DNA of 64,000 nt from Niabella yanshanensis (lineage in GTDB: Bacteria > Bacteroidota > Bacteroidia > Chitinophagales > Chitinophagaceae): contig NZ_CP139960.1 in NCBI RefSeq assembly GCF_034424215.1, forward strand, positions 4,092,001 through 4,156,000, given 5' to 3'. The notes below the pieces were generated by a model. That model did no database searches, had not been told where the DNA came from, and saw nothing but the letters and a program-made list of their open reading frames with translations. The position numbers were made by a program, and so were the translations under genes. Positions 1-64,000 of the stretch are shown in pieces; within the stretch, counting starts at the first letter, position 1, and each line of letters starts with the position of its first letter.

Positions 1-135
1 GCTTTTGCATTATTCCTGATTGTTAAGGCCGTAAATAGTTTTAAGCGGAAGGGGGAAGCGCCGCCACCTGCAGGACCGTCTTCAACTGATCAGTTGTTAA
101 TGGAAATTCGCGACGAATTGAAAAAAAGGCCCTGA
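1..135 (+). CDS. mscL: Large-conductance mechanosensitive channel MscL, C-terminal fragment
   Basis: The open frame enters from the left edge and stops at 133-135, so only the last 44 residues are present. The fragment begins with the end of a hydrophobic segment (FALFLIVKAVNSF), continues with a basic and proline-rich linker (KRKGEAPPPAGP), and ends with a charged helix (LLMEIRDELKKRP). That order matches the end of the second membrane helix and the cytoplasmic C-terminal bundle of MscL, the inner-membrane pentameric channel that opens under hypo-osmotic stress. A terminator follows immediately. Identification rests on the tail only; the pore helix lies outside the window. Confidence 0.85.
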   Translation, partial: AFALFLIVKAVNSFKRKGEAPPPAGPSSTDQLLMEIRDELKKRP

Positions 136-161
136 TTGGCTGCTTAAATATTAATTTCGTG

Positions 162-190
162 AAGTCCTGCTTTGACGGCAGGACTTTATT
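162..190 (+). terminator. Rho-independent terminator after mscL
   Basis: A perfect 9-bp stem (AAGTCCTGC paired with GCAGGACTT) closes a short loop and is followed by a T-rich stretch. It lies 27 nt after the mscL stop and about 20 nt before the scpA start, so it separates the two genes. Confidence 0.75.
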
Positions 191-209
191 ATTCTAAAAT
201 AGATATGTA

Positions 210-1004
210 GTGACAAACTCCACTTACCAGATAAAGTTATCTCAGTTTGAAGGTCCGTTCGATCTGTTACTTTTTTTTATTGAACGCGATGAGCTGGATA
301 TCTATAACATTCCCATTACCCAGATTACAAACGATTTTCTCGATTACATTCACAACCAGGATGCGCTGAACATAGAATTGTCCAGCGAGTTCATACTGTT
401 TGTATCTACCTTGATGCGTATTAAGGCAAAGATGCTGATACCACGCAAAGAGCTGGATGCACAAGGAAATGAGATCGATCCGCGTGAAGAGTTAGTAAGC
501 AAATTACTGGAGTATAAGAAGTTTAAAGAGGCTGCAGCCTTAATGGCGGAAAAAGAAGCGCTCCGGATGCTGATGATCAAACGGGGAAATATTCAGAAAG
601 AGCTTTCTCATGTAGGAGAAGAAGCAGGAGAGGGCACTGAGATACAGGCTTTATCGCTTTTTAAATTGATGAAGGCTTTTGAAAAGGCCATGCAGAAATA
701 TAGTGATCGAATTAATAAGCCGGTTCATACGGTTGTGCAATACAGCTATACTATGGAAACCAGCCGTGGGCAGGTTCTCAATTTAGCGCAGGCTGCAAAA
801 AAAGTATCTTTCGAAAAGTTGTTTGAAGTGGCCGAAAACCGCGTTCAGGCCATCTTCATGTTTCTTTCGGTATTAGAGCTGGTGCAACAGAGCTTTTTGA
901 AAATCATGATCGGGGAGGGGAAAAATAATTTCATCCTTGAATTCGTTGAGCCGGAAGACCGCGACCCGGATATAGAGGTAAGTGATGTTTCCTCATTTGA
1001 TTAA
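210..1004 (+). CDS. scpA: Segregation and condensation protein A (ScpA, kleisin)
   Basis: This 264-residue protein is the kleisin subunit of the bacterial SMC-ScpAB condensin, which compacts and segregates the chromosome. The N-terminus has the family signature (FEGPFDLLLFFIERDELDI, about residues 13-31). The middle is a charged helical linker, and the C-terminus (about 180-250) is a predicted winged-helix region that contacts the SMC head. Length is normal for ScpA. The start is a GTG at 210, just after the mscL terminator; no upstream in-frame ATG is available. scpB and smc are not in the window. A monocistronic arrangement is likely, since the next gene is 68 nt away with its own leader. 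Confidence 0.93.
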   Translation: MTNSTYQIKLSQFEGPFDLLLFFIERDELDIYNIPITQITNDFLDYIHNQDALNIELSSEFILFVSTLMRIKAKMLIPRKELDAQGNEIDPREELVSKLLEYKKFKEAAALMAEKEALRMLMIKRGNIQKELSHVGEEAGEGTEIQALSLFKLMKAFEKAMQKYSDRINKPVHTVVQYSYTMETSRGQVLNLAQAAKKVSFEKLFEVAENRVQAIFMFLSVLELVQQSFLKIMIGEGKNNFILEFVEPEDRDPDIEVSDVSSFD

Positions 1005-1072
1005 CAGGAACTGTTTTTGCTTATATATGAGCTACGTCTCTAAAACATTATAAAAAATAAAAACTACAACAA

Positions 1073-1486
1073 ATGAAACGCTTCGCAACAGCCAACTGGC
1101 AGGGATCGGGTAAAGAAGGTAAAGGAACTAATTCTACCCAATCGGGTGTGTTAAACAACGCCCAGTACTCTTTTAAAACCCGCTTCGAAGACGGAAACCC
1201 GGGCACAAACCCGGAAGAACTGGTAGCTGCTGCTCATGCCGGCTGTTTTACCATGAAGCTGAGCTTTGTATTAAACGAAGCAGGTTTTACTGCCGATAAT
1301 ATTGATACTAAATGCACGATCGATTTCCAGGATGGCGCTATTGTGGAAAGCCATTTGGATATTACAGCTACCATTCCCCGAATTGATGATACGCAATTTC
1401 AGGCAGCTGTAAAAAATGCAGAAGAAAATTGCCCGATCAGTAAGTTATTAAACACTAAAATTACCTCAACAGCTACTTTAGCTTAA
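1073..1486 (+). CDS. osmC: OsmC/Ohr family peroxiredoxin
   Basis: A 137-residue OsmC-type thiol peroxidase, expected to reduce organic hydroperoxides in the cytoplasm. The two catalytic cysteines of the family are visible at Cys58 (AAHAGCFTM) and Cys120 (EENCPISK), and the N-terminus ([14 protein letters not shown]) matches the OsmC rather than the Ohr branch. Length is typical. The gene stands alone and ends at a strong bidirectional terminator. A second, more distant OsmC-family protein is encoded at 15083-15556, so the window carries two subfamilies. Confidence 0.9.
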
Positions 1487-1503
1487 GATAATTATATACG
1501 CAC

Positions 1504-1538
1504 AAAAAAATCCCCCGTTCAAATTAACGGGGGATTTT
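1504..1538. terminator. Bidirectional terminator between osmC and the FadL-like gene
   Basis: A-run, then the inverted repeat ATCCCCCGTT / AACGGGGGAT, then a T-run. Because A and T tracts flank both sides, it can end transcription from osmC on the plus strand and from the convergent porin gene on the minus strand. Confidence 0.85.
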
Positions 1539-1559
1539 GGTATATAAATGTTTGATTGC

Positions 1560-3062
1560 CTAAATTTTAAAACCTAGCGTTAAGAGAACTCTGGAATTAT
1601 TGCTTTTGATCTGTGCCGGGAAAAAATCATTTGAGGTTAAACGATAAGGAAACAACACATCTTTTCCAAAGCTATGTACATATCCTAAATCGATGAAGAA
1701 ACCTTTGTTGCGGTATCCCAGGCCGCCTGTACCTTGTACCAGCTCGCCTTTTTCACCAGCAATATTTTTATAAGGATTGCCATAATAAGCACCCCCAAAA
1801 CGAACTGCAATAGTATTAAATTTCAACTCAGCACCCAATCTTGCATTTACGGCTCCTTTGTAGGCGTTGTCTATTGCATTATTCAATGGACGGAAATAGT
1901 CGTTATTGGCGCCGCGGTCATCTCTTGTAGTGCGAAAATTAGACGCCATATAATTTACGTATTCAACGTCGCCTGAAATAAAACCTTTTTGGCTATTAAC
2001 ATCATTTACATTGCCAAACAGCAAAGAGAAGCTCCCCATGAATTTGTAAGGGGTGTTAAGGTTATAGTCATATACCAGTTCTTTGCTGGTATTTTGCTGA
2101 TCAACATCATCAAGATTAGCACCAGCGGTTGCTACATAGCTATCACTTAAAGAATAAAATGTTGGGGAGTGCGCAGCAAAACCCAGTCTTAAATTGTCAG
2201 TCGCTTTAAAAACAACACCTGCTTTTACGTTAATGCCAACCCCTTTTGTAATCAGGTCATCGTCAAACCATGCAGCATCAAAACCATTGTTGGTTGTTTC
2301 CGGGTCCTGCTCAGTATATTGCCTGGTGGCGCCATATCTCAACATAGGGATACCAATGGTACCTCCAAGAAATACCCTGTCATTTAAATTGGCCGCACCT
2401 GCAATTGCCAGCTCTGTAATGCCGCCGTTAGTAGCAATTACTTGTCTTTGCTCAAGGCCACTGGCTATTGCTAAATCTACAGCCGCAGAGGAGAGGTCAA
2501 TATCGCCGTTGGGTTTTTGCGTTTCTTTAATCCAACCTGATTGTACTGCCAGTTCGGAACCATATTCATTCGTCCCGTTATTGGCTACAATATCATCGAT
2601 AAAATAATCAGCCATAGAAGTACGGCTTAATTGTCCTCCTTTATTGGTGTAAACAACCCGGTTATTAAAGTCGGCCAGTCTGTTAATTGCAATACCGAAT
2701 GCAGAACTTTTCAAAGAACCGCCTCCATATGAAGGTTTACCTAAAACAAAACCCGTAGTTCCCAGGAAGCCCGAAGATTGGTTTTCTTTTTGAGATACCC
2801 CCAGGTAGGTACTGTTGTTATTTAAAAAGTTACCACCACCAGAAATCACAAAGTCGCCGGTTTTATAGAAGCCAATATTGGCCGGGTTAGAAAAGATGGT
2901 AGATATTTCTCCACCGATAGCACCATTGGCGTTACCAATAGCCTGTGAGCGGGCTGTTCCCGAGGCCTGTAGCCAGGAATACCGTAAGGCGTCCTCAGGT
3001 GTTTGTGCCTGGGAGGCAGTATATGCAGCTACAAGCGTAGCAGCCAGGAAAATTTTTTTCAT
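1560..3062 (-). CDS. FadL/TodX (OMPP1) family outer-membrane transport protein
   Basis: A 500-residue protein with a clear Sec signal peptide (MKKIFLAATLVAAYTASQAQ), followed by ALRYS...GTARSQAIGNANGAIGG, a pattern of Bacteroidota OMPP1/FadL-family proteins whose start resembles a FadL hatch. The rest alternates aromatic and glycine residues as in a long-chain-type outer-membrane barrel, and the chain ends in LLTLGFKI, suitable for insertion by the BAM machinery. FadL relatives move hydrophobic compounds such as fatty acids or aromatics across the outer membrane; the substrate here cannot be told. It lies 57 nt downstream of the lipoprotein gene on the same strand and may be co-transcribed with it. 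Confidence 0.82.
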   Translation of the reverse strand: MKKIFLAATLVAAYTASQAQTPEDALRYSWLQASGTARSQAIGNANGAIGGEISTIFSNPANIGFYKTGDFVISGGGNFLNNNSTYLGVSQKENQSSGFLGTTGFVLGKPSYGGGSLKSSAFGIAINRLADFNNRVVYTNKGGQLSRTSMADYFIDDIVANNGTNEYGSELAVQSGWIKETQKPNGDIDLSSAAVDLAIASGLEQRQVIATNGGITELAIAGAANLNDRVFLGGTIGIPMLRYGATRQYTEQDPETTNNGFDAAWFDDDLITKGVGINVKAGVVFKATDNLRLGFAAHSPTFYSLSDSYVATAGANLDDVDQQNTSKELVYDYNLNTPYKFMGSFSLLFGNVNDVNSQKGFISGDVEYVNYMASNFRTTRDDRGANNDYFRPLNNAIDNAYKGAVNARLGAELKFNTIAVRFGGAYYGNPYKNIAGEKGELVQGTGGLGYRNKGFFIDLGYVHSFGKDVLFPYRLTSNDFFPAQIKSNNSRVLLTLGFKI

Positions 3063-3119
3063 GTATAAAATTTAATAGGTTTAAAGTAGTGACAGAACTC
3101 TGTTCGTAAACGGCATGAT

Positions 3120-4139
3120 TTAAAATCTCCTGCCACTTCCGCCACCACCGCCTGAACCTCCTCCGCCACGGCTTCCACCGCCACCGCCGCCCGAAGGCGC
3201 TGAGTAAGAAGGAGATGAAGATGGTTGAGAGTAACTGGGTTGGTTGTTATTCCTTGGTGCAGAATAAACGTCACGGCTATAAGTTTGCCCCTGGTTGTAA
3301 GAACGGTTATAACTTCCAGTATTAACCGAGCGTCCGTAGGAGCCCGAATTGCGGGTATTGGTGCTTACACTGGCATTGCTTCTTACCCCATAAGTACTTC
3401 TGTAAGTACCTCCGGTAGGATTGATATATCCCGGGGTAGTACGTCCGCTGCCGGTACCCATGCTCACGTTTCCTCTACCTCCATAGCTGCCCAGATTGGT
3501 GTTGGTGCGCGGACCGTAATCTGCCCTGCGACCCGCAATTACACCGCCGCCATACCAGCCACCCCAGCCCCAGCCGGGTCCGTACCAGCCATTGTACCAG
3601 GGGTCATACCAGCCACCCCAGCCGCCCCAGCCAAAGCCACCGCCCCAACCGGCATACCAGGGACTATTCCAACCCCAGCCGGCGCCCATACCCCAGCCGC
3701 CCCAGCCAAATCCTCCACCCCAGCCCCAGCCGGAGTACCAGGGGTTGTACCACATGTTCCAGTAACTTACAGGGCTCCAGGGATTATTCCAATACCAGGG
3801 GTCATTCCAATACGCCCAGTTATTATAATAACTGAAATTATAGCGGTCGCCATAATAATACCAGTCATTTAAATCACTCCAGCGGTTGCGGTTGCGCACT
3901 TTCATACGCAGGTAGCGGTCGTCATAATCTTCGTATTCCTCATCTGCATCATCATAGGTACGATACCGCCTTTCATCGGTTTTCTTAATTTTCGCATATT
4001 CCTCCTCCGTAGGGGCGGGCGAACTATACACGTCATCTGGTGTTTGCCCGGTTCGGTAGGCGGTAGAACAGCTGGCTAATGCCACCGTTATACCTACCAG
4101 AAACAGCAGGGTTGTAGATCTTATTTTCATTTTGGCCAT
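3120..4139 (-). CDS. Trp/Tyr/Gly-rich lipoprotein of unknown function
   Basis: The 339-residue product has a lipoprotein signal peptide with lipobox LASC near residues 21-24. An acidic segment follows (TYDDADEEYEDYDDRY, about residues 61-76). From about 90 to 200 there are imperfect repeats of the types NDPWYWNNPWSP and GWGWGGGFGWGGWG. The C-terminal third is Ser/Asn/Tyr-rich and ends in a glycine-rich tract closed by GRRF. I do not recognise a catalytic domain. The composition suggests an extended, aromatic-rich surface or periplasmic polymer-like protein. The long frame on the opposite strand is a by-product of the repeats. Confidence 0.75.
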   Translation of the reverse strand: MAKMKIRSTTLLFLVGITVALASCSTAYRTGQTPDDVYSSPAPTEEEYAKIKKTDERRYRTYDDADEEYEDYDDRYLRMKVRNRNRWSDLNDWYYYGDRYNFSYYNNWAYWNDPWYWNNPWSPVSYWNMWYNPWYSGWGWGGGFGWGGWGMGAGWGWNSPWYAGWGGGFGWGGWGGWYDPWYNGWYGPGWGWGGWYGGGVIAGRRADYGPRTNTNLGSYGGRGNVSMGTGSGRTTPGYINPTGGTYRSTYGVRSNASVSTNTRNSGSYGRSVNTGSYNRSYNQGQTYSRDVYSAPRNNNQPSYSQPSSSPSYSAPSGGGGGGSRGGGGSGGGGGSGRRF

Positions 4140-4156
4140 TTATATATATTTAATAA

Positions 4157-4187
4157 TTGTTTTAATTCGGCTTAAAATTTACATTTG
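4157..4187 (+). promoter_or_regulatory. Bacteroidota-type promoter, probably for proS
   Basis: TTG at 4157-4159 and a perfect -7 box TACATTTG at 4180-4187 are separated by 20 nt, matching the -33/-7 spacing of primary sigma promoters in Bacteroidota. The next plus-strand gene is proS, which would then have a leader of roughly 215 nt. Confidence 0.55.
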
Positions 4188-4368
4188 CGATCCCTAAAAC
4201 AGCAATTTGTAAAAATACACATTCTCTATTAATTGGTGTGACGCTGAAATGTGATAAAAGGATGCACAATTTGCTTTTAATTCACAACATTTTTTGTTAA
4301 AAAAAGTTGCTGTGCAAAATAGGGCGTTAAATCGGATAATGAGGGGGGAAACAAACAAGAATATAGAT

Positions 4369-4396
4369 AACCAGCCTATTAATTAACTGGTTTTAA
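4369..4396 (+). promoter_or_regulatory. Hairpin with T-tract just before proS (possible attenuator)
   Basis: AACCAG pairs with CTGGTT across a 12-nt AT-rich loop and is followed by TTTT, ending about 15 nt before the proS start. It looks like a weak terminator within the proposed proS leader. The stem is only 6 bp. Confidence 0.3.
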
Positions 4397-4410
4397 AACA
4401 TAACATAATT

Positions 4411-5889
4411 ATGAGCAAAGAAATTACACCAAGGCAGCAAGATTACTCACAGTGGTATAACGACCTGGTGCTAAAAGGAGGGTTGGCTGATTACTCTGCG
4501 GTGAGAGGTTGTATGGTAATTAAGCCCTATGGGTTTACCCTTTGGGAGAATATGCGAGACGCGTTGGATAAGATGTTTAAGGATACCGGACACGTGAATG
4601 CGTATTTCCCGCTTTTTATACCTAAGAGCTTTTTGAGTAAAGAGGCGGCTCATGTAGAAGGCTTTGCTAAAGAATGTGCGGTAGTTACTCATTACCGCCT
4701 GAAAAATGATCCTGATGGCAAGGGTGTGGTGGTAGACCCTGAAGCAAAACTGGAAGAAGAGCTGATCGTGCGTCCCACCAGTGAAACAATTATATGGAAT
4801 ACGTATAAAGACTGGATCCAGTCTTACCGTGACTTACCCATTTTGGTAAATCAGTGGGCCAATGTGGTGAGATGGGAGATGCGTACCCGCCTGTTTTTGC
4901 GTACAGCCGAGTTTTTATGGCAGGAAGGACATACCGCACATGCCACGCAGGAAGAAGCAGAAATTGAAGCAAAAAAAATGCTGGATGTTTATGCCGAGTT
5001 TGTAGAAGAATTTATGGCTGTCCCCGTAATAAAAGGGGTAAAAACTGAAAGTGAGCGTTTTGCAGGGGCTGTAGATACTTATTGTATAGAAGCTTTAATG
5101 CAGGATGGCAAGGCTTTGCAGGCCGGCACCTCGCATTTCCTGGGGCAGAATTTTGCCAAAGCATTTGATGTACAGTTTTTAACCAAAGAGAATAAGCAGG
5201 AATATGTTTGGGCTACGAGCTGGGGCGTAAGCACCAGGTTGGTTGGCGCCCTGGTAATGGCACATAGTGATGATGAAGGATTAGTGTTACCTCCGCGAAT
5301 TGCTCCATTGCAGGTGGTAATTGTACCCATTTATAAAGGCGAAGAGCAAAAAGCATTGATTGATGCCAAGGCCGATGAAATCCTGGCCGATCTAAAAACA
5401 ATAGGTATCAGAGCCAAGTACGATGGTAATGACAATAACAGACCGGGCTGGAAATTTGCTGAATATGAATTGAAAGGCGTTCCTGTTCGTGTTACTTTGG
5501 GTGCCAGAGATCTGGCTAATAACCAGATCGAGATCGCTCGCAGGGATACAAAAACCAAGGAATTGATTCATGCAGATGGCATCAGCCAGTATATTGACGG
5601 ATTATTACTGGACATCCAGAACAACATGTTTAAAAAGGCAAAAACTTACAGGGATGAGCATATTACCCAGGCAGATTCCTGGGATGAGTTTGTTCAGTTA
5701 TTAGATGATAAAGGCGGCTTCATTTTAGCCCACTGGGATGGTACTGCTGAAACGGAGAACGAGATTAAAGAAAAAACAAAAGCCACTATTCGTTGTATTC
5801 CCATTGATGATATGGGATTGGAAGAAGGTGTATGTGTGCTGAGTGGCAAACCTTCTAAACGACGGGTGCTTTTCGCGAGGGCATACTAA
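4411..5889 (+). CDS. proS: Prolyl-tRNA synthetase (ProS, archaeal/eukaryotic-like type)
   Basis: A 492-residue class II aminoacyl-tRNA synthetase that charges tRNA-Pro. Family motifs are visible: motif 2 region [25 protein letters not shown], shown here in pieces as RWEMRTR and [10 protein letters not shown], preceded by RPTSETI, and motif 3 in the segment [15 protein letters not shown] onward to [18 protein letters not shown]. The anticodon-binding domain follows (about 285-390), and the C-terminal extension ends in Tyr (RVLFARAY), as in the archaeal/eukaryotic-like form. The editing insertion of the typical bacterial ProS is absent, and the length fits the short form. The start is the ATG at 4411. 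It ends at a strong terminator. Confidence 0.95.
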
Positions 5890-5909
5890 TAAAACAAGAA
5901 TCTGTTTGC

Positions 5910-5944
5910 AGCCAGGGAATTTCAAAAAGTTTCCTGGCTTTTTA
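5910..5944 (+). terminator. Terminator after proS
   Basis: AGCCAGGGAA pairs with TTTCCTGGCT (one G-U pair) across a 10-nt loop, followed by a T-run. It begins 20 nt after the proS stop. Confidence 0.85.
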
Positions 5945-5956
5945 TTGAACTACCTG

Positions 5957-5986
5957 CAACAAAAAAGATCTCCCGGAGGAGATCTT
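5957..5986 (-). terminator. Terminator for the DUF3108 gene
   Basis: A perfect 9-bp stem (AAGATCTCC / GGAGATCTT) with a 4-nt loop; read on the minus strand it is followed by a T-run. It lies 27 nt past the stop of the minus-strand gene ending at 6013. Confidence 0.8.
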
Positions 5987-6012
5987 AAAAAGATTTGGCC
6001 AAAGCCTGTATT

Positions 6013-6837
6013 TTAATTCTTTTTGATTAAGGCAGTCATGGGATTGCGCAGGTTTTCAAAGCTGGTCATGTCAATGCGCACTTTACCTACGATAATCGGA
6101 CTTTCTATCCGGATAGGTACATGATTCGCATCGTCTGTTACCCAGACCGTCATTTGCTCGCCGCCTTCAAAAATGGTTCCTTTAATGGTTAAAGGTTTGA
6201 ATTTGATTGTATTGAATTTGCCATACTTAGTACTAATCACCTCTTTCCCCAGGTATCTCACGTACATAGAATGGACCTCGTTATCAAGAAATACGTTGAA
6301 GGGTATTCTGTCATTCACTTTCAGGCCATTAAAATTAATGTTTCTCGCGTAAAAAACTGCACTCACCACATCATGTGCACAGGCAGGTATTTTAAACACA
6401 CCCTCACTGCTTATAGCTGTGTTAGCCGACCGGTTAAAATTGACGTTCTGATATTTTTTATATCCTCCTTCATTAACATTTCTTACGAATTTGAGTGGTA
6501 ACAGGCTTTCAGCATCCATAAAGGTTTCGTAAGTATCTCTGGCTTTATAAGCCCATTCATAGGACGGTAATGTATAACCTTCACCTACTACATGGTAAAC
6601 GCTTCTGCCATTTAGCTTCTCCAGGGTAGTTGTAAAAGACCCCGCTCCGGCGCTTACATTAATTAGTTTGGCTGCTGTGTAATAAACAATAAAACCTACT
6701 TTTTCTCCGGCCTTAAAAGCCGTGTTGTTAATGCCACATTTTTGAACAGGTTCGTTTTTTTCAACGGCAGGCAACTTTGTATTAGCCAGGGCAGCAATAG
6801 CAAACAGAGAGAGTACAGATAATTTAAGTGCTTTCAT
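6013..6837 (-). CDS. DUF3108 domain-containing exported protein
   Basis: A 274-residue protein with a signal peptide (MKALKLSVLSLFAIAALA) and the body of the DUF3108 family: FKAGEKVGFIVYYTAAKLINVSAG near the start, then YEWAYKARDTYETF, and a closing VWVTDDANHVPIRIE. DUF3108 proteins are exported and of unknown biochemical role, often encoded near envelope functions. The gene overlaps the upstream membrane-protein gene by 14 nt, so the two are probably translated from one transcript and may work together at the envelope. Family assignment is firm, function is unknown. Confidence 0.82.
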   Translation of the reverse strand: MKALKLSVLSLFAIAALANTKLPAVEKNEPVQKCGINNTAFKAGEKVGFIVYYTAAKLINVSAGAGSFTTTLEKLNGRSVYHVVGEGYTLPSYEWAYKARDTYETFMDAESLLPLKFVRNVNEGGYKKYQNVNFNRSANTAISSEGVFKIPACAHDVVSAVFYARNINFNGLKVNDRIPFNVFLDNEVHSMYVRYLGKEVISTKYGKFNTIKFKPLTIKGTIFEGGEQMTVWVTDDANHVPIRIESPIIVGKVRIDMTSFENLRNPMTALIKKN

Positions 6838-7825
6838 TTCTTTTTTTAAAAATATTTTTAATACCCAATATCAGCAGGCTCCCGATAAGCGCAGGAAATA
6901 CCAGGTTGATTAACCATATACTTAACGAAGTTAAGCTTACACCCAAATGGTTGGTTGTAAATAATCCCATAAGCTGGATGCTCAATTCGTTTTTTAAGCC
7001 CAAATCAGTAAAAAGTGCAATGGTTGGTATAATCGCCATTACTAAAAACATCACACTTATTCCCATCCAGCTCTGTAATATGCTTACGTTTACGTCGAAC
7101 AGCTGAAACAGTAAAAAATACTGCAGGCTGAATATCGCAAACCGTACTACAGATAAAGACAAGAACTTCACGAGTAACGTTGCATTGATATGCTCAATAG
7201 CCTCAATGGCCCAGGCAAACTTACTCACCTGTGGCAATTTATCAATAATTTTTATTAGCCAGGGCAAACGGAAATAAAATAACAGTAGTGTAACAGTAAT
7301 AACGGCCGAAACCCATAAAAAAGCATTCACAAATGCTTGTGTTGCAATGCCTGCCAACACCAGGTCCTGCCTGATGCACAGCAGGGCCGCTAATCCGGCA
7401 GCAAAAGTAACAATCAGTTGACTCATATTAGCTACAACTGTCAGCGAAATGGCCTTAATACGGTTCCCTTCGCTCATATAGAGCACGCGCCCTATATATT
7501 CACCTACACTGTTAGGAGTGCTGATGGAAAATGAAATCCCGGAAAGAATAGCTTTAAAAGCCCTGCCGAAGCTGATATGCTGTATTCGTTTCACCGCAAG
7601 CATCCATTTGTAGGCTTCCAGGCTCCAGTTAACGGTCATCAGGAGTACGGTTATCACGAGAAACCAGATATTGGAGCTACCAAGCGACAATTTAATTCGG
7701 GAGAGTGATTCCTCCACGCCTTCCTGTCGGCTGATCTGGTTATAAATCGACCATGCCAGCCAAATAAAGAGTACCGGACCTAGAAAGTAATTGATGAATA
7801 TTTTGATATTTTTGTTCACCTTCAC
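6824..7825 (-). CDS. Flippase-like integral membrane protein (UPF0104 / LPG synthase TM region family)
   Basis: A 333-residue polytopic protein with about eight hydrophobic helices (for example YFLGPVLFIWLAWSIY and VITVLLMTVNWSLEAYKW). The family motif ISFSISTPNSVGEYIGR around residues 95-111 corresponds to the conserved TPxxxGE-type segment of YbhN/AglD/LPG-synthase membrane regions. Members include lysyl-phosphatidylglycerol synthase membrane domains and putative lipid or glycan flippases; no catalytic C-terminal domain is present here. It begins with GTG at 7825, diverges from ruvC with only 23 nt between, and overlaps the DUF3108 gene by 14 nt. Confidence 0.78.
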   Translation of the reverse strand: MKVNKNIKIFINYFLGPVLFIWLAWSIYNQISRQEGVEESLSRIKLSLGSSNIWFLVITVLLMTVNWSLEAYKWMLAVKRIQHISFGRAFKAILSGISFSISTPNSVGEYIGRVLYMSEGNRIKAISLTVVANMSQLIVTFAAGLAALLCIRQDLVLAGIATQAFVNAFLWVSAVITVTLLLFYFRLPWLIKIIDKLPQVSKFAWAIEAIEHINATLLVKFLSLSVVRFAIFSLQYFLLFQLFDVNVSILQSWMGISVMFLVMAIIPTIALFTDLGLKNELSIQLMGLFTTNHLGVSLTSLSIWLINLVFPALIGSLLILGIKNIFKKRNEST

Positions 7826-7848
7826 AAGGAGGTAAAAATAATATCTGT

Positions 7849-8406
7849 TTGCAAGAATCTTCCAAAATAATATTGGGTATTGATCCGGGAACGATCATTA
7901 TGGGTTATGGGATTATCGCGTGCCACCGCCAGAAAATACAATTGCTGGAAATGCACGCATTGAAGTTACCGGCTAAAAAGAACAATTACGAAAGATTAAA
8001 CCTGATCCATCAGAAAGTAACGGACCTGATTAAAACCTATCAACCAACCGAATTTGCGATCGAGGCGCCTTTTTTTGGCAAAAACGTGCAAAGTATGCTG
8101 AAGCTGGGTCGTGCGCAGGGCGTGGCCATAGCGGCGGCCATGCATCATAACCTGCCTATTACCGAATATTCTCCCAAAAAGGTAAAGCTGGCCGTTACCG
8201 GAAATGGCAACGCAGATAAGGAGCAGGTATGGAAAATGCTGAAGCAAACGATGAATATCAAAGAATTACCGCAGTATTTTGACGCTACAGATGCCCTGGC
8301 AGTAGCCGTGTGCCATCATTACCAGATCTTATCGCCTATTCCTTCTGCGGGAAATTTTAAAGGTTGGGGCGATTTTATCAAGAAAAATCCCCAAAGGGTA
8401 AAGTAG
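7849..8406 (+). CDS. ruvC: Crossover junction endodeoxyribonuclease RuvC
   Basis: A 185-residue resolvase that cuts Holliday junctions during recombination repair. The RNase H-like acidic residues are visible: Asp12 (ILGIDPGT), the Glu in FAIEAPFFGKN, and the Asp residues in YFDATDALAVAVCHH. Length is normal. The start is TTG at 7849; upstream in-frame codons offer no ATG or GTG, and an AAGGAGG sequence sits at 7826-7832, about 16 nt away. The gene is divergent from the flippase-like gene. ruvA and ruvB are not in the window. Confidence 0.93.
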   Translation: MQESSKIILGIDPGTIIMGYGIIACHRQKIQLLEMHALKLPAKKNNYERLNLIHQKVTDLIKTYQPTEFAIEAPFFGKNVQSMLKLGRAQGVAIAAAMHHNLPITEYSPKKVKLAVTGNGNADKEQVWKMLKQTMNIKELPQYFDATDALAVAVCHHYQILSPIPSAGNFKGWGDFIKKNPQRVK

Positions 8407-8448
8407 CTCACTCTAACTACCCGAAAAATTGAGTAAATTGCAGGTAAG

Positions 8449-8655
8449 ATGGCTGGTAACGAAAAACAATATATAACAGAGGAAGAAGATGATTTGTCGT
8501 CGGTGGTAAATGAGCCGGAAGATTCTGGGTTTGAGAAAGCTGAAAATGATTTACTACGTGCTGCTTTAAAACGAACTTACAAGGAACGCTTTTTAGTTAT
8601 GACCACTTTAATGAAAAGAAGCGTTATGTTTAAAAATGCGAAAATTACTTATTAG
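8449..8655 (+). CDS. Small charged protein paired with a nucleotidyltransferase
   Basis: This 68-residue protein has an acidic N-terminal half (EEEDDLSSVVNEPED) and a basic helical C-terminal half (ALKRTYKERFLVMTTLMKRSVMFKNAKITY). It has no signal peptide and no domain I can name. It is encoded 25 nt before the nucleotidyltransferase gene and 42 nt after ruvC, all on one strand. The size, charge split and position recall the small partner of a toxin-antitoxin-like pair, but that is inference from layout only. ATG start at 8449. Confidence 0.65.
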   Translation: MAGNEKQYITEEEDDLSSVVNEPEDSGFEKAENDLLRAALKRTYKERFLVMTTLMKRSVMFKNAKITY

Positions 8656-8680
8656 CCTTACGACTAAATAGCGGGCTCTT

Positions 8681-9166
8681 ATGGACATATTTGACACCGA
8701 GTTGTTAGAGTTTTGGAGCTATCTTAACAAACATAAAGTGAAATACATTATGGTTGGCGGCGTTGCTATCAATTTTAACGGATACCAGCGCAGTACCGAA
8801 GATGTTGATGTTTGGCTTAAGGACACAAAAAGCAACAGAGAAAAATTTCGAAAGGCATTCGAAGAGTATTCCGGCGAAAATTATTACATGATCGCCACCA
8901 TGCAAATCGTACCAGGTTGGACTTATTTCCATCTCAATAATGGTTATCGGTTGGATTTAATAACGAATATGAAAGGGCTGGAAGGGTATTCTTTTGAGCA
9001 ATGTCTGAAATTGGCGGGTGTGGCGGATATTGATGATGTTCTTGTTCCTTTTTTACATATTAATCATCTTATTGCCAATAAAAAAGCAGTAAACCGCCCT
9101 AAAGATCAGATAGATATTATTTATTTGGAAAGAATAAAGGAACTAAGAGAAAAAGAGAACCTCTAG
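8681..9166 (+). CDS. Nucleotidyltransferase-fold protein (MNT/AbiEii-like)
   Basis: A 161-residue protein with the core nucleotidyltransferase pattern: glycine pair Gly26-Gly27 (MVGGVAINFNGYQRST), then the metal-binding Asp41-x-Asp43 (EDVDVW), and a third acidic strand near HLNNGYRLDLIT. It ends with a helical RPKDQIDIIYLERI segment common in this group. The closest families by pattern are the DUF6036/AbiEii-type transferases, some of which modify tRNA or proteins as toxins. Substrate is unknown. It follows the small charged protein and precedes the atp promoter, so it is probably the last gene of its transcript. Confidence 0.78.
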   Translation: MDIFDTELLEFWSYLNKHKVKYIMVGGVAINFNGYQRSTEDVDVWLKDTKSNREKFRKAFEEYSGENYYMIATMQIVPGWTYFHLNNGYRLDLITNMKGLEGYSFEQCLKLAGVADIDDVLVPFLHINHLIANKKAVNRPKDQIDIIYLERIKELREKENL

Positions 9167-9236
9167 CAGAAGGACAGGAAACTGCTATTTCTTAACTTTT
9201 CAATCGCCAAATCGGCCAATTTTCCCATACTCCCCT

Positions 9237-9244
9237 TATCTTTG
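9237..9244 (+). promoter_or_regulatory. -7 box of the atp operon promoter
   Basis: TATCTTTG is a perfect match to TAnnTTTG, 19 nt before the atpB ATG. An independent promoter separates atpBEFH from the nucleotidyltransferase gene. Confidence 0.6.
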
Positions 9245-9263
9245 CGCCAAATTTCACCGAATT

Positions 9264-10702
<1,439 letters not shown>

Positions 10703-10720
10703 TAGCTTCATCAAAATTTT

Positions 10721-10757
10721 ACTGCATCTAAAGCAAAGGGCGGCGGGTGCAGTATCT
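10721..10757 (+). promoter_or_regulatory. Hairpin between atpE and atpF
   Basis: ACTGCATC pairs with GGTGCAGT across a 17-nt loop and is followed by ATCTTTT. It could act as a partial terminator or 3'-end stabiliser that favours atpE mRNA over atpF mRNA. Confidence 0.4.
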
Positions 10758-10832
10758 TTTAGTTCTTTTTGTAAAATTATCATCTGTCCATTGTCTATCG
10801 ACCATAGTCCATGGACTTTCAACTAAATAAAA

Positions 10833-11327
10833 ATGGGATTAGTTACTCCAGACCTCGGTTATTTTGTATGGGCGCTTGTAGCCTTTTTAGTGGTATTCCT
10901 GATACTGAAAAAGTTTGCCTGGAAGCCTATTCTGAAATCGTTAAACGAGCGTGAGCAAAATATTGCCGGGGCTATTGCTTCTGCTGAGAAAGTGAAAGCA
11001 GAGATGGCTCAATTGCAAAATGAGAACGAAGCTTTATTAGCTAAAGCTCGTGAAGAAAGAGCTGCTTTATTGAAAGAAGCACGCGAAACGAAGGATAAGA
11101 TCATCAACGAAGCAAAAGAGCAGGCTAAAACAGAAGCTTCTAAAATCATTGCTGATGCCCAGCAAGCGATTAATGCGCAGAAAATGGCTGCCTTAACTGA
11201 AGTGAAAAATGAAGTGGGTAAACTGGTTGTGGAAGTAAGTGAGAAAATTCTGAAGCAGGAATTGAGCAGCCCTAACAAACAGGAAGCACATATCAACGGT
11301 TTGGTTGACAGCATTAAGTTGAATTAA
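10833..11327 (+). CDS. atpF: F0F1 ATP synthase subunit b
   Basis: A 164-residue peripheral-stalk subunit with one N-terminal membrane helix (FVWALVAFLVVFLILKKFAW) and a long Ala/Glu/Lys coiled coil (about residues 30-150). The pattern KKFAWKPILKSLNEREQNI just after the helix is typical. Length matches the family. The 130-nt gap after atpE is longer than the other gaps in the operon; it holds the hairpin and a short quasi-repeat. Confidence 0.94.
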   Translation: MGLVTPDLGYFVWALVAFLVVFLILKKFAWKPILKSLNEREQNIAGAIASAEKVKAEMAQLQNENEALLAKAREERAALLKEARETKDKIINEAKEQAKTEASKIIADAQQAINAQKMAALTEVKNEVGKLVVEVSEKILKQELSSPNKQEAHINGLVDSIKLN

Positions 11328-11395
11328 GCAACCTGGCGGAACCGGTTGGTAGAACAGGACGTATATTAATCTGAAATATTAAATAGTAATAAAAA

Positions 11396-11959
11396 ATGCT
11401 GAATCCTCGTTTAGCGCATAGATACGCAAAAGCATTGCTGGATATTGCGGTAGAAAAAGGACAACTGGACCAGGTGTTTGCGGATATTCAGTGGTTACAG
11501 GCTGTATGTAAATCAAACAGCGATTTTGTAAGCTTAATGCGTAGCCCGATCATTAAGGCAGACAAAAAGCAAAAAATTGTGGAGGCAGTGGCTAAAGGTA
11601 ATATCGGCGAAATTACATCCGGCTTCATCCGCTTGTTGATCAGCAAAGCGCGGGAATCTCATTTACCCGAAATACTAACTGCATTTGTAGCCTTATATAA
11701 GCGGCACAATAATATCAATACCGTAAAATTGACAACAGCTGTGGCTGTTAGTGATGCTACAAAAAATGGTATTATCGCACAGGTTAAAAAAGCGGCAGGT
11801 GTCGAAAAAGTAGAACTGGAGGAAACAGTTAATCCTGATATTATTGGCGGTTTTGTTTTGGAAATGGGCGATAAAATGGTAGACGCCAGCATTGCTTACG
11901 ATCTTCGGGAAGTTGCTAAGCAGTTTAAGAATAACGATTTCATTTATAAGGTGAGATAA
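11396..11959 (+). CDS. atpH: F0F1 ATP synthase subunit delta (OSCP)
   Basis: The 187-residue subunit joins the b stalk to the top of F1. It opens with the family start (NPRLAHRYAKALLDIAVEKGQLD) and ends with the conserved C-terminal strand region (NPDIIGGFVLEMGDKMVDASIAYDL, read here in parts). The start is ATG at 11396. A strong terminator begins 26 nt after the stop, so the operon ends here; atpA, atpG, atpD and atpC are not adjacent or elsewhere in the window. Confidence 0.94.
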   Translation: MLNPRLAHRYAKALLDIAVEKGQLDQVFADIQWLQAVCKSNSDFVSLMRSPIIKADKKQKIVEAVAKGNIGEITSGFIRLLISKARESHLPEILTAFVALYKRHNNINTVKLTTAVAVSDATKNGIIAQVKKAAGVEKVELEETVNPDIIGGFVLEMGDKMVDASIAYDLREVAKQFKNNDFIYKVR

Positions 11960-11984
11960 AAACATCTTAGGAAAATAATATAGG

Positions 11985-12014
11985 AAGTCTGCAAGTCAAT
12001 TGCAGACTTTTTTT
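11985..12014 (+). terminator. Strong terminator ending the atpBEFH operon
   Basis: A perfect 10-bp stem (AAGTCTGCAA / TTGCAGACTT) with a 5-nt loop and a T-run to 12014. Confidence 0.92.
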
Positions 12015-12069
12015 GTGGATGCAACTGAACACCGACTATTTTCGTCTGTTATATTAACCATTTAGCTTT

Positions 12070-12642
12070 ATGAGAATACCAATTTCCTGCTTCTTTTTCC
12101 TTTTATGTTATTTGGGAGTAGGGCAGAGCATAAATGCCCAGGGCGATCGGGGTTTGCCGCAGGTGCAACCACTGCATAAAATAAAATTATCCCTGCTGGG
12201 GCTCACCTATCAATGGGAGAAGCCTGTTAGTCGTAAATCTGTATTAACGTTGGAAGGCGGTGTTGCAGGAGGCATGTCTTTTAGTGCAGGTTCTATTAGC
12301 GGAACAGCGTTCCGTTATGCCATAGTACCCGAGTTGGGTATCGGTTTTAAAAACTATTACAACCTGGACAAGCGCTTTCGCAAAGGAAAAAGTATTGATA
12401 ATAATACAGCTAATTTCTTGGCAACCGATCTTTTTGTAAATGGAAACCCCATCCTGTCTTCTGGAAATATAACAGCTCGTGAAGCGGTGGGCCTTACCAT
12501 TGCCTGGGGAATGCAACGATCCTTATCCTCCAAATTAAATTTTGAATGGCAGGCCGGAGTAATCGGCGGCACCGATTTCTCAGATTGGGTGGTAGCCCCC
12601 AACCTGAGAATTGCATTTAGCTTTATAGCCGGAAAAAAGTGA
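12070..12642 (+). CDS. Exported hypothetical protein, probable small outer-membrane barrel
   Basis: A 190-residue protein with a signal peptide (FFFLLCYLGVGQSINAQ). The mature part has alternating-hydrophobic strands (KLSLLGLTYQWEKP, SVLTLEGGVAGGMSFSAG, APNLRIAFSFIAGKK) and ends close to an aromatic residue, consistent with an eight-stranded barrel or a related envelope protein. I do not recognise a named family. A probable -7 box TATTTTCG lies at 12037-12044, after the atp terminator, so it should be transcribed on its own. It converges on the phosphoesterase gene with 11 nt between stops. Confidence 0.7.
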   Translation: MRIPISCFFFLLCYLGVGQSINAQGDRGLPQVQPLHKIKLSLLGLTYQWEKPVSRKSVLTLEGGVAGGMSFSAGSISGTAFRYAIVPELGIGFKNYYNLDKRFRKGKSIDNNTANFLATDLFVNGNPILSSGNITAREAVGLTIAWGMQRSLSSKLNFEWQAGVIGGTDFSDWVVAPNLRIAFSFIAGKK

Positions 12643-12653
12643 TAAGTCGTACG

Positions 12654-13889
12654 TTATTTTCTTTTAACCATATAGTTACCCACTTCGCTGCCATCATCTT
12701 TTAGCATTTTTAAAGAAAGTTGCTGCTGGTTGGCAGTTACTTTTATCAGGGTTCTGTTACCATCTTTGGGCCCGCCGCCAATAACAATGGGATAATTATG
12801 TTTGCCTTTTTCAGGTGCAAAGACGCCAAATTTATGGGTGTGACCAGAGATGACCATGTCTACTTTGTATTTATCAAAAAGAGGGGCAAACAACTCGCGG
12901 CAGTGTAAAGTTCCATGCCAGTCGCCCGAATAAAAATGGGGTATATGCATCATCACCACCCTGAAAGGAGCTCTTTTAAAAGCCGGAGTTTGCATTTCCT
13001 TTTCCAGCCATGCGGCTTGCTCTTTACGGTATGAATCAAAATCGACGATGCCTGCGTAAACAGGTGCGTCATCGGGTTTGTCTTCTCCGGTGTCAAGCAC
13101 TATACTATATACAGGCCCCCATTGGTAAGCATAATAATATTTGCCCGAGGGGGATGTGAAATAATCCGCCAATTCGCGACTGTACTTCCCTCTTGTTTCA
13201 TGATTTCCTCTTACAAACAAAAATGGTTTATGACCTGCAAAGCTTTCCAGGCAGGGTGTAAGCATATGGTCAATAATTTGCTTTTCGTCTGTCTGGTAGT
13301 CAAAAATATCGCCATTAAAGAATACATAATCATAAGGGGTATTCCCATTGAGCTTCATCAGGTGAGGTATAGACTGGGGGCGATCGTGAATATCATTCAT
13401 GATCAGCCAGCTCACCTCATTGGCTTTGGGCGTTACTGTTGTAAAGGTCCGGGTATCGCTGGTGATGGTGATGCCGTAAACCAGTTTGTAAGGCTGAAAT
13501 TCGAGGATCTCTTTCGACACAACACGGTAGCTATAGGTTGTGTTGGGCTTTAAATTGTTCAACCGGACTGCGTTTACACGGTTATAAGCGTTCACCAAAC
13601 CATCTTTAATTTCATGCGCTTTTTGGTTGAGTTGATCTCCTTCTCCATACTCTACCCAGCTATAGCAAAGTTTATTAGTGATCCACATAATGCTCATGCT
13701 GTTCTCAGACGGGGCCTGCAAATAAGGTTGAGCTAAGAATATATGTCCTTCAGCCGGTCGGGCTGACAGCTCATTTACATCTTTTATTAGCGTAGTGGCA
13801 TTGCCTGCGCTCATTACACCCAGCAGGCTGGCTTTGGATATATTGCCGATGAAATTGCGACGTTTTAATGAAGACTTTGTATGCATCAT
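12654..13889 (-). CDS. Tat-exported calcineurin-like metallophosphoesterase with fibronectin-like N-domain
   Basis: A 411-residue purple-acid-phosphatase-like enzyme. The N-terminus has a Tat motif (KRRNFIGN). Residues about 50-140 form the fibronectin-type domain (QAPSENSMSIMWIT, VRLNNLKPNTTYSYRV). The phosphoesterase core follows, with metal ligands in MNDIHDRP, FFNGDIFD, VRGNHETRG, MMHIPHF and SGHTHKFGVF. The substrate is probably a phosphate ester in the periplasm; it cannot be narrowed further. The signal suggests it folds in the cytoplasm with its metals before export. Confidence 0.88.
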   Translation of the reverse strand: MMHTKSSLKRRNFIGNISKASLLGVMSAGNATTLIKDVNELSARPAEGHIFLAQPYLQAPSENSMSIMWITNKLCYSWVEYGEGDQLNQKAHEIKDGLVNAYNRVNAVRLNNLKPNTTYSYRVVSKEILEFQPYKLVYGITITSDTRTFTTVTPKANEVSWLIMNDIHDRPQSIPHLMKLNGNTPYDYVFFNGDIFDYQTDEKQIIDHMLTPCLESFAGHKPFLFVRGNHETRGKYSRELADYFTSPSGKYYYAYQWGPVYSIVLDTGEDKPDDAPVYAGIVDFDSYRKEQAAWLEKEMQTPAFKRAPFRVVMMHIPHFYSGDWHGTLHCRELFAPLFDKYKVDMVISGHTHKFGVFAPEKGKHNYPIVIGGGPKDGNRTLIKVTANQQQLSLKMLKDDGSEVGNYMVKRK

Positions 13890-14058
13890 ATGTGTATTTA
13901 ATTAAGATGGGAGCATAGTAAGTACTCCACCTGTTTTTGCAGGGCTAATAATTTCTATAAAGATAGGAGAAGGCGCAGGCGGTTGGTAGCGCAAACGTTT
14001 GAACTAAATATTACTTTTTGGACCTCGCTTGAAACCTGTTCCTGTTTTGAGGATTCAA

Positions 14059-14607
14059 TTAGTTGTTTCGAAGGCGTTTGTAAATTCTGATGGCCAGCAT
14101 CAAAATGATTACCAAAAGTACGGTGCCCACTAATCCCCATACGAGGCTGATACCGTGTTTGACTACCACCAGCATTACAATGCTGATCAAAAGCAGGGTA
14201 GCCGCTTCGTTCCACATTCTTAGCTGCTGGGAGCTTAAGGTAAAAATGCCCCTTAATTGCTGTTTGAAAATGCGATGTGTGTATAAATGATACCCATAAA
14301 GAAAGACTACCAAAATGAGTTTAAGTAACAACCATAAACCTTCTTTATGTAGTAAAATGCCTGCCCAGGGTCCTTTGAAAAGAACTGACAGCCCCAGGAT
14401 CAAAGTCAAAATAGCCGAAGGCCAGGTAATGCCGTACCAAAGCCTTTTCATCATGATGCCGAACTGTGATTGCAGTGCCTGCTTCACGGCAGGTTCTTTA
14501 TCATTCGCCTCCACGTTGTATATAAGCAGACGGGGCATGTAAAACAAGCCAGCAAACCAGGTGACAACAAAGATGATATGGACAGCTTTAAAATACAGGT
14601 AAGACAT
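14059..14607 (-). CDS. hemJ: Protoporphyrinogen IX oxidase HemJ
   Basis: A 182-residue membrane protein of the HemJ (UPF0093) family, which oxidises protoporphyrinogen IX to protoporphyrin IX, the step before ferrochelatase. The HemJ signature at the start (YFKAVHIIFVVTWFAGLFY, with its conserved His) and the conserved Lys in LWLLLKLILV are present, with four to five membrane helices. The frame extends 11 codons further upstream to 14640, but that part falls in low-complexity intergenic repeats; the ATG at 14607 gives the normal family start. It is separated from hemH by the S23 and OsmC genes on the same strand. Confidence 0.9.
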   Translation of the reverse strand: MSYLYFKAVHIIFVVTWFAGLFYMPRLLIYNVEANDKEPAVKQALQSQFGIMMKRLWYGITWPSAILTLILGLSVLFKGPWAGILLHKEGLWLLLKLILVVFLYGYHLYTHRIFKQQLRGIFTLSSQQLRMWNEAATLLLISIVMLVVVKHGISLVWGLVGTVLLVIILMLAIRIYKRLRNN

Positions 14608-14610
14608 GTG

Positions 14611-14650
14611 GATAGTGAATAGGGAATTGTCAATAGTCAATCGTGAATAG
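14611..14650. repeat. Degenerate word repeat (ATAGTGAATAG / ATAGTCAATCG type)
   Basis: Short imperfect tandem words: GATAGTGAATAG, ATTGTCAATAG, TCAATCGTGAATAG. Similar text recurs at 15061-15090, on the other side of the S23 gene. Confidence 0.6.
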
Positions 14651-14689
14651 AGAAATATCAGGGTTGTATTCTTAAGTTTATTAATCCGG

Positions 14690-15022
14690 TTACCAGTTTA
14701 AATGAGTTTTGTAAATCAACCCCAATTGATCTAAAGGTATGTTTTTTAAGTAATCTAATGCTGCGGCTGCATCAAGAATTGCATCAATTTCTACAACGGA
14801 ACCTCTGGCAATTTCAAAAAATCTCTTTCTTTCTGTTTCCGATTTCCTTGAAGCACCCTCGGCAATGTTCAGTACATTGGATAATGCGGCGCGCCTGAGT
14901 TGGGATATCATATTAAAGTTCTCATGATCAGGCAAGGTATAAGAGATTTTGTAACAGTCAACTAAAAGACTTTGCGAAACTTTATAAGCTTCCAGGTTTT
15001 GATGATTTAATTTTAGAAACAT
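14690..15022 (-). CDS. Four-helix-bundle protein (S23 family)
   Basis: The 110-residue protein matches the S23 family, first known from 23S rRNA intervening sequences. Visible signatures are NLEAYKVSQSLLVD at the start, SQLRRAALSNVLNIAEGASR in the middle (residues about 41-60), and RFFEIARGSVVEIDA. Relatives form pentamers of four-helix bundles and bind nucleic acid. No rRNA gene is nearby, so it is a free-standing copy. It lies between hemJ and an OsmC gene, and both flanks carry degenerate word repeats. Product function is unknown. Confidence 0.85.
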   Translation of the reverse strand: MFLKLNHQNLEAYKVSQSLLVDCYKISYTLPDHENFNMISQLRRAALSNVLNIAEGASRKSETERKRFFEIARGSVVEIDAILDAAAALDYLKNIPLDQLGLIYKTHLNW

Positions 15023-15060
15023 AGGTGATGATTTAGCACCTTAAAGGTAGCGAAAATACC

Positions 15061-15090
15061 CTTATTCACTCTTCACCTTTGACTACTCAC
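15061..15090. repeat. Degenerate word repeat on the upstream side of the S23 gene
   Basis: TTCACTCTTCACC and TTTGACTACTCAC are imperfect copies of one word; read on the minus strand they match the GTGAATAG/GTGAGTAG type seen at 14611-14650. The array overlaps the last codons of the OsmC gene. Confidence 0.5.
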
Positions 15091-15556
15091 TTTCTTTCGC
15101 TATGATCTCCGGTTGATGCGCAACGGGAAAGTTCAGGGAATTGGCAATAAAACAAAACTTATTGGCTTCAGTATGTAATTCATTTGCCTTATGGAGCATC
15201 TCCTTTGACGAAACAGTGACAACCGGGTACAAAGTTACACCAGTGAATCGTCCGCTCCCATTGGCTTGTTCTTCCATAATTCCTTCAGCGTTGTCTTCAT
15301 AATGGAGCACTATTACGCCATTTACTGCGCATAAATGCAAATACCAAAGCATATGGCAATTGGAAATGGAGGCGAGGAACAACTCTTCCGGGTTATATTT
15401 AGCCGGATTGCCTCTGAATGCCGGATCAGAACTGGCTCCAATTGCGGGTTTACCGGTAACATTAATGGTATGATCCCGTGAATAACCGGCGTACCCGTTG
15501 GTGCCGCTATCATCCCGCCAGGAAATAGTGACCTTATACTGATGTTGTTTTGCCAT
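15083..15556 (-). CDS. OsmC family protein, second subfamily
   Basis: A 157-residue OsmC-fold protein with probable redox cysteines at Cys67 (ASISNCHMLWYL) and Cys135 (EANKFCFIANSL). It differs from the OsmC at 1073-1486 by a longer N-terminal strand region (YKVTISWRDDSGTNG) and the SxSxCH motif typical of the YhfA/SACOL1771-like branch. Peroxide detoxification is likely. It starts 32 nt after the hemH stop on the same strand, so it is probably co-transcribed with hemH. This would place a peroxide reductase with the haem-making enzymes, which is sensible but unproven. Confidence 0.85.
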   Translation of the reverse strand: MAKQHQYKVTISWRDDSGTNGYAGYSRDHTINVTGKPAIGASSDPAFRGNPAKYNPEELFLASISNCHMLWYLHLCAVNGVIVLHYEDNAEGIMEEQANGSGRFTGVTLYPVVTVSSKEMLHKANELHTEANKFCFIANSLNFPVAHQPEIIAKESE

Positions 15557-15588
15557 ACAATGAAAAAAGCCACTCAGCGGCTTTACAA

Positions 15589-16638
15589 TTATTTTTGAAT
15601 ACTCATTTGTTCATAGGGCGCGTCTTTGGCTTCCTCTATAAGTTGTACCAATGCATTCACCCATGTTTCACTGGTATTAACGCAGGGAATGTATTCATAC
15701 TTTTCTCCGCCATTTGCTATAAAGTCTTCTTTGCCTCTTTCTTCAATTTCCTCCAGTGTTTCCAGGCAGTCGCTGATAAAAGAAGGACAAACCACTTTTA
15801 TCTTCTTTACTCCCTCTTTGGGCAGGTTAGGCAATCGCTCCTGCGTGCTGGGTAATAGCCAGGGGTCGCGTCCCAGTCGGCTTTGATAGCTTTGTGCCCA
15901 CTGGTTTTTCTTTAATCCTAATTTTTTAGCCACCAGTTCGCTGGTCATGGTCACCTGGTGCCGGTAACAGGTAAGATGAGATTCGCTGGCCTTATAGCAG
16001 CAGTTATCCACCTGCATGCAATGTTGTTTAGTAGGATCGGTCTTCAACACGTGACGCTCGGGAATACCATGATAGCTGAATAGCAATTGATCGTAATCAT
16101 CCTGCAAATGAGGCTTCATGCTTTCTGCCAAAGCATTGATGTATGCAGGATGTTTATAAAAAGGTGGTACCGTTTTTAATTGGAAACTATAATTATGTTT
16201 TTTGTGAATTTCCTTCATATATACCACGGCTGTTTCCCAGCTGCTCATGGCATAATGAGGATATAAAGGCACGAGGATCACCTCTTCCAGGTCAGGGATC
16301 TTCTTCAGTAAATTATCGTAAGCTGTTTTGGGGTTGGGCTTACGATACCGCATCGCAATTTCAACCGGCTCGGTAACTTTTTCCTGAAGCGCTTTTTGCA
16401 GGCGTTCGGTAAGTACCACCAACGGAGATCCTTCTTCCCACCAAATGGTTTTATAAGCTTCAGCAGACTTGGGAGCCCGGGTTGGCACAATAATACCTTT
16501 TACCAGCAGGGTTCTTAACCAGAGTGGTTTATCAATCACCCGCTCATCCATCAAAAACTCTTTCAGATACGCTTTCAGATCGGGTACGCTGGTACTGTCG
16601 GGTGACCCCAAGTTCATTAATATAATTCCTGTTTTCAT
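15589..16638 (-). CDS. hemH: Ferrochelatase HemH
   Basis: A 349-residue enzyme that inserts ferrous iron into protoporphyrin IX, the last step of haem synthesis. It starts with GIILMNLGSPDS, has the catalytic His in LFSYHGIPERH and the conserved Glu in SDCLETLEEIE. A cluster of cysteines (CMQVDNCCYKASESHLTC) lies in the middle; I cannot say whether it binds an iron-sulfur cluster. It diverges from hemA, with promoters for both in the 236-nt gap, and leads toward the OsmC, S23 and hemJ genes. Confidence 0.95.
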   Translation of the reverse strand: MKTGIILMNLGSPDSTSVPDLKAYLKEFLMDERVIDKPLWLRTLLVKGIIVPTRAPKSAEAYKTIWWEEGSPLVVLTERLQKALQEKVTEPVEIAMRYRKPNPKTAYDNLLKKIPDLEEVILVPLYPHYAMSSWETAVVYMKEIHKKHNYSFQLKTVPPFYKHPAYINALAESMKPHLQDDYDQLLFSYHGIPERHVLKTDPTKQHCMQVDNCCYKASESHLTCYRHQVTMTSELVAKKLGLKKNQWAQSYQSRLGRDPWLLPSTQERLPNLPKEGVKKIKVVCPSFISDCLETLEEIEERGKEDFIANGGEKYEYIPCVNTSETWVNALVQLIEEAKDAPYEQMSIQK

Positions 16639-16770
16639 TATTCAGTTCCATGCAGGTTTTAACGGCTGCTGCAAGGGATATTTCGACGGGGTCAAGACAC
16701 CTGCACGGCCTGCCTGAATGGAAGGGCGCAGCATTTGAGAGTTATCTTAAGCCAGATCAAAAAATTTTTG

Positions 16771-16778
16771 CAAAGGTA
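16771..16778 (-). promoter_or_regulatory. -7 box of the hemH promoter
   Basis: Read on the minus strand the sequence is TACCTTTG, a perfect TAnnTTTG. It implies a leader of about 125 nt before the hemH ATG. Confidence 0.5.
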
Positions 16779-16819
16779 GCAAATAGTTGCGGCGACTGCT
16801 CTAATTAAATATGATTTTG

Positions 16820-16834
16820 ATCATATAATATGAT
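16820..16834. promoter_or_regulatory. Palindrome in the hemH-hemA divergent region
   Basis: ATCATAT-A-ATATGAT has perfect 7-bp arms around one central base. It sits about 55 nt upstream of the hemA -7 box and 42 nt upstream of the hemH -7 box, where one regulator could act on both directions. Being AT-only apart from two bases, chance is a real alternative. Confidence 0.4.
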
Positions 16835-16889
16835 GATATCTTTTTTATCCAGATGACATTTTTATGACGCGCAGATGGGTAACCTTATA

Positions 16890-16897
16890 TACATTTG
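16890..16897 (+). promoter_or_regulatory. -7 box of the hemA promoter
   Basis: TACATTTG, a perfect TAnnTTTG, ends 10 nt before the ATG at 16908. It lies inside the longer open frame that could start at 16875, which argues for the 16908 start. Confidence 0.6.
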
Positions 16898-16907
16898 CAC
16901 CACTCAA

Positions 16908-18149
16908 ATGTCTGCAGAAGATTTTCATATTTCAAAACAAGTGCTCGATAGGTTTTGCGTTGCGGGAATCAATTACCACAAAGCAGATACCGCCACCCGG
17001 GGGCTGTTTTCTATTAATAATGACCAGTTTGCAAAGCTGGCACTGGCGGCTAAAGCTGCCGATCTCAAAAGTGTTTTTGTAGTCTCCACCTGTAACCGTA
17101 CCGAAATCTATGGTTTTGCAGAGTCTGTAATGCAACTGGTAAACCTGTTGCTGGACGAATGCCGTGCAGACCGGAATACATTTTTTGAATATGCTTATTT
17201 AAAGAATGGTAATCCTGCATTGCAACATTTATTTAATGTGGCTTCGGGCTTGGATTCACAAATATTGGGCGATTACGAAATACTCGGTCAGATTAAAAAA
17301 GCGATCGACCTGGCAAAGGTTAACGACGTAATAGGACCAGTGATGGATCGTACCCTGAATTTCGTATTCCAGGCTTCAAAAAAAGTAAAGACTGATACGG
17401 AACTCAGCAATGGAACTGTTTCGGTATCTTTTGCTGCAATTGAGTTATTACAAGCAATTCCCGATTTAGCCAGTAAAAAGATATTGGTGATAGGTGCCGG
17501 TAAATTCGGGGCTAATGTTTGTAAGAACCTGGTTAATTATTTTCCGGGGGTGAGCCTTACCGTGATGAACCGTACCGATGATACGGCTTATGCTTTATCC
17601 CGGGCTAACGGTATTTTATTCTCTGCCTATAAAAATAAAGCGGAGGCTATTACTGAAGCAGACGTGGTTATTGTGTGTACGAACGCCAACGAGCCTACTG
17701 TTCTGCCTTCGCATTTTAACGAGGTGGATGATAAATTAATCCTCGATCTGTCGGTGCCGGTAAATGTACACCCTGATGTAAAACAAATGAAGGGTAAACT
17801 GGTGATTGATGTAGATGAAATATCTACTACTATTTTAGATAAAACCCTGGCAAAGCGGAGGGATGAAGTGCCTAAAGCGGAAGCCATTATTGAACATTAT
17901 ACCCGGGAATTCTGGCAATGGCTAAAAGATTACAGGTATGCCCTGCATTTGAAAACCTGGAAAAGTAAGCTCGAAGAAATTGATAAACTACAATTACACC
18001 CTTGTGAGTTTGCCAGAGATGCTCAATTAAAACAACAAACGGTGAAAGCCCAGAAAGCCGTAAAACAATTGGCGGTGAATTTGAAAACAAAGAACGATAA
18101 GGGCTGTCAGTTTATCAACCTGATCAATGATTACCTGCAAATGTCCTGA
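16908..18149 (+). CDS. hemA: Glutamyl-tRNA reductase HemA
   Basis: A 413-residue NADPH enzyme that reduces glutamyl-tRNA to glutamate-1-semialdehyde, the committed step of the C5 pathway. The catalytic Cys62 lies in VVSTCNRTEIYGF. The NADP-binding domain begins at KKILVIGAGKFGANV, and the C-terminal helical dimerisation region follows. An in-frame ATG exists at 16875, but a perfect -7 box falls between the two, so 16908 is preferred. It is first in hemACDE; its stop overlaps the hemC start in TGATG. Confidence 0.95.
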   Translation: MSAEDFHISKQVLDRFCVAGINYHKADTATRGLFSINNDQFAKLALAAKAADLKSVFVVSTCNRTEIYGFAESVMQLVNLLLDECRADRNTFFEYAYLKNGNPALQHLFNVASGLDSQILGDYEILGQIKKAIDLAKVNDVIGPVMDRTLNFVFQASKKVKTDTELSNGTVSVSFAAIELLQAIPDLASKKILVIGAGKFGANVCKNLVNYFPGVSLTVMNRTDDTAYALSRANGILFSAYKNKAEAITEADVVIVCTNANEPTVLPSHFNEVDDKLILDLSVPVNVHPDVKQMKGKLVIDVDEISTTILDKTLAKRRDEVPKAEAIIEHYTREFWQWLKDYRYALHLKTWKSKLEEIDKLQLHPCEFARDAQLKQQTVKAQKAVKQLAVNLKTKNDKGCQFINLINDYLQMS

Positions 18150-19111
18150 TGCAAAATAATCCTATCCGAATTGGTACCAGAGAGAGTCAGCTGGCAGTAT
18201 GGCAGGCAGACCTGGTAAAGAAATTACTCGAAGACAATGGCCACGCCGCTGAGCTGGTATTTATAAAAAGCGAAGGTGATATAGACCTGGTTACTCCCTT
18301 ATATGCAATGGGTGTACAGGGTGTATTTACCCGCGCTCTGGATGCCGCATTGCTGAATAACCGCATTGATATAGCGGTGCATAGCATGAAGGATGTGCCG
18401 GTGCAATTACCGCAAGGTATTGTTCAGGCAGCTGTATTAGAGAGGGCGAGCTACAAAGATATTTTAGTTTACAGAGAACAGTTTACAGAGGACAGCATTA
18501 CTCAGATCAATCATGGACTGCTGTCAACCGACAACCAACAACTGTCATCTCTCCTTATAGGTACCAGCAGCATCCGTCGTAAAGCACAATGGCTGAACCG
18601 GTATCCCGGAACCGTAATAGAGAATTTAAGAGGAAATATCAATACGCGTTTAAAGAAAGTAGCCGAGAGTCAATGGCATGGGGCAATTTTCGCCGCGGCA
18701 GGTCTGGAGCGCATCAATGTAAGACCAGAAAACAGCATAGATCTTGATTGGATGTTGCCCGCTCCGGCGCAAGGAGCCATCATGGCTGTGGCTCGTGACG
18801 GAGACTACAATATATTAGAAGCTTTTGCTCCGATCAATCATAATGATACCGCAATTGCTGTAAAAATAGAAAGGGACTTTCTGAGCGCATTAATGGGCGG
18901 TTGCTCAACACCCATAAGTGCATTAGCCGAAGTAACTCCGCAGGGCATCCTGTTTAAAGGGAATATTATATCGCCTGACGGATCACAGAAAGTTGCTGTG
19001 GAAAGAACTTTTAGTAAAGCGGAAGCTGATAACGCCGGAACCCTGGCCGGGCATGATGTTTTGGAGCAGGGTGGCCGGGAAATTGTGACTGCATTTAAAA
19101 ATGCAAAATAA
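18149..19111 (+). CDS. hemC: Porphobilinogen deaminase (hydroxymethylbilane synthase) HemC
   Basis: A 320-residue enzyme that links four porphobilinogens into hydroxymethylbilane. It begins with RIGTRESQLAVWQAD, has the catalytic Asp in AVHSMKDVPVQLP, and the dipyrromethane-carrying Cys in ALMGGCSTPISA. The segment around residues 110-130 (QINHGLLSTDNQQLSSLL) looks slightly extended relative to E. coli HemC. It overlaps hemA by one base and hemD by 11 nt, so translation is probably coupled. Confidence 0.95.
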   Translation: MQNNPIRIGTRESQLAVWQADLVKKLLEDNGHAAELVFIKSEGDIDLVTPLYAMGVQGVFTRALDAALLNNRIDIAVHSMKDVPVQLPQGIVQAAVLERASYKDILVYREQFTEDSITQINHGLLSTDNQQLSSLLIGTSSIRRKAQWLNRYPGTVIENLRGNINTRLKKVAESQWHGAIFAAAGLERINVRPENSIDLDWMLPAPAQGAIMAVARDGDYNILEAFAPINHNDTAIAVKIERDFLSALMGGCSTPISALAEVTPQGILFKGNIISPDGSQKVAVERTFSKAEADNAGTLAGHDVLEQGGREIVTAFKNAK

Positions 19112-19796
19112 GAGGATACAAATATTAAGCACCAAAGTATTGGACGAAGCGCTCATAGCAGATGCTGCCAATCATGAAATGGATATTAAATGTCTACCTT
19201 TTATTGATACGGTACCTGTAACTGACAATGCTATAGTTGATGCCATACGCCGCTTAGGTGGCCAATCTATTACTGCTATTTTCACCAGCTCTAAATCGGT
19301 TACGGCAGTAGCTGCACTAACTAATAAAAGCGTTAACTGGGATATATATAGTCTTTTCGGGGCTACAAAAGATCAGGTGCAGAAACATTTCCCTCGGTCA
19401 ACTGTTCATGCAACCGCCGCAGACAGTGCTTCGCTGGCAGGTGAAATAACAGAGGCCGGTATCACGGAAGCGTATTTTTTTTGTGGCGATAGACGTATGG
19501 ATACGATTCCCGAAAAATTAGCCGGTAAAACAGACGTAAAGCAACTGGTTGTTTACAGCACTCATGAGACGGCTCATCAAGTAGCGCAATCATTTGATGG
19601 CATATTTTTTTTTAGCCCCAGCGCTGTAAAAAGCTTCTGCAGTGTGAACCTTATTGGAGAAGAAACGGCCTGCTTTGCGGTTGGAAACACTACCGCAGCA
19701 TCTTTACAGCCGTTTACACAAAACATAATTGTTGCGGCTGAAGCAAGCGGACAGGCTGTGATCAAAAAGGCGAAAGAAACATTCGGGAAAGTATAA
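19101..19796 (+). CDS. hemD: Uroporphyrinogen-III synthase HemD
   Basis: A 231-residue enzyme that cyclises hydroxymethylbilane with inversion of ring D. HemD sequences diverge strongly, so the call rests on position and on weak signatures: [13 protein letters not shown], the middle [14 protein letters not shown], and the conserved [14 protein letters not shown] and [10 protein letters not shown]. Two similar Rossmann-like lobes are suggested. It starts inside the end of hemC and is followed by hemE after 31 nt. Family membership is likely given the operon. Confidence 0.88.
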
Positions 19797-19827
19797 AAAA
19801 CATAAAGAGATTTTAAGTAATAAGAAG

Positions 19828-20868
19828 ATGAAAAGAGATACTACTATAAAAAATGATTTATTGATCCGGACATTACTGGGGGAACCGACAGAACGCACGC
19901 CTGTTTGGATGATGCGCCAGGCCGGACGCTACTTACCGGAGTATATCCGGTTAAGAGAAAAGTATTCTTTTTTTGAAAGATGTCAGAACCCCCAACTGGC
20001 TTGTGAAATTACCTTACAGCCGGTGGATATTGTAGGGGTGGATGCTGCTATCTTATTTTCTGATATATTGGTAGTGCCCCAGGCAATGGGGCTTGAAGTG
20101 CAGTTAATAGAGAAGCAGGGCCCTTTATTGCCCGACCCGATAAAAACGCAAAGCGATTTGAACCGCATTAAAGTACCTGATGTAAATGATACATTGTATT
20201 ACGTATTTGATGCCATCAAGCTGATTAAGCAGGAGTTGAACGGCCGGGTGCCATTGATTGGTTTCGCCGGTGCGCCATGGACCTTGCTTTGTTATATGGT
20301 ACAGGGCAAAGGCAGCAAGACTTTTGATGAAGCTAAAGGATTTTGCTACCAGAACCCCGGGCTGGCACATACCTTATTGCAAATGATCACAGATACTACC
20401 ATACGATATTTAAAAGGACAGATTGCCGCCGGGGCGGATACCGTACAGATATTTGACAGTTGGGGTGGTTTATTGAGCAAACAGGATTTTGAAACTTTTT
20501 CATTGCAATATATCCGTCAAATCGTGGCGGCTGTAAAAGACGAAGCACCTACCATTGTTTTTGCAAAAGGGGCCTGGAGTTCGCTGGAAGAAATGGCTGC
20601 TACTGGAGCTCACGGACTAGGTATAGATTGGTGTATTGAACCTGCAATGGCCAGGAAATTTGCAGGCGCCCATGTAACTTTGCAAGGGAACTTTGACCCC
20701 GCAAAATTGTTATCGCCTACACCGGTGATCCGAAAAGAAGTAACACAAATGTTACAGGCTTTTGGGCCAGGAAGGCATGTTGCCAATTTAGGTCATGGTA
20801 TTCTGCCCAATGTGCCGGTAGATCATGCCAGGGCTTTTGTAGATACGGTTAAGGAGTTCCGTTTTTAA
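19828..20868 (+). CDS. hemE: Uroporphyrinogen decarboxylase HemE
   Basis: A 346-residue cytoplasmic enzyme that removes four carboxylates from uroporphyrinogen III to give coproporphyrinogen III. The signature [21 protein letters not shown] (split here as [13 protein letters not shown]) lies near residues 25-45, the catalytic Asp segment is [16 protein letters not shown], and the closing [18 protein letters not shown] is typical. Length is normal. It ends the hemACDE run; the next gene encodes a peptidase, 57 nt on. Confidence 0.96.
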
Positions 20869-20925
20869 GTTAGTTGGGGTAGATGCCTGTGTGATCGATA
20901 CTTGATCCGATCAAAGAATTTGGGT

Positions 20926-22782
20926 ATGAAAAAATTTGCTGGATTATTATTGCTGTTGATTTTTACTGTCTCATTAGCAGCGCAGGATTTATATATGCCC
21001 CGCAACATTAAAGCTGCGTACCAAAAGGGTACCCGGTCTCTCCGGGGCGTACCTGGCTTAGGATACTGGCAGAATAAAGGTGTTTATGATATCACTGTAC
21101 GGGTAGAGCCTGTATCCAAAACAGTTACGGGCAGTGAGACAATTATATACACTAACAATAGCCCTGATACGTTAAAAGAGTTGATAATCCGTTTTGTCAA
21201 CAACCTGCACAAGCCCCAGGCTCCCCGTTATGATTATTTTCCCGCAGATTTTTTAACAGACGGGTTAAAAATAAAAATGCTATCCATCGATCGTTTTATT
21301 TATAAAACAGATGGAAGCGATTGGGGAACTGTAAGCCCTATTGAATTAGTCAAGCCCATATTTCCCGGGCAGCAGGCGCAGGTCAGGATAGAATGGAGCT
21401 ATCCCCTGTCCAGGCACAGCGACCGGGAAGGACAGATCGATTCTCAAACCTTTTTCTGTGCGTACGCCTATCCCCGCATCTCAGTATATGATGATTATAA
21501 CGGATGGGACAGGCTGCAACATGTAGGCAGGCAGGAGTTTTATAATGATTTTAATGATTATGATCTGAAGGTACAGGTGCCTAAAAATTATGTAGTATGG
21601 GCCACCGGAACCCTGCAGAATGCTGCTGAGGTATTGTTGCCTGAAGCAGCCGAAAGATTGAAATTATCTTTCACGGCTCGGAATGTTATTCATGTGGCTA
21701 CAGCCGACCAAATGAAAGAAGGTAAAATTACCGTACAGCAGGAATGGAATACCTGGCATTTTACGGCTCAAAACATAACCGATATGTGCTTTGCTTTAAG
21801 CAATCATTATGTTTGGGATGCCGGAAATACGATGGTTGATATGGTTACAGGAAAACAGGTAAGCATGCAGGCGGCTTATAAAGAGGGAGCAGCAGACTTT
21901 AAACAATATGTAGATTGGGGAAAGTACTGCCTTCAATGGTTTTCATCCAAATGGCCGGGAGTGCCTTATCCCTATCCCACGATGACCGCCATACAGGGTT
22001 TTGCAGACATGGAGTACCCTATGATGGTCAATGATGCATCAATCGAAGATTTAAAGGACTCGCGTTTAACCCTGGATCATGAAGTAGCTCATACCTACTT
22101 TCCTTTTTATATGGGCACCAACGAAACCCGCTATGCTTTTATGGATGAAGGCTGGGCTACGGCTTTCGAATATCTTATAGGGGGAGAGGAAAATGGTAAA
22201 GCCTATGCAGATTCGGTGTTCAGGGCTTTTCGTGTGGAACATTATATCAATGATCCTTCGGCCGAGCAGGATCAGCCTGTTATTTCGATGTCGTCTCAGT
22301 TAAGTGGTGTGGGGTATGGTAATAATGCTTATGTAAAACCGGCATTGGCTTATTTAGCGCTAAAAGATCTGCTGGGAGATACCCTTTTTAAAAAAGCGCT
22401 ACATCAATACATGGCCAATTGGAATGGAAAGCATCCTATTCCATGGGATTTTTTTTATTCTTTCAATACCGCAACCCAACAAAATCTAAACTGGTTTTGG
22501 AACAACTGGTTTTTTAGCAATCATTATATCGACCTGCGAATAAAGCAAATTGATATCCATACGGTACAGGTCGAAAATATAGGCGGATTTGCCATTCCCT
22601 TTGATGTGAAGACGGTTTTGGCTGATGGAAGTGAACGGATCATGCATTACACCCCGGCAGTTTGGCAAGGTGCGAAGGCGATCAATATAAAAACATCCAC
22701 TAATAAGAAGATTAAAACTATGGTGATTGACGGGGGCATTTTTATGGATGCCACACCCGCCGATAACACTCTTTCATTATAA
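20926..22782 (+). CDS. M1 family zinc metallopeptidase, exported
   Basis: A 618-residue aminopeptidase-like enzyme. A signal peptide (KKFAGLLLLLIFTVSLAAQ) is followed by the beta-rich N-domain and the zinc site LDHEVAHTYFPF with the third ligand Glu in FMDEGWATAFEY. The substrate-binding GxMEN-type motif is changed to GFADMEYP, as in several exported Bacteroidota members. The frame reaches back to a TTG at 20902, but the ATG at 20926 places the signal peptide correctly. It sits between hemE and hemF on the same strand with short gaps; no link to haem chemistry is evident. Confidence 0.88.
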   Translation: MKKFAGLLLLLIFTVSLAAQDLYMPRNIKAAYQKGTRSLRGVPGLGYWQNKGVYDITVRVEPVSKTVTGSETIIYTNNSPDTLKELIIRFVNNLHKPQAPRYDYFPADFLTDGLKIKMLSIDRFIYKTDGSDWGTVSPIELVKPIFPGQQAQVRIEWSYPLSRHSDREGQIDSQTFFCAYAYPRISVYDDYNGWDRLQHVGRQEFYNDFNDYDLKVQVPKNYVVWATGTLQNAAEVLLPEAAERLKLSFTARNVIHVATADQMKEGKITVQQEWNTWHFTAQNITDMCFALSNHYVWDAGNTMVDMVTGKQVSMQAAYKEGAADFKQYVDWGKYCLQWFSSKWPGVPYPYPTMTAIQGFADMEYPMMVNDASIEDLKDSRLTLDHEVAHTYFPFYMGTNETRYAFMDEGWATAFEYLIGGEENGKAYADSVFRAFRVEHYINDPSAEQDQPVISMSSQLSGVGYGNNAYVKPALAYLALKDLLGDTLFKKALHQYMANWNGKHPIPWDFFYSFNTATQQNLNWFWNNWFFSNHYIDLRIKQIDIHTVQVENIGGFAIPFDVKTVLADGSERIMHYTPAVWQGAKAINIKTSTNKKIKTMVIDGGIFMDATPADNTLSL

Positions 22783-22791
22783 ACGGATATC

Positions 22792-23754
22792 ATGAGCGTA
22801 AAAGAACAATGGATAGAATTTATTCACGACCTGCAGAATCGCATTTGTGCGGCGCTGGAACAGGAGGATGGAAAAGCTAAGTTTGTAGAGGACGAGTGGG
22901 CGCGTGATGGCGGCGGCGGTGGAAAAACCCGCGTTATTGCTAATGGAGATGTATTTGAGAAAGGCGGTGTTAATACTTCCGTTGTATATGGACAGGTCAC
23001 CGATACTATGCGAAAGGCATTGAACATTAACGGTGATCAATGGTTTGCTGCAGGCCTCAGCCTGGTTATCCATCCTTTTAATCCCTTTGTACCAACCGTG
23101 CATTGTAATTACCGCATGTTTGAATTGTATAACGAACAAGGTGAAACAATAGACCGGTGGTTTGGTGGCGGCACGGATCTGACACCCTATTATTTATTTG
23201 AGGAAGATGCGGTGCATTTTCACCGCACTTATAAAAATGTATGCGATGGTTTTGACAGCTCATTTTATCCCCGGTTCAAAAAAGTATGTGATGACTATTT
23301 TGTAAATACCCACCGTGATAATGAACGGCGTGGTATCGGTGGTATATTTTATGATCATCAAAAAGCGGACGATAATAAGGATGTAGACTTTTGGATAAAC
23401 TTTGGAAAAGCCTGTGGCAATGCATTTATACCGGCATACCTGCCTATTGTCAACAAAAGAAAAAATACAACGTTTGAGCCTTCACATAAATACTGGCAGG
23501 AGATAAGACGTGGCAGATATGTAGAGTTTAACCTGGTGCACGACAGGGGCACTATCTTCGGCCTCAAAACAAATGGTAGAACGGAAAGTATTTTGATGAG
23601 CTTACCCGCCACTGTTCGTTTTGATTATAATTACCAACCTGTACCCGAAAGCGAAGAAGACCGGTTATTGCAGGCCTGTAAACATCCAAGGGAATGGATC
23701 ACCACCATTGACATTTCTGAAGAGGATTGGGCATCCCGCGTAAACAGGTGTTGA
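22792..23754 (+). CDS. hemF: Oxygen-dependent coproporphyrinogen III oxidase HemF
   Basis: A 320-residue enzyme that uses O2 to convert coproporphyrinogen III into protoporphyrinogen IX. Family segments include WARDGGGGGKTRVI, FNPFVPTVHCNYRMF, DRWFGGGTDLTPYY and RRGIGGIFYD, with the conserved histidines in VHCNYR and THRDNERRG. It starts 9 nt after the peptidase stop. The genome segment also encodes HemN (26185-27543), so the same step can be done with or without oxygen. Confidence 0.96.
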   Translation: MSVKEQWIEFIHDLQNRICAALEQEDGKAKFVEDEWARDGGGGGKTRVIANGDVFEKGGVNTSVVYGQVTDTMRKALNINGDQWFAAGLSLVIHPFNPFVPTVHCNYRMFELYNEQGETIDRWFGGGTDLTPYYLFEEDAVHFHRTYKNVCDGFDSSFYPRFKKVCDDYFVNTHRDNERRGIGGIFYDHQKADDNKDVDFWINFGKACGNAFIPAYLPIVNKRKNTTFEPSHKYWQEIRRGRYVEFNLVHDRGTIFGLKTNGRTESILMSLPATVRFDYNYQPVPESEEDRLLQACKHPREWITTIDISEEDWASRVNRC

Positions 23755-23782
23755 TATGACTAGTATAAGTAAACATAAAGCT

Positions 23783-24652
23783 ATGAAGTTCCTGCTCATT
23801 TCTGTTCTGCTATTACCTTTCGCAGGCATTGCTCAAACAAAGACCTGGTATAACTGGAAGGGTTTCCCATTGGAAGTTTTTGAAAGGCCTGATATAAAAA
23901 GCAGGCAAATTGGCAGTATTGCCGGAGGAGGTAAAGTAGAGGTAGCCGAGTTTAGCAGAACTAATACCTTTCCCGTCTATTTATGTTATTATGGCGATAC
24001 AGTAACAACCCGCGTCGAGCAGTATAGCGACAATGAAAAACATGTTTATACATTAAAATCGGAATGGGCTAAAGTGGTTTACAATAACAAAGAAGGTTAT
24101 GTGCCTGCAGCTTTCTTAGTACATATCCCCCTCAAACCTATTCATAAGAAAAAGACATCAGATGAATACAGTCCCGATCTTCCTGTTATTGATGCCCTGA
24201 AAGAATATTTAGGAAAGCCGCTTAGTTATAAAAAGCATCAATTAGAAAAGCAGGATAAGGATGAAATTCATTTTAGCGAAAGTTATTCTTTTAGTGGTGG
24301 ATATACATACAAGGCTGTGCAGCAATATATGGAGGAAGGCGGAGCGGGTGGTGAAACACATACGCTATTTCTTCCTTCGTTTTCATTGCATGAGGCCGTG
24401 TTGTTTTTACTGGAACTGCAGAATGCAGGAACTTACAGGCCTGATGAGGTGAAGAGTTTTAATAAACTTAAAAGTTCCTATGATTATTTTAGATGGTGGT
24501 ACCAGCCTGTGAATTATGATGATGAAGGAAATGAGGTCAAAGCCGCAGGTATTTATAATTTTCAATATAATAGTGAAGGTGGCGGTAGCGGTGTGAAGTT
24601 TACGCAAAAGAAGGGTGGTGTGGAAGTGGAGTATAGTTTCGGTGGATGCTGA
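23783..24652 (+). CDS. Exported SH3-like hypothetical protein
   Basis: A 289-residue protein with signal peptide MKFLLISVLLLPFAGIAQ. Residues about 25-100 (EVFERPDIKSRQIGSIAGGGKVEV ... EWAKVVYNNKEGYVPAAFLV, quoted in parts) resemble a bacterial SH3 domain, which often binds peptidoglycan or other envelope ligands. The rest has no family I can name and ends in GGVEVEYSFGGC. An ATG at 23756, two bases after the hemF stop, would add nine residues; the ATG at 23783 fits the signal peptide better. It is probably in the hemF transcript. Confidence 0.68.
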   Translation: MKFLLISVLLLPFAGIAQTKTWYNWKGFPLEVFERPDIKSRQIGSIAGGGKVEVAEFSRTNTFPVYLCYYGDTVTTRVEQYSDNEKHVYTLKSEWAKVVYNNKEGYVPAAFLVHIPLKPIHKKKTSDEYSPDLPVIDALKEYLGKPLSYKKHQLEKQDKDEIHFSESYSFSGGYTYKAVQQYMEEGGAGGETHTLFLPSFSLHEAVLFLLELQNAGTYRPDEVKSFNKLKSSYDYFRWWYQPVNYDDEGNEVKAAGIYNFQYNSEGGGSGVKFTQKKGGVEVEYSFGGC

Positions 24653-24716
24653 CCAGAAGTCAGATGGGTAACTTTCGCGGCCACAGACAAAGCGAATCAA
24701 ATCAGCTAATAAAAAT

Positions 24717-24750
24717 GTCTGATGTCGGATCTCTGATCTCGGATATCTTG
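24717..24750. repeat. Degenerate word repeat (GTCTGATGTCGGATCTC type)
   Basis: GTCTGATGTCGGATCTCTGATCTCGGATATC is built of imperfect copies of CTGATNTCGGAT and lies 40 nt before the second S23-type gene. The same style occurs at 45087-45145. Confidence 0.5.
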
Positions 24751-24789
24751 ATAGGAAGATGAGTGAAATGATTCTAAAAACTTTTAGCA

Positions 24790-25155
24790 ATGAATAGGCA
24801 AGAATTGCAAAGCAGGACAAAGAAATTTCATGTAGATGTTATTAAACTTTGCGAAGACTTTCCAAGGAACGCAGCCGGTTTTGAAACTGCAAAGCAATTA
24901 ATACGATCTGCAGGATCGGTAGGTGCCAGCTACAGAGCATCAGTAAGGGCGAAATCTCCAGCCGATTTTTTATACAAGATTGAAATTGTATTAGAGGAGG
25001 CGGATGAGAGTCATTATTGGCTGGAAGTAGTAAATGATGCGAGGTTGAGTCAGGGACCGGAACCTGAGAGATTAATTAAGGAAGCAAATGAACTGACGGC
25101 AATTTTTGCCGCGACCGATAAAACAAATAAATCAAAAATTAATAAAGTAAGATGA
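24790..25155 (+). CDS. Four-helix-bundle protein (S23 family), second copy
   Basis: A 121-residue protein of the S23 type: LQSRTKKFHVDVIKLCEDFP at the start, TAKQLIRSAGSVGASYRASVRA in the centre (quoted in parts: QLIRSAGSVGASYRA), and LYKIEIVLEEADESHYWLE. It belongs to a different subgroup from the copy at 14690-15022 (AGSVGASYRAS rather than SNVLNIAEGAS). It interrupts the run between hemF and hemB and is preceded by a degenerate word repeat. Role unknown. Confidence 0.85.
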   Translation: MNRQELQSRTKKFHVDVIKLCEDFPRNAAGFETAKQLIRSAGSVGASYRASVRAKSPADFLYKIEIVLEEADESHYWLEVVNDARLSQGPEPERLIKEANELTAIFAATDKTNKSKINKVR

Positions 25156-25201
25156 TCGTGTTTTTAGGATTTAAATCTATACATCATAAATAGAAAGATA
25201 T

Positions 25202-26185
25202 ATGTACTTACAACGTAGAAACCGCATTACGCGCAGGTCGGGAGCCATCAGAAGCCTGCTGGCCGAAACCCTACTGACACCCAATGATTTTATTCTTCCG
25301 TTATTTATAACTGAAGGGCAGGATATAATAGAAGAGATACCCTCCATGAAGGGATATTACAGGCGTTCGTTGAACAAGACAATTGAAGATGTGAAGCAGA
25401 TGTGGACGCTTGGGATTAAAGCCGTACTATTGTTTGTAAAGGCATCGGATGAAGTAAAAGATAATACCGGGAAAGAAGCCTGGAATCCTGATGGTTTGAT
25501 GCAAAGAAGTGTGAAGGCTATTAAGGATGCAGTGCCTGAAATGGTTGTAATGACAGATGTGGCGCTGGATCCGTATTCGATTTATGGTCATGACGGTATC
25601 GTGGATATAGAAAAGGGTACAATAATAAATGACCAGACGGTAGAAGCATTGACTTTAATGAGTTTGTCTCATGCTGCTGCAGGAGCCGACTTTATTGCAC
25701 CCAGCGATATGATGGACGGCCGCATAGGCGCATTCAGGAAAGCGCTGGAAGAAAATGGATTTACTGATACAGGAATCATGAGTTACAGTGCCAAGTATGC
25801 CAGCTGTTTTTATGGACCTTTCAGAGATGCCCTGGACAGTGCACCCGGCTTTGGTGATAAGAAAACCTACCAGATGAATTATGCCAATCGGCTGGAAGCG
25901 ATCAATGAAACCTTACAGGATGTAGAACAGGGCGCCGATATCGTAATGGTGAAACCAGCCATGGCTTACCTGGATATCATCAGGGAAATAAAAAATAGTG
26001 TAACGGTGCCTGTAAGCGCTTACCATGTCAGTGGTGAGTATGCGATGATTAAAGCTGCCGCAGAAAAAGGATGGCTCGACGAAAATAAGGCCATCCTCGA
26101 AAGCCTCACCTCTATTAAGAGAGCGGGCGCAGATTTAATTGCCACTTATTTTGCAGTAGATGCCGCTAAGCTTTTAAATAACTAA
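25202..26185 (+). CDS. hemB: Delta-aminolevulinic acid dehydratase (porphobilinogen synthase) HemB
   Basis: A 327-residue enzyme that condenses two 5-aminolevulinates into porphobilinogen. The Schiff-base lysines lie in SYSAKYASCFYGPF and MVKPAMAYLD. The metal-site stretch reads TDVALDPYSIYGHDGI, where zinc-type enzymes have three cysteines; here Asp and Ala replace them, so the enzyme should be of the zinc-independent, magnesium-responsive type. Its stop overlaps the hemN start in TAATG. Confidence 0.96.
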   Translation: MYLQRRNRITRRSGAIRSLLAETLLTPNDFILPLFITEGQDIIEEIPSMKGYYRRSLNKTIEDVKQMWTLGIKAVLLFVKASDEVKDNTGKEAWNPDGLMQRSVKAIKDAVPEMVVMTDVALDPYSIYGHDGIVDIEKGTIINDQTVEALTLMSLSHAAAGADFIAPSDMMDGRIGAFRKALEENGFTDTGIMSYSAKYASCFYGPFRDALDSAPGFGDKKTYQMNYANRLEAINETLQDVEQGADIVMVKPAMAYLDIIREIKNSVTVPVSAYHVSGEYAMIKAAAEKGWLDENKAILESLTSIKRAGADLIATYFAVDAAKLLNN

Positions 26186-27543
26186 TGAGCCTGGTAACAA
26201 AATATAATATTCCGGGTCCGCGGTATACAAGCTATCCCACTGTTCCATATTGGGATGAGGCGTCTTTTACCGCAGATCAGTGGATTGAAACCTTTCGCAA
26301 AAGTTTTAAGGACAGTAATGGTCAGGAGGGTATCAGTATATACATTCATCTTCCGTTTTGCGAAAGCCTCTGCACTTTTTGTGCCTGTCATAAACGGATT
26401 ACTAAAAGGCATGATGTAGAGAATCCGTATATCGACACTTTGCTGAAGGAATGGGAAATGTATGTCAAATTATTGGACGATCGTCCCTGTATAAAAGAAC
26501 TGCACCTGGGTGGCGGTACGCCCACTTTTTTTCAACCTCAAAACCTGCATCGTTTATTAAAAGGTATATTGGCTCTGGCAGATATCGACGAGCACCCCGA
26601 GTTTAGTTTTGAAGGACATCCCAATAATACGACAGTTCAACATCTGGAAACCTTATATAGCCTCGGTTTCAGACGGGTGAGCTTTGGTGTGCAGGACTAT
26701 GATTTGAAGGTTCAGAAAACGATCAATCGCTTACAACCTTTTGAGCGTGTCAGGGATGTGACTGCCAATGCAAGGGCGTTGGGGTATGCAAGTATCAGCC
26801 ATGACCTGGTATTTGGCTTGCCTCACCAGACCTGGGAAAGCATGAGGGATACAATAGAAAAGACTATATCACTTAAGCCGGATCGTATTGCCTTTTATTC
26901 CTATGCACATGTGCCATGGGTAAAAGGAGTAGGACAAAGAGGATTTGATGAAAATGACCTGCCTGATGCTGAAACAAAAAGGGCTTTGTATGAAAATGGT
27001 AAGCAGCTGCTGCTTGATTTAGGATATGTTGAGGTAGGCATGGATCATTTCTCCTTGCCCACCGATGGCTTATACCAGTCTGTATTGAATAAAACGATTC
27101 ACCGGAATTTTATGGGCTATTCCTCCTCATCCACCCAACTGATGATCGGATTGGGGATGTCGGCTATCAGCGATAGCTGGTATGCGTTTGCGCAAAATGA
27201 TAAGTCGGTTGAAGAATATACCAAAAGAGTTAACAAAGGGGTACTACCTGTTTTTAGAGGGCATATATTGAATGAGGAAGACCTGGTGGTAAGAAAACAT
27301 ATTCTGAACCTGATGTGCAATTTAGAAACGTCCTGGCAGGAAGAAAGCATGCAATTGTCTGAGATACCGGATATCCTGGAACGTTTACAGGAAATGAAAC
27401 AGGATGGCTTAATTGAAATAGATGAGAATCATTTGCTGGTAACAGAAAAAGGCCGCACTTTCGCACGCAATATTGCCATGGCGTTCGATCTTAGGTTGAT
27501 ACGCCGGCAACCGCAGACAAGAATATTTTCAATGACCGTATAA
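26185..27543 (+). CDS. hemN: Oxygen-independent coproporphyrinogen III dehydrogenase HemN
   Basis: A 452-residue radical SAM enzyme for the anaerobic form of the HemF step. The N-terminal GPRYTSYPT is specific to HemN rather than HemW. The cluster motif is Cys59-x3-Cys63-x2-Cys66 followed by Cys68 (FCESLCTFCACHK), and the LHLGGGTPTFF motif follows. Length is normal. It is translationally coupled to hemB by a one-base overlap. Having both HemF and HemN suggests growth across a range of oxygen levels. Confidence 0.95.
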   Translation: MSLVTKYNIPGPRYTSYPTVPYWDEASFTADQWIETFRKSFKDSNGQEGISIYIHLPFCESLCTFCACHKRITKRHDVENPYIDTLLKEWEMYVKLLDDRPCIKELHLGGGTPTFFQPQNLHRLLKGILALADIDEHPEFSFEGHPNNTTVQHLETLYSLGFRRVSFGVQDYDLKVQKTINRLQPFERVRDVTANARALGYASISHDLVFGLPHQTWESMRDTIEKTISLKPDRIAFYSYAHVPWVKGVGQRGFDENDLPDAETKRALYENGKQLLLDLGYVEVGMDHFSLPTDGLYQSVLNKTIHRNFMGYSSSSTQLMIGLGMSAISDSWYAFAQNDKSVEEYTKRVNKGVLPVFRGHILNEEDLVVRKHILNLMCNLETSWQEESMQLSEIPDILERLQEMKQDGLIEIDENHLLVTEKGRTFARNIAMAFDLRLIRRQPQTRIFSMTV

Positions 27544-27552
27544 AACCGTATC

Positions 27553-28077
27553 ATGGTAATAAAAGTGCCGATGAATAAATCAAAAGCCGTCAAAAGATTT
27601 ATGTTCTTTGTGATGCTGCTTTTAGTATTTACTTTAATGGCGATACAGCCTCAGCTATTTACAAGAAGCAGCAGCACTGGCTTTATAAAAGTAGCCGGCT
27701 TTATAGGTTCTTTTATTTTTATTATTGGTGCAGCATTTGTTGCGCAAAAATTGTTTAATAAAAACCCCGGTCTGATAATAGATAATGAAGGCATAGCCGA
27801 TGGTTCTTTGGGAGTAATGTTTCCAAAACTAAGCTGGGCACAGGTTACGGAGATCAGGCACCTGGAGAATAATGGTGATCACTTCATAAAGCTCACTATT
27901 AAAGACCCGGAAAAATATATGGCTACAGAGTTGAACCCATTGAAAAGAAAAATGCTGGAGATGAATTATAATACCCTGCGTACGCCCGTTAACATTGCGG
28001 CCAGTCGCTTAAAAATAGATTTCCAGGAATTATATACACTTATAAAGGATAAACGGGAAGAATTTAAAAACAGTTGA
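27553..28077 (+). CDS. STM3941 family membrane protein
   Basis: A 174-residue protein with two adjacent membrane helices (FMFFVMLLLVFTLMAIQP and VAGFIGSFIFIIGAAFVAQKLF), followed by KNPGLIIDNEGIADGS and SWAQVTEIRHLE, a pleckstrin-like cytoplasmic region characteristic of STM3941-family proteins. Function is unknown. It starts 9 nt after hemN and precedes hemL by 46 nt, so it is probably co-transcribed with the haem genes. An alternative ATG lies six codons downstream. Confidence 0.72.
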   Translation: MVIKVPMNKSKAVKRFMFFVMLLLVFTLMAIQPQLFTRSSSTGFIKVAGFIGSFIFIIGAAFVAQKLFNKNPGLIIDNEGIADGSLGVMFPKLSWAQVTEIRHLENNGDHFIKLTIKDPEKYMATELNPLKRKMLEMNYNTLRTPVNIAASRLKIDFQELYTLIKDKREEFKNS

Positions 28078-28123
28078 CAGCGTCAATGTATCATATCAGG
28101 AATTAATTAAAGCATAACCAATA

Positions 28124-29413
28124 ATGTATAGTTACCAGTCAAGTAAGGCTTTATTCGAGAGGGCGCAACAGAGTATCCCGGGCGGTGTTAACTCACCGGT
28201 ACGGGCATTTAAAAGTGTGGGCGGTACACCCTTGTTTATCAAAAAAGCGAAAGGCGCTTATTTGTATGATGCAGATGATAATCAATATATAGACTATATC
28301 GCATCATGGGGGCCTATGATTTTGGGACATGCTTACGAACCCGTGGTCAAAGCTATTTGCGAGAAAGCTCAGTATTCCACATCCTTTGGTGCACCTACAG
28401 AACTGGAAATTGACATGGCTGAATTGATAAGATCTATTACACCTAATGTAGACCTGATACGGATGGTAAGCAGTGGCACCGAAGCCTGCATGAGCGCACT
28501 ACGTGTGGCCAGAGGCTATACCGGGCGCAACAGGTTTATAAAATTTGAAGGCTGTTATCATGGACATGCGGATGCGTTTTTGGTAAAGGCTGGAAGCGGG
28601 GTGGCTACTTTTAATATACAAACAGTTCCCGGCGTAACAGCTGCAATCGCTAACGATACGCTTACCTGCGCTTATAATGATCTGGACGCGGTTAAGAAAC
28701 TGGTTGCAGACAATAAAGATGAAGTGGCGGCTATAATTGTTGAACCGGTAGCGGGCAATATGGGCTGCATTCTTCCCCAACCAGGTTTCCTGGAAGGTCT
28801 GCGACAGGTTTGTGATAGTAATGGTATCGTGCTCATTTTTGATGAGGTGATGACAGGTTTTCGTCTGGCTTTGGGTGGCGCACAGGAAAGGCTGGGTGTG
28901 GCTGCGGACCTGGTCACTTACGGAAAAGTAATCGGGGCAGGTATGCCGGTAGGTGCTTTTGGTGGTAAGCGGGAGATCATGGAAGTGGTAGCGCCATTGG
29001 GCAATGTTTACCAGGCAGGTACGCTCAGTGGCAATCCCATCGCTATGATCGCCGGTTTTACTTTATTGAGTGAAATGAAAGCAAACCCATCGTTGTTACA
29101 GGAGTTGGATAATAAAACTTTATACCTGAAAGATGGACTGGAAAAAGTATTGCATGCATGGGGACAACCTTATACGATCAATCATCTGGGAAGCATGATT
29201 AGCATACACTTTGGTCCCCATCCCGTAACTGATTTTGCAACTGCAGCAGCTTGCGATATTGAGAGGTTTAAACAGTTTTTCCATGCAATGTTGAAACGGG
29301 GAATCTACCTGCCTCCATCTGCTTACGAAAGCTGGTTCTTAAACAATGCATTGACTTATGAAGATCTTGATGCAACAATAAAAGCTGTAGGGGAAAGCTT
29401 AGCTGAATTATAA
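28124..29413 (+). CDS. hemL: Glutamate-1-semialdehyde 2,1-aminomutase HemL
   Basis: A 429-residue PLP enzyme that turns glutamate-1-semialdehyde into 5-aminolevulinate. The PLP lysine lies in [19 protein letters not shown], with the phosphate-binding [14 protein letters not shown] and the [11 protein letters not shown] segment also clear. The protein starts typically ([23 protein letters not shown]). It closes the haem gene run. With hemA it completes the C5 route to 5-aminolevulinate. Confidence 0.96.
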
Positions 29414-29444
29414 TAAAAACGATAAAATTCGGAGATGGGTCAAT

Positions 29445-29849
29445 TTGAATCAGACTGTTCCATTTTTTATTATATTCGATAAGATAAATCGAAACAAGCT
29501 GTTGCGCAACATTTTATTGATACTATACTTTATACCCTTTTTCGTAGCGCAGGACGCTCACTATTTAAACTACCTGCATTGCCGGCTGGTAAATATTGCG
29601 AAACCTGGTAGTCAGCAATGCGATTGCAGGCAGCTTTTAACTTCGCCTCAGAAAGATCAGGCAGCCGGGGGAGAGCAGCCCGCAACCCATGTACATGCAC
29701 ATCTCGATGTATATTTCCATCATGCAAGATCTTTAAACACAGACCAGCTGCACGTTAGCTATTACAAAATAAGCTATCCTCTAATGCGCTTTCAGGTTCT
29801 TGAAGGAGTGGAGATACTTCCGTGGCGCCCTCCTGCATTGCAATCTTAA
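29445..29849 (+). CDS. Small His/Cys-containing exported or membrane protein, hypothetical
   Basis: A frame of up to 134 residues after hemL. It has one hydrophobic segment (LLRNILLILYFIPFFVAQ) that could be a signal peptide, then CDCRQLL, then a His-rich stretch (THVHAHLDVYFHHAR), and it ends in LPWRPPALQS, an ending I associate with small Bacteroidota envelope proteins. The start is doubtful: the 29445 codon is TTG, and another TTG at 29502 would begin just before the hydrophobic segment. The metal-ligand-like residues hint at metal handling, but this is only a guess. Confidence 0.5.
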   Translation: MNQTVPFFIIFDKINRNKLLRNILLILYFIPFFVAQDAHYLNYLHCRLVNIAKPGSQQCDCRQLLTSPQKDQAAGGEQPATHVHAHLDVYFHHARSLNTDQLHVSYYKISYPLMRFQVLEGVEILPWRPPALQS

Positions 29850-29959
29850 TATAAGGTTTGACAATTGATGACGGAAGCGTTAATGCTTTCGCGCAATGTT
29901 GCGTGGGTAATCAGAACCTGCGTACGCTATTTTTATTTAACCATTTCAAAATTATTTAA

Positions 29960-30853
29960 ATGCAAAAAATAATCAGCTCAATAATATTATTCCTCACTGT
30001 TCGTTTAGTAAACGCCCAGGAAAAATTGCCGCAGGATAAAATTATCTACGGGCAATGTGTGATCAACGATTTAAAACAAACACCCTATACAAGTTGGTTC
30101 AACACCGGCTTTGATTCTTATATCCCGGATCAGACAGCAATCGATCAGCTAAAAAAAGTGGGCTATAAGGATCTTATTGTAGAAATATTCTTTGGCTCCT
30201 GGTGTGGTGATTCGAAAAGAGAAGTGCCCCGGGCGCTGAAAGTATTGTCGGCAACTGCTTTCCCTGAAAAACAAATAAAGCTTATTGGTCTCGGAGGCAC
30301 CGACTCCCTTTACAAGAGAAGCCCTGAGGAGGAAGAAAAAACTAAAGGTATATATAGGGTACCCACGTTTATTATTTACAAAAATGGGAAAGAGTTAGGC
30401 CGTATAAATGAGTTTCCGGTTTATACCTTTGAAAGAGATCTTTTTACAATTGTTTCGGGTAAACCTTATATGCCTAACTACGCCAGTTTTACGTTGCTCC
30501 ATCAGTGGGAAACAGAACAGGTGTTAACGCATCCGCACACTAATATTCGAAGTTTGGCTGCAATGCTCAAACCCCTTGTGGACAATGAACATTTGTTGAA
30601 TAGCTTGGGTAATCTCTTTATAACGCAAGGAAAACTAAAAGAAGCATTAGCCATTTATAAAGCCAACTACGTATTGTATCCGGAATCCGGTATCACCACT
30701 TCAGGACTGGGTAAAGGCTTCCTGAAAAATGGTGACATTAAAGCTGCAATAGAATACCTTGAGTATGCTTTGCAGGTAAATAAAAAGCCTGAAAATGTAA
30801 AAGATATCTTGCAGGTACTGTATGAAGCAAAGTTTACAGAACAAAGCCGATAA
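29960..30853 (+). CDS. Exported thioredoxin-like protein with TPR-type C-terminus
   Basis: A 297-residue protein with a signal peptide (IISSIILFLTVRLVNAQ). Residues about 60-160 have a thioredoxin fold: the active-site segment FFGSWCGDSKREVPRAL carries a single cysteine (Cys82, CxxS), and the cis-proline strand is RVPTFIIYKNGKELGRI. The C-terminal part (about 195-290) contains helical pairs like TPR units (GNLFITQGKLKEALAIYKAN, GKGFLKNGDIKAAIEYLEYAL, each quoted in part). The lone cysteine points to a monothiol or non-disulfide role. It ends at a terminator. Confidence 0.78.
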   Translation: MQKIISSIILFLTVRLVNAQEKLPQDKIIYGQCVINDLKQTPYTSWFNTGFDSYIPDQTAIDQLKKVGYKDLIVEIFFGSWCGDSKREVPRALKVLSATAFPEKQIKLIGLGGTDSLYKRSPEEEEKTKGIYRVPTFIIYKNGKELGRINEFPVYTFERDLFTIVSGKPYMPNYASFTLLHQWETEQVLTHPHTNIRSLAAMLKPLVDNEHLLNSLGNLFITQGKLKEALAIYKANYVLYPESGITTSGLGKGFLKNGDIKAAIEYLEYALQVNKKPENVKDILQVLYEAKFTEQSR

Positions 30854-30870
30854 GTTCGTTATCAGACCCG

Positions 30871-30906
30871 AAAGAGCTGCCTTGAAGAAATGGCGGCTCT
30901 TTTTTA
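30871..30906 (+). terminator. Terminator after the thioredoxin-like gene
   Basis: AGAGCTGCC pairs with GGCGGCTCT (one G-U pair), followed by seven T residues; it begins 20 nt past the stop codon. It insulates the susC promoter region from upstream transcription. Confidence 0.85.
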
Positions 30907-30985
30907 TTGATATATAAGGATATACCAAGTTCCAGGTAGCGGCGTACCTGCACTGATACCATTATTGAAGGAAACTTATGAAACC

Positions 30986-31003
30986 ATTTCAAACGTTGTA
31001 ATT
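30986..31003. promoter_or_regulatory. Putative LacI-family operator upstream of susC
   Basis: The 18-bp sequence ATTTCAAACGTTGTAATT is repeated without change at 36384-36401. It has an imperfect palindrome with a central CG (TTnnAACGTTnnAA), the usual form of LacI/PurR-family sites. A lacI gene closes the same locus at 41526-42530. The site lies about 235 nt before the susC start. Confidence 0.65.
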
Positions 31004-31028
31004 AAGTATTTGCAGTAATCGATACTTA
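31003..31028. repeat. Inverted repeat beside the susC operator
   Basis: TAAGTAT and ATACTTA are separated by 12 nt and directly abut the operator. The remaining 200 nt up to susC are AT-rich and show no clear -7 box or other element. Confidence 0.4.
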
Positions 31029-31237
31029 AAAATATTATTTTAGATATAACAATTAGCAAAACCATAATTGGCTAATAGACCTCTAAGCTTGTTATGTACT
31101 AATAATCAGGAACTGTAGTATAGCGATTGGCTGCAGCTTCAACGGTTATGTAAATTTTAAATAATAAACCTAAAACGATATTGATGATAGCATCATGTTA
31201 TCACAGGTATCTATTTAACGATTAAAGCTTTATTCAC

Positions 31238-34200
31238 ATGAGAAAGAACAACCGGGGATTTTCCAGGTCAGGCCTTTGCCTGCTGCTATTTTTATGCATT
31301 TCGTACCTGTCGTTTGCACAAAGTACCAAAACGATATCGGGCTCTGTTATGGACGACAAGCAGCAACCGTTGCGCGGTGTAAGTGTTGTTGTTAAGAATT
31401 CAAAATTAGGAGCCGTCACCAATGAGAGAGGGATTTACACACTAAAAGGAGTTCCGGCGGATGCTACGCTGGTGTTTAGTTATACAGGTTTTACCGATCA
31501 GGAAATAAGGGTGACTGATCAATCGGCCATTAATATTACAATGTCTACTACTGCTGTCGATCTGAACGAAGTAGTGGTAATTGGCTATGGTACTACCAGG
31601 AGAAAAGACCTTACCGGTGCTGTTGCATCGGTACAAACCAGTAAGTTAGAAAAGGAGGCGCCGCGGTCGGTACAGGACTTATTACGTGGCAATGCCGCCG
31701 GTATTATTATCGGGCAAAGCAACCCGGGCAATACAGCCAGAGGGGATGCTGATATATTAGTAAGAGGCTCAGGTACGTTGAAGGCTGGAAGCAGCCCCTT
31801 AAATGTGGTAGACGGGGTAATATTCGACGGTACATTTGCCGATATTAACCCTAATGACATACAATCTATAGACATCTTGAAAGATGCAAGTGCCACGGCG
31901 GTATTTGGAGCGAAAGCTGCGAATGGTGTTATTTTAATTACTACAAAAAAAGGTGCGGCTGGTAAACCCCGTATCACCTTCAATGCTAACCTAGGAATCG
32001 TAGAAAAAGCCGGAATGCCCCGTGTAATGAATGCCGAAGAGTTTTTAAACTGGCGGCATGATTATGAGGTGGGTAAAAGAACAGATGCATTTCTCAATCA
32101 GTACCCCGAGATGTTCATAGATCCGCGTAAGCTGACGAATGTAACCCAGCTGGATTGGTACAACTATGATCAGAAGACGCCAGTTACCTCTGTAACTGAA
32201 GAGCAATTAACCAGGGCCTGGTTAACCCGTCTTGAGTTAAAAGCACCGGAGATAGACAACTATCTAGCTAATAAAATAACAAACTGGCAGGATCTTGTTT
32301 TTCAAAAAGGATTTCAACAGGATTACACGACCAGTGTTTCTAATAAAAATGAAAACTCCAGCTATTATTTTTCACTCAATTATGTAGACCGGGAAGGAAT
32401 TATCGTCGGCAATCGTTTCACCAATTTCAGGACCCGGTTAAACCTCGAGTCGAAAATCACCTCTTTTTTAAAAGTGGGTGCTAATACTAATTTTGCGGTA
32501 CGGAACGAAGGCTTTTTACAGTCAGACTGGGGACAGTCTGCTATTATCTCTCCTTACGGGTCAAATAATTTAGATGATACAGCCAGCATTTACCGGAGGC
32601 TTCCGACAGGCGATGCCACGCCGGTAAACCCATTTCATGACAATCTGTACCGCGATCGTAAAAACATGTATAATACTTTAAACTCAAGTATTTATGGTAT
32701 TATAACATTGCCATTGGGCTTTGAGTTTCAGTCCAACTTTACGCCTTCTTTTACATGGCATGACTATTACAGCCATGAGTCTTCAAAAAATCCGCAATGG
32801 ACAGCCACCGGCGGAAGTACAGAAAGAACCAATGAGAAAACATACAACTGGCAAATCGATAACGTATTGAGATGGAAGAGACGTTTCGATGATCACAATA
32901 TTGAAGTAACCCTGTTGCAGAATGCCGAAAAGGGACAATTTTGGCGTACCAAAGCCACAACAACCAACTACTATGGGGCAGATATTTTAAGCTGGCACCG
33001 TATACAGGCCGGTACTAACCCCTTTAACGAAAGCGAAGATACCTACCGTACCGGAGATGCCCTTATGGCAAGATTATATTATTCTTTGAAGGATAAATAC
33101 ATGCTCACGGCTTCTGTAAGACGGGATGGCTATTCTGCTTTTGGTGCGCAAAACCCCAGGGCCACCTTTCCGGCAATAGCCCTGGCATGGGATTTTTCGG
33201 AAGAAAAGTTCATGAAGAACACATCAAGCTGGCTGGACTACGGTAAGCTCAGACTCTCATGGGGTAAGAATGGCAACAGGGATATAGGACAATATGAGGC
33301 TTTATCAGATATGGTCTCCGGCTTGCATCCTTTTATTGATCAGAATGGGAAAGTATATCTCTTCCCGCAGCTTTATGTTGATCGCATGGCTAACCTGGGG
33401 TTAAAATGGGAGGGTAAAACCTCTTATAATATAGGGTTGGATTTCTCCCTGTTCAAAAGACGGCTGAGTGGAAGTATCGATGCCTATACAGCTACTACGG
33501 TTGATTTGTTAGTAGACCGTGCACTTCCCGAAATTATTGGTTTTAACAGTGTAGCGGCTAACCTGGGGCAGTTAAATAACAAGGGCTTTGAAATTTCTTT
33601 AAGCGGAAATGTTATTCAAAAAACAGATTTTAACTGGAACTCTGGTTTTATATTCATGCTGAACCGGAGAAAGATTGTGCATCTGTATGGTGATATGATT
33701 GATGTTAAAGATGATAGTGGAAATGTAATTGGCCAGAAAGAAGCTGACGATATTAAGAATAAGTGGTTTATAGGTAGGGATCCGGACCAGTTCTGGGATT
33801 ACGAGCGAATCGGTGTGTGGCAAAGGGGAGAAGAAGCAGTGGCAAAGAAATATAATGATAGTGCACCGGGAGATTTTAAATACAAAGACCAAAATGGCGA
33901 TAGTGTGATGACCGATGCCGATAGGGTTTTTCTTGGATATAAAAGTCCCCGTTTCCGCTGGACGTGGAGAAATGATTTCGACTATAAAAGATTTACGCTT
34001 TCGATATTTATTTATTCCAACTGGGGACAAAGAGAGCAGTTTAACAGGGCAAGTAATAACTCAAGTTTTCCGGACCGAACTACCGATTATGTTCAACCGC
34101 GCTGGACTTCGGATAACCCTATCAATGACTATGCTAGGATTGGTTCCAAAAATATTGGCACCAACTACGTGGAGCGATCCTTTGTACGGCTGGACAATGT

Positions 34201-34423
34201 TTCATTATCTTATGGCTTACCGCAACCCCTGTTAAATAAAATCAGTGTTCAATCAGCGCGCATTTCATTTGCTGTAAGAAATGTAGCTTTTTGGGCACCA
34301 CATTGGAAGTATGGAGATCCGGAATCAGGAGGATATCGTACGCGTAATTCAGAAGGGAATGAATATACACCCGGGCAACCGATGCCTCGTACTTATAATC
34401 TGAGCTTCAATTTAACACTTTAA
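31238..34423 (+). CDS. SusC/RagA family TonB-linked outer-membrane transporter
   Basis: A 1061-residue TonB-dependent transporter. It has a signal peptide (ending YLSFAQ), an N-terminal carboxypeptidase-like regulatory domain (about residues 30-110, ISGSVMDDKQQPLRGVSV), the SusC signature LNEVVVIGYGTTRRKDLTGAV, a plug with DVLVRG-like IDILKDASATAVFGAKAANG, and a 22-strand barrel ending in an alternating strand (RTYNLSFNLTL). It imports an oligosaccharide or glycoside together with the SusD-like partner encoded 11 nt downstream. The substrate cannot be read from sequence. Regulation by the LacI-type protein of this locus is likely. Confidence 0.95.
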   Translation: MRKNNRGFSRSGLCLLLFLCISYLSFAQSTKTISGSVMDDKQQPLRGVSVVVKNSKLGAVTNERGIYTLKGVPADATLVFSYTGFTDQEIRVTDQSAINITMSTTAVDLNEVVVIGYGTTRRKDLTGAVASVQTSKLEKEAPRSVQDLLRGNAAGIIIGQSNPGNTARGDADILVRGSGTLKAGSSPLNVVDGVIFDGTFADINPNDIQSIDILKDASATAVFGAKAANGVILITTKKGAAGKPRITFNANLGIVEKAGMPRVMNAEEFLNWRHDYEVGKRTDAFLNQYPEMFIDPRKLTNVTQLDWYNYDQKTPVTSVTEEQLTRAWLTRLELKAPEIDNYLANKITNWQDLVFQKGFQQDYTTSVSNKNENSSYYFSLNYVDREGIIVGNRFTNFRTRLNLESKITSFLKVGANTNFAVRNEGFLQSDWGQSAIISPYGSNNLDDTASIYRRLPTGDATPVNPFHDNLYRDRKNMYNTLNSSIYGIITLPLGFEFQSNFTPSFTWHDYYSHESSKNPQWTATGGSTERTNEKTYNWQIDNVLRWKRRFDDHNIEVTLLQNAEKGQFWRTKATTTNYYGADILSWHRIQAGTNPFNESEDTYRTGDALMARLYYSLKDKYMLTASVRRDGYSAFGAQNPRATFPAIALAWDFSEEKFMKNTSSWLDYGKLRLSWGKNGNRDIGQYEALSDMVSGLHPFIDQNGKVYLFPQLYVDRMANLGLKWEGKTSYNIGLDFSLFKRRLSGSIDAYTATTVDLLVDRALPEIIGFNSVAANLGQLNNKGFEISLSGNVIQKTDFNWNSGFIFMLNRRKIVHLYGDMIDVKDDSGNVIGQKEADDIKNKWFIGRDPDQFWDYERIGVWQRGEEAVAKKYNDSAPGDFKYKDQNGDSVMTDADRVFLGYKSPRFRWTWRNDFDYKRFTLSIFIYSNWGQREQFNRASNNSSFPDRTTDYVQPRWTSDNPINDYARIGSKNIGTNYVERSFVRLDNVSLSYGLPQPLLNKISVQSARISFAVRNVAFWAPHWKYGDPESGGYRTRNSEGNEYTPGQPMPRTYNLSFNLTL

Positions 34424-34434
34424 TTTACTCTATC

Positions 34435-36309
34435 ATGAAAAGATATTTTTATATAAACATAGTACTCATATCGTTGATCATGCTGGCAGCTTGTAGCAAG
34501 GACTGGCTCAAGCCGGATCAATTATCCAAATATGACCCCAATACTGCTTTGGTGAACGCTCAGGGAATGTATTTTGCTTTAGCTGCCTGTGAACGGAATA
34601 TGCGCCACGAATATTTTGGAGATGCAGCACCTATTCTGACCGAAATTATACAATCTGATGTAGCAGTAGAAGGAACTACGGATAAAGCCGGCCCTCAAAT
34701 GAACATGGATGCTTCACTTTTACCGGATGCGCAGTTAAATCATAACGACTACACCAAGGTAGGCTGGTATTGGTATGAAGGCTATAAAGGTATTAAGTAT
34801 GCCAATACGGTTATATCAAGAATTGATACGGCAGTATTTAAAGGTGAGGCTGAAAAGAATGCCGTATTAGGGGCGGCTTATTTCCACAGGGCTTACCGCT
34901 ATTTTAAACTCACACACCAGTTTGGAGATGTTCCATTTCTTGATAAGGAATACAGCGAACCTAAATATGATTTTTATACCTATGACCGCTGGAGTATCCT
35001 GGAACGTATGAAAAAGGACCTGGAATTTGCTTATCAATGGGTGCCAGAGAAGGTAGACCGGGGCCGGGCTTCAAGAGCTGCCTGTGGGGTATTATTAATG
35101 AAGGTTTGTATGGCTTTGACAGATTTTGACCGGGCGATCCAGGTAGGTAAGGAAATTGTTGCCATACATCCTTTGATGAAAAACCGCTTTACCAGCAATG
35201 CCACAAAACCCAATACCAACCTGATGTTTGATTTACACAGCGTGGAAGCTAAGCTAAGCACATCTAATACCGAAGGCCTGATGTATGTAGTAGCCTATCC
35301 TGAAACTGAACTCGCGGAAAGTCCCAATGCACGTATTAGAAGCATGCGTAATGCGGTTCCGTTCTGGAATAGCGGCAATATCAAAACCCCTGATGGCAGG
35401 GCCGGAACCAGTGTTATTATAGATCCTGCGGAATCGGACCCGGCTATGGATCTGAATAAAACGTATGGCAGGGGCATTGGAAGATTACGCCCTACCTGGT
35501 ACTTTACCAACGAAATATGGCGCGCCGATAAGGAAGCAAGCGATACAAGAGGAATATTAAATAAGGATAGCTGGCGTAGGATGGAGGATTTAAAGTACAA
35601 TCATCCCGATCTGAAGAAGAACAATAATGCATGGTATGGTAAGAATTTTGTTAAACCTGCGGCTATGAGTGTGGAGGATACAATACGTTTATGGTTCTCC
35701 TGGCCCCATTATAAAGTGTTTGTTCCTGATCCGACGCAGGCCCAGTGGGAAGGAGGCGAAACGCCATGGTATATTTATCGTTCGGCAGAGGTTTTCCTGA
35801 TGATAGCAGAATGTTATTATTGGAAAGATGATTTGGCACAGGCTGCCATAAATCTTAACGAAGTGCGTGCGAGAGCCGGCGCATTGCCCCTGACAGCATC
35901 TGATGTAAACATAGGAGAAATACTGGACGAAAGGGCACGTGAGTTGTATTATGAAGAAAACCGGCATATTGAGCTGGTAAGGATTGCCTATACTTATGCT
36001 AAAACAAAAAAGCCTTGCGAAATATTTGGAGGACGCGTGTATCAACTGGAGAATATAAGTGGGCCAGGCGGAACAAACTCCAATATAAAACAGGCGGGCG
36101 TTAATTTCTGGTACGACAGGGTAGTAAGCAGGAGCAATTTTTACAATAAAGGTGTAAGACACCGATGGGCCGAGTATAAGGTGAGTGTGCATCACCTGCT
36201 GTGGCCGGTGCCGGCTAATGCTATTAATACCAACTTAAAGGGCGTAATCAATCAGAATATTGGTTACCCGGGTGCAGAAAAAAATGTAGCACCCTTAAAG
36301 GTAGAATAG
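34435..36309 (+). CDS. SusD/RagB family nutrient-binding lipoprotein
   Basis: A 624-residue surface lipoprotein with lipobox MLAAC (signal ISLIMLAACSKDWL). SusD hallmarks include EKNAVLGAAYFHRAYRYFKLTHQFGDVPF (quoted in part: AAYFHRAYRYF) with the TPR-like helical scaffold, PWYIYRSAEVFLMIAECYYW, and ARAGALPLTASD followed by ILDERARELYYEENRHIELVR. It caps the SusC barrel and binds the substrate. Length is somewhat above the usual 500-580. It is followed by 237 nt holding the second operator copy. Confidence 0.95.
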   Translation: MKRYFYINIVLISLIMLAACSKDWLKPDQLSKYDPNTALVNAQGMYFALAACERNMRHEYFGDAAPILTEIIQSDVAVEGTTDKAGPQMNMDASLLPDAQLNHNDYTKVGWYWYEGYKGIKYANTVISRIDTAVFKGEAEKNAVLGAAYFHRAYRYFKLTHQFGDVPFLDKEYSEPKYDFYTYDRWSILERMKKDLEFAYQWVPEKVDRGRASRAACGVLLMKVCMALTDFDRAIQVGKEIVAIHPLMKNRFTSNATKPNTNLMFDLHSVEAKLSTSNTEGLMYVVAYPETELAESPNARIRSMRNAVPFWNSGNIKTPDGRAGTSVIIDPAESDPAMDLNKTYGRGIGRLRPTWYFTNEIWRADKEASDTRGILNKDSWRRMEDLKYNHPDLKKNNNAWYGKNFVKPAAMSVEDTIRLWFSWPHYKVFVPDPTQAQWEGGETPWYIYRSAEVFLMIAECYYWKDDLAQAAINLNEVRARAGALPLTASDVNIGEILDERARELYYEENRHIELVRIAYTYAKTKKPCEIFGGRVYQLENISGPGGTNSNIKQAGVNFWYDRVVSRSNFYNKGVRHRWAEYKVSVHHLLWPVPANAINTNLKGVINQNIGYPGAEKNVAPLKVE

Positions 36310-36383
36310 ATTTGAGCTTGAAGAGTTTATACAATGTTATAAAAGAAGGATAACTGATGGTTTCGGTATTAAGACTTCTGTTA

Positions 36384-36401
36384 ATTTCAAACGTTGTAAT
36401 T
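36384..36401. promoter_or_regulatory. Second copy of the putative LacI operator
   Basis: Identical over 18 bp to 30986-31003. It lies 75 nt after the susD stop and about 145 nt before the oxidoreductase start, so the oxidoreductase run probably has its own controlled promoter. Confidence 0.65.
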
Positions 36402-36437
36402 TAAAAGGTACTTGCGCTCTTGATGCGAACCTTTATC

Positions 36438-36459
36438 TTAGTACTCTTACAGGTACTAA
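36438..36459. repeat. Inverted repeat downstream of the second operator
   Basis: TTAGTAC and GTACTAA flank an 8-nt spacer. The arms resemble in style those at 31003-31028, and each lies downstream of an operator copy. A -7-like GATATTTG is at 36484-36491. Confidence 0.4.
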
Positions 36460-36546
36460 AATGATTTTGCTTGCCTGGCGATTGATATTTGAATAAGAAC
36501 AAAGCCAGCTTTAACCATAATATCTTACGATAGTAAATTTTAAAAA

Positions 36547-37977
36547 ATGTCGTCCAACACAAAAAAAGGAAGAAGGAGTTTTTTGAAGAATTCTTTTACA
36601 CTTACTGCCGGTGGAATACTCTTACAGGGAGCGCCAACTATTGTACCCTCAACGGTCTTTGGGAGAAACGCGCCCAGTAATAAGATCAATATTGCACAAA
36701 TAGGTTGCGGGCGTATTGCACGTACGCATGACCTGCCTGAGACTTTTAGAAATGATATTGCCCGGATCATTGCCATAGCCGATGTAGATAAATACCGGCA
36801 GCAAAAGGGAAAGGAATTAATTGAAGGTTGGTACGCCAAAAAGACAGGACAGGTCAATTATGTCAATGTAAGATTGTATGATGACTATCATGAGCTTCTG
36901 GCCAATAAAGACATCGATGCAGTTATCATCAGTACGCCCGATCATTGGCATGCGCAACCTGCCATGGAAGCTGCTATGGCGGGCAAACATATCTATCTTC
37001 AAAAGCCAACTTCACTTACTATAGAAGAAGGACGGCACATGAGCGACGTAGTTAGGGCAAAGGGTGTGGTTTTTCAGTTAGGCAGTCAGCAGCGATCGGT
37101 TAATCCCTGGCCGCAGTTTAAGAAGGCTTGTGAGCTGGTTCGCAATGGCCGCATAGGCAAATTGAAAGAAGTTCATGTTGGGCTGCCTGCCGACCCTCCC
37201 GGTGGTAATACCGCGGAGATGCCGGTTCCCCGGGAATTGAATTATGATATGTGGTTGGGTTCTACCCCCTATATATACTATACACAGGATAGGGTGCACC
37301 ATCCGACTGATCTGGAATCAAGACCGGGATGGTTGAGGTTGGAGCAATTTGGTGCGGGAATGATCACCGGCTGGGGTGTGCATCATATAGATATCGCCCA
37401 TTGGGGAATGAATACAGAATTAACCGGCCCGATTGAAGTAAGCGGCGCTGCCCAATTTCCTAAAGCAGGTTTGTGGAATGTACATGGCGATTATGAAGTA
37501 GAAGCCAAATATGCCAATGGAGTGACGATGCATGTGAATAGTAAAAATCCTAATGGGGTTAAGTTTGTGGGAACGGACGGATGGATCTTTGTATCACGCG
37601 GCAATGTGGGTGTCACAGCAACAGATCCAACCAGCGGCGATAAAGCCCAACCTAAGGCGTTTAATGCCAGTAATCCTGCTATATTAGATTCTGTTATTAA
37701 ACCGAATGAAGTTCATTTATATGAAAGTTCCGAGCAACATAGAAACTGGCTGGAATGTATTCAAAATAAAAAAACAACCATCAGTCCTGCAGAGATTGCC
37801 CACCGCTCCTGCAGCGCCTGCCTGGTAGCTTTTGCTGCCATGAAAATGGGAACTAAATTGTATTGGGATCCTGTTAAGGAGGTCTTTAAAAATAATGATG
37901 AGGCCAATAAGCTTTTAAGCAGACCCCAGCGTCATCCATATGGCACCAGTTATGTTTATAATAAATTTAAAAAATAG
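36547..37977 (+). CDS. Gfo/Idh/MocA family oxidoreductase, Tat-exported
   Basis: A 476-residue NAD(P)-type dehydrogenase. The N-terminus has a Tat motif (GRRSFLKNS, Arg9-Arg10), so it should be exported folded with its cofactor. The Rossmann motif is QIGCGRIART (about residues 51-60), and the family QKP motif (IYLQKPTSLT, in place of EKP) is present. The active-site region includes GWGVHHIDIAHWG. Relatives oxidise sugar hydroxyls, often at C3, or act on 3-keto sugars with tightly bound NAD. It is the first of four genes spaced 1-36 nt apart. The second oxidoreductase gene follows after one base. Confidence 0.92.
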   Translation: MSSNTKKGRRSFLKNSFTLTAGGILLQGAPTIVPSTVFGRNAPSNKINIAQIGCGRIARTHDLPETFRNDIARIIAIADVDKYRQQKGKELIEGWYAKKTGQVNYVNVRLYDDYHELLANKDIDAVIISTPDHWHAQPAMEAAMAGKHIYLQKPTSLTIEEGRHMSDVVRAKGVVFQLGSQQRSVNPWPQFKKACELVRNGRIGKLKEVHVGLPADPPGGNTAEMPVPRELNYDMWLGSTPYIYYTQDRVHHPTDLESRPGWLRLEQFGAGMITGWGVHHIDIAHWGMNTELTGPIEVSGAAQFPKAGLWNVHGDYEVEAKYANGVTMHVNSKNPNGVKFVGTDGWIFVSRGNVGVTATDPTSGDKAQPKAFNASNPAILDSVIKPNEVHLYESSEQHRNWLECIQNKKTTISPAEIAHRSCSACLVAFAAMKMGTKLYWDPVKEVFKNNDEANKLLSRPQRHPYGTSYVYNKFKK

Positions 37978-37978
37978 T

Positions 37979-39364
37979 ATGATCCGCAGCTCGTTTGTTT
38001 TATTGTCTGTTATGTCTGTAATGGCTTGCAATTCCAATGAAGCCCAAAAGGAAAAAAGAGGCTCTGATATTACACTGGTAACGCTCGATCCCGGGCATTT
38101 TCATGCGGCACTGGTTCAAAAAACGATGTATCCGGGCGTAGATAGTAATGTGTATGTATATGCCCCGGAAGGACCGGATCTGAAGCTGCATCTTGACAGG
38201 ATCAATGCATATAACACCCGTGCAGATCAGCCTACTCACTGGAACGAACAGGTATATACAGGTACAGATTTTTTTCAGAAAATGATTGCTGAAAAAAAAG
38301 GAAACATCGTGGTGATGGCGGGCAATAATCAGAAGAAAACAGAGTATATCTTTAAAACGGTAGATGCCGGTATGAATGTATTGGCCGATAAGCCAATGGT
38401 GATTAACAGCGATGGGTTTGAGCTGCTTAAAAAGGCTTTTACAAAAGCTGCAGAAAACAAAGTATTGCTGTATGATATCATGACCGAGCGATTCGAAATC
38501 AATACCATGCTGCAAAGAGAATTTTCTCAGGCTAAAAAGCTCTTTGGAGAATTAGAAAAAGGAACACCGGATAACCCGGCGGTAACCAAGGAAAGCGTTC
38601 ATTATTTTTACAAGTTCGTTTCAGGTAATGTGTTACAGCGTCCTTCCTGGTTTATGGATGTGATGCAACAGGGAGAAGGAATTGTGGATGTGACCACCCA
38701 TTTGGTGGATCTGGTGCAATGGGAAAGTTTCCCGGGCCAGGTATTGGATTATAATAAAGATGTAGCTTTGATTTCAGCAAAGCGCTGGCCTACGAATATG
38801 ACGCTAAGTCAATTTAACGCTATCACCAAACAAAATGCGTTTCCCGAATACCTCAAAAAAGACCTGATCAATGATTCTACATTAAGCGTGTACAGCAATG
38901 GAGAAATTAACTACAAGTTGCGTGGGGTTCATGCTAAGGTTTCCGTTACCTGGGGATACAAAGCTCCGGAAGGAACGGGCGATACGCATTACTCTATTAT
39001 GAGGGGAACCCGCACCAATCTTATAATAAAACAAGGAAAGGAAGAAAATTACAGGCCTGTTTTATATATAGAGCCGGTTGGTAAAAAGGATGCTGATTAT
39101 GAGAAAGATTTAAACGAAGCATTGCAAACAGTAGAGGAAAAATTCCCGGGGATTGGTGTAGAAAAAACAGCAAAGGGATGGCGGGCGGTTATACCTGAGA
39201 AGTACAATACAGGCCATGAGGCGCATTTTGGCCAGGTAACAGAAAGCTACCTGAAATATTTAAAGGATGGTAAGCTGCCTGATTGGGAAGTGCCTAATAT
39301 GATCACCAAATATTATATCACTACATCGGCATTGGAGCTGGCAAAAAAAACTTCAGCAAAATAA
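37979..39364 (+). CDS. Oxidoreductase lipoprotein, Gfo/Idh-like with Bacteroidota C-terminal domain
   Basis: A 461-residue protein of the group annotated as putative oxidoreductase C-terminal domain proteins. The start at 37979 gives a lipobox (SVMSVMAC); the ATG at 37940 inside the previous gene would spoil the signal. The N-terminal half (VTLDPGHFHAALVQKTMYPG, VVMAGNNQKKTEYIFK, NVLADKPMVI) is Rossmann-like with DKP in place of EKP. The C-terminal half carries VDVTTHLVDLVQWE. It is anchored in the periplasm or at the surface. Pairing of two such oxidoreductases is typical of oxidative glycoside-processing loci. Confidence 0.85.
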   Translation: MIRSSFVLLSVMSVMACNSNEAQKEKRGSDITLVTLDPGHFHAALVQKTMYPGVDSNVYVYAPEGPDLKLHLDRINAYNTRADQPTHWNEQVYTGTDFFQKMIAEKKGNIVVMAGNNQKKTEYIFKTVDAGMNVLADKPMVINSDGFELLKKAFTKAAENKVLLYDIMTERFEINTMLQREFSQAKKLFGELEKGTPDNPAVTKESVHYFYKFVSGNVLQRPSWFMDVMQQGEGIVDVTTHLVDLVQWESFPGQVLDYNKDVALISAKRWPTNMTLSQFNAITKQNAFPEYLKKDLINDSTLSVYSNGEINYKLRGVHAKVSVTWGYKAPEGTGDTHYSIMRGTRTNLIIKQGKEENYRPVLYIEPVGKKDADYEKDLNEALQTVEEKFPGIGVEKTAKGWRAVIPEKYNTGHEAHFGQVTESYLKYLKDGKLPDWEVPNMITKYYITTSALELAKKTSAK

Positions 39365-39365
39365 A

Positions 39366-40634
39366 ATGAAATTAACAGACTGGGTAAATAATCGGATGCG
39401 GCGAATAAGCTGTGCATTGTTGTTCTGTGCAGTAGCTCTAACAAGTGTAAATGCGCAACGTATTGCTACGCTGCGGACCACCACAACAGGCAAAGAACAA
39501 TTGAGTATTCCCATGCAAGCCGCATTGGATGCTATTACAACATTGCCGGATAGCAGTCTTCAATTGGTTGAAGTGCGTAATGGTAAGAAAGTAAATATTC
39601 CTTTCCAGATAAGTTCGACCGCTAACGGAAGGGATTTGTACTGGCAGATAACCCCTTCCGCAGCAACAAATCGTGTATTTGAACTGGAACGTGTTACCGC
39701 CCCCAATAATTTTCCACTCATGCAGGCCAGCGAAAATAAAGGCGCTTTAACAATAGGAGATAACGGGAAGGAATTGCTGCAGTATCATTTTGAAACAGTG
39801 TATCCGCCTGAAGGTATTGATACAGCCTATAAACGCAGCGGATTTATACACCCTTTAAATACACCGTCGGGTCACGCTTTAACGCGCATTAATGCCCCCG
39901 ATCATTATCATCACTGGGGATTGTGGAATCCCTGGACACATGTGCGTTTTGAAAATGAGGTAGTTGATTTCTGGAATCTTAAAGACAGGAAAGGAACCGT
40001 TCGGTTTGCAGGATTTAACACCATTGAAGCTGGCGCTATTTATTCTGGCTTTAGTGCTTTACATGAGCATATCGTTTTTAAAAAAGATGGTACTGAAAAA
40101 ACAGCTATCAACGAAGTGCAAACAGTAAAAATTTATAAAGCCCAGCCTAAAGACGCGTACTATATTCTGGACATCAGTTCACAACTCAGTTGTGCCGGTT
40201 CTGAACCTGTATTGTTGCTGGAGTATAGATATGGTGGTCTCGGTATTCGTGCTACAGAGCAGTGGGATAATAAAAACAGCACTACCCTGACATCAGAAGG
40301 AAAAGACCGTAAGAGTGCCGATGGCAGTACTGCCCGATGGTGTCTTACCCAGGGCAGTTTGGGTAATGAGTATGGCGGCCTGGAAATGATGAGCCACCCG
40401 GCCAATTACAATCATCCTGAACCACTGAGAGTATGGCCCGAAAACATGAATGGCCGCGGCGATGTCTTTTTGAATTTTTCTCCAACCAAAAATAAGAACT
40501 GGTTATTGGAGCCGGGCAAGAGCTATCTTTTGAAGTATCGGTTTTTGATTTTTGATAATAAGCTTACGGGAGCCCAGGCAGAACAAGCATGGCGATCTTT
40601 TGCACATCCGCCAAAACTTCTTGTTCAAAAATAA
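39366..40634 (+). CDS. DUF6807 (PmoA-like) family exported protein
   Basis: A 422-residue protein with a signal peptide (RRISCALLFCAVALTSVNAQ), starting one base after the previous stop. The conserved centre reads INAPDHYHHWGLWNPWTHVRFEN (quoted in part: PDHYHHWGLWNPW), the His-rich signature of the DUF6807 family, with SHPANYNHPEPLRVWPENMNG near the end. The family has been labelled PmoA-like but its reaction is not established. The histidines look able to bind a metal or act in acid-base chemistry. The position between the oxidoreductases and ThuA suggests it acts on the oxidised sugar. Confidence 0.82.
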   Translation: MKLTDWVNNRMRRISCALLFCAVALTSVNAQRIATLRTTTTGKEQLSIPMQAALDAITTLPDSSLQLVEVRNGKKVNIPFQISSTANGRDLYWQITPSAATNRVFELERVTAPNNFPLMQASENKGALTIGDNGKELLQYHFETVYPPEGIDTAYKRSGFIHPLNTPSGHALTRINAPDHYHHWGLWNPWTHVRFENEVVDFWNLKDRKGTVRFAGFNTIEAGAIYSGFSALHEHIVFKKDGTEKTAINEVQTVKIYKAQPKDAYYILDISSQLSCAGSEPVLLLEYRYGGLGIRATEQWDNKNSTTLTSEGKDRKSADGSTARWCLTQGSLGNEYGGLEMMSHPANYNHPEPLRVWPENMNGRGDVFLNFSPTKNKNWLLEPGKSYLLKYRFLIFDNKLTGAQAEQAWRSFAHPPKLLVQK

Positions 40635-40670
40635 ATGATCCTGTAAACGCCAATCAACGATGTTAAAAAA

Positions 40671-41516
40671 ATGACGCAGATGAAATATAGTTTAATGCTG
40701 GTGTGGCTGTTAATGGCTGGTTCCATTTCTTTAGAGGCGCAAACACCTGTTAACTGGAAATCCGTAAAAGTGCTGGTTTACAAAAAAAATGGTAAGGGCT
40801 TTGTACATGATAATATTCCTTATGCCGCGCAGGCCATTATAGACCTGGGGAAAAAGCATGGTTTTAAAGTAGACACTTCTTCGCTTCCATCTGTAATGAC
40901 TGAAGATAACTTAAAACAATACCGGATGCTGATTTTTACAAGCACCAATAATGATGTTTTTGATACGGATGCGCAACGCCTGGCTTTTAGAAGGTATATT
41001 GAAGCAGGTGGTGGCTTTGTGGGTATTCATTCGGTTACGGGAACGGAAAGAAACTGGGACTGGTTTAAAATGTTGTTAGGCGGCACTTTTTCCTGGCACG
41101 ATAAATTTCAGAAGTTTAAAGTACAGGTAATACACCCGAAACACCCGTCTATGAAAGGTACGCCCAGGGTATGGTACAAGGAAGATGAATGTTATTTTGC
41201 CAAAGAGCTCTACCCCGGTACACATGTTGTAATGGTAAATGATTTTTCAGGTTTAGATACCAGCAATGCAAAGCTCAACGAAACGCGCACAAAAAATGCC
41301 GGTAATCTTAAACAGTATGTTCCCAGCGCCTGGTATCACGACTTTGATGGAGGTACCACCTGGTGTACTACATTAGGACATGATAAAAAAGACTATGCTG
41401 ATCCCGTATATCTAAAACATATCATGGGAGGTATTGAATATGTGGCCGCTACAGTGAAGAAAATTGATTTTTCGAAATCCTATGCTCTCTCCTTCAATGA
41501 ACCGGTAAAATACTAG
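40671..41516 (+). CDS. ThuA-like domain protein, exported
   Basis: A 281-residue protein with a signal peptide (MLVWLLMAGSISLEAQ) and a class I glutamine-amidotransferase-like fold of the ThuA family: KVLVYKKNGKGFVHDNIPYA at the start, GGGFVGIHSVTGTE in the nucleophile-elbow region but with His rather than Cys, and RVWYKEDECYF. ThuA was first found beside the Gfo/Idh dehydrogenase ThuB in trehalose use, where 3-keto sugars arise. It may process the keto sugar made here. A second in-frame ATG at 40680 is an equal start candidate. Last gene of the run. Confidence 0.83.
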   Translation: MTQMKYSLMLVWLLMAGSISLEAQTPVNWKSVKVLVYKKNGKGFVHDNIPYAAQAIIDLGKKHGFKVDTSSLPSVMTEDNLKQYRMLIFTSTNNDVFDTDAQRLAFRRYIEAGGGFVGIHSVTGTERNWDWFKMLLGGTFSWHDKFQKFKVQVIHPKHPSMKGTPRVWYKEDECYFAKELYPGTHVVMVNDFSGLDTSNAKLNETRTKNAGNLKQYVPSAWYHDFDGGTTWCTTLGHDKKDYADPVYLKHIMGGIEYVAATVKKIDFSKSYALSFNEPVKY

Positions 41517-41525
41517 CACAGCAGA

Positions 41526-42530
41526 TTAATGTATAATCAGCTCACAGGGTATTTTTATTGATACAGGTGGCTCGGATCCTGTAGGATTATTAATAAGCTT
41601 CATTAATAAAGAAGCTGCCTTTAAGCCCATTTCGTAAGAATTCTCCTCCAGCGAAGCCTTGGGCTTAATATCCAGGTATTTTATAAGGGGGAGATTGCCG
41701 AAGCCGATAATATCTATTTTAGGGAGTAGTTTGGGATGGTGGATCTTTACATAATTGATCGCATCCAGGCTTACATAAGTTTTGAATACAAAAAATGCGG
41801 TAGGAGGATTTTTTACTTTTAGCAATTCTCTCATAGCCTGATGCGTTTTCTCTTCAGAGAAATCTATTTCCCGTAGCAATTGCAGATCAAAATCTATTTT
41901 AAGCTTTTCCAGGGCTTTCTTATAAGCTTCCAACCTTTGGTGACTGGTGCTGAGTATTTTAGGTCCCATCAGGTGAGCAATACGACGATGCCCCAGTTGA
42001 TATAAGTAATCAATAGCCAATGAGCCAGCATGTATATTGTCTGCGGTAACATTGTTAAAAATAGGCTGACCAAAAGAGCGTGTGAGGAATACAACCGGTA
42101 TGCCATTTTGCTCAAGCTGTGTAAAGAGATCAGATTTGTTGGTATTCTTGGAAATGGTGATGATAACGCCATCTACCCGGTTGCTGATCAGGTTTTTGAT
42201 GATCTGCTCTTCCTTATCCGGGTCTTCATGTGATTGGGCAATAATTACCTGGTATTTATGTTTACCCGCGATTTCCTCAACACCGCGTATAGCAGCTACA
42301 AAAAACTGGTCAATAAGATCGGGAATAACTACTCCCAGTGTGAAAGACTTACTCTGTTTAAAATGCCTGGCGGCTTCATTGGGAACATAGTTCCAATCCT
42401 TGGCCAGCCGGCGCACCCGCTCTTTCGTTAAATCACTAATATTGGCATGATTGCTCAGCGCTTTAGAAACTGTTGATACGGACATATTCAGTTTCTTTGC
42501 TATGTCTTTTATAGTGACCCCTTTTTTCAC
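41526..42530 (-). CDS. LacI family transcriptional regulator
   Basis: A 334-residue regulator with an N-terminal helix-turn-helix (VTIKDIAKKLNMSVSTVSKALS) and hinge (YVPNEAARHFKQSKSFTLGVV), each quoted in part, followed by a periplasmic-binding-protein-like sugar domain. It converges on the ThuA gene with 9 nt between stops. The likely start is the GTG at 42530 (first residues MKKGVTIKDIA); an upstream TTG at 42545 adds five residues. It is the obvious candidate to bind the two identical sites at 30986 and 36384. A degenerate copy, TTTCAAAAGTTCA, at 42551-42563 could allow autoregulation. Confidence 0.92.
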   Translation of the reverse strand: MKKGVTIKDIAKKLNMSVSTVSKALSNHANISDLTKERVRRLAKDWNYVPNEAARHFKQSKSFTLGVVIPDLIDQFFVAAIRGVEEIAGKHKYQVIIAQSHEDPDKEEQIIKNLISNRVDGVIITISKNTNKSDLFTQLEQNGIPVVFLTRSFGQPIFNNVTADNIHAGSLAIDYLYQLGHRRIAHLMGPKILSTSHQRLEAYKKALEKLKIDFDLQLLREIDFSEEKTHQAMRELLKVKNPPTAFFVFKTYVSLDAINYVKIHHPKLLPKIDIIGFGNLPLIKYLDIKPKASLEENSYEMGLKAASLLMKLINNPTGSEPPVSIKIPCELIIH

Positions 42531-42657
42531 AGGCAAAATATACAAACAATTTTCAAAAGTTCACCTGAATTAGTGAATAGAGCGCTTAAAGGATATTTTT
42601 GGCTACGATTTATATATTTTGTTCTTTTGCTACCTTGTTTAATCAATTCTACATATA

Positions 42658-44205
42658 ATGATACAGGTGGGCGGTACAAAACTGTCTTTGAAAGATTTCG
42701 AGGAAATTCTTCTTTATAAAAAGCCGATTGCCCTGGATAAGGCTGCTATTGAAAGAGTACAGGCATCCTTTGATTTTTTAAAGCAATTCTCCAATCATAA
42801 ACTTATTTATGGCATCAATACCGGATTCGGGCCAATGGCTCAATACAAGGTAAGTGATGACAATATACTTCAGTTACAGTATAATCTCATTCGTAGCCAC
42901 AGCAGTGGCGGTGGCACTGTATTAAACCCTTTATTAGGCAGGGCGGTAATGATTGCCCGGCTGAACAACCACTTACAGGGCTACTCCGGAGTGCATCTGG
43001 AGTTGGTGGAGTTAATGACTGCCATGATCAACGCCGACCTGGTTCCTTGTATTTACGAACATGGAGGAGTAGGCGCCAGTGGCGACCTGGTGCAGTTGGC
43101 GCACCTGGCATTAGGTGTAATCGGAGAGGGAGAAGTATGGTACCAGGGACAATTGATGCCTGCTGCGCAAGGATTTGAGTTGGCTGGTTTAAAGCCTTTG
43201 CAGGTGCATATCAGGGAAGGTCTTTCACTGATCAATGGAACTTCGGCTATGACCGGTGTTGGATTATTAAATATTATCCGTGCGCATAAACTGGTAGATT
43301 GGTCGGTGACACTCTCGGCCATTACCAATGAGCTGATGGAAGTATATGATGATCATTTTTCTCATGAACTGAATATTGTAAAACATCACAAAGGACAGAA
43401 TTATATAGCTGCGGCTTTCAGGGATGTTTTGGCTGGTAGCCAGATGATCCGCAGCCGCTCTGAGCATTTATATAACCCTGAGAATATCCAGCATGATGTA
43501 TTTGAAGATAAGGTTCAGGAGTATTACTCTTTGCGTTGTGTAACACAGGTGCTCGGGCCGGTATATGACGCGCTGGTACAGGCTGAAAACACAGTAGTCA
43601 ACGAACTGAACTCGGTGAACGACAACCCTGTAGTCGATGTGGCCAATCAGAATATTTTTCATGGCGGCAATTTCCATGGCGATTATGTTTCCTTCGAAAT
43701 GGACAAACTGAAGATTGCGATCACCAAGCTCACCATGTTAAGTGAGCGTCAGCTTAACTATTTCCTGAATAGCAGGCTAAACCAGAAGTTTCCTCCGTTT
43801 GTAAACCTCGGAGTGCTCGGGTTTAATTTCGGAATGCAGGGTATACAGTTTACTGCCACTTCTACAACGGCTGAAAACCAAACGCTTTCATTCCCTATGT
43901 ATGTACATAGTATCCCTAATAATAACGATAACCAGGATATTGTAAGTATGGGCTTTAATGCTGCCCAACTTACGAAAAAAGTGATCGATAATGCGTATGA
44001 GGTTGTTGCCATACAGGCCATGACACTATTACAAGCCGTAGACTACCTGGAGTGCCAGGAAAAAATGTCGCCTAAAACAAAAGCGGTGTATGATGCCCTC
44101 CGGAACATCTTTCCAAAATTTGTGGAAGACAGTCCGCTGTATAAAAGCCTGGCTAAGGTACGTACCTGGCTGGAAGCTAATGCGCCGGCAACTATTTATG
44201 GCTAG
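42658..44205 (+). CDS. Aromatic amino acid ammonia-lyase, probably tyrosine ammonia-lyase
   Basis: A 515-residue enzyme of the histidine/phenylalanine/tyrosine ammonia-lyase family. The self-forming MIO cofactor comes from Ala140-Ser141-Gly142 (GGVGASGDLVQLAHLAL), and the catalytic tyrosine is in YGINTGFGPMAQY. The selectivity pair is Ser80-His81 (LQYNLIRSHSSG). The sequence recalls the tyrosine ammonia-lyase of Flavobacterium johnsoniae, which also has RSHSSG and MYVHSIPNNNDNQDIVSMG. It would make 4-coumarate for flexirubin-type pigments; a histidine ammonia-lyase label is the likely automatic annotation. No hut genes are nearby. A possible -7 box TACCTTG is at 42631-42637. Confidence 0.85.
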   Translation: MIQVGGTKLSLKDFEEILLYKKPIALDKAAIERVQASFDFLKQFSNHKLIYGINTGFGPMAQYKVSDDNILQLQYNLIRSHSSGGGTVLNPLLGRAVMIARLNNHLQGYSGVHLELVELMTAMINADLVPCIYEHGGVGASGDLVQLAHLALGVIGEGEVWYQGQLMPAAQGFELAGLKPLQVHIREGLSLINGTSAMTGVGLLNIIRAHKLVDWSVTLSAITNELMEVYDDHFSHELNIVKHHKGQNYIAAAFRDVLAGSQMIRSRSEHLYNPENIQHDVFEDKVQEYYSLRCVTQVLGPVYDALVQAENTVVNELNSVNDNPVVDVANQNIFHGGNFHGDYVSFEMDKLKIAITKLTMLSERQLNYFLNSRLNQKFPPFVNLGVLGFNFGMQGIQFTATSTTAENQTLSFPMYVHSIPNNNDNQDIVSMGFNAAQLTKKVIDNAYEVVAIQAMTLLQAVDYLECQEKMSPKTKAVYDALRNIFPKFVEDSPLYKSLAKVRTWLEANAPATIYG

Positions 44206-44329
44206 TTTTTTGTCGCCGTATGCATAACGGTATTAAACCTTGCTGTTCGCTGGGGCGGGCAGTTGCATACTTCGGCCATTCGCCAATGGACATCACTATT
44301 AAATATTACCTATCAACAATCAACAAAAT

Positions 44330-45058
44330 ATGAATTGTGCTCTTGTAACCGGTGGCTCTCGTGGTATTGGCAAAGCTATTTGCATAAAGCTGGCTACCAT
44401 GGGCTTTTATGTTTTAATTAACTACAAAGGCAATCAGCAGAAAGCAGAAGAAACATTGGCTGAAGTAAGGGCTGCGGGTAGCGATGGTGAATTATTGCAG
44501 TTTGATGTAGCAAATCGCGAAGAAGTACAAACCGTGTTAAATGGCTGGATGGAGGCCAATACCGGTAAAGTAATTGAAGTGTTGGTGAATAATGCCGGTA
44601 TTAAAGATGATGTGCTGCTGATGTGGATGAAGGATGAGCAGTGGGATAGTGTGCTGGATACCAGCCTCGGAGGCTTTTTTAATGTAACGCGTATTATAGT
44701 GAATAGCATGCTACGTCAAAGGTACGGGCGCATAGTGAATGTGGTTTCCCTGAGCGGTTTAAAAGGCCTGGCCGGGCAAACGAATTATTCTGCCGCAAAA
44801 GGCGGTGTCATTGCAGCAACCAAAGCATTGGCGCAGGAGGCAGGTAAACGGAATATCACGGTGAACGCTGTTGCTCCCGGCTTTATTAAGACGGATATGA
44901 CGGTTGATATAGACGAGGCACAAATGAAACAGCTCATACCGGCCAACCGTTTTGGTACCCCCGAAGAAGTGGCGCATGCTGTTGGCTTTTTTGTAACCAA
45001 AGAAGCTGGTTATATTACCGGACAGGTGCTTTCTGTAAACGGAGGTTTATACACATAA
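44330..45058 (+). CDS. fabG: 3-oxoacyl-ACP reductase (FabG-like SDR)
   Basis: A 242-residue short-chain dehydrogenase. The NADP motif TGGSRGIGKAI, the NNAG motif (VLVNNAGIKDD), catalytic Ser in VVSLSGLKG, and the YSAAKGG motif are all present, as is the ending ITGQVLSVNGG typical of FabG. It reduces 3-ketoacyl-ACP to the 3-hydroxy form. It follows the lyase gene by 124 nt and faces the KAS III gene; together they resemble part of an aryl-polyene/flexirubin pathway rather than primary fatty acid synthesis. Confidence 0.88.
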   Translation: MNCALVTGGSRGIGKAICIKLATMGFYVLINYKGNQQKAEETLAEVRAAGSDGELLQFDVANREEVQTVLNGWMEANTGKVIEVLVNNAGIKDDVLLMWMKDEQWDSVLDTSLGGFFNVTRIIVNSMLRQRYGRIVNVVSLSGLKGLAGQTNYSAAKGGVIAATKALAQEAGKRNITVNAVAPGFIKTDMTVDIDEAQMKQLIPANRFGTPEEVAHAVGFFVTKEAGYITGQVLSVNGGLYT

Positions 45059-45086
45059 TGAAGAACGGGTCTCAAGTACCGCTAAA

Positions 45087-45145
45087 GTCTGGTATCTAAC
45101 ATCCAACATCTAGCATCCAACATCTGATATCTGGCATCTAACACC
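45087..45145. repeat. Degenerate word repeat between fabG and the KAS III gene
   Basis: Imperfect copies of ATCTAACATCCAAC and ATCTGATATCTGGC fill the space up to the KAS III stop codon. No stem-loop terminator is evident for either gene. Confidence 0.55.
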
Positions 45146-46195
45146 CTACCACTTCATCAAAGCGCTGGCCCAGGTAAAGCCGCTTCCAAAGGCAGATAAA
45201 CAAATCAGGTCACCCTCTTTTACCTTACCGGCTTCCCAAGCCTCGCAAAGCGCCAGGGGTACAGACGCAGCAGTAGTATTACCATATTTCTGGATATTGT
45301 TAAACACCTGGTCATCGCGCAGGCGAAGTTGCTGTTGTATAAATTGTGCGATACGCAGGTTAGCCTGGTGAGGAATCAGCAGCTTTAGATCTTCGGGTTG
45401 ATAACCATTTTGATTTAAGGCTTCGTAAATAACTTCCGGCATTTTTACCACGGCTCTTTTGAAAACCGCCTGTCCATCCATATAAGGAAAAATGTTCTCC
45501 TTGTCTAATAGCTCCTGCGTAATAAATATATTCCCATAAGGACTTGCAGGAACGGGAGGCTTCCATTGCGGGTTGTGTACACCCGCATGAAAACCAGGAT
45601 TAGGCATGCTTAATATTTCGGCGTCAGCCCCGTCGCTGTGTAAGTGCGTGCTTAATATACCGCGATCGGGAGTAGGGGAGGCTTGCAGTACCACCGCACC
45701 GGCGCCATCACCAAAAATAACCGATACATTCCGGCCCCGTGTACTGAAGTCCAAAGCATATGAATGTACTTCGGCTCCAATCACCAATATGTTTTTATAC
45801 ATACCGGTTTTAATGAACTGGTCGCCAATACTCAAAGCATATACAAAACCGCTGCATTGGTTACGCACATCCAATGCACCAATCTCTCTCAACCCCAATA
45901 AACGTTGCACCAAAACCCCGCAGCCGGGGAAAAAATAGTCCGGGCTTAAAGTGGCAAAAATCAAAAAATCAATATCATTTGCGGTAATACCTGCACGTTC
46001 CATGGCCTGCTTCGCCGCGTTCGCTCCAATAGTAGCAGTGGTCTCTTCAAAACGGGTAACATAACGGCGTTCGCGTATGCCTGTACGTTCCTGTATCCAG
46101 GCATCAGTCGTATCCATCACTTTGGTCAGGTCATCATTGGTAACCACGTTTTCGGGAACATATTTTCCTATCCCGGCAATAATCGTCGAGTTCAT
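45146..46195 (-). CDS. 3-oxoacyl-ACP synthase III family protein (FabH-like)
   Basis: A 349-residue ketosynthase that starts chains by condensing an acyl-CoA with malonyl-ACP. The triad is Cys in DVRNQCSGFVYAL, His in LLIPHQANLRI, and Asn in KYGNTTAASVPLAL. The N-terminus (GIGKYVPENVVTNDDL) and DTTDAWIQERTGIRER are normal. The insertion near PGFHAGVHNPQWKPPVPAS sets it apart from the housekeeping FabH of E. coli and occurs in the KAS III-like proteins of Bacteroidota. Convergent with fabG. It could prime with coumaroyl units, but this is inference. Confidence 0.88.
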   Translation of the reverse strand: MNSTIIAGIGKYVPENVVTNDDLTKVMDTTDAWIQERTGIRERRYVTRFEETTATIGANAAKQAMERAGITANDIDFLIFATLSPDYFFPGCGVLVQRLLGLREIGALDVRNQCSGFVYALSIGDQFIKTGMYKNILVIGAEVHSYALDFSTRGRNVSVIFGDGAGAVVLQASPTPDRGILSTHLHSDGADAEILSMPNPGFHAGVHNPQWKPPVPASPYGNIFITQELLDKENIFPYMDGQAVFKRAVVKMPEVIYEALNQNGYQPEDLKLLIPHQANLRIAQFIQQQLRLRDDQVFNNIQKYGNTTAASVPLALCEAWEAGKVKEGDLICLSAFGSGFTWASALMKW

Positions 46196-46283
46196 ACTAA
46201 CAAGTGTTATTCATAGCAAGATAATAAATACCTGCAATTTGTAACAGTTGTAGCGTGAAATAATTACATTGTTAAAGCGCAAT

Positions 46284-46943
46284 TTAAAGTGCCCAGGCTT
46301 TATCTCCTTTTTTATAAGGAAATGCCCCGTCGTAACGCCCGGGGGTCTCCACATAACGCAACGCTTTGGTCATACCCTCTTTAGAAGAAAAGTAACCCCA
46401 AAGTGTTAACTGTCGCATCATGGCAAAGTAGTGCGGCGGATAGCTTTGTTTGATGTAGCCGGCGCCAAAATTATGTTTGGCCTCTTCTGCTTTAACCCAA
46501 TCCTCCTGTTGTTGGTTAAACAGTTCTTTTTCTTTTTTATAAGCGTCTGTTTCCTGGTGTGCTTTGGCTTCCTGATGCAGCCTGGTCAGAAATGCTTCCT
46601 TTTCTGCAACAGATAAACCGCCAAATGCTTTTTTGTAATGCTCTTTACAGGCATCTTTAAATGTCGCAATACCCTTAATAAAATGATCCTGCTCTATTTT
46701 GGTATAACAGTCTGTTACAATTTGCTTCATAAACGCGCCAACCCGGGCTGCTTTGCCGCCGCCCGAATCAGGCGTGGTGGGAATAATCGTTTCCGCGATA
46801 TCATCTAATAGTGTGATGTCATCGGTATTAAATAAGGCGGCAGAATCGGCGGGATTTTTGCAACCGGACAGAAACATTTCTGCGCCAATAATAGCTCCTC
46901 CTAGTAAAACGGAAACACTGGTTAAAGCTTCTCTTCTGTTCAT
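46284..46943 (-). CDS. Gluconate 2-dehydrogenase subunit 3 family protein
   Basis: A 219-residue small subunit of a periplasmic flavin dehydrogenase. The N-terminus has twin arginines at 3-4 (MNRREALTSV) and a following lipobox-like FLSGC, so it may be a Tat-exported lipoprotein. Family segments include LLDDIAETIIPTTPDSGGGKAARVG (quoted in part) and the closing VETPGRYDGAFPYKKGDKAWAL. It lies 48 nt downstream of the GMC flavoprotein gene. The large subunit has no signal peptide, so this subunit probably carries it through the Tat system. Confidence 0.9.
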   Translation of the reverse strand: MNRREALTSVSVLLGGAIIGAEMFLSGCKNPADSAALFNTDDITLLDDIAETIIPTTPDSGGGKAARVGAFMKQIVTDCYTKIEQDHFIKGIATFKDACKEHYKKAFGGLSVAEKEAFLTRLHQEAKAHQETDAYKKEKELFNQQQEDWVKAEEAKHNFGAGYIKQSYPPHYFAMMRQLTLWGYFSSKEGMTKALRYVETPGRYDGAFPYKKGDKAWAL

Positions 46944-46991
46944 GATTTTTAATAGTTAGATTTTAGACAATTAGTAATGAACTGACAACTA

Positions 46992-48671
46992 TTACAGATT
47001 CCCTTTTTTAAGTTCAGCTACGGCATAGTCAGCGGCACGTGCTGTAAACGCCATATAGGTTAATGAGGGATTAACACATCCGGCTGATGTCATAAACGAG
47101 CCATCCGTCACAAACACGTTGGGTGCATCCCATACCTGGTTCCATTTATTTAATACGGAGGTTTTGGGATCATTGCCCATTCGGGCAGTTCCCATTTCAT
47201 GTATACCTTGTCCCATTACCCCGTCTCTATCAAATCCATACACATCCTTCACGCCGGCCTTTTCGAGCATTTCTTTTCCATCCTCCACAATATCCTTCCG
47301 CATCTTTTTTTCATTATCTTTTAGCTCCGCGTCTATAGCCAGAATATTTAAACCCCATTTATCCTTCCGCTCTTTGTCCAGTGTGACTACATTCTCATAA
47401 TAGGGAAGCACTTCTCCAAAGCCACCCATCCAAACGCCCCAGTTGCCGGGCTCGGTAAGTGCTTCTTTTAGGGCAATACCCACCGCTATTTCCTCTGCAG
47501 CTTTAGTGCCCCTGTTTCTTGCGGCGCCGCCCTGGTAACCAAAGCCCCTGAGATAATCCCTCTTTTCATTATTCAGGTTCCGGTAGCGGGGTATATAAAC
47601 ACCATTGGGCCTGCGACCATATACATACTGATCTTCATAGCCTTCCATTCTTCCCCCGGCTCCTGAGCCCAGGTGGTGATCCATTAAATAATGACCCAGT
47701 GCGCCACTGCTGCTACCCAGGCCGCCGGGCCATATATCCGTAGCCGAGTTGAGCAATAACCAGGTGCTGTTGAGGGTGGAGGCATTCACAAATACTATTT
47801 TGGATTTGTAAGTATAAGTTTGATTGGTATCTGCATCCAGCACTTCTACACCCGACGCCTTTTTCTTATCCTTATCGTATAGTATTTGTGTAACAATGCT
47901 CATAGGGCGAAGCGTAAGATTACCTGTTTTAACGGCTGCCGGAAGCGTAGAAGACTGTGTGCTGAAGTAACCTCCGAACGGGCACCCAAATTCGCATTTA
48001 TTGCGGTATTGACAGGGCGTTCGCCCGGGTACCGGGGCGGTCAGGTGAGCGCATCGGCCAATGATCAACCGTCGCTGATCGTTATACTCTTTTTTAATGC
48101 GGGCAGCTATGTCTTTTTCAACAATATTCATATCCATGGGCGGTAAAAACTGCCCGTCGGGTAACTGGGGCAGGTTCTCGACGCTGCCGCTCACTCCAAT
48201 GAATTGCTCTACACGATCGTACCAGGGCGCGATTTCTTTATAACGAACGGGCCAGTCAATTTCTATTCCTTCTTTGGCGTTGGCTTCAAAATCAATATCA
48301 CTCCAGCGGTAGGTTTGTTTCCCCCACAATAACGAACGGCCCCCTACCTGGTAGCCCCGGAACCAGTTGAATTGTTTGACTTCAGTATACGGCGTTTCAG
48401 CGTCATTGGCCCACCAATCGAGGTTTTTTTCGTTAGGACCAAATCCTCTGATCCGGTTAACATAAAGTTCCTTCTGGGCTAATGTAAGGCTGCCATGATG
48501 TGGAAACTCCCATGGGCCTTTTGCTGTATTCACATAGTCTTTAATATGCTCCACATTCTTGCCACGCTCCAGCATCAAAACCTTTAAGCCTTTTTCACAG
48601 AGTTCTTTGGCAGCCCAGCCGCCGCTGATGCCCGAACCGATAACAATGGCATCAAAATACTGTTCCTTCAT
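46992..48671 (-). CDS. GMC family FAD-dependent sugar dehydrogenase, large subunit
   Basis: A 559-residue glucose-methanol-choline oxidoreductase. FAD is bound by the N-terminal VIGSGISGGWAAKELCEKG. A Cys-rich stretch (CQYRNKCEFGCPFGGYFS) recalls glucoside 3-dehydrogenases, and the GMC catalytic site is near GIHEMGTARMG and SAGCVNPSLTYMAF. The frame extends to 48704, but the ATG at 48671 begins right before the FAD motif. The partner subunit follows. The pair probably oxidises a sugar ring hydroxyl in the periplasm; no cytochrome c subunit is adjacent. Confidence 0.9.
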   Translation of the reverse strand: MKEQYFDAIVIGSGISGGWAAKELCEKGLKVLMLERGKNVEHIKDYVNTAKGPWEFPHHGSLTLAQKELYVNRIRGFGPNEKNLDWWANDAETPYTEVKQFNWFRGYQVGGRSLLWGKQTYRWSDIDFEANAKEGIEIDWPVRYKEIAPWYDRVEQFIGVSGSVENLPQLPDGQFLPPMDMNIVEKDIAARIKKEYNDQRRLIIGRCAHLTAPVPGRTPCQYRNKCEFGCPFGGYFSTQSSTLPAAVKTGNLTLRPMSIVTQILYDKDKKKASGVEVLDADTNQTYTYKSKIVFVNASTLNSTWLLLNSATDIWPGGLGSSSGALGHYLMDHHLGSGAGGRMEGYEDQYVYGRRPNGVYIPRYRNLNNEKRDYLRGFGYQGGAARNRGTKAAEEIAVGIALKEALTEPGNWGVWMGGFGEVLPYYENVVTLDKERKDKWGLNILAIDAELKDNEKKMRKDIVEDGKEMLEKAGVKDVYGFDRDGVMGQGIHEMGTARMGNDPKTSVLNKWNQVWDAPNVFVTDGSFMTSAGCVNPSLTYMAFTARAADYAVAELKKGNL

Positions 48672-48785
48672 AAATTCAATCGTTTTAATTTTTATTACGC
48701 TCAACGGAAGGAATAGCTTGGATCGCTTTCATGAAATAAAGGCAAACTCCCCTGAGCACGACGAAAATATAATTTTTTTCCCAAT

Positions 48786-48799
48786 TGAAACCGATTTCA
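48786..48799. promoter_or_regulatory. LacI-type palindrome upstream of the GMC gene
   Basis: TGAAACCGATTTCA matches its reverse complement in 12 of 14 positions around a central CG, a classic LacI/PurR-family operator shape. It lies about 115 nt upstream of the GMC start. It differs from the 30986/36384 sites, so another LacI-family regulator may act here. Confidence 0.45.
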
Positions 48800-48842
48800 T
48801 TTTAAGGTGGGTGCATGACATTTTATTGAACATATATTTTTA

Positions 48843-49020
48843 ACCACTCCAAAGAGTCCTTCGGACATAGGCACATAGAATGGGATCGCAAAACAGAAAA
48901 CATAAGAACCACACAGATCTATGCTCCGCCTTTAGTGGAATGCTGTATATTCTAAAACGCCACATAATGCTATGTATCTATGTGGTTTAAAAAAAGTTAT
49001 GCACCTTTTAAGTTAATTCC
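48843..49020. repeat. Gene-free spacer with CACATAG/CTATGTG word repeats
   Basis: No reading frame is supported here. The text contains GGCACATAGAA, CACACAGATCTATG and a hairpin CCACATA / TATGTGG at 48960-48985, all variants of one word. Confidence 0.5.
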
Positions 49021-49023
49021 GTG

Positions 49024-49058
49024 AAAAACCCGGATCAGGGTTGTCCGGGTTTTTTTAT
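49024..49058. terminator. Bidirectional terminator after the GH20 gene
   Basis: An 11-bp stem (AAAAACCCGGA / TCCGGGTTTTT) with a 9-nt loop, flanked by A and T runs. It lies 28 nt past the stop of the minus-strand GH20 gene. Confidence 0.85.
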
Positions 49059-49085
49059 TGGGGAAAATGAATGTCGGCAGAATTG

Positions 49086-50984
49086 CTACTTCACACGCTT
49101 TTGTAATTCATCTACTTTCAGATTCATCATACGTCCGGCTTTTTCTTTATTACGATAGGTGATGATTCGTAATTGTGATGCTCCTTTAGGAATGATCAGC
49201 GGTTCTTTGTAAGCAGGGTAAAAATTATCGGGAGGTGAATTATCAAAACTGTAATGCATCGTCAGTCCACTTATTTCGGGAGTAAGCTCAACGGCATATT
49301 GTCCACCCGCCAGTTTTTTAACGGTTACAGCCGGATCATATATAGCAGGTGAGTAGTTGGTTTCTGCATACTGCAGTCTTTTAAAATGATCTTCAGTTTT
49401 AGCTACAAATCCATCCCAGTTCTTTTTCTCCTCGGGAGACCATAAAGACTCGGAAATAGCAAAGCCACGTGGCCAGGTCATGTATTCTGCGTAACGGATA
49501 TTATAAATTTGTTCAGTCCATAAATTGGCTTGTCCACCTAATATGTATTTCGCGTTCGCTCCCTTAGGCAGGGGATTAAACTTGTACGACTGGTTCAGTA
49601 ATAGTTTAGCATAAACAGGGGACTCTACTGCCATATCGCCCTGCATATAATCAATATAAGCATAGGTTGTAGGACTCATTACCACATAATGGCCTTTTTG
49701 TGAAGCTTCTATTCCGGCTTTTTCCCCGCGCCAGCTCATAATGGCCGTAGACGGTGACACGCCTCCTTCCAGCACCTCATCCCATCCCATCATTTTTTTA
49801 CCTTTCGCCTTTACAATTTGTTCTACTCTTTTTTCAAAATATGCCTGTACCTGTGGGATGGTCTTCAGTCCTTCGCGTTTCATCAATGCCTGAACCTGCG
49901 CATTTTTTTCCCAGAAATTATGGGGTGCTTCATCGCCACCCAAATGTATATATTCAAAAGGAAAAAGCTGGGCTACTTCGGTAAGCACTTTATCCATAAA
50001 GCCGTATACCTTTTCGTTGGCGGGACAGAGGGTGTTATCTAAGAGCGCAATAGGCGGAGCGCCGCGCGACCAGTCCATGATGGGTTGTCCATAGCGGGGC
50101 TGGTATTTATCGGCTCCGGGAGTGCAGGACAGTTCCGGATAAGCGGCAATGGCTGCCAGGCTATGGCCCGGCACATCTATCTCCGGTATTATATTAACAA
50201 ATCGCTCGCTGGCATACCGAACCAACTCCTTAATGTCTTCATGCGTATAAAAGCCACCATAGGCTTTGGGTTCGTTGGGTTCAGGCGCGCCAAAACTATT
50301 AAAGGTTCCTGTGCGGTTGATTCGCCAGGCGCCTACACTTGTAAGTTTGGGCAGGCTTTTTATTTCCAAACGCCAGCCTTCATCGTCCGTTAAATGAAAA
50401 TGAAGGATATTGTATTTATACCGAACCATGGCGTCTATATATTGCTTTACCTCATCGACTGTAAAAAAATGCCGGGATACGTCCAGCATTAAACCGCGCC
50501 AGCTGAGTTTGGGCTGATCTTTAATTTCCACCACGGGTATTTCCCATTTCACATTTTCTACTGGTTGTTTACTTTCAATAGCCGGAGGCAACAATTGCAG
50601 CAAACTTTGAATACCATAAAACAGACCGGCCGGTTTGTTGGCCTTTATAAAAACTTTGGCAGGTGTAACGGATAGGGTATAACCTTCTTTGCCCAGCTGA
50701 TCTCCGGACACTAACTCTAATGAAATGTTAGCGGCATTGGCATCTGTAGTAGTAACAACGGTATTACCGGTAGCAGTAGTTAGTTTTTGCTCAAGGAATT
50801 TCAACGTTTGCGCCAGCTCTGTAGATGCAGGCGCGGATATCCTGATCTCCTTAGGCAGCTTAAAACTTCCAGATCCGCCGGTAACAGAAACAGGCTCAGG
50901 GATGATTTTTATAGGCTGTTGCGATCGGACGGTTAGAAAAGAAATAGTTAATAGCAGGATAGTGAGAGAAAAATTTTTTGTCAT
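49086..50984 (-). CDS. Beta-N-acetylhexosaminidase, GH20
   Basis: A 632-residue exported glycosidase that releases terminal GlcNAc or GalNAc. A signal peptide (TILLLTISFLTVRSQ) is followed by the GH20b N-domain (KIIPEPVSVTGGSGSF, about 25-150), then the catalytic barrel with WRGLMLDVSRHFF, HLTDDEGWRLEI, and the catalytic Asp-Glu pair in IHLGGDEAPHNFW. A C-terminal beta domain closes the protein (YSFDNSPPDNFYPAY). It may take part in chitin or peptidoglycan-fragment use. It stands alone between terminators and is not part of the susC locus. Confidence 0.94.
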   Translation of the reverse strand: MTKNFSLTILLLTISFLTVRSQQPIKIIPEPVSVTGGSGSFKLPKEIRISAPASTELAQTLKFLEQKLTTATGNTVVTTTDANAANISLELVSGDQLGKEGYTLSVTPAKVFIKANKPAGLFYGIQSLLQLLPPAIESKQPVENVKWEIPVVEIKDQPKLSWRGLMLDVSRHFFTVDEVKQYIDAMVRYKYNILHFHLTDDEGWRLEIKSLPKLTSVGAWRINRTGTFNSFGAPEPNEPKAYGGFYTHEDIKELVRYASERFVNIIPEIDVPGHSLAAIAAYPELSCTPGADKYQPRYGQPIMDWSRGAPPIALLDNTLCPANEKVYGFMDKVLTEVAQLFPFEYIHLGGDEAPHNFWEKNAQVQALMKREGLKTIPQVQAYFEKRVEQIVKAKGKKMMGWDEVLEGGVSPSTAIMSWRGEKAGIEASQKGHYVVMSPTTYAYIDYMQGDMAVESPVYAKLLLNQSYKFNPLPKGANAKYILGGQANLWTEQIYNIRYAEYMTWPRGFAISESLWSPEEKKNWDGFVAKTEDHFKRLQYAETNYSPAIYDPAVTVKKLAGGQYAVELTPEISGLTMHYSFDNSPPDNFYPAYKEPLIIPKGASQLRIITYRNKEKAGRMMNLKVDELQKRVK

Positions 50985-51111
50985 ACCAAATGTTTTATGA
51001 GCAATAGCAATAGTTGAAGATACGTAAACTGCGCAAATGGCAGGAACGAAGATGGGGAAAAATGATCCAGGTGCGACCTTTTAAATGCTAAAATTATATT
51101 AGCCTGATCAT

Positions 51112-51118
51112 TATCTTG
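51112..51118 (+). promoter_or_regulatory. -7-like box before the MtfA-like peptidase
   Basis: TATCTTG followed by CAG resembles TAnnTTTG. It overlaps the TTG that would begin the longest frame, so the ATG at 51161 is the better start. Confidence 0.4.
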
Positions 51119-51160
51119 CAGGCGTTTTTTAATATAAAGCATCAAGCAATCTGTCCGCTT

Positions 51161-51943
51161 ATGATCATTCAATTTATAATACTACTAACAGGTATCGTCC
51201 TTTTTGTATATTTTGGATTTTCTGCTCTTAAAGAGAAAAATAGACTTTCAGGTGAGCCATTGCCCACAAAGTATAAAGAACTTTTACAGGAGCACGTTGC
51301 TTTTTATAAGGCGCTTGGGGAAAAGCAAAAAGCCGCATTTGATAAACGGGTTCAACATTTCCTGGCAACCACTACTATTACAGGTGTGGGTGCCCATGTA
51401 GAAGATTTGGACAGGGTGCTTATCGCCGCCAGCGCTGTCATCCCTATTTTTCACTTTCCCGATTGGGAATATGTGAATTTGCAGGAAGTGCTTTTATATC
51501 CCGAAACTTTCAATGAATCTTTTGAACAGCAGGGCAGTGATAGAAATATATTGGGTATGGTAGGCACAGGGGGTATGAATAATACCATGATCTTGTCTAA
51601 GCACGCTTTGCGTGAAGGTTTCAGCAATAAAACAGACAAGAGTAATACGGCGATCCATGAGTTTGTGCATCTGATCGATAAAACCGATGGCGCTACAGAT
51701 GGGATTCCTGAAATACTGCTTCAGCATCAATATGTGATGCCCTGGCTCAACCTTATGCATGAAAATATAAAGGAAATACGTGCCAATAAATCTGATATTA
51801 ATCCGTATGCAAGTACGAATCAGCAGGAGTTTTTAGCGGTAGCGGCCGAATATTTTTTTGAACGACCACAATTAATGAAAATAAAACATCCGGAGCTTTA
51901 TGAAATGCTGGAAAAGATTTTCCGGCAGAAAGCGGTGGTATAA
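51161..51943 (+). CDS. MtfA/M90 family zinc-dependent peptidase, membrane-anchored
   Basis: A 260-residue protein with one N-terminal membrane helix (FIILLTGIVLFVYFGFSAL) and an M90-type zinc site HEFVHLIDKTDG at about residue 166, with a downstream EFLAVAAEYFFE segment that should give the third ligand. E. coli MtfA is a cytosolic peptidase tied to sugar-transport control through Mlc; the membrane anchor here differs from it. Bacteroidota have no PTS-Mlc pair evident in this window, so the role is open. It is divergent from the GH20 gene. Confidence 0.85.
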   Translation: MIIQFIILLTGIVLFVYFGFSALKEKNRLSGEPLPTKYKELLQEHVAFYKALGEKQKAAFDKRVQHFLATTTITGVGAHVEDLDRVLIAASAVIPIFHFPDWEYVNLQEVLLYPETFNESFEQQGSDRNILGMVGTGGMNNTMILSKHALREGFSNKTDKSNTAIHEFVHLIDKTDGATDGIPEILLQHQYVMPWLNLMHENIKEIRANKSDINPYASTNQQEFLAVAAEYFFERPQLMKIKHPELYEMLEKIFRQKAVV

Positions 51944-52024
51944 AACCATGATATAATTGAATCACGGGCTATAGGTAACGCTTTTACTAAAGGATACCTC
52001 AACAATTCTTGTTTTTGTCTGTTG

Positions 52025-52032
52025 TACTTTTG
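52025..52032 (+). promoter_or_regulatory. -7 box before the MFS transporter gene
   Basis: TACTTTTG, a perfect TAnnTTTG, ends 12 nt before the ATG at 52045. It supports that start over the longer TTG-initiated frame from 52009. Confidence 0.55.
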
Positions 52033-52044
52033 CACAGATTTTTT

Positions 52045-53286
52045 ATGAGTACTGCAGAAACTATTATCCAAACCCGCACGTTTGAAAATGTAAAACAATT
52101 ACCCGAAACGAATAAGAAGATAGCCACCTGGTTATCCTTTTTGTTGATACCGCTTTCAGGGCTTATTACAGATATCTACATCCCTTCGATGCCGCACATG
52201 GCGCAGGACCTGCACCAGCCGGAACATAGCATTCAGTTAACGCTGACATTATTTCTCATCAGTTATGGAGCATCACAATTTATTACAGGCAGCCTGATCG
52301 ATAGCTTTGGGCGGTTCAGGCTTACACTGTTCTCCCTGGTTATTTTTATTTTCAGCAACCTGGTAATTGTATCTACCCGACAGATAGAAATGATCTATGC
52401 CATGCGTATTGTACAGGGAATTACTACCGGTTTTATCGTAGTGGCCAAGCGGGCTTTTTTTGTAGATGTATATGAAGGAGAGAAACGTAAGCACTACCTG
52501 AGCATTATGTCCATCGTGTGGTCCTCTGCGCCGGTTATTGCACCGTTTATTGGCGGTTACCTGGAGAAGTATTTTAACTGGCAGGCGAATTTTTATGCAT
52601 TGGCAGTGTACGCGTTGGTAATGCTGGTGTTGGAATGGATCTATTCGGGAGAAACCTTGCAGAATAAGCGGCTCTTTAAAGGAGTGCAGATTGTAAAAGA
52701 TTACCGGTTCATGCTAAAGGATAAAAGTTTTGGCTGGGGGATTGCGATGTGTGGTTTGTCTTATGGTGCAACAATGGTATTCAGTTTATCCGGCGCATTT
52801 ATCATAGAACACCGCTTGCATTTTTCGGCAGTAGTAGCCGGTTACGCCGCGTTGTTAATGGGTCTGGCCTGGATGACCGGTGGCTTTATCGGTAAGGCGT
52901 TGCTTAATAAGGCATTTTTACCAAAGCTCAAAATCAGTAATGCGCTCCAGCTCATTTTTGCGATCGCTATGATAGGGATGGCCGCATTTTCTTACAATAT
53001 CTACACTTTACTAGCCTTTGCCTTTTTAGTGCATATTTGTGTGGGCTTTATTTTCAATAACTATTTTGCTTTTTGCCTGGGACGCTTTCCCGCCATGGCC
53101 GGTATGGCCAGCGGACTCACCGGTGGAGGCGTGTACATTGTTACTTCTATCGTAAGCTATAGTGTAGTTGGCTCATTACAGCCGCAAAATCAACAGGGAC
53201 TTGGCTGTAGCTACCTGATCACAGGGGTTGTATCTTTCCTGATTCTCCATCTTCTTCTCAGGAAAGTGAAAGCGAAAACCGGATAA
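52045..53286 (+). CDS. MFS transporter, drug:H+ antiporter-like (Bcr/CflA group)
   Basis: A 413-residue inner-membrane transporter with twelve predicted helices. Helix 1 is followed by DIYIPSMPHMAQDL, a Bcr/CflA-type pattern, and the motif A region is GSLIDSFGRFRLTLFS. A long loop sits between helices 6 and 7 (LEWIYSGETLQNKRLFKGVQ, in part). The likely function is efflux of a small molecule or drug; the substrate is unknown. It converges on the lytic transglycosylase gene with 5 nt between stops. Confidence 0.85.
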   Translation: MSTAETIIQTRTFENVKQLPETNKKIATWLSFLLIPLSGLITDIYIPSMPHMAQDLHQPEHSIQLTLTLFLISYGASQFITGSLIDSFGRFRLTLFSLVIFIFSNLVIVSTRQIEMIYAMRIVQGITTGFIVVAKRAFFVDVYEGEKRKHYLSIMSIVWSSAPVIAPFIGGYLEKYFNWQANFYALAVYALVMLVLEWIYSGETLQNKRLFKGVQIVKDYRFMLKDKSFGWGIAMCGLSYGATMVFSLSGAFIIEHRLHFSAVVAGYAALLMGLAWMTGGFIGKALLNKAFLPKLKISNALQLIFAIAMIGMAAFSYNIYTLLAFAFLVHICVGFIFNNYFAFCLGRFPAMAGMASGLTGGGVYIVTSIVSYSVVGSLQPQNQQGLGCSYLITGVVSFLILHLLLRKVKAKTG

Positions 53287-53291
53287 TTGCC

Positions 53292-54197
53292 TTATTCGGG
53301 CAGCACTAATTGATAAGGTTTACCGCCCTTTATAGTTAAAGAATTGCCGCGCAACCAGGGATTCAGTGTTTTTAATACTTTATAGGTAGTACCGTTACTA
53401 CGTGCAAAATTTACCAGGTTAGGTATATTTTGACTAATATTTATCGTTCTTGTTTTAAGATTTGTATAACGGTAGCCGCCTGTTATATCATAGCCCAGCT
53501 CATCTGCATTGGAAAGTAAATGTTTAAAGGTAAGAATGCGAAAAATATAGCGGTTGGTTTCTTCAGGCAACACGAGGTCGTAATAATTATTGGAGCTTTG
53601 TTGGGTTGCCCTTTGATTGTAACCTCCCATGCCACAATTATAGGAGGCGGCAGCAGCTGTCCAGTTGCCGAATTTATTATATGCCTGCTTTAAATATTTG
53701 CAGGCCGCTTCAGTTGACTTAATTACATGGTAACGCTCATCCACCGTCCCGCTGACCTCCAGATTGTAACCGGGGGCAGTACCGGCCATAAACTGCCAGA
53801 AGCCCGTTGCGCCCACCTTTGAAATAAGATTTTGCAGGTTGCTTTCCGCCACACATAAATATTTAAAATCATCGGGAACATTGTTGGCCTTAAGTATCGG
53901 CTCTATCTGCGGAAAGAAACGTTCGGCCAGCTTAATAATATATATCACATTTTGTGGTTGAAAGTAATTGTAGGTAAGCTCTCTGTCCAGCTGCTCTTTT
54001 ATTTCCCAACGATCCAGTGGAACTTCTTCACCTGCAAAGCTCATGTTTTCCGGCAGCGCGGGGGCTTTGTATAGTCCCGGGACAGCTATTTTCTCAATTC
54101 TTTCGGGTTTACCTTTAAAGCCCAGCATGCTCATTACAGTGAAGCAAACACCAACACCTGCAAAGAACGCCAGGCAGGTAATAGCAACTTTTTTCAT
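53292..54197 (-). CDS. Lytic transglycosylase domain protein (SLT/MltD-like)
   Basis: A 301-residue exported protein. An N-terminal signal or anchor (AITCLAFFAGVGVCFTVMSML) precedes an SLT domain at about residues 90-230: the catalytic Glu is in YLCVAESNLQN, followed by GATGFWQFMAGTAPGYNL and AAASYNCGMGGYNQRA. It cleaves peptidoglycan to anhydro-muropeptides. The C-terminal end (about 255-301, VNFARSNGTTYKVLKTLNPWLRG, in part) resembles a short LysM-like repeat that could bind the wall. Confidence 0.88.
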   Translation of the reverse strand: MKKVAITCLAFFAGVGVCFTVMSMLGFKGKPERIEKIAVPGLYKAPALPENMSFAGEEVPLDRWEIKEQLDRELTYNYFQPQNVIYIIKLAERFFPQIEPILKANNVPDDFKYLCVAESNLQNLISKVGATGFWQFMAGTAPGYNLEVSGTVDERYHVIKSTEAACKYLKQAYNKFGNWTAAAASYNCGMGGYNQRATQQSSNNYYDLVLPEETNRYIFRILTFKHLLSNADELGYDITGGYRYTNLKTRTINISQNIPNLVNFARSNGTTYKVLKTLNPWLRGNSLTIKGGKPYQLVLPE

Positions 54198-54415
54198 TAG
54201 TTTATATTAAAAAATGATTAGGTGATCAGGGACGGCCGCTCCGGATACTCCTCTTTTCAAACCTTTTATAAAATTTTTAATCCTGAAATTACACCAAATC
54301 GGGATGAAAAATTTCATCAAAGGTTCCCTGTCTGCCAACAGGCAGGCTTCTGACCAATAAATAAAAGTTTTACAGAAGAAATATAAACATTCGCAAAGAA
54401 TATGCCCTTCTGGTA

Positions 54416-54958
54416 CTATTGTATAGCTTTTTCTATTTGCTTTACATGTCTTTCGTTGTGGTAGATCACTACTCTTAATGTGTCTCCCAGCTTCAGCCTA
54501 ATCAGGGAGGAAATGCTGATAGAAGTTTTTATAGTACTGAGATTGACGTTCCGGCATTGTTGCAGTAAATCCAGCATGGTTTGCAACTGAAGAATAAAAG
54601 TGTTGATTACTGCCCGGTCTACATTGCTATTCAAAGGATTCATTGCCGCGAATGTTTTCATCTTATTCAGCTTTTCCTTCGGCAACATGCTGTTAGCAAA
54701 GTAGTTGCCCAGCCACCCGCTTTTAAATACAGGTGCAGCATTCGTCCTGGTTTCCATGATGCGTTTGCTGATTTCAGGTAAATAGAAATTACCATACCGG
54801 TTTAAATGCTCGATGCACTCCAATGCACTCCAGCTGGTTACACTGGCTTTTTGTGTCAACGCCTGATCAGGCAACGATTGTAATTGTTGAATATAAAAAA
54901 GATGCTGGTTGGTTAAGTCTGTCAATTCATTTAATAATTGATGCGATGCTATTTTCAT
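54416..54958 (-). CDS. DinB family protein
   Basis: A 180-residue member of the DinB/YfiT four-helix superfamily. The N-terminal helix with SVTSWSALECIEHLNRYGNFY carries the first metal-ligand-type His, and the closing VVIYHNERHVKQIEKAI gives the HxxxH pair. Members are putative metal-dependent thiol transferases or hydrolases. The frame could begin at 55006, but that would overlap the Crp-like gene; the ATG at 54958 follows a CATCTTTG -7-like box (54963-54970, minus strand) by only 4 nt, so the mRNA may be almost leaderless. Confidence 0.83.
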   Translation of the reverse strand: MKIASHQLLNELTDLTNQHLFYIQQLQSLPDQALTQKASVTSWSALECIEHLNRYGNFYLPEISKRIMETRTNAAPVFKSGWLGNYFANSMLPKEKLNKMKTFAAMNPLNSNVDRAVINTFILQLQTMLDLLQQCRNVNLSTIKTSISISSLIRLKLGDTLRVVIYHNERHVKQIEKAIQ

Positions 54959-55002
54959 GCTGCAAAGATGAAACCGGCCGGTTGGAAAAATATTGACAGA
55001 TG

Positions 55003-55542
55003 TCAACGTTTTTTCAATCGGGATAATGTTTCGGGGCTCATACGCAGGTAAGCCGCGATATACTTATTCGCTACCTCCTGAAATAGCTGCGGACTTCTTT
55101 TGAATACCCGCTCATAGCGTTCGCGCGGCGATTGTATCAGCAAATCCTTTTCGCGCTCTATCTGCTGAACTACCAGGTTCTCCAGCATTTTTGTCCATAA
55201 TACGGCGCCCTTTTCATTTTGCTCTATAAATCGGGCAAAAGATTTTTTGGTTACAGTTTTCACCCGGCATTTTTTAATAGCCTGGATATAAAATTCAGAA
55301 GGACGTTCTGTTAAAAATGAATCCAGCGACACAATAATATTGCCCTTATAGCCAAACCGGACGATACGTTCCTCTTCGCCATCTACAATAAAGGCATATA
55401 CACTGCCTTGTTCTATATAGTAAATATTAGTATCCGTAGAGCCTGCTTTCTTAAGGAAATCGCCTCTTTCCAGAAAAATGGTCTTTTCGAATAAACCGTT
55501 GGCATCCAATAATGCTGCTATATTGGCGGGAGAAAGTGACAT
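55003..55542 (-). CDS. Crp/Fnr family transcriptional regulator
   Basis: A 179-residue regulator with an N-terminal cyclic-nucleotide-binding-like beta roll (about 15-115, IFLERGDFLKKAGSTDTNIYYIEQG in part, SEFYIQAIKK) and a C-terminal helix-turn-helix (QEVANKYIAAYLRMSPETLSRLKKR in part). The glycines and arginine that bind cAMP in CRP are not conserved, so the ligand is unknown. This short type is common in Bacteroidota. It stands 44 nt upstream of the DinB gene on the same strand and diverges from the Bax-inhibitor-like gene. Confidence 0.88.
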   Translation of the reverse strand: MSLSPANIAALLDANGLFEKTIFLERGDFLKKAGSTDTNIYYIEQGSVYAFIVDGEEERIVRFGYKGNIIVSLDSFLTERPSEFYIQAIKKCRVKTVTKKSFARFIEQNEKGAVLWTKMLENLVVQQIEREKDLLIQSPRERYERVFKRSPQLFQEVANKYIAAYLRMSPETLSRLKKR

Positions 55543-55616
55543 CAGGCAACCTTTTAATAATTACTCTATTGTTGAATGAAATGTATTTTCTAATTTCACC
55601 AGCAAAATACTAATTT

Positions 55617-56309
55617 ATGAATGAAGATATAATGCTGGTATCAGAGGCCAGTGATGTAGAAAGAGCCGTTTTTTACAAAAAAACCTATCTGCATGTAGCA
55701 ATGGCTATTCTATCCTTTATAGTTGTTGAAGGTTTTCTGTTAAGAGCGGTGCCCGAAGAACTTATTTTACAAATGATATCCGGTAAGTTTATCTGGCTGT
55801 TTATTATCGGGCTGTTTTGGTTGGGTAGCATGCTGGCCGATAAGCTTGCTTTTTCTGTGAGCCGGAATACGCAATACCTCGGCCTGGGGTTGTTTGTGTT
55901 GCTGGAAGCTATCATCTTCCTTCCGATTCTCTATATCGCATTGGTAATGACCGATAGCGGCGCTATAGTTCAACAGGCAGCTGTAATTACCCTGTTTATG
56001 TTTGGCGGGCTTACCGCGGTGGTTTTTATGACCAAAAAGGATTTCTCATTTTTAAGGTCAGCACTGGTAATTGGTGGTTTCGTGGCTTTAGGATTAATCG
56101 TTGCCGGCGCTATTTTCGGTTTTAACCTCGGTCTGTGGTTCTCTGTTGCAATGGTGGCGCTGGCTGCAGGGAGTATTTTGTACCAAACCAGCGAGATCAA
56201 AAATAAATATGCTACCGGTCAATATGTAGGCGCCGCTTTACAGCTTTTTTCTTCGGTAATGCTGCTGTTTTGGTATATTTTGAGGATTTTAATGTCCAGA
56301 AGAGACTAA
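55617..56309 (+). CDS. Bax inhibitor-1/YccA family membrane protein
   Basis: A 230-residue protein with seven predicted membrane helices. YKKTYLHVAMAILSFIVVEG at the start and FGGLTAVVFMTKKDFSFLRSAL in the middle (each in part) match the BAX-inhibitor-like family, whose acidic half-channel residues are usually near the last helices; here the corresponding segment is LYQTSEIKNKYATGQYVGAALQLF. Relatives act as pH-sensitive calcium leak channels. It stands alone before typA. Confidence 0.8.
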   Translation: MNEDIMLVSEASDVERAVFYKKTYLHVAMAILSFIVVEGFLLRAVPEELILQMISGKFIWLFIIGLFWLGSMLADKLAFSVSRNTQYLGLGLFVLLEAIIFLPILYIALVMTDSGAIVQQAAVITLFMFGGLTAVVFMTKKDFSFLRSALVIGGFVALGLIVAGAIFGFNLGLWFSVAMVALAAGSILYQTSEIKNKYATGQYVGAALQLFSSVMLLFWYILRILMSRRD

Positions 56310-56329
56310 TCGCTCATTTTAATACAATG

Positions 56330-56361
56330 AGGCCCTGTTAGTTATACTGGCGGGGCTTTAT
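56330..56361 (+). terminator. Weak terminator after the Bax-inhibitor-like gene
   Basis: GCCCTG pairs with CGGGGC (one G-U pair), followed by TTTATC. It begins 20 nt after the stop. Confidence 0.5.
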
Positions 56362-56421
56362 CATTTAAAGTTATCTGTATATTAATACTAGCCTGTTTTA
56401 GGTTTAGCTGATTAAAAGCCA

Positions 56422-56429
56422 TACCTTTG
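56422..56429 (+). promoter_or_regulatory. -7 box of the typA promoter
   Basis: TACCTTTG, a perfect TAnnTTTG, about 67 nt before the typA ATG. Confidence 0.55.
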
Positions 56430-56496
56430 CGGTTTTTTTGAGGGAGGTCTGTTTTTTCAATAGTTCTTAAAAACCTCCATATTTCAACCCCAAGGC

Positions 56497-58305
56497 ATGA
56501 ATTTAAGAAACATAGCTATTATAGCACACGTAGACCACGGTAAAACTACCCTGGTAGATAAAATATTACACGCTACCAAGGTGTTCCGCGATAACCAGGA
56601 CACGGGCGAGCTGATCATGGATAGCAACGACCTGGAACGCGAGCGTGGTATTACTATTTTTAGTAAGAACGCGGCTGTAACTTACAATGATATAAAAATC
56701 AATGTGATAGATACCCCAGGTCACGCCGATTTCGGCGGTGAGGTAGAGCGGGTGTTGAAAATGGCTGATGGTGTAATTCTTTTAGTGGATGCCTTTGAGG
56801 GACCCATGCCGCAAACACGTTTCGTACTGCAGAAAGCTTTAGCCCTTGGGTTAAAACCCATTGTAGTAATTAATAAGGTTGATAAACCGAACTGTCGTCC
56901 TGATGAAGTACATGATGCGGTGTTCGACCTGTTTTTCCACCTGGATGCTACAGAAGAGCAGCTGGATTTCCCTACCTACTACGGCTCGGGTAAAAACGGT
57001 TGGTTCAACGACTCTTTAACGGAGATCGACAATATCAATCCTTTACTGGACGGTATTATTAAACATGTGCCGCCGCCACATATTCACCACGGAACACTGC
57101 AAATGCAGATCACTTCCCTCGATTATTCTTCTTTCCTGGGACGTATCGCTATCGGTAAAGTAGGTCGCGGTACTATCAAAGAAAACCAGCAGGTAGCATT
57201 AGTACAGGCTGATGGATCGATCAGGAAAACCCGTGTAAAAGAGTTGTACGTGTTTGAAGGGATGGGTAAGAAAAAAGTAGCGGAAGTGCATGCAGGTGAT
57301 CTTTGCGCGGTGGTGGGCATCGAAGATTTCAATATCGGCGATACTATTGCAGACGTTGAAAACCCCGAAGCATTACCTGTTATAAGCGTTGATGAGCCAA
57401 CCATGAACATGTTGTTTGGTATCAATAACTCTCCTTTTTATGGTAAAGACGGTAAGTTCGTTACCAGTCGTCACCTGCGCGACCGGTTAACCAAGGAAAT
57501 GGAGAAAAACCTGGCATTACGCGTTGAAGAAAGCGAAGGTGGTGAGAGCTTCCTGGTGTATGGCCGTGGTATTCTCCACTTAGGTGTGTTGATCGAAACC
57601 ATGCGTCGTGAAGGATATGAGTTAACCGTGGGTCAGCCGCAGGTATTGGTAAAAACAATCGACGGTAAAAAATACGAACCATACGAGACCTTGGTGGTGG
57701 ATGTACCCGAGGAGTTTGCAAGCAAAGTAATCGACCTGGTTACACGCCGTAAAGGTGAAATGCTGATCATGGAAACCAAAGGGGAAATGCAGCACCTGGA
57801 ATTTGATATTCCTTCACGTGGTTTGATTGGTTTACGTACACAAATGCTGACAGCCACCACGGGTGAAGCTGTAATGGCGCACCGCTTTAACGACTATCAA
57901 CCATGGAAAGGAACAATTCCTGGAAGAAATAACGGTGTATTGATCTCTAAGAACCAGGGCAAAACTACCGGCTATTCTATTGATAAATTACAGGACCGGG
58001 GCACTTTCTTTGTAGATCCGGGTGAAGAAGTTTATGCTGGTCAGATCCTGGCGGAAAACATTAAGCCGGGTGACCTGATCGTTAATGCTACAGAGGAGAA
58101 GAAACTAACCAACCACCGTGCAAGCGGTAGCGATGATGCTACCCGTATTGCTCCCAAAACATTATTGACCCTGGAAGAGTGTATGGAGTATATCCAGCAT
58201 GATGAGTGTATTGAGGTTACACCCAACTTTATCCGTATGCGTAAAGTAATACTGGATGAGATCGAGCGTAACAGGCAGGCTAAGAAGATGGCTGCTGAAG
58301 CATAA
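56497..58305 (+). CDS. typA: Ribosome-associated GTPase TypA/BipA
   Basis: A 602-residue translational GTPase related to EF-G that helps assemble 50S subunits, mainly under stress or at low temperature. The G1 motif is AHVDHGKTTL, G2 contains RERGITIFSKN, G3 is DTPGHADFGGE, and G4 is VINKVDKP. The C-terminal domain unique to BipA is recognisable (RGLIGLRTQMLTATTGEA in part, TEEKKLTNHRASGSDD). Length is normal. It has its own promoter and a strong terminator. Confidence 0.97.
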   Translation: MNLRNIAIIAHVDHGKTTLVDKILHATKVFRDNQDTGELIMDSNDLERERGITIFSKNAAVTYNDIKINVIDTPGHADFGGEVERVLKMADGVILLVDAFEGPMPQTRFVLQKALALGLKPIVVINKVDKPNCRPDEVHDAVFDLFFHLDATEEQLDFPTYYGSGKNGWFNDSLTEIDNINPLLDGIIKHVPPPHIHHGTLQMQITSLDYSSFLGRIAIGKVGRGTIKENQQVALVQADGSIRKTRVKELYVFEGMGKKKVAEVHAGDLCAVVGIEDFNIGDTIADVENPEALPVISVDEPTMNMLFGINNSPFYGKDGKFVTSRHLRDRLTKEMEKNLALRVEESEGGESFLVYGRGILHLGVLIETMRREGYELTVGQPQVLVKTIDGKKYEPYETLVVDVPEEFASKVIDLVTRRKGEMLIMETKGEMQHLEFDIPSRGLIGLRTQMLTATTGEAVMAHRFNDYQPWKGTIPGRNNGVLISKNQGKTTGYSIDKLQDRGTFFVDPGEEVYAGQILAENIKPGDLIVNATEEKKLTNHRASGSDDATRIAPKTLLTLEECMEYIQHDECIEVTPNFIRMRKVILDEIERNRQAKKMAAEA

Positions 58306-58332
58306 TATTATCATTCAAATGTTTATAAGGGA

Positions 58333-58360
58333 AATCCCGGCTAATGCCGGGATTTTTTTA
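58333..58360 (+). terminator. Strong terminator after typA
   Basis: AATCCCGGC pairs with GCCGGGATT across a 4-nt loop and is followed by a T-run. Confidence 0.9.
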
Positions 58361-58372
58361 TCTTTAAAATGA

Positions 58373-58449
58373 AAATTCCGTCAGTATAGTGACTTAATTA
58401 TTGTAAATTCCGTCAGTATAATGACGAAATTAATGTAAATTCCGTCAGT
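58373..58449. repeat. Three direct repeats with an exact 32-bp period, operator-like
   Basis: AAATTCCGTCAGT occurs at 58373-58385, 58405-58417 and 58437-58449. In the first two copies it runs on into a small palindrome, GTCA-GTATAG-TGAC and GTCA-GTATAA-TGAC. The period of 32 bp is about three helical turns, so bound proteins would line up on one face. The third copy ends just before the -7 box of the following ATPase gene. Confidence 0.85.
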
Positions 58450-58454
58450 TTGCT

Positions 58455-58462
58455 TATCTTTG
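58455..58462 (+). promoter_or_regulatory. -7 box of the DUF4143 ATPase gene
   Basis: TATCTTTG, a perfect TAnnTTTG, ends 4 nt before the ATG at 58467. Transcription should begin at or next to the start codon, giving a leaderless or nearly leaderless mRNA under the repeats. Confidence 0.65.
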
Positions 58463-58466
58463 GGTT

Positions 58467-59594
58467 ATGCTGCAACGAGCCCTGTTTAATAAAATACTGT
58501 CAGACTGTGCCAGGCAGAAAGTCTCACTGCTGGTAGGCGCCAGGCGCGTTGGGAAAACAGAGTTGCTGTTAAAAATAAAAGAACACTTTTCGGGCGATTG
58601 CCTTTGGCTGAACGGGGAAGATGAGGATACTGAGCTTATTTTAAAGGAAAGAACAGTTGCCAATTACCGGCGGCTTTTAATGAGCAAAAAACTGCTGATC
58701 ATTGATGAAGCACAATATATACCGGATATAGGGAGGAAGGTGAAGTTAATGATCGACGAAATAAAGCCCCTGCACATCATCATTACAGGTTCGAGCAGCT
58801 TTGATCTTCAGCAAACAGCCGGGGAACCGCTGGTGGGGCGTACTATAACCAATATCATGTACCCGGTGGCTCAAATGGAGTTGAGTGCAACAGAAAATGC
58901 GTTACAAACCCAACAAAACCTGGCAGATCGCCTGATTTTTGGCAGCTATCCTGAAGTCCTGGGGATGTCATCCATTCCGGAAAAGCAGCAATACCTCAGG
59001 GAGCTGGTGAATACTTACCTGCTAAAAGATATATTAGCTTTTGAAGATATCCGGAACCCGCAAAAAATGAAAGACCTGCTAATGCTGCTGGCCTTCCAGA
59101 TTGGCAAGGATGTATCCCTGGAAGAGTTAGGAAGAGATCTGGGAATGAGTAAAAATACGGTGGAGCGTTATCTTGATCTGTTAAGCAAAGTGTTTGTTAT
59201 TTACAAGCGGGGTGGGTATAGCAGAAATCTTCGTAAGGAGATTGTGAAAAGTAACCGCTGGTATTTTGCAGACAATGGGGTACGCAATGCACTTTCGAAC
59301 AATTTTAGTTTATTGCCATTGCGGCAGGACGTTGGTTTGCTCTGGGAAAATTATATTTTAAGTGAGCGAACGAAATATAACAGCTATCAATCGCGGATCG
59401 TGAATAGTTATTATTGGAGAACTTATGATCAGCAGGAGATAGATTTAATTGAGGAGGAGAATAATGTGATAGAGGCTCTTGAAACAAAATGGAAAGAGAA
59501 GCCGGTTAAAATACCTGCAGCGTTTGCGAAAGCTTATGCGGGCTCCGGTTTCCAGGTTATTCATCAAAATAATTACCTGCCATACATTACATAA
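58467..59594 (+). CDS. AAA family ATPase with DUF4143 C-terminal domain
   Basis: A 375-residue ATPase. Walker A is GARRVGKTE (residues 24-32) and Walker B is LLIIDEAQ with Asp80-Glu81; ITGSSSFDLQ fits the sensor region. A winged-helix-like stretch follows (LGRDLGMSKNTVERYLDLL), and the C-terminus has a nuclease-like arrangement (RTYDQQEIDLIEEE and ALETKWKE, an E-x-D...E-x-K pattern). This group is widespread, but its biological role is not established; ideas include DNA restriction, plasmid or toxin-antitoxin functions. It stands alone behind the 32-bp repeats, which suggests tight autoregulation. Confidence 0.9.
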   Translation: MLQRALFNKILSDCARQKVSLLVGARRVGKTELLLKIKEHFSGDCLWLNGEDEDTELILKERTVANYRRLLMSKKLLIIDEAQYIPDIGRKVKLMIDEIKPLHIIITGSSSFDLQQTAGEPLVGRTITNIMYPVAQMELSATENALQTQQNLADRLIFGSYPEVLGMSSIPEKQQYLRELVNTYLLKDILAFEDIRNPQKMKDLLMLLAFQIGKDVSLEELGRDLGMSKNTVERYLDLLSKVFVIYKRGGYSRNLRKEIVKSNRWYFADNGVRNALSNNFSLLPLRQDVGLLWENYILSERTKYNSYQSRIVNSYYWRTYDQQEIDLIEEENNVIEALETKWKEKPVKIPAAFAKAYAGSGFQVIHQNNYLPYIT

Positions 59595-59613
59595 AGCGTA
59601 ATTTTGCCTCCTG

Positions 59614-59826
59614 ATGAAAAGGATTATTGTAATTTTTATTTTTTTGTTGTCAGGGTTAGGTGTTTTTGCACAATGTTCTATTTGTACCAAAACAGCGCAG
59701 CAGTTGGGTGACGGGCCGGCTCATGGCATGAACAGTGGTATCATTTACCTGGCTTTTATTCCTCTCTTGGTCATTGGTATTGTGGGATATCGTTGGTGGA
59801 AGGGTGAGAAGGCGGCCCGCAAATAA
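59614..59826 (+). CDS. Small membrane protein with a CxxC motif
   Basis: A 70-residue protein with a hydrophobic N-terminal segment that could be a signal peptide (IIVIFIFLLSGLGVFAQ), then CSICTKTAQQLGDGPAHGMNSG, quoted in part as CSICTKTAQQLG, and a second membrane helix (IIYLAFIPLLVIGIVGYRWW) with a short basic tail. If the first segment is cleaved, a CxxC motif faces the periplasm next to a single anchor. I know similar small proteins in Bacteroidota but no function. It begins 19 nt after the ATPase stop and may share its transcript. Confidence 0.75.
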   Translation: MKRIIVIFIFLLSGLGVFAQCSICTKTAQQLGDGPAHGMNSGIIYLAFIPLLVIGIVGYRWWKGEKAARK

Positions 59827-59943
59827 CCAATTCGTGGAATAAAAGATAGCATTAGTCGATTTTTTTAAAGTGGTACAGGAAATAGTTACAAATTGCCCTG
59901 CAATAGATCATCCGTTTTTTAATCACTTTAAAATATTATCCAA

Positions 59944-60558
59944 ATGCTTGAGCAAATCCTGGACCTGGTTAAACAACAAGGTCAACAATCTGTGGTACAA
60001 AACACTGAAGTTCCCAACGAGAGAAATAACGAGGTTATGATGGAAGCTGCCAGCACCATAACCGGTGGCCTCCAAAATATGCTGAGTGGCGGCGGTTTGC
60101 AAAACATTATCTCCATGTTTTCCGGCGACCAGTCCCAGGGACGTAATGGTATACTGGGTAACCCCATTACCAGTATGATGGTAGGGCATCTGGCTAATAA
60201 CCTGATGAAAAAGATGAACCTTAGTCCTGCTGTTGCCAACACGGTGGCTAATAATATTATTCCCGGCGTTCTAAACAGTTTAGTTAGCAATACCCGCAGT
60301 AACGATCCAGCTAATGCCGGATTTAACCTGAATAATTTAATCGGCGAATTAACTGGCGGCAGTAAAGCAGCTCCTCAAACAAATGGTATTGATTTACAAG
60401 GGCTCATAGGGCAATTAGGAGCTGATACCAATGGCGACGGTAAAGTGGACCTGTCAGATATTGCAGGCGCTATTAGCCGGCAGTCGCAAACCCAGCAACA
60501 AGCTCAGCGGCAAGGCGGTGGCGGTATCGCCGACTTAATTCAGGGTTTTTTTAAATAG
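59944..60558 (+). CDS. DUF937-like protein with an EF-hand/dockerin-type calcium loop
   Basis: A 204-residue protein without a signal peptide. It is rich in Gln, Asn and Gly, with helical segments such as NPITSMMVGHLANNLMKKMNL and AVANTVANNIIPGVLNSLV, a pattern seen in DUF937-type proteins. Near the C-terminus is a calcium-binding-type loop, ADTNGDGKVDLSDIAGAI, with the regular Asp/Asn spacing. It ends in IADLIQGFFK. Function unknown. An AT-rich perfect hairpin lies 62 nt downstream. Confidence 0.7.
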   Translation: MLEQILDLVKQQGQQSVVQNTEVPNERNNEVMMEAASTITGGLQNMLSGGGLQNIISMFSGDQSQGRNGILGNPITSMMVGHLANNLMKKMNLSPAVANTVANNIIPGVLNSLVSNTRSNDPANAGFNLNNLIGELTGGSKAAPQTNGIDLQGLIGQLGADTNGDGKVDLSDIAGAISRQSQTQQQAQRQGGGGIADLIQGFFK

Positions 60559-60620
60559 CCTGGTTATTGATGAAATTGGCATAGTTTCTGCTATTATTTA
60601 TATAGCTCTTTATTCACAGA

Positions 60621-60650
60621 AGTAATTTAAAAAGGCTTTTAAATTACTTT
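60621..60650. repeat. Perfect 12-bp inverted repeat
   Basis: AGTAATTTAAAA and TTTTAAATTACT flank a 4-nt loop AGGC. The stem is AT-rich and no T-run follows, so it may be a weak terminator or an RNA-stability element of the gene ending at 60558. Confidence 0.5.
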
Positions 60651-60744
60651 AACAAGTCTCACAAAATAAAAAATTGTCTTGTGCGTTTTTAATGTATAAG
60701 ATTTAAGATAGTCAATTTTCTCATAAGCAGTTAGTTTTGGTTGC

Positions 60745-60776
60745 GACCCCTGTTTCCACAGGGGTCTATTTTTTTG
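60745..60776 (+). terminator. Plus-strand terminator overlapping the vanZ stop codon
   Basis: GACCCCTGT pairs perfectly with ACAGGGGTC across a 4-nt loop, followed by TATTTTTTTG. The T-run is on the plus strand and coincides with the lysine codons and stop of the minus-strand vanZ gene. No gene lies directly upstream on the plus strand. Confidence 0.75.
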
Positions 60777-61149
60777 TAAACACTCTAAGGCTGAAGAGCA
60801 AACCGATGATGGCGCCGGCACTGTCGGCAACCACATCCCAAAGGTCATAATCGCGGTTAGATACCAGGTATTTTTGAGCCAATTCCATCAGGTATCCCAG
60901 TACGATGCCGCCCAGGGTAACCCATATAAAACTACGGGTCAGGTTCCTGCGGTTCTTCTTTAAACTAAGTGCCCAGCACCATAATATTACGAAGAGGGCG
61001 AAAATGCCCAAATGAACCCATTTGTCAAAATGAGGAATACTCAGAAAAGATGATTCGTCCGGAAGGTCAGAACCAGGTATGGAGAGCAGGAAAATAACAA
61101 TGGCCGACCAAAAAAGGGCCGGCCAAAAACTATGCAATAATTTTTTCAA
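60766..61149 (-). CDS. VanZ family membrane protein
   Basis: A 127-residue protein with four predicted membrane helices and the VanZ-like signature IPHFDKWVHLGIFALFVILW, quoted in part as HFDKWVHLGIFA. VanZ relatives are linked to teicoplanin resistance in enterococci, but most members have no tested role. It begins with TTG at 61149, 26 nt after gcvH, and is probably the second gene of a gcvH-vanZ transcript. Its stop codon lies inside an opposing terminator. Confidence 0.82.
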   Translation of the reverse strand: MKKLLHSFWPALFWSAIVIFLLSIPGSDLPDESSFLSIPHFDKWVHLGIFALFVILWCWALSLKKNRRNLTRSFIWVTLGGIVLGYLMELAQKYLVSNRDYDLWDVVADSAGAIIGLLFSLRVFTKK

Positions 61150-61175
61150 AACATTGTTTTTAATAAAGGAGCAGA

Positions 61176-61553
61176 TTATCCCGTCACGGCTTCATAACCT
61201 GCAGCATCCAGCAAGCCATCTACATCGGCAGGATTGTCTACCGTCATTTTTATCATCCATCCCTCACCATAAGGGTCTGTATTTACCAGTTCAGGCGCAT
61301 TACCCAAAGCCGGATTTAACTCATTGATCGTTCCGTCTACGGGCAGGTATAAGTCAGATACTGTTTTAACAGCTTCCACGGTGCCAAAAACTTCGTTTGC
61401 TTTTAGCGCTTTTCCTATTGTTTCTACCTCAACAAAAACAATGTCGCCCAACTCACGCTGCGCAAAGTCTGTAATGCCTATGGTCGCAATATTACCTTCC
61501 AGCTTAATCCATTCGTGGTCTTTGGTGTAGCGCAATGTATCAGGATAACTCAT
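61176..61553 (-). CDS. gcvH: Glycine cleavage system H protein
   Basis: The 125-residue lipoyl carrier moves the aminomethyl group between the P, T and L proteins of glycine cleavage. The lipoylated lysine is Lys63 (GTVEAVKTVSDLYLP), and the HEW motif near the start (YTKDHEWIKLEG) is present. Length is standard. gcvT and gcvP are not nearby. A -7-like CATATTTG lies on the minus strand about 35 nt upstream. Confidence 0.95.
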   Translation of the reverse strand: MSYPDTLRYTKDHEWIKLEGNIATIGITDFAQRELGDIVFVEVETIGKALKANEVFGTVEAVKTVSDLYLPVDGTINELNPALGNAPELVNTDPYGEGWMIKMTVDNPADVDGLLDAAGYEAVTG

Positions 61554-61820
61554 AGCTATTTAATTGTTTAATTTTTGAAATACAAATATGGGTAAAAGCA
61601 TTGAATTTATTTTGAAACTAACACTTTTTTTGTAATCCGGCCTGTTAGTCTGATAAACGGGTTGAATATTTATTTTTTGGCATCTGTAACATTTATACAT
61701 TTTATCCGATTCATAGTGAAAGCAGAATGCTGCCAAACCATTTAAATGTTGTTTCATCACTTTTAACGGGCGTTTTATACCATTTACCGTAAAATGCTTT
61801 GCAACGGATGGGGGTGAGGA

Positions 61821-61828
61821 TAGCTTTG
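61821..61828 (+). promoter_or_regulatory. -7 box of the TonB-dependent receptor gene
   Basis: TAGCTTTG, a perfect TAnnTTTG, ends 17 nt before the ATG at 61846. The rest of the 292-nt gap from gcvH shows no further element I can name. Confidence 0.5.
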
Positions 61829-61845
61829 CTGCACAAACCAATTTT

Positions 61846-64000
61846 ATGCGATCATTATTTTTATCACTGTTTTTTACCGGTACCGCGTGTTGGGCCAGCG
61901 CCCAAACGATAAACGGAAAAATCACCGATGCTGAGACTAAACCATTACCTAATGTATCTGTGTCCCTTTTAAAAGCTGCCGACTCTTCTTTAGTAAAAAT
62001 GAGTATTACAGATAGGGATGGCGCTTACCGGTTCGAAAAAACAGGAGAAGGTCAGTACCTGATCCTGGCAACTAATGTGGGCTATATATCAATGTATTCT
62101 CCGCTTATTGCTCATAAAACGACTCAGGACAGTGAACAGGATATCGTATTGGAAAAAAATAGTACACAGATGGCCGGAGTGGTGGTTACTGCTAAACGGC
62201 CGATGGTAGAAGTGAAGGCGGGCAAAACAATTGTCAATGTAGATGCATCGCCAACCAATGCAGGTTTGAATGTTCTGGAGATACTGGAAAAATCACCAGG
62301 TGTCTCGGTAGACAATGACGGAAATATCAGTGTGAAAGGTAAAGCAGGTGTTTTGGTGTTGATAGATGATAAGCCTACCTATATGAGTGCTACGCAGTTG
62401 GCTGCTTTCTTACGAAGTTTGCAGGCGAGCGGGCTGGATAAGATTGAAATTATGACGAATCCTCCGGCTAAATATGATGCAGCAGGGAATTCGGGTATTA
62501 TCAATATCAGGACCAAAAAGGGTACTATTAAGGGTATGAACGGAAATGCCAACTTAAACTATGCCAATGGGTTTTACTCGCGCTATAACGGAGGCTTGAA
62601 TCTTAATTACCGGAACAATAAGGTCAATCTTTTTGGTAGTTACAATGGCGGACATTGGGCTAATAAGAGTACACTTATTTTAGACAGGAAGTTTTTAGCA
62701 GAAGATAACACCACACTCAAAGGCTCCTCCGACCAGGTTTCGGAAAGAAGCAACGGTGGCGATTATCATAATGCCAAAATAGGCATGGATTACTACTTCG
62801 ATAGTAAAAACGTAGCGGGTGTGGTAGTGAACGGGAATTTTGGTAATTGGAAGGAAACGCAAAACAGCAACTCCAATTTACGTGACGCAGCGGATGATAT
62901 AGAATCTAGAATCAGGTCCTTGGCGATAAACGAAACAAATTCCAGTAATATTTCTACCAATCTTAATTATAAGCATACTTTCGATTCGGCAGGGCATGAA
63001 CTGAGTGTTGATCTTGATCAGGCTTATTATAAGAACCAGGGCAATACCTATTTATTAACCAAGCCTCTTAATGCTGCTGGACAACAATCTTATATAGATA
63101 TTTTTCTTTTAGGAGATATACCCTCGGAGATCAATATCTATAGCGGTAAAATAGATTATGTAAAATCTTTATCTAAATTCTTAAAGGTTGAAGCAGGGCT
63201 TAAATCAAGCTTTGTAAATACTGATAACCGGGTCATGTACACCCGGAAAGACAGTATGGACTGGATGAACGATGTGAAACGCAGCAATCATTTTATCTAT
63301 AAAGAGAATATTAACGCAGCTTATGCGATCTTTTCTTCCACCATTAAAAAATGGGAGCTAACCGCCGGCCTGAGAGTGGAGAATACGGTTGCGAAAGGAC
63401 ATCAGATGCAAAATGATTCGTCTTTTTCAAGAAATTATACCAACCTTTTCCCCAATGCAGGCGTAACATTTAATGCAAGTGAAACACACCAGCTGAGCCT
63501 GAGCTATAGCCGCCGTATTACCCGACCCGACTACGATGATCTGAACCCGTTCGTGTTTTTTCTCGACTCTTTAACCTATGGCCAGGGTAATCCCTATCTG
63601 CAACCGCAGTTTACGAATAACCTGGAGTTGAGCCATACATTTAAAAGGGTATTAACTACTACTATCAATTATACGCAAACCAACGATATTATTGCCGAAA
63701 TGCTGAAGCAGGATACTGAGAATAAGATCACTTTTCAAACCAAAGAAAATTTCAGTAAAATGAAACAGTTGGGTTTAGCCGTTTCCTTAAATATGCCGGT
63801 AGTAAAATGGTGGACTTTAAATTTGTATGCGAACGTATTCAATAATCATTATACAGGTATCTATAGTAACGGCAAACGCAATGACCCCGTTGATATCCAG
63901 ATGACAGGGTTTATGGGAAATATGTCCAATACATTTACATATGGTAAAGGATGGTCTTCTGAGATCAGCGGATGGTATGGTACCCGGTTTATGGAGGGAT
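61846..64000 (+). CDS. TonB-dependent receptor/outer-membrane barrel family protein, cut by window edge
   Basis: An open frame of about 718 codons that runs off the right edge. It has a signal peptide (LFFTGTACWASAQ), a carboxypeptidase-like regulatory domain (about 22-110, INGKITDAETKPLPNVSV), then a plug with VVVTAKRPMVEVKAGKTIVNVD, LEILEKSPGVSVDNDGNISV and KIEIMTNPPAKYDAAGNSGIINI (each in part), and a long barrel of the OMP_b-brl_3 type. These receptors differ from SusC and lack an adjacent SusD; many are of unknown substrate, some move peptides or metals. The stop lies beyond 64000. Confidence 0.9.
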   Translation, partial: MRSLFLSLFFTGTACWASAQTINGKITDAETKPLPNVSVSLLKAADSSLVKMSITDRDGAYRFEKTGEGQYLILATNVGYISMYSPLIAHKTTQDSEQDIVLEKNSTQMAGVVVTAKRPMVEVKAGKTIVNVDASPTNAGLNVLEILEKSPGVSVDNDGNISVKGKAGVLVLIDDKPTYMSATQLAAFLRSLQASGLDKIEIMTNPPAKYDAAGNSGIINIRTKKGTIKGMNGNANLNYANGFYSRYNGGLNLNYRNNKVNLFGSYNGGHWANKSTLILDRKFLAEDNTTLKGSSDQVSERSNGGDYHNAKIGMDYYFDSKNVAGVVVNGNFGNWKETQNSNSNLRDAADDIESRIRSLAINETNSSNISTNLNYKHTFDSAGHELSVDLDQAYYKNQGNTYLLTKPLNAAGQQSYIDIFLLGDIPSEINIYSGKIDYVKSLSKFLKVEAGLKSSFVNTDNRVMYTRKDSMDWMNDVKRSNHFIYKENINAAYAIFSSTIKKWELTAGLRVENTVAKGHQMQNDSSFSRNYTNLFPNAGVTFNASETHQLSLSYSRRITRPDYDDLNPFVFFLDSLTYGQGNPYLQPQFTNNLELSHTFKRVLTTTINYTQTNDIIAEMLKQDTENKITFQTKENFSKMKQLGLAVSLNMPVVKWWTLNLYANVFNNHYTGIYSNGKRNDPVDIQMTGFMGNMSNTFTYGKGWSSEISGWYGTRFMEG

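Follow-up and report, generated by a model that had tools for sequence, protein, structure and literature searches.

In the Bacteroides BT2157–BT2160 system, BT2158 is a periplasmic glycoside 3-dehydrogenase (PMC11300592) and BT2157 a DUF1080 3-ketotrehalose hydrolase (PMC9007349), as described in the accessible parts of these papers, and in the accessible part of a further one the O-glycoside β-eliminase operon of Agrobacterium proceeds through oxidation, elimination, hydration and reduction, with a cleavage enzyme that is sugar phosphate isomerase-like (PMC10628242). The locus analysed here likewise encodes a periplasmic-type Gfo/Idh/MocA protein, predicted to be exported and related to BT2158 (127 bits and E = 7.7e-37 against NF058561, the family of BT2158-type glycoside 3-dehydrogenases), and the route that we propose for it would follow the same four-step logic as the Agrobacterium operon. 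In contrast to the Bacteroides system, however, it carries DUF6807, PF16490 and ThuA proteins and no DUF1080 protein, its Gfo falls below the curated NF058561 cut-off of 750 bits, and its relatives are tied to glucuronate and not to disaccharides; unlike in the Agrobacterium operon, no sugar phosphate isomerase-like protein is found among its six genes.

The window that we analysed is a stretch of 64,000 nt from the 5.54 Mb genome of Niabella yanshanensis (GCF_034424215.1, contig NZ_CP139960.1, positions 4,092,001–4,156,000 of the forward strand). An earlier note had recognised at 31238–41516 a SusCD gene set comprising susC, susD and genes for a Tat-type Gfo/Idh/MocA protein, a lipoprotein oxidoreductase (PF16490 by Pfam), DUF6807 and ThuA, and had seen no hydrolase or lyase among the six proteins; both statements were confirmed, the latter with Pfam and NCBIfam at E-values up to 0.001, where no DUF1080 family matched either (Table 1). 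Thus, susC and susD adjoin as in a SusCD-type PUL, but the six proteins include neither the carbohydrate-active hydrolase or lyase expected of one nor the PF06439 protein expected of a DUF1080 oxidation-elimination pathway, and the closest hydrolase found is a GH20 on the opposite strand (49086–50984). The genes are separated by 11 nt (susC–susD), 237 nt (susD–gfo, a gap that contains a copy of the operator-like motif), 1 nt (oxC–DUF6807) and 36 nt (DUF6807–thuA), and while the listed oxC reading frame overlaps gfo, its likelier start is M14, right past the gfo stop. The export signals attributed to all four processing proteins were likewise borne out by their leaders, as judged by eye: gfo has an SRRxFLK-type twin-arginine leader, with R9 and F12 invariant and R10 in at least 90% of 44 sequences (the window's protein and 43 of 60), oxC a lipobox with Cys30 in at least 90% of 25 sequences (the window's protein and 24 of 34), and DUF6807 (aligned with 59 of the 75 proteins of fitting length) and ThuA have Sec-type leaders.

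Table 1. Features of the locus, with positions in the 64,000-nt window.
Feature	Position	Strand	Evidence
Operator-like motif TTTCAAACGTTGTAATT, upstream of susC	30987..31003	+	exact match
susC, SusC/RagA TonB-linked outer-membrane transporter	31238..34423	+	TIGR04056, 732.9 bits (cut-off 368)
susD, SusD-type surface lipoprotein	34435..36309	+	PF07980 and PF14322
Operator-like motif, second copy, upstream of gfo	36385..36401	+	exact match
gfo, Gfo/Idh/MocA oxidoreductase with twin-arginine leader, module core	36547..37977	+	PF01408 and PF19051
oxC, PF16490 (Oxidoreduct_C) "putative oxidoreductase" lipoprotein	37940..39364 (likely start 37979)	+	470.5 bits
DUF6807 (PF14100), long subfamily, predicted exported	39366..40634	+	224 bits
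thuA, ThuA-family protein, predicted exported	40671..41516	+	PF06283, 199.9 bits (gathering cut-off 33.4)
LacI-family regulator, convergent to the module	41526..42545	-	PF00356 and PF00532

A chance clustering of the six genes was discarded, since the full order, which the earlier note had proposed to look for in relatives, reappears in six of the 12 loci fetched from the genus (L038, L040–L043 and L048), and rearranged forms of the set are found across Bacteroidota. We also discarded the nearby pair of a GMC protein and a gluconate-2-dehydrogenase subunit 3 (46284–48704) as a missing dehydrogenase, as there was no GMC match in 23 ortholog loci (L038–L060); the lone match, at 32%, is in the locus of a distant DUF6807 (L062).

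The 17-mer TTTCAAACGTTGTAATT has exactly two exact matches in the whole genome, one upstream of susC and one upstream of gfo, and near-matches occur upstream of susC in L040, L043 and L048. Among genus genomes with a readable region upstream of gfo (leaving out G013, where this region is off the contig, and G002, G003, G006 and G012, which were not fetched), the motif is found there, with at least 13 of 15 core matches, in all nine with an ortholog of the adjacent LacI regulator and in none of the three without; in one of them, L045, it precedes the likely gfo start but falls within the longer listed reading frame. Such a shared operator that tracks its regulator across species would be expected of a LacI regulon: the susCD block and the gfo-to-thuA block look like a single one, and since orthologs of the adjacent LacI and the motif occur together within the genus, this LacI is the probable controller of both copies. 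The best motif-like sites upstream of the two UxuA genes of this genome reach 12/15 for the nearest, about 105 kb off, and 9/15 for the other, and a site at 48674 was rejected, its three mismatches being near chance. A palindrome scan of the window and 16 loci, run without a chance control, returned none in the window; in two organisms, L102/L056 and L122/L054, perfect palindromes of 16 bp lie in the stretch that separates lacI from DUF6807, and L038 has a 7/8 one.

Among PDB folds, the AlphaFold2 model of Gfo (pLDDT 87.1) appears closest to the glucoside-3-dehydrogenase of Alistipes AL3 (8tdf; E = 3.1e-23, TM 0.65), with 8tdh from the same system, an aldose-aldose oxidoreductase and GFOR also ranking high and the P2B11 glucuronide-3-dehydrogenase 8tdi at rank 46. 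The AL3 and P2B11 enzymes are, however, 17–19% identical to Gfo, and the partner enzymes here presumably belong to other families than those of their pathway. As in GH109 and the NAD-dependent Gfo/Idh/MocA glycosidases, a Tat-exported, NAD-bound Gfo could alone be a redox-neutral glycosidase; the GH109 structure 2ixa matches only its N-terminal part (residues 36–174), though, and its C-terminal domains are GFO_IDH_MocA_C2 and C3 by Pfam scan. For oxC, PDB entry 4oo3 (E = 1.8e-176) is named "hypothetical protein". DUF6807 is modelled as nearly all β (pLDDT 93.7, pTM 0.89), and its best Foldseek matches are PL26 exo-rhamnogalacturonan lyases, which it resembles loosely and in the β part only (best 5xqo; E = 1.5e-8, TM 0.52, 11% identity, rmsd 9.0). 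PL26 has an α/α toroid beside its β sandwich, which the DUF6807 model lacks. Further matches are GH36, LacZ and other multi-domain glycoside hydrolases at low TM, and mutarotases. Whether DUF6807 is a classical hydrolase had been singled out in the earlier note as a decisive check, and the model argues against it, its fold appearing unlike a GH catalytic domain. In the open-licence literature, as far as accessible, we found no described function for DUF6807, one paper giving only its number. The present data supply it with a probable class of substrate, a candidate for its regulator, partners and a fold.

The neighbourhoods of relatives point to glucuronate and xylan. UxuA, GH67, GH115, GH10, CE15, XylA or XylB lie in 38 of 80 relative loci (drawn from the wider Bacteroidota and counted without the query's own locus, L095 for XylB and L096 for CE15), versus 0 of 40 random 20-kb regions from 12 same-family genomes, two of these regions overlapping one another and one the edge of L038 (Fisher 3.6e-9, phylogeny ignored); UxuA by itself accounts for 21 of 80 versus 0 of 40. 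The other 42 loci, the window's sisters included, show none of the seven markers, which counts against a glucuronate substrate, although several loci are short contigs and such absences are soft. One relative locus is a complete hexuronate operon; in L144, UxaC, a PfkB-type kinase, KDPG aldolase, TRAP DctP and DctM, a mannitol-dehydrogenase-type oxidoreductase and altronate dehydratase accompany DUF6807, gfo and oxC, and in L141 the same trio stands beside proteins of the UxuA, UxaC and TRAP clusters and a DUF1080 protein. Hydrolases of the GH3, GH10, GH43, GH67, GH115 and CE15 families occur in 1 of 26 loci with ThuA versus 22 of 54 without, so that, by this count of genes, ThuA and these hydrolases appear nearly to exclude each other.

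At the genome level, UxuA is present in all 24 genomes with a long DUF6807 versus 105 of 395 overall in a Bacteroidota sample (Fisher 1.8e-15, phylogeny ignored), and likewise in 24 of 24 versus 71 of 149 overall in a sample of relatives, where one of the 24 (G028) is counted from a fragment of 42 positions. The cut for "long", 330 bits, was set after the scores were seen; 53 of the 149 relatives have some DUF6807, and broken or fragmentary (G002, G003, G012), distant (G054, 24% identical) and short-type or weak copies (25 genomes) were left out of the long type. As, among the relatives, genomes with other DUF6807 types have UxuA in 27 of 29 cases, versus 20 of 96 without DUF6807, the profile is not special to the long type, which tempers its bearing on glucuronate, and it may reflect a polymer-degrading lifestyle; GH115 follows UxuA similarly (49 of 52 GH115 genomes), and 7 of 15 genomes with a weaker DUF6807 score have UxuA. 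The Niabella genome itself encodes two UxuA, one GH67 and three GH115.

Because these neighbourhoods tie it to glucuronate and xylan genes, we read the locus as a LacI-controlled periplasmic oxidoreductive module that would act on a glucuronic-acid substrate imported by SusCD and release glucuronate to UxaC–UxuAB, with a probability of roughly 0.42. Its role is probably to liberate glucuronic acid, or to clean it up, by oxidative means; that it feeds glucuronate catabolism is quite likely, an oxidation-elimination route has about an even chance, and a glycosidic bond as the one broken somewhat less than that. SusCD would take in a small glucuronic-acid-bearing substrate, which is probably either a glucuronide or a fragment from a side chain of glucuronoxylan, and Gfo, exported folded with NAD bound, would oxidise the uronic-acid ring, C3 being the likeliest position given the kinship of its fold to glucoside-3-dehydrogenase. 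Elimination would then cleave the C1–O bond, β to the ketone, and water would be added across the double bond, both steps being the work of ThuA, DUF6807 and/or oxC, after which Gfo would give the hydride back, so that the cycle would need no free periplasmic cofactor, and the freed glucuronate would enter the UxaC–UxuAB (Ashwell) pathway. Weighing against this reading are the distance of the nearest UxuA, the score of Gfo far below the glycoside 3-dehydrogenase cut-off and the altronate enzymes of L144, which are galacturonate-type. A KduI/KduD route for an unsaturated product was rejected, as the three SDRs scanned fall below the KduD cut-offs; they also fall below that of D-mannonate oxidoreductase.

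Hardwood xylan carries mainly 4-O-methylglucuronate as its uronic acid, and the module might instead strip the 4-O-methyl ether from this sugar (MeGlcA + H2O -> GlcA + methanol), which we consider unlikely. Gfo would oxidise C2, rendering C3-H acidic, methanol would leave C4, water would add and Gfo would re-reduce C2, with DUF6807, oxC or ThuA serving elimination and hydration; the more specific form, a redox-neutral exported O-demethylase that relies on a Tat-borne, NAD-bound Gfo and on no oxygen, corrinoid or free cofactor, is slightly less likely again. Glycosidic cleavage already looks covered where α-glucuronidases accompany the module, as in L107 (GH67, GH115, GH10 and UxuA), in L086, where as in L107 GH115 lies directly upstream of DUF6807, and in L079, L089, L114, L132 and L140 (GH67), and the presence of a DUF1080 protein beside DUF6807 in L141 also speaks for demethylation. 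Yet GH67 (6 of 80 loci) and GH115 (2 of 80) show no significant difference from the controls (0 of 40), and GH115 is not enriched with DUF6807 in UxuA-positive genomes (10 of 24 with versus 39 of 81 without, p = 0.65), so that most genomes with both GH115 and UxuA lack the module. Moreover, demethylation requires C2, whereas the closest fold to Gfo is a 3-dehydrogenase, and it does not predict the exclusion between ThuA and hydrolases. In the accessible part of PMC4194401, MeGlcAXyl3 leads straight to "D-glucuronic acid", with no enzyme for this step, and we found no bacterial 4-O-methylglucuronate demethylase in the open-licence literature, as far as accessible; demethylation, if true, would fill this gap in glucuronoxylan breakdown and explain how bacteria of this kind use an abundant acidic sugar of wood xylan.

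More doubtful still is the proposal of the earlier note, in which ordinary glucosides or trehalose-like sugars are cleaved oxidatively, with DUF6807 or ThuA replacing DUF1080. ThuA/ThuB are linked to 3-keto-trehalose, and this link, the kinship of Gfo to glucoside-3-dehydrogenases and the lack of a GH in the locus speak for it; the neighbourhoods of relatives, however, point away from a neutral substrate, which was probably wrong, and L141 speaks against the replacement, as do 12 hits to DUF1080 domains in other parts of the genome, which leave room for a DUF1080 enzyme working in trans. Least likely of all, the module would interconvert free hexuronates by epimerase, isomerase or mutarotase work and break neither glycoside nor ether. 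The weak matches of DUF6807 to galactose mutarotases (best E = 4.4e-3) agree with this, as do L141 and L144, where uronate genes and a TRAP-type transporter adjoin the trio and none of the scanned proteins is a GH, but in many relatives the module lies among genes for cutting polymers, and SusCD, which serves larger ligands, belongs to the regulon here.

What stands of the earlier proposal, once its substrate is set aside, is the idea of oxidative glycoside cleavage, with which the GH-free locus, the exported Gfo of 8tdf-like fold and the occurrence of ThuA in hydrolase-poor loci, which would be expected of a ThuA that takes the place of a hydrolase, are consistent. If the module does break glucuronides by oxidation, hydrolase-free loci of other Bacteroidota become readable. 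In ThuA itself, the residues invariant in 26 sequences (the window's protein and all 25 listed) include H46, H120, E126, H143, D172, E173 and H237.

The locus is real and conserved, and it appears to be a variant of known Gfo-based oxidative sugar chemistry; what is new here is its probable link to glucuronate, a predicted LacI operator and the predicted fold of the DUF6807 protein. The earlier note had described six genes, namely susC, susD, gfo (a Tat-type Gfo/Idh/MocA protein), oxC (a PF16490 lipoprotein), a DUF6807 gene (PF14100) and thuA (PF06283), and the positions and families of all six were confirmed. Its view that none encodes a hydrolase or lyase also held, as models of hydrolases, lyases and DUF1080 matched none of the six proteins at E-values up to 0.001, and so did the export signals it had proposed, which we assigned by eye as twin-arginine for Gfo, lipoprotein for OxC and Sec-type for DUF6807 and ThuA. 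In the Gfo leader, R9 and F12 are invariant and R10 is kept in at least 90% of relatives (44 aligned sequences), as is the lipobox cysteine of OxC (at least 90%, 25 sequences). The listed oxC reading frame begins within gfo, and a start at 37979 is likelier. In three less complete genomes of the genus (G002, G003 and G012), DUF6807 is in pieces or carries stops, probably a matter of assembly quality. Outside the genus, a locus of Parapedobacter indicus, with gfo and ThuA nearby, encodes SusC and SusD proteins 70% and 78% identical to the window's pair, which suggests the same ligand or transfer.

The AlphaFold2 model of the DUF6807 protein (pLDDT 93.7) is nearly all β, and its best match in the PDB is the PL26 exo-rhamnogalacturonan lyase (E 1.5e-8, TM 0.52, rmsd 9.0, 11% identity), followed by GH36, LacZ and other glycoside hydrolases at TM ~0.3, a heparan sulfate lyase (at rank 41) and, starting at rank 43, galactose mutarotases (E 4.4e-3). 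On our reading of this list, the part shared with the matches would be a mutarotase-like sandwich. Across 60 sequences, R157, H162, D179, H180, H182, H183, W187, D201, W203, N204, H235, E250, D269 and others are invariant, a conservation pattern suggestive of an active site. The Gfo model (pLDDT 87.1) is closest to the Alistipes glucoside-3-dehydrogenase 8tdf (E 3.1e-23), then to the Caulobacter aldose-aldose oxidoreductase and Zymomonas GFOR, with the glucuronide-3-dehydrogenase 8tdi at rank 46, and the protein keeps G53-x-G55, D79 and K153-P154 (44 aligned sequences). We believe the structures 8tdf to 8tdi to come from a 2024 article in Nature that describes an alternative pathway of glycan breakdown. 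OxC closely matches PDB 4oo3, a 'hypothetical protein' (E 1.8e-176); because an invariant PGHFHAAL (25 sequences) stands where GxGxxG is usual in the nucleotide loop, NAD binding by OxC is doubtful. In the alignment, ThuA has H120 at what we take to be the position of the nucleophile cysteine in glutamine-amidotransferase-like proteins; H120, H143, D172 and H237 are all invariant.

Genomes were scanned with 17 DUF6807 proteins, and the best 80 of at least 534 confirmed relatives were kept. Within up to 10 kb of these 80, Tat-type Gfo is found at 60 loci, LacI at 40, OxC at 35, ThuA at 26, susC at 22 and susD at 17, and the core of the module is thus DUF6807 plus Gfo. Other neighbours, clustered and then named by Pfam or NCBIfam from one scanned member per cluster, include UxuA (the mannonate dehydratase of the glucuronate pathway; 21 loci), a cupin (16), GH3 (12), a xylulokinase-type kinase (12), GH10 xylanase (10), xylose isomerase (7), GH67 (6), CE15 glucuronoyl esterase (6) and GH115 (2), with GH43, acetyl esterases and an SSF symporter at few. 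At least one of UxuA, GH67, GH115, GH10, CE15, XylA and XylB occurs at 38 of these best 80 loci against none of 40 control regions (Fisher 3.6e-9, phylogeny ignored), which were random 20-kb regions of relatives, two of them overlapping one another and one overlapping the edge of the genus locus L038; separate queries served for the markers, all but those for XylB, CE15 and GH3 being taken from the genome of the window. Taken singly in the same best 80, UxuA, GH10, GH3 and XylB differ from the controls, and GH67, GH115, GH43, CE15, XylA and SASA do not. One locus (L144) is a complete hexuronate operon, with genes for UxaC, a PfkB kinase, KDPG aldolase, TRAP DctP and DctM, a mannitol-dehydrogenase-type oxidoreductase, altronate dehydratase and another Gfo, followed by DUF6807-gfo-oxC. 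In another (L141) the same trio is accompanied by representatives of the UxuA, UxaC and TRAP clusters, by an SDR and by a DUF1080 protein.

Some loci hold a second, short DUF6807 protein (L095; cluster c16 in L079, L087, L096 and L101); as these loci have no OxC or ThuA match and the second copy mostly directly follows gfo, the function may be divided there between the two DUF6807 proteins. The cupin (cluster c2; L090, with a leader by eye, and 15 other loci) frequently neighbours DUF6807, whether or not gfo and oxC are present.

Gene content was also compared between whole genomes, with p-values that all ignore phylogeny. Among 149 relatives, UxuA is present in 24 of 24 genomes with a long DUF6807 (the subfamily of the window's protein), one of them, G028, by a fragment only, against 71 of 149 overall (p 1.6e-9), and GH67 or GH115 in 17 of 24 against 28 of the 125 others (p 8e-6). 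Because genomes with other DUF6807 matches also have UxuA (27/29, compared with 20/96 without DUF6807), the profile is a trait of genomes with DUF6807 in general and may reflect their lifestyle. Across 395 genomes of the phylum, with long DUF6807 defined by a score above 330 bits, a threshold chosen once the gap in scores from 337 to 276 had been seen, UxuA is found in 24 of 24 against 105 of 395 overall (p 1.8e-15) and GH115 in 10 of 24 against 52 of 395 (p 3e-4); 15 genomes with a weaker DUF6807 include seven with UxuA and one with GH115. As 49 of the 52 GH115 genomes have UxuA, and GH115 is no commoner among UxuA-positive genomes with long DUF6807 (10/24) than without (39/81; p 0.65), long DUF6807 has no tie to GH115 beyond UxuA. 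We put the probability that the product of the locus enters glucuronate catabolism at about 0.7, lowered from 0.75 because UxuA also accompanies the other DUF6807 types.

Genes of GH3, GH10, GH43, GH67, GH115 and CE15, the six families counted, occur at one of 26 loci with ThuA against 22 of 54 without it (best 80 of at least 534; p 4.5e-4, lineages not independent), and susC at 15 of 26 against 7 of 54; a GH18 gene lies close to one of the ThuA loci, L069. Since ThuA avoids the listed hydrolases and accompanies susC, there appear to be two locus forms: one that has ThuA and a SusCD pair of its own but lacks these hydrolases, as in the window, and xylan loci with hydrolases and without ThuA. 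The proposal that ThuA takes the place of a hydrolase fits this split, within lineages that are not independent.

GFOR is Tat-exported and carries its cofactor in the folded protein. On this model, a Tat-exported Gfo would bring its cofactor along in the folded state, which favours a redox-neutral cycle, in which Gfo would oxidise the sugar, elimination and hydration would follow, and Gfo would reduce the product back. A planctomycete-type cytochrome c with a DUF1549/DUF1553 protein, which adjoins the locus in L121 and in cluster c18 (L098, L109, L126 and L130; identity from one scanned member), is a possible electron acceptor and as such would argue against a closed cycle. With oxidation at C3, the bond broken would be the glycosidic C1-O bond, a reading that we hold tentatively and favour for this locus because of the fold kinship of Gfo and the ThuA pattern. 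Oxidation at C2 would instead let the C4-O-methyl group leave as methanol; GH67 and GH115 accompany the module in other loci, which favours such a demethylation; overall we consider it unlikely. In passages of PMC4194401, D-glucuronic acid is named as the product of MeGlcA-xylotriose, and no demethylation step is mentioned.

The genome itself encodes UxuA twice, GH67 once and GH115 three times, and its region at 264-284 kb brings together matches to XylA, acetyl esterase, GH43, GH10, GH115, GH67, LacI and susC, so that the organism, to judge by these matches, has genes for glucuronate release and use far from the window; 12 DUF1080 domain hits were also found. Within the window, the nearest glycoside hydrolase found is a GH20 hexosaminidase, with no sign of membership in the locus's regulon. 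A GMC oxidoreductase adjoins a gluconate 2-dehydrogenase subunit 3 protein, a pair that in our view resembles parts of lactose 3-dehydrogenase; the GMC match is absent from the ortholog loci L038-L060. Further clusters hold an aromatic amino acid lyase, an SDR and a KAS III-type protein, which we assume may be part of a pigment pathway, and genes of haem biosynthesis.

Positions of features in the window and, where a locus handle is given, in other loci
Feature	Position	Strand	Remark
17-mer TTTCAAACGTTGTAATT	30987		upstream of susC
17-mer TTTCAAACGTTGTAATT	36385		upstream of gfo
LacI gene	41526-42545		convergent with thuA
Haem biosynthesis genes	18149-29413		porphobilinogen deaminase, ALAD, radical SAM HemN-like protein; class-III aminotransferase, possibly HemL type
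Aromatic amino acid lyase cluster	42658-46195		
GMC oxidoreductase and subunit 3 protein	46284-48704	-	
GH20 hexosaminidase	49086-50984	-	
Short second DUF6807 protein	L095:14734-15601		
Cupin protein	L090:12664-13440		
Cytochrome c with DUF1549/DUF1553	L121:6213-8618		
Palindrome TTTCAAACGTTTGAT	L153:13151 (G000:C1 about 4,728,150)	-	related to 17-mer, 12/15

The susCD and gfo blocks, separated by 237 nt, are each preceded by an operator-like 17-mer, and these are its only exact matches in the 5.54 Mb genome; it is these two alone that stand out, since with up to two mismatches five sites are found genome-wide against seven for a reversed-pattern control. In the window, up to three mismatches give four sites where 0.55 are expected. 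The core of the motif, scored over 15 bases, recurs in sister species (L040, L043 and L048) ahead of susC as well as ahead of gfo, and matches of at least 13/15 across the genus loci L038-L049 lie upstream of susC or gfo only, in L045 upstream of the likely rather than the listed gfo start. Orthologs of the LacI protein (54-90% identity) are present in 12 of the 16 other genomes of the genus, the best matches in the remaining four (G006, G007, G011 and G016) having just 38-39% identity. The region upstream of gfo could be read in 12 genomes of the genus, and among these the motif precedes gfo in 9/9 with a LacI ortholog and 0/3 without (p 0.005, phylogeny ignored). Perfect 16-bp palindromes are found between divergent lacI and DUF6807 genes of Ilyomonas (L102) and Parafilimonas (L122). 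We infer from the sequences that LacI would bind the 17-mer sites; the two blocks are probably co-regulated.

Upstream of the genome's own two UxuA genes, the best motif matches reach 12/15 and 9/15. Locus L153 of the same genome holds a related palindrome ~3.6 kb beyond the second UxuA. It belongs to a cluster that comprises UxuA, a GH51-like gene and an SDR, lies between the GH51-like gene and a 351-aa gene that the SDR follows, and may, from its sequence, be an additional site for a LacI regulator.
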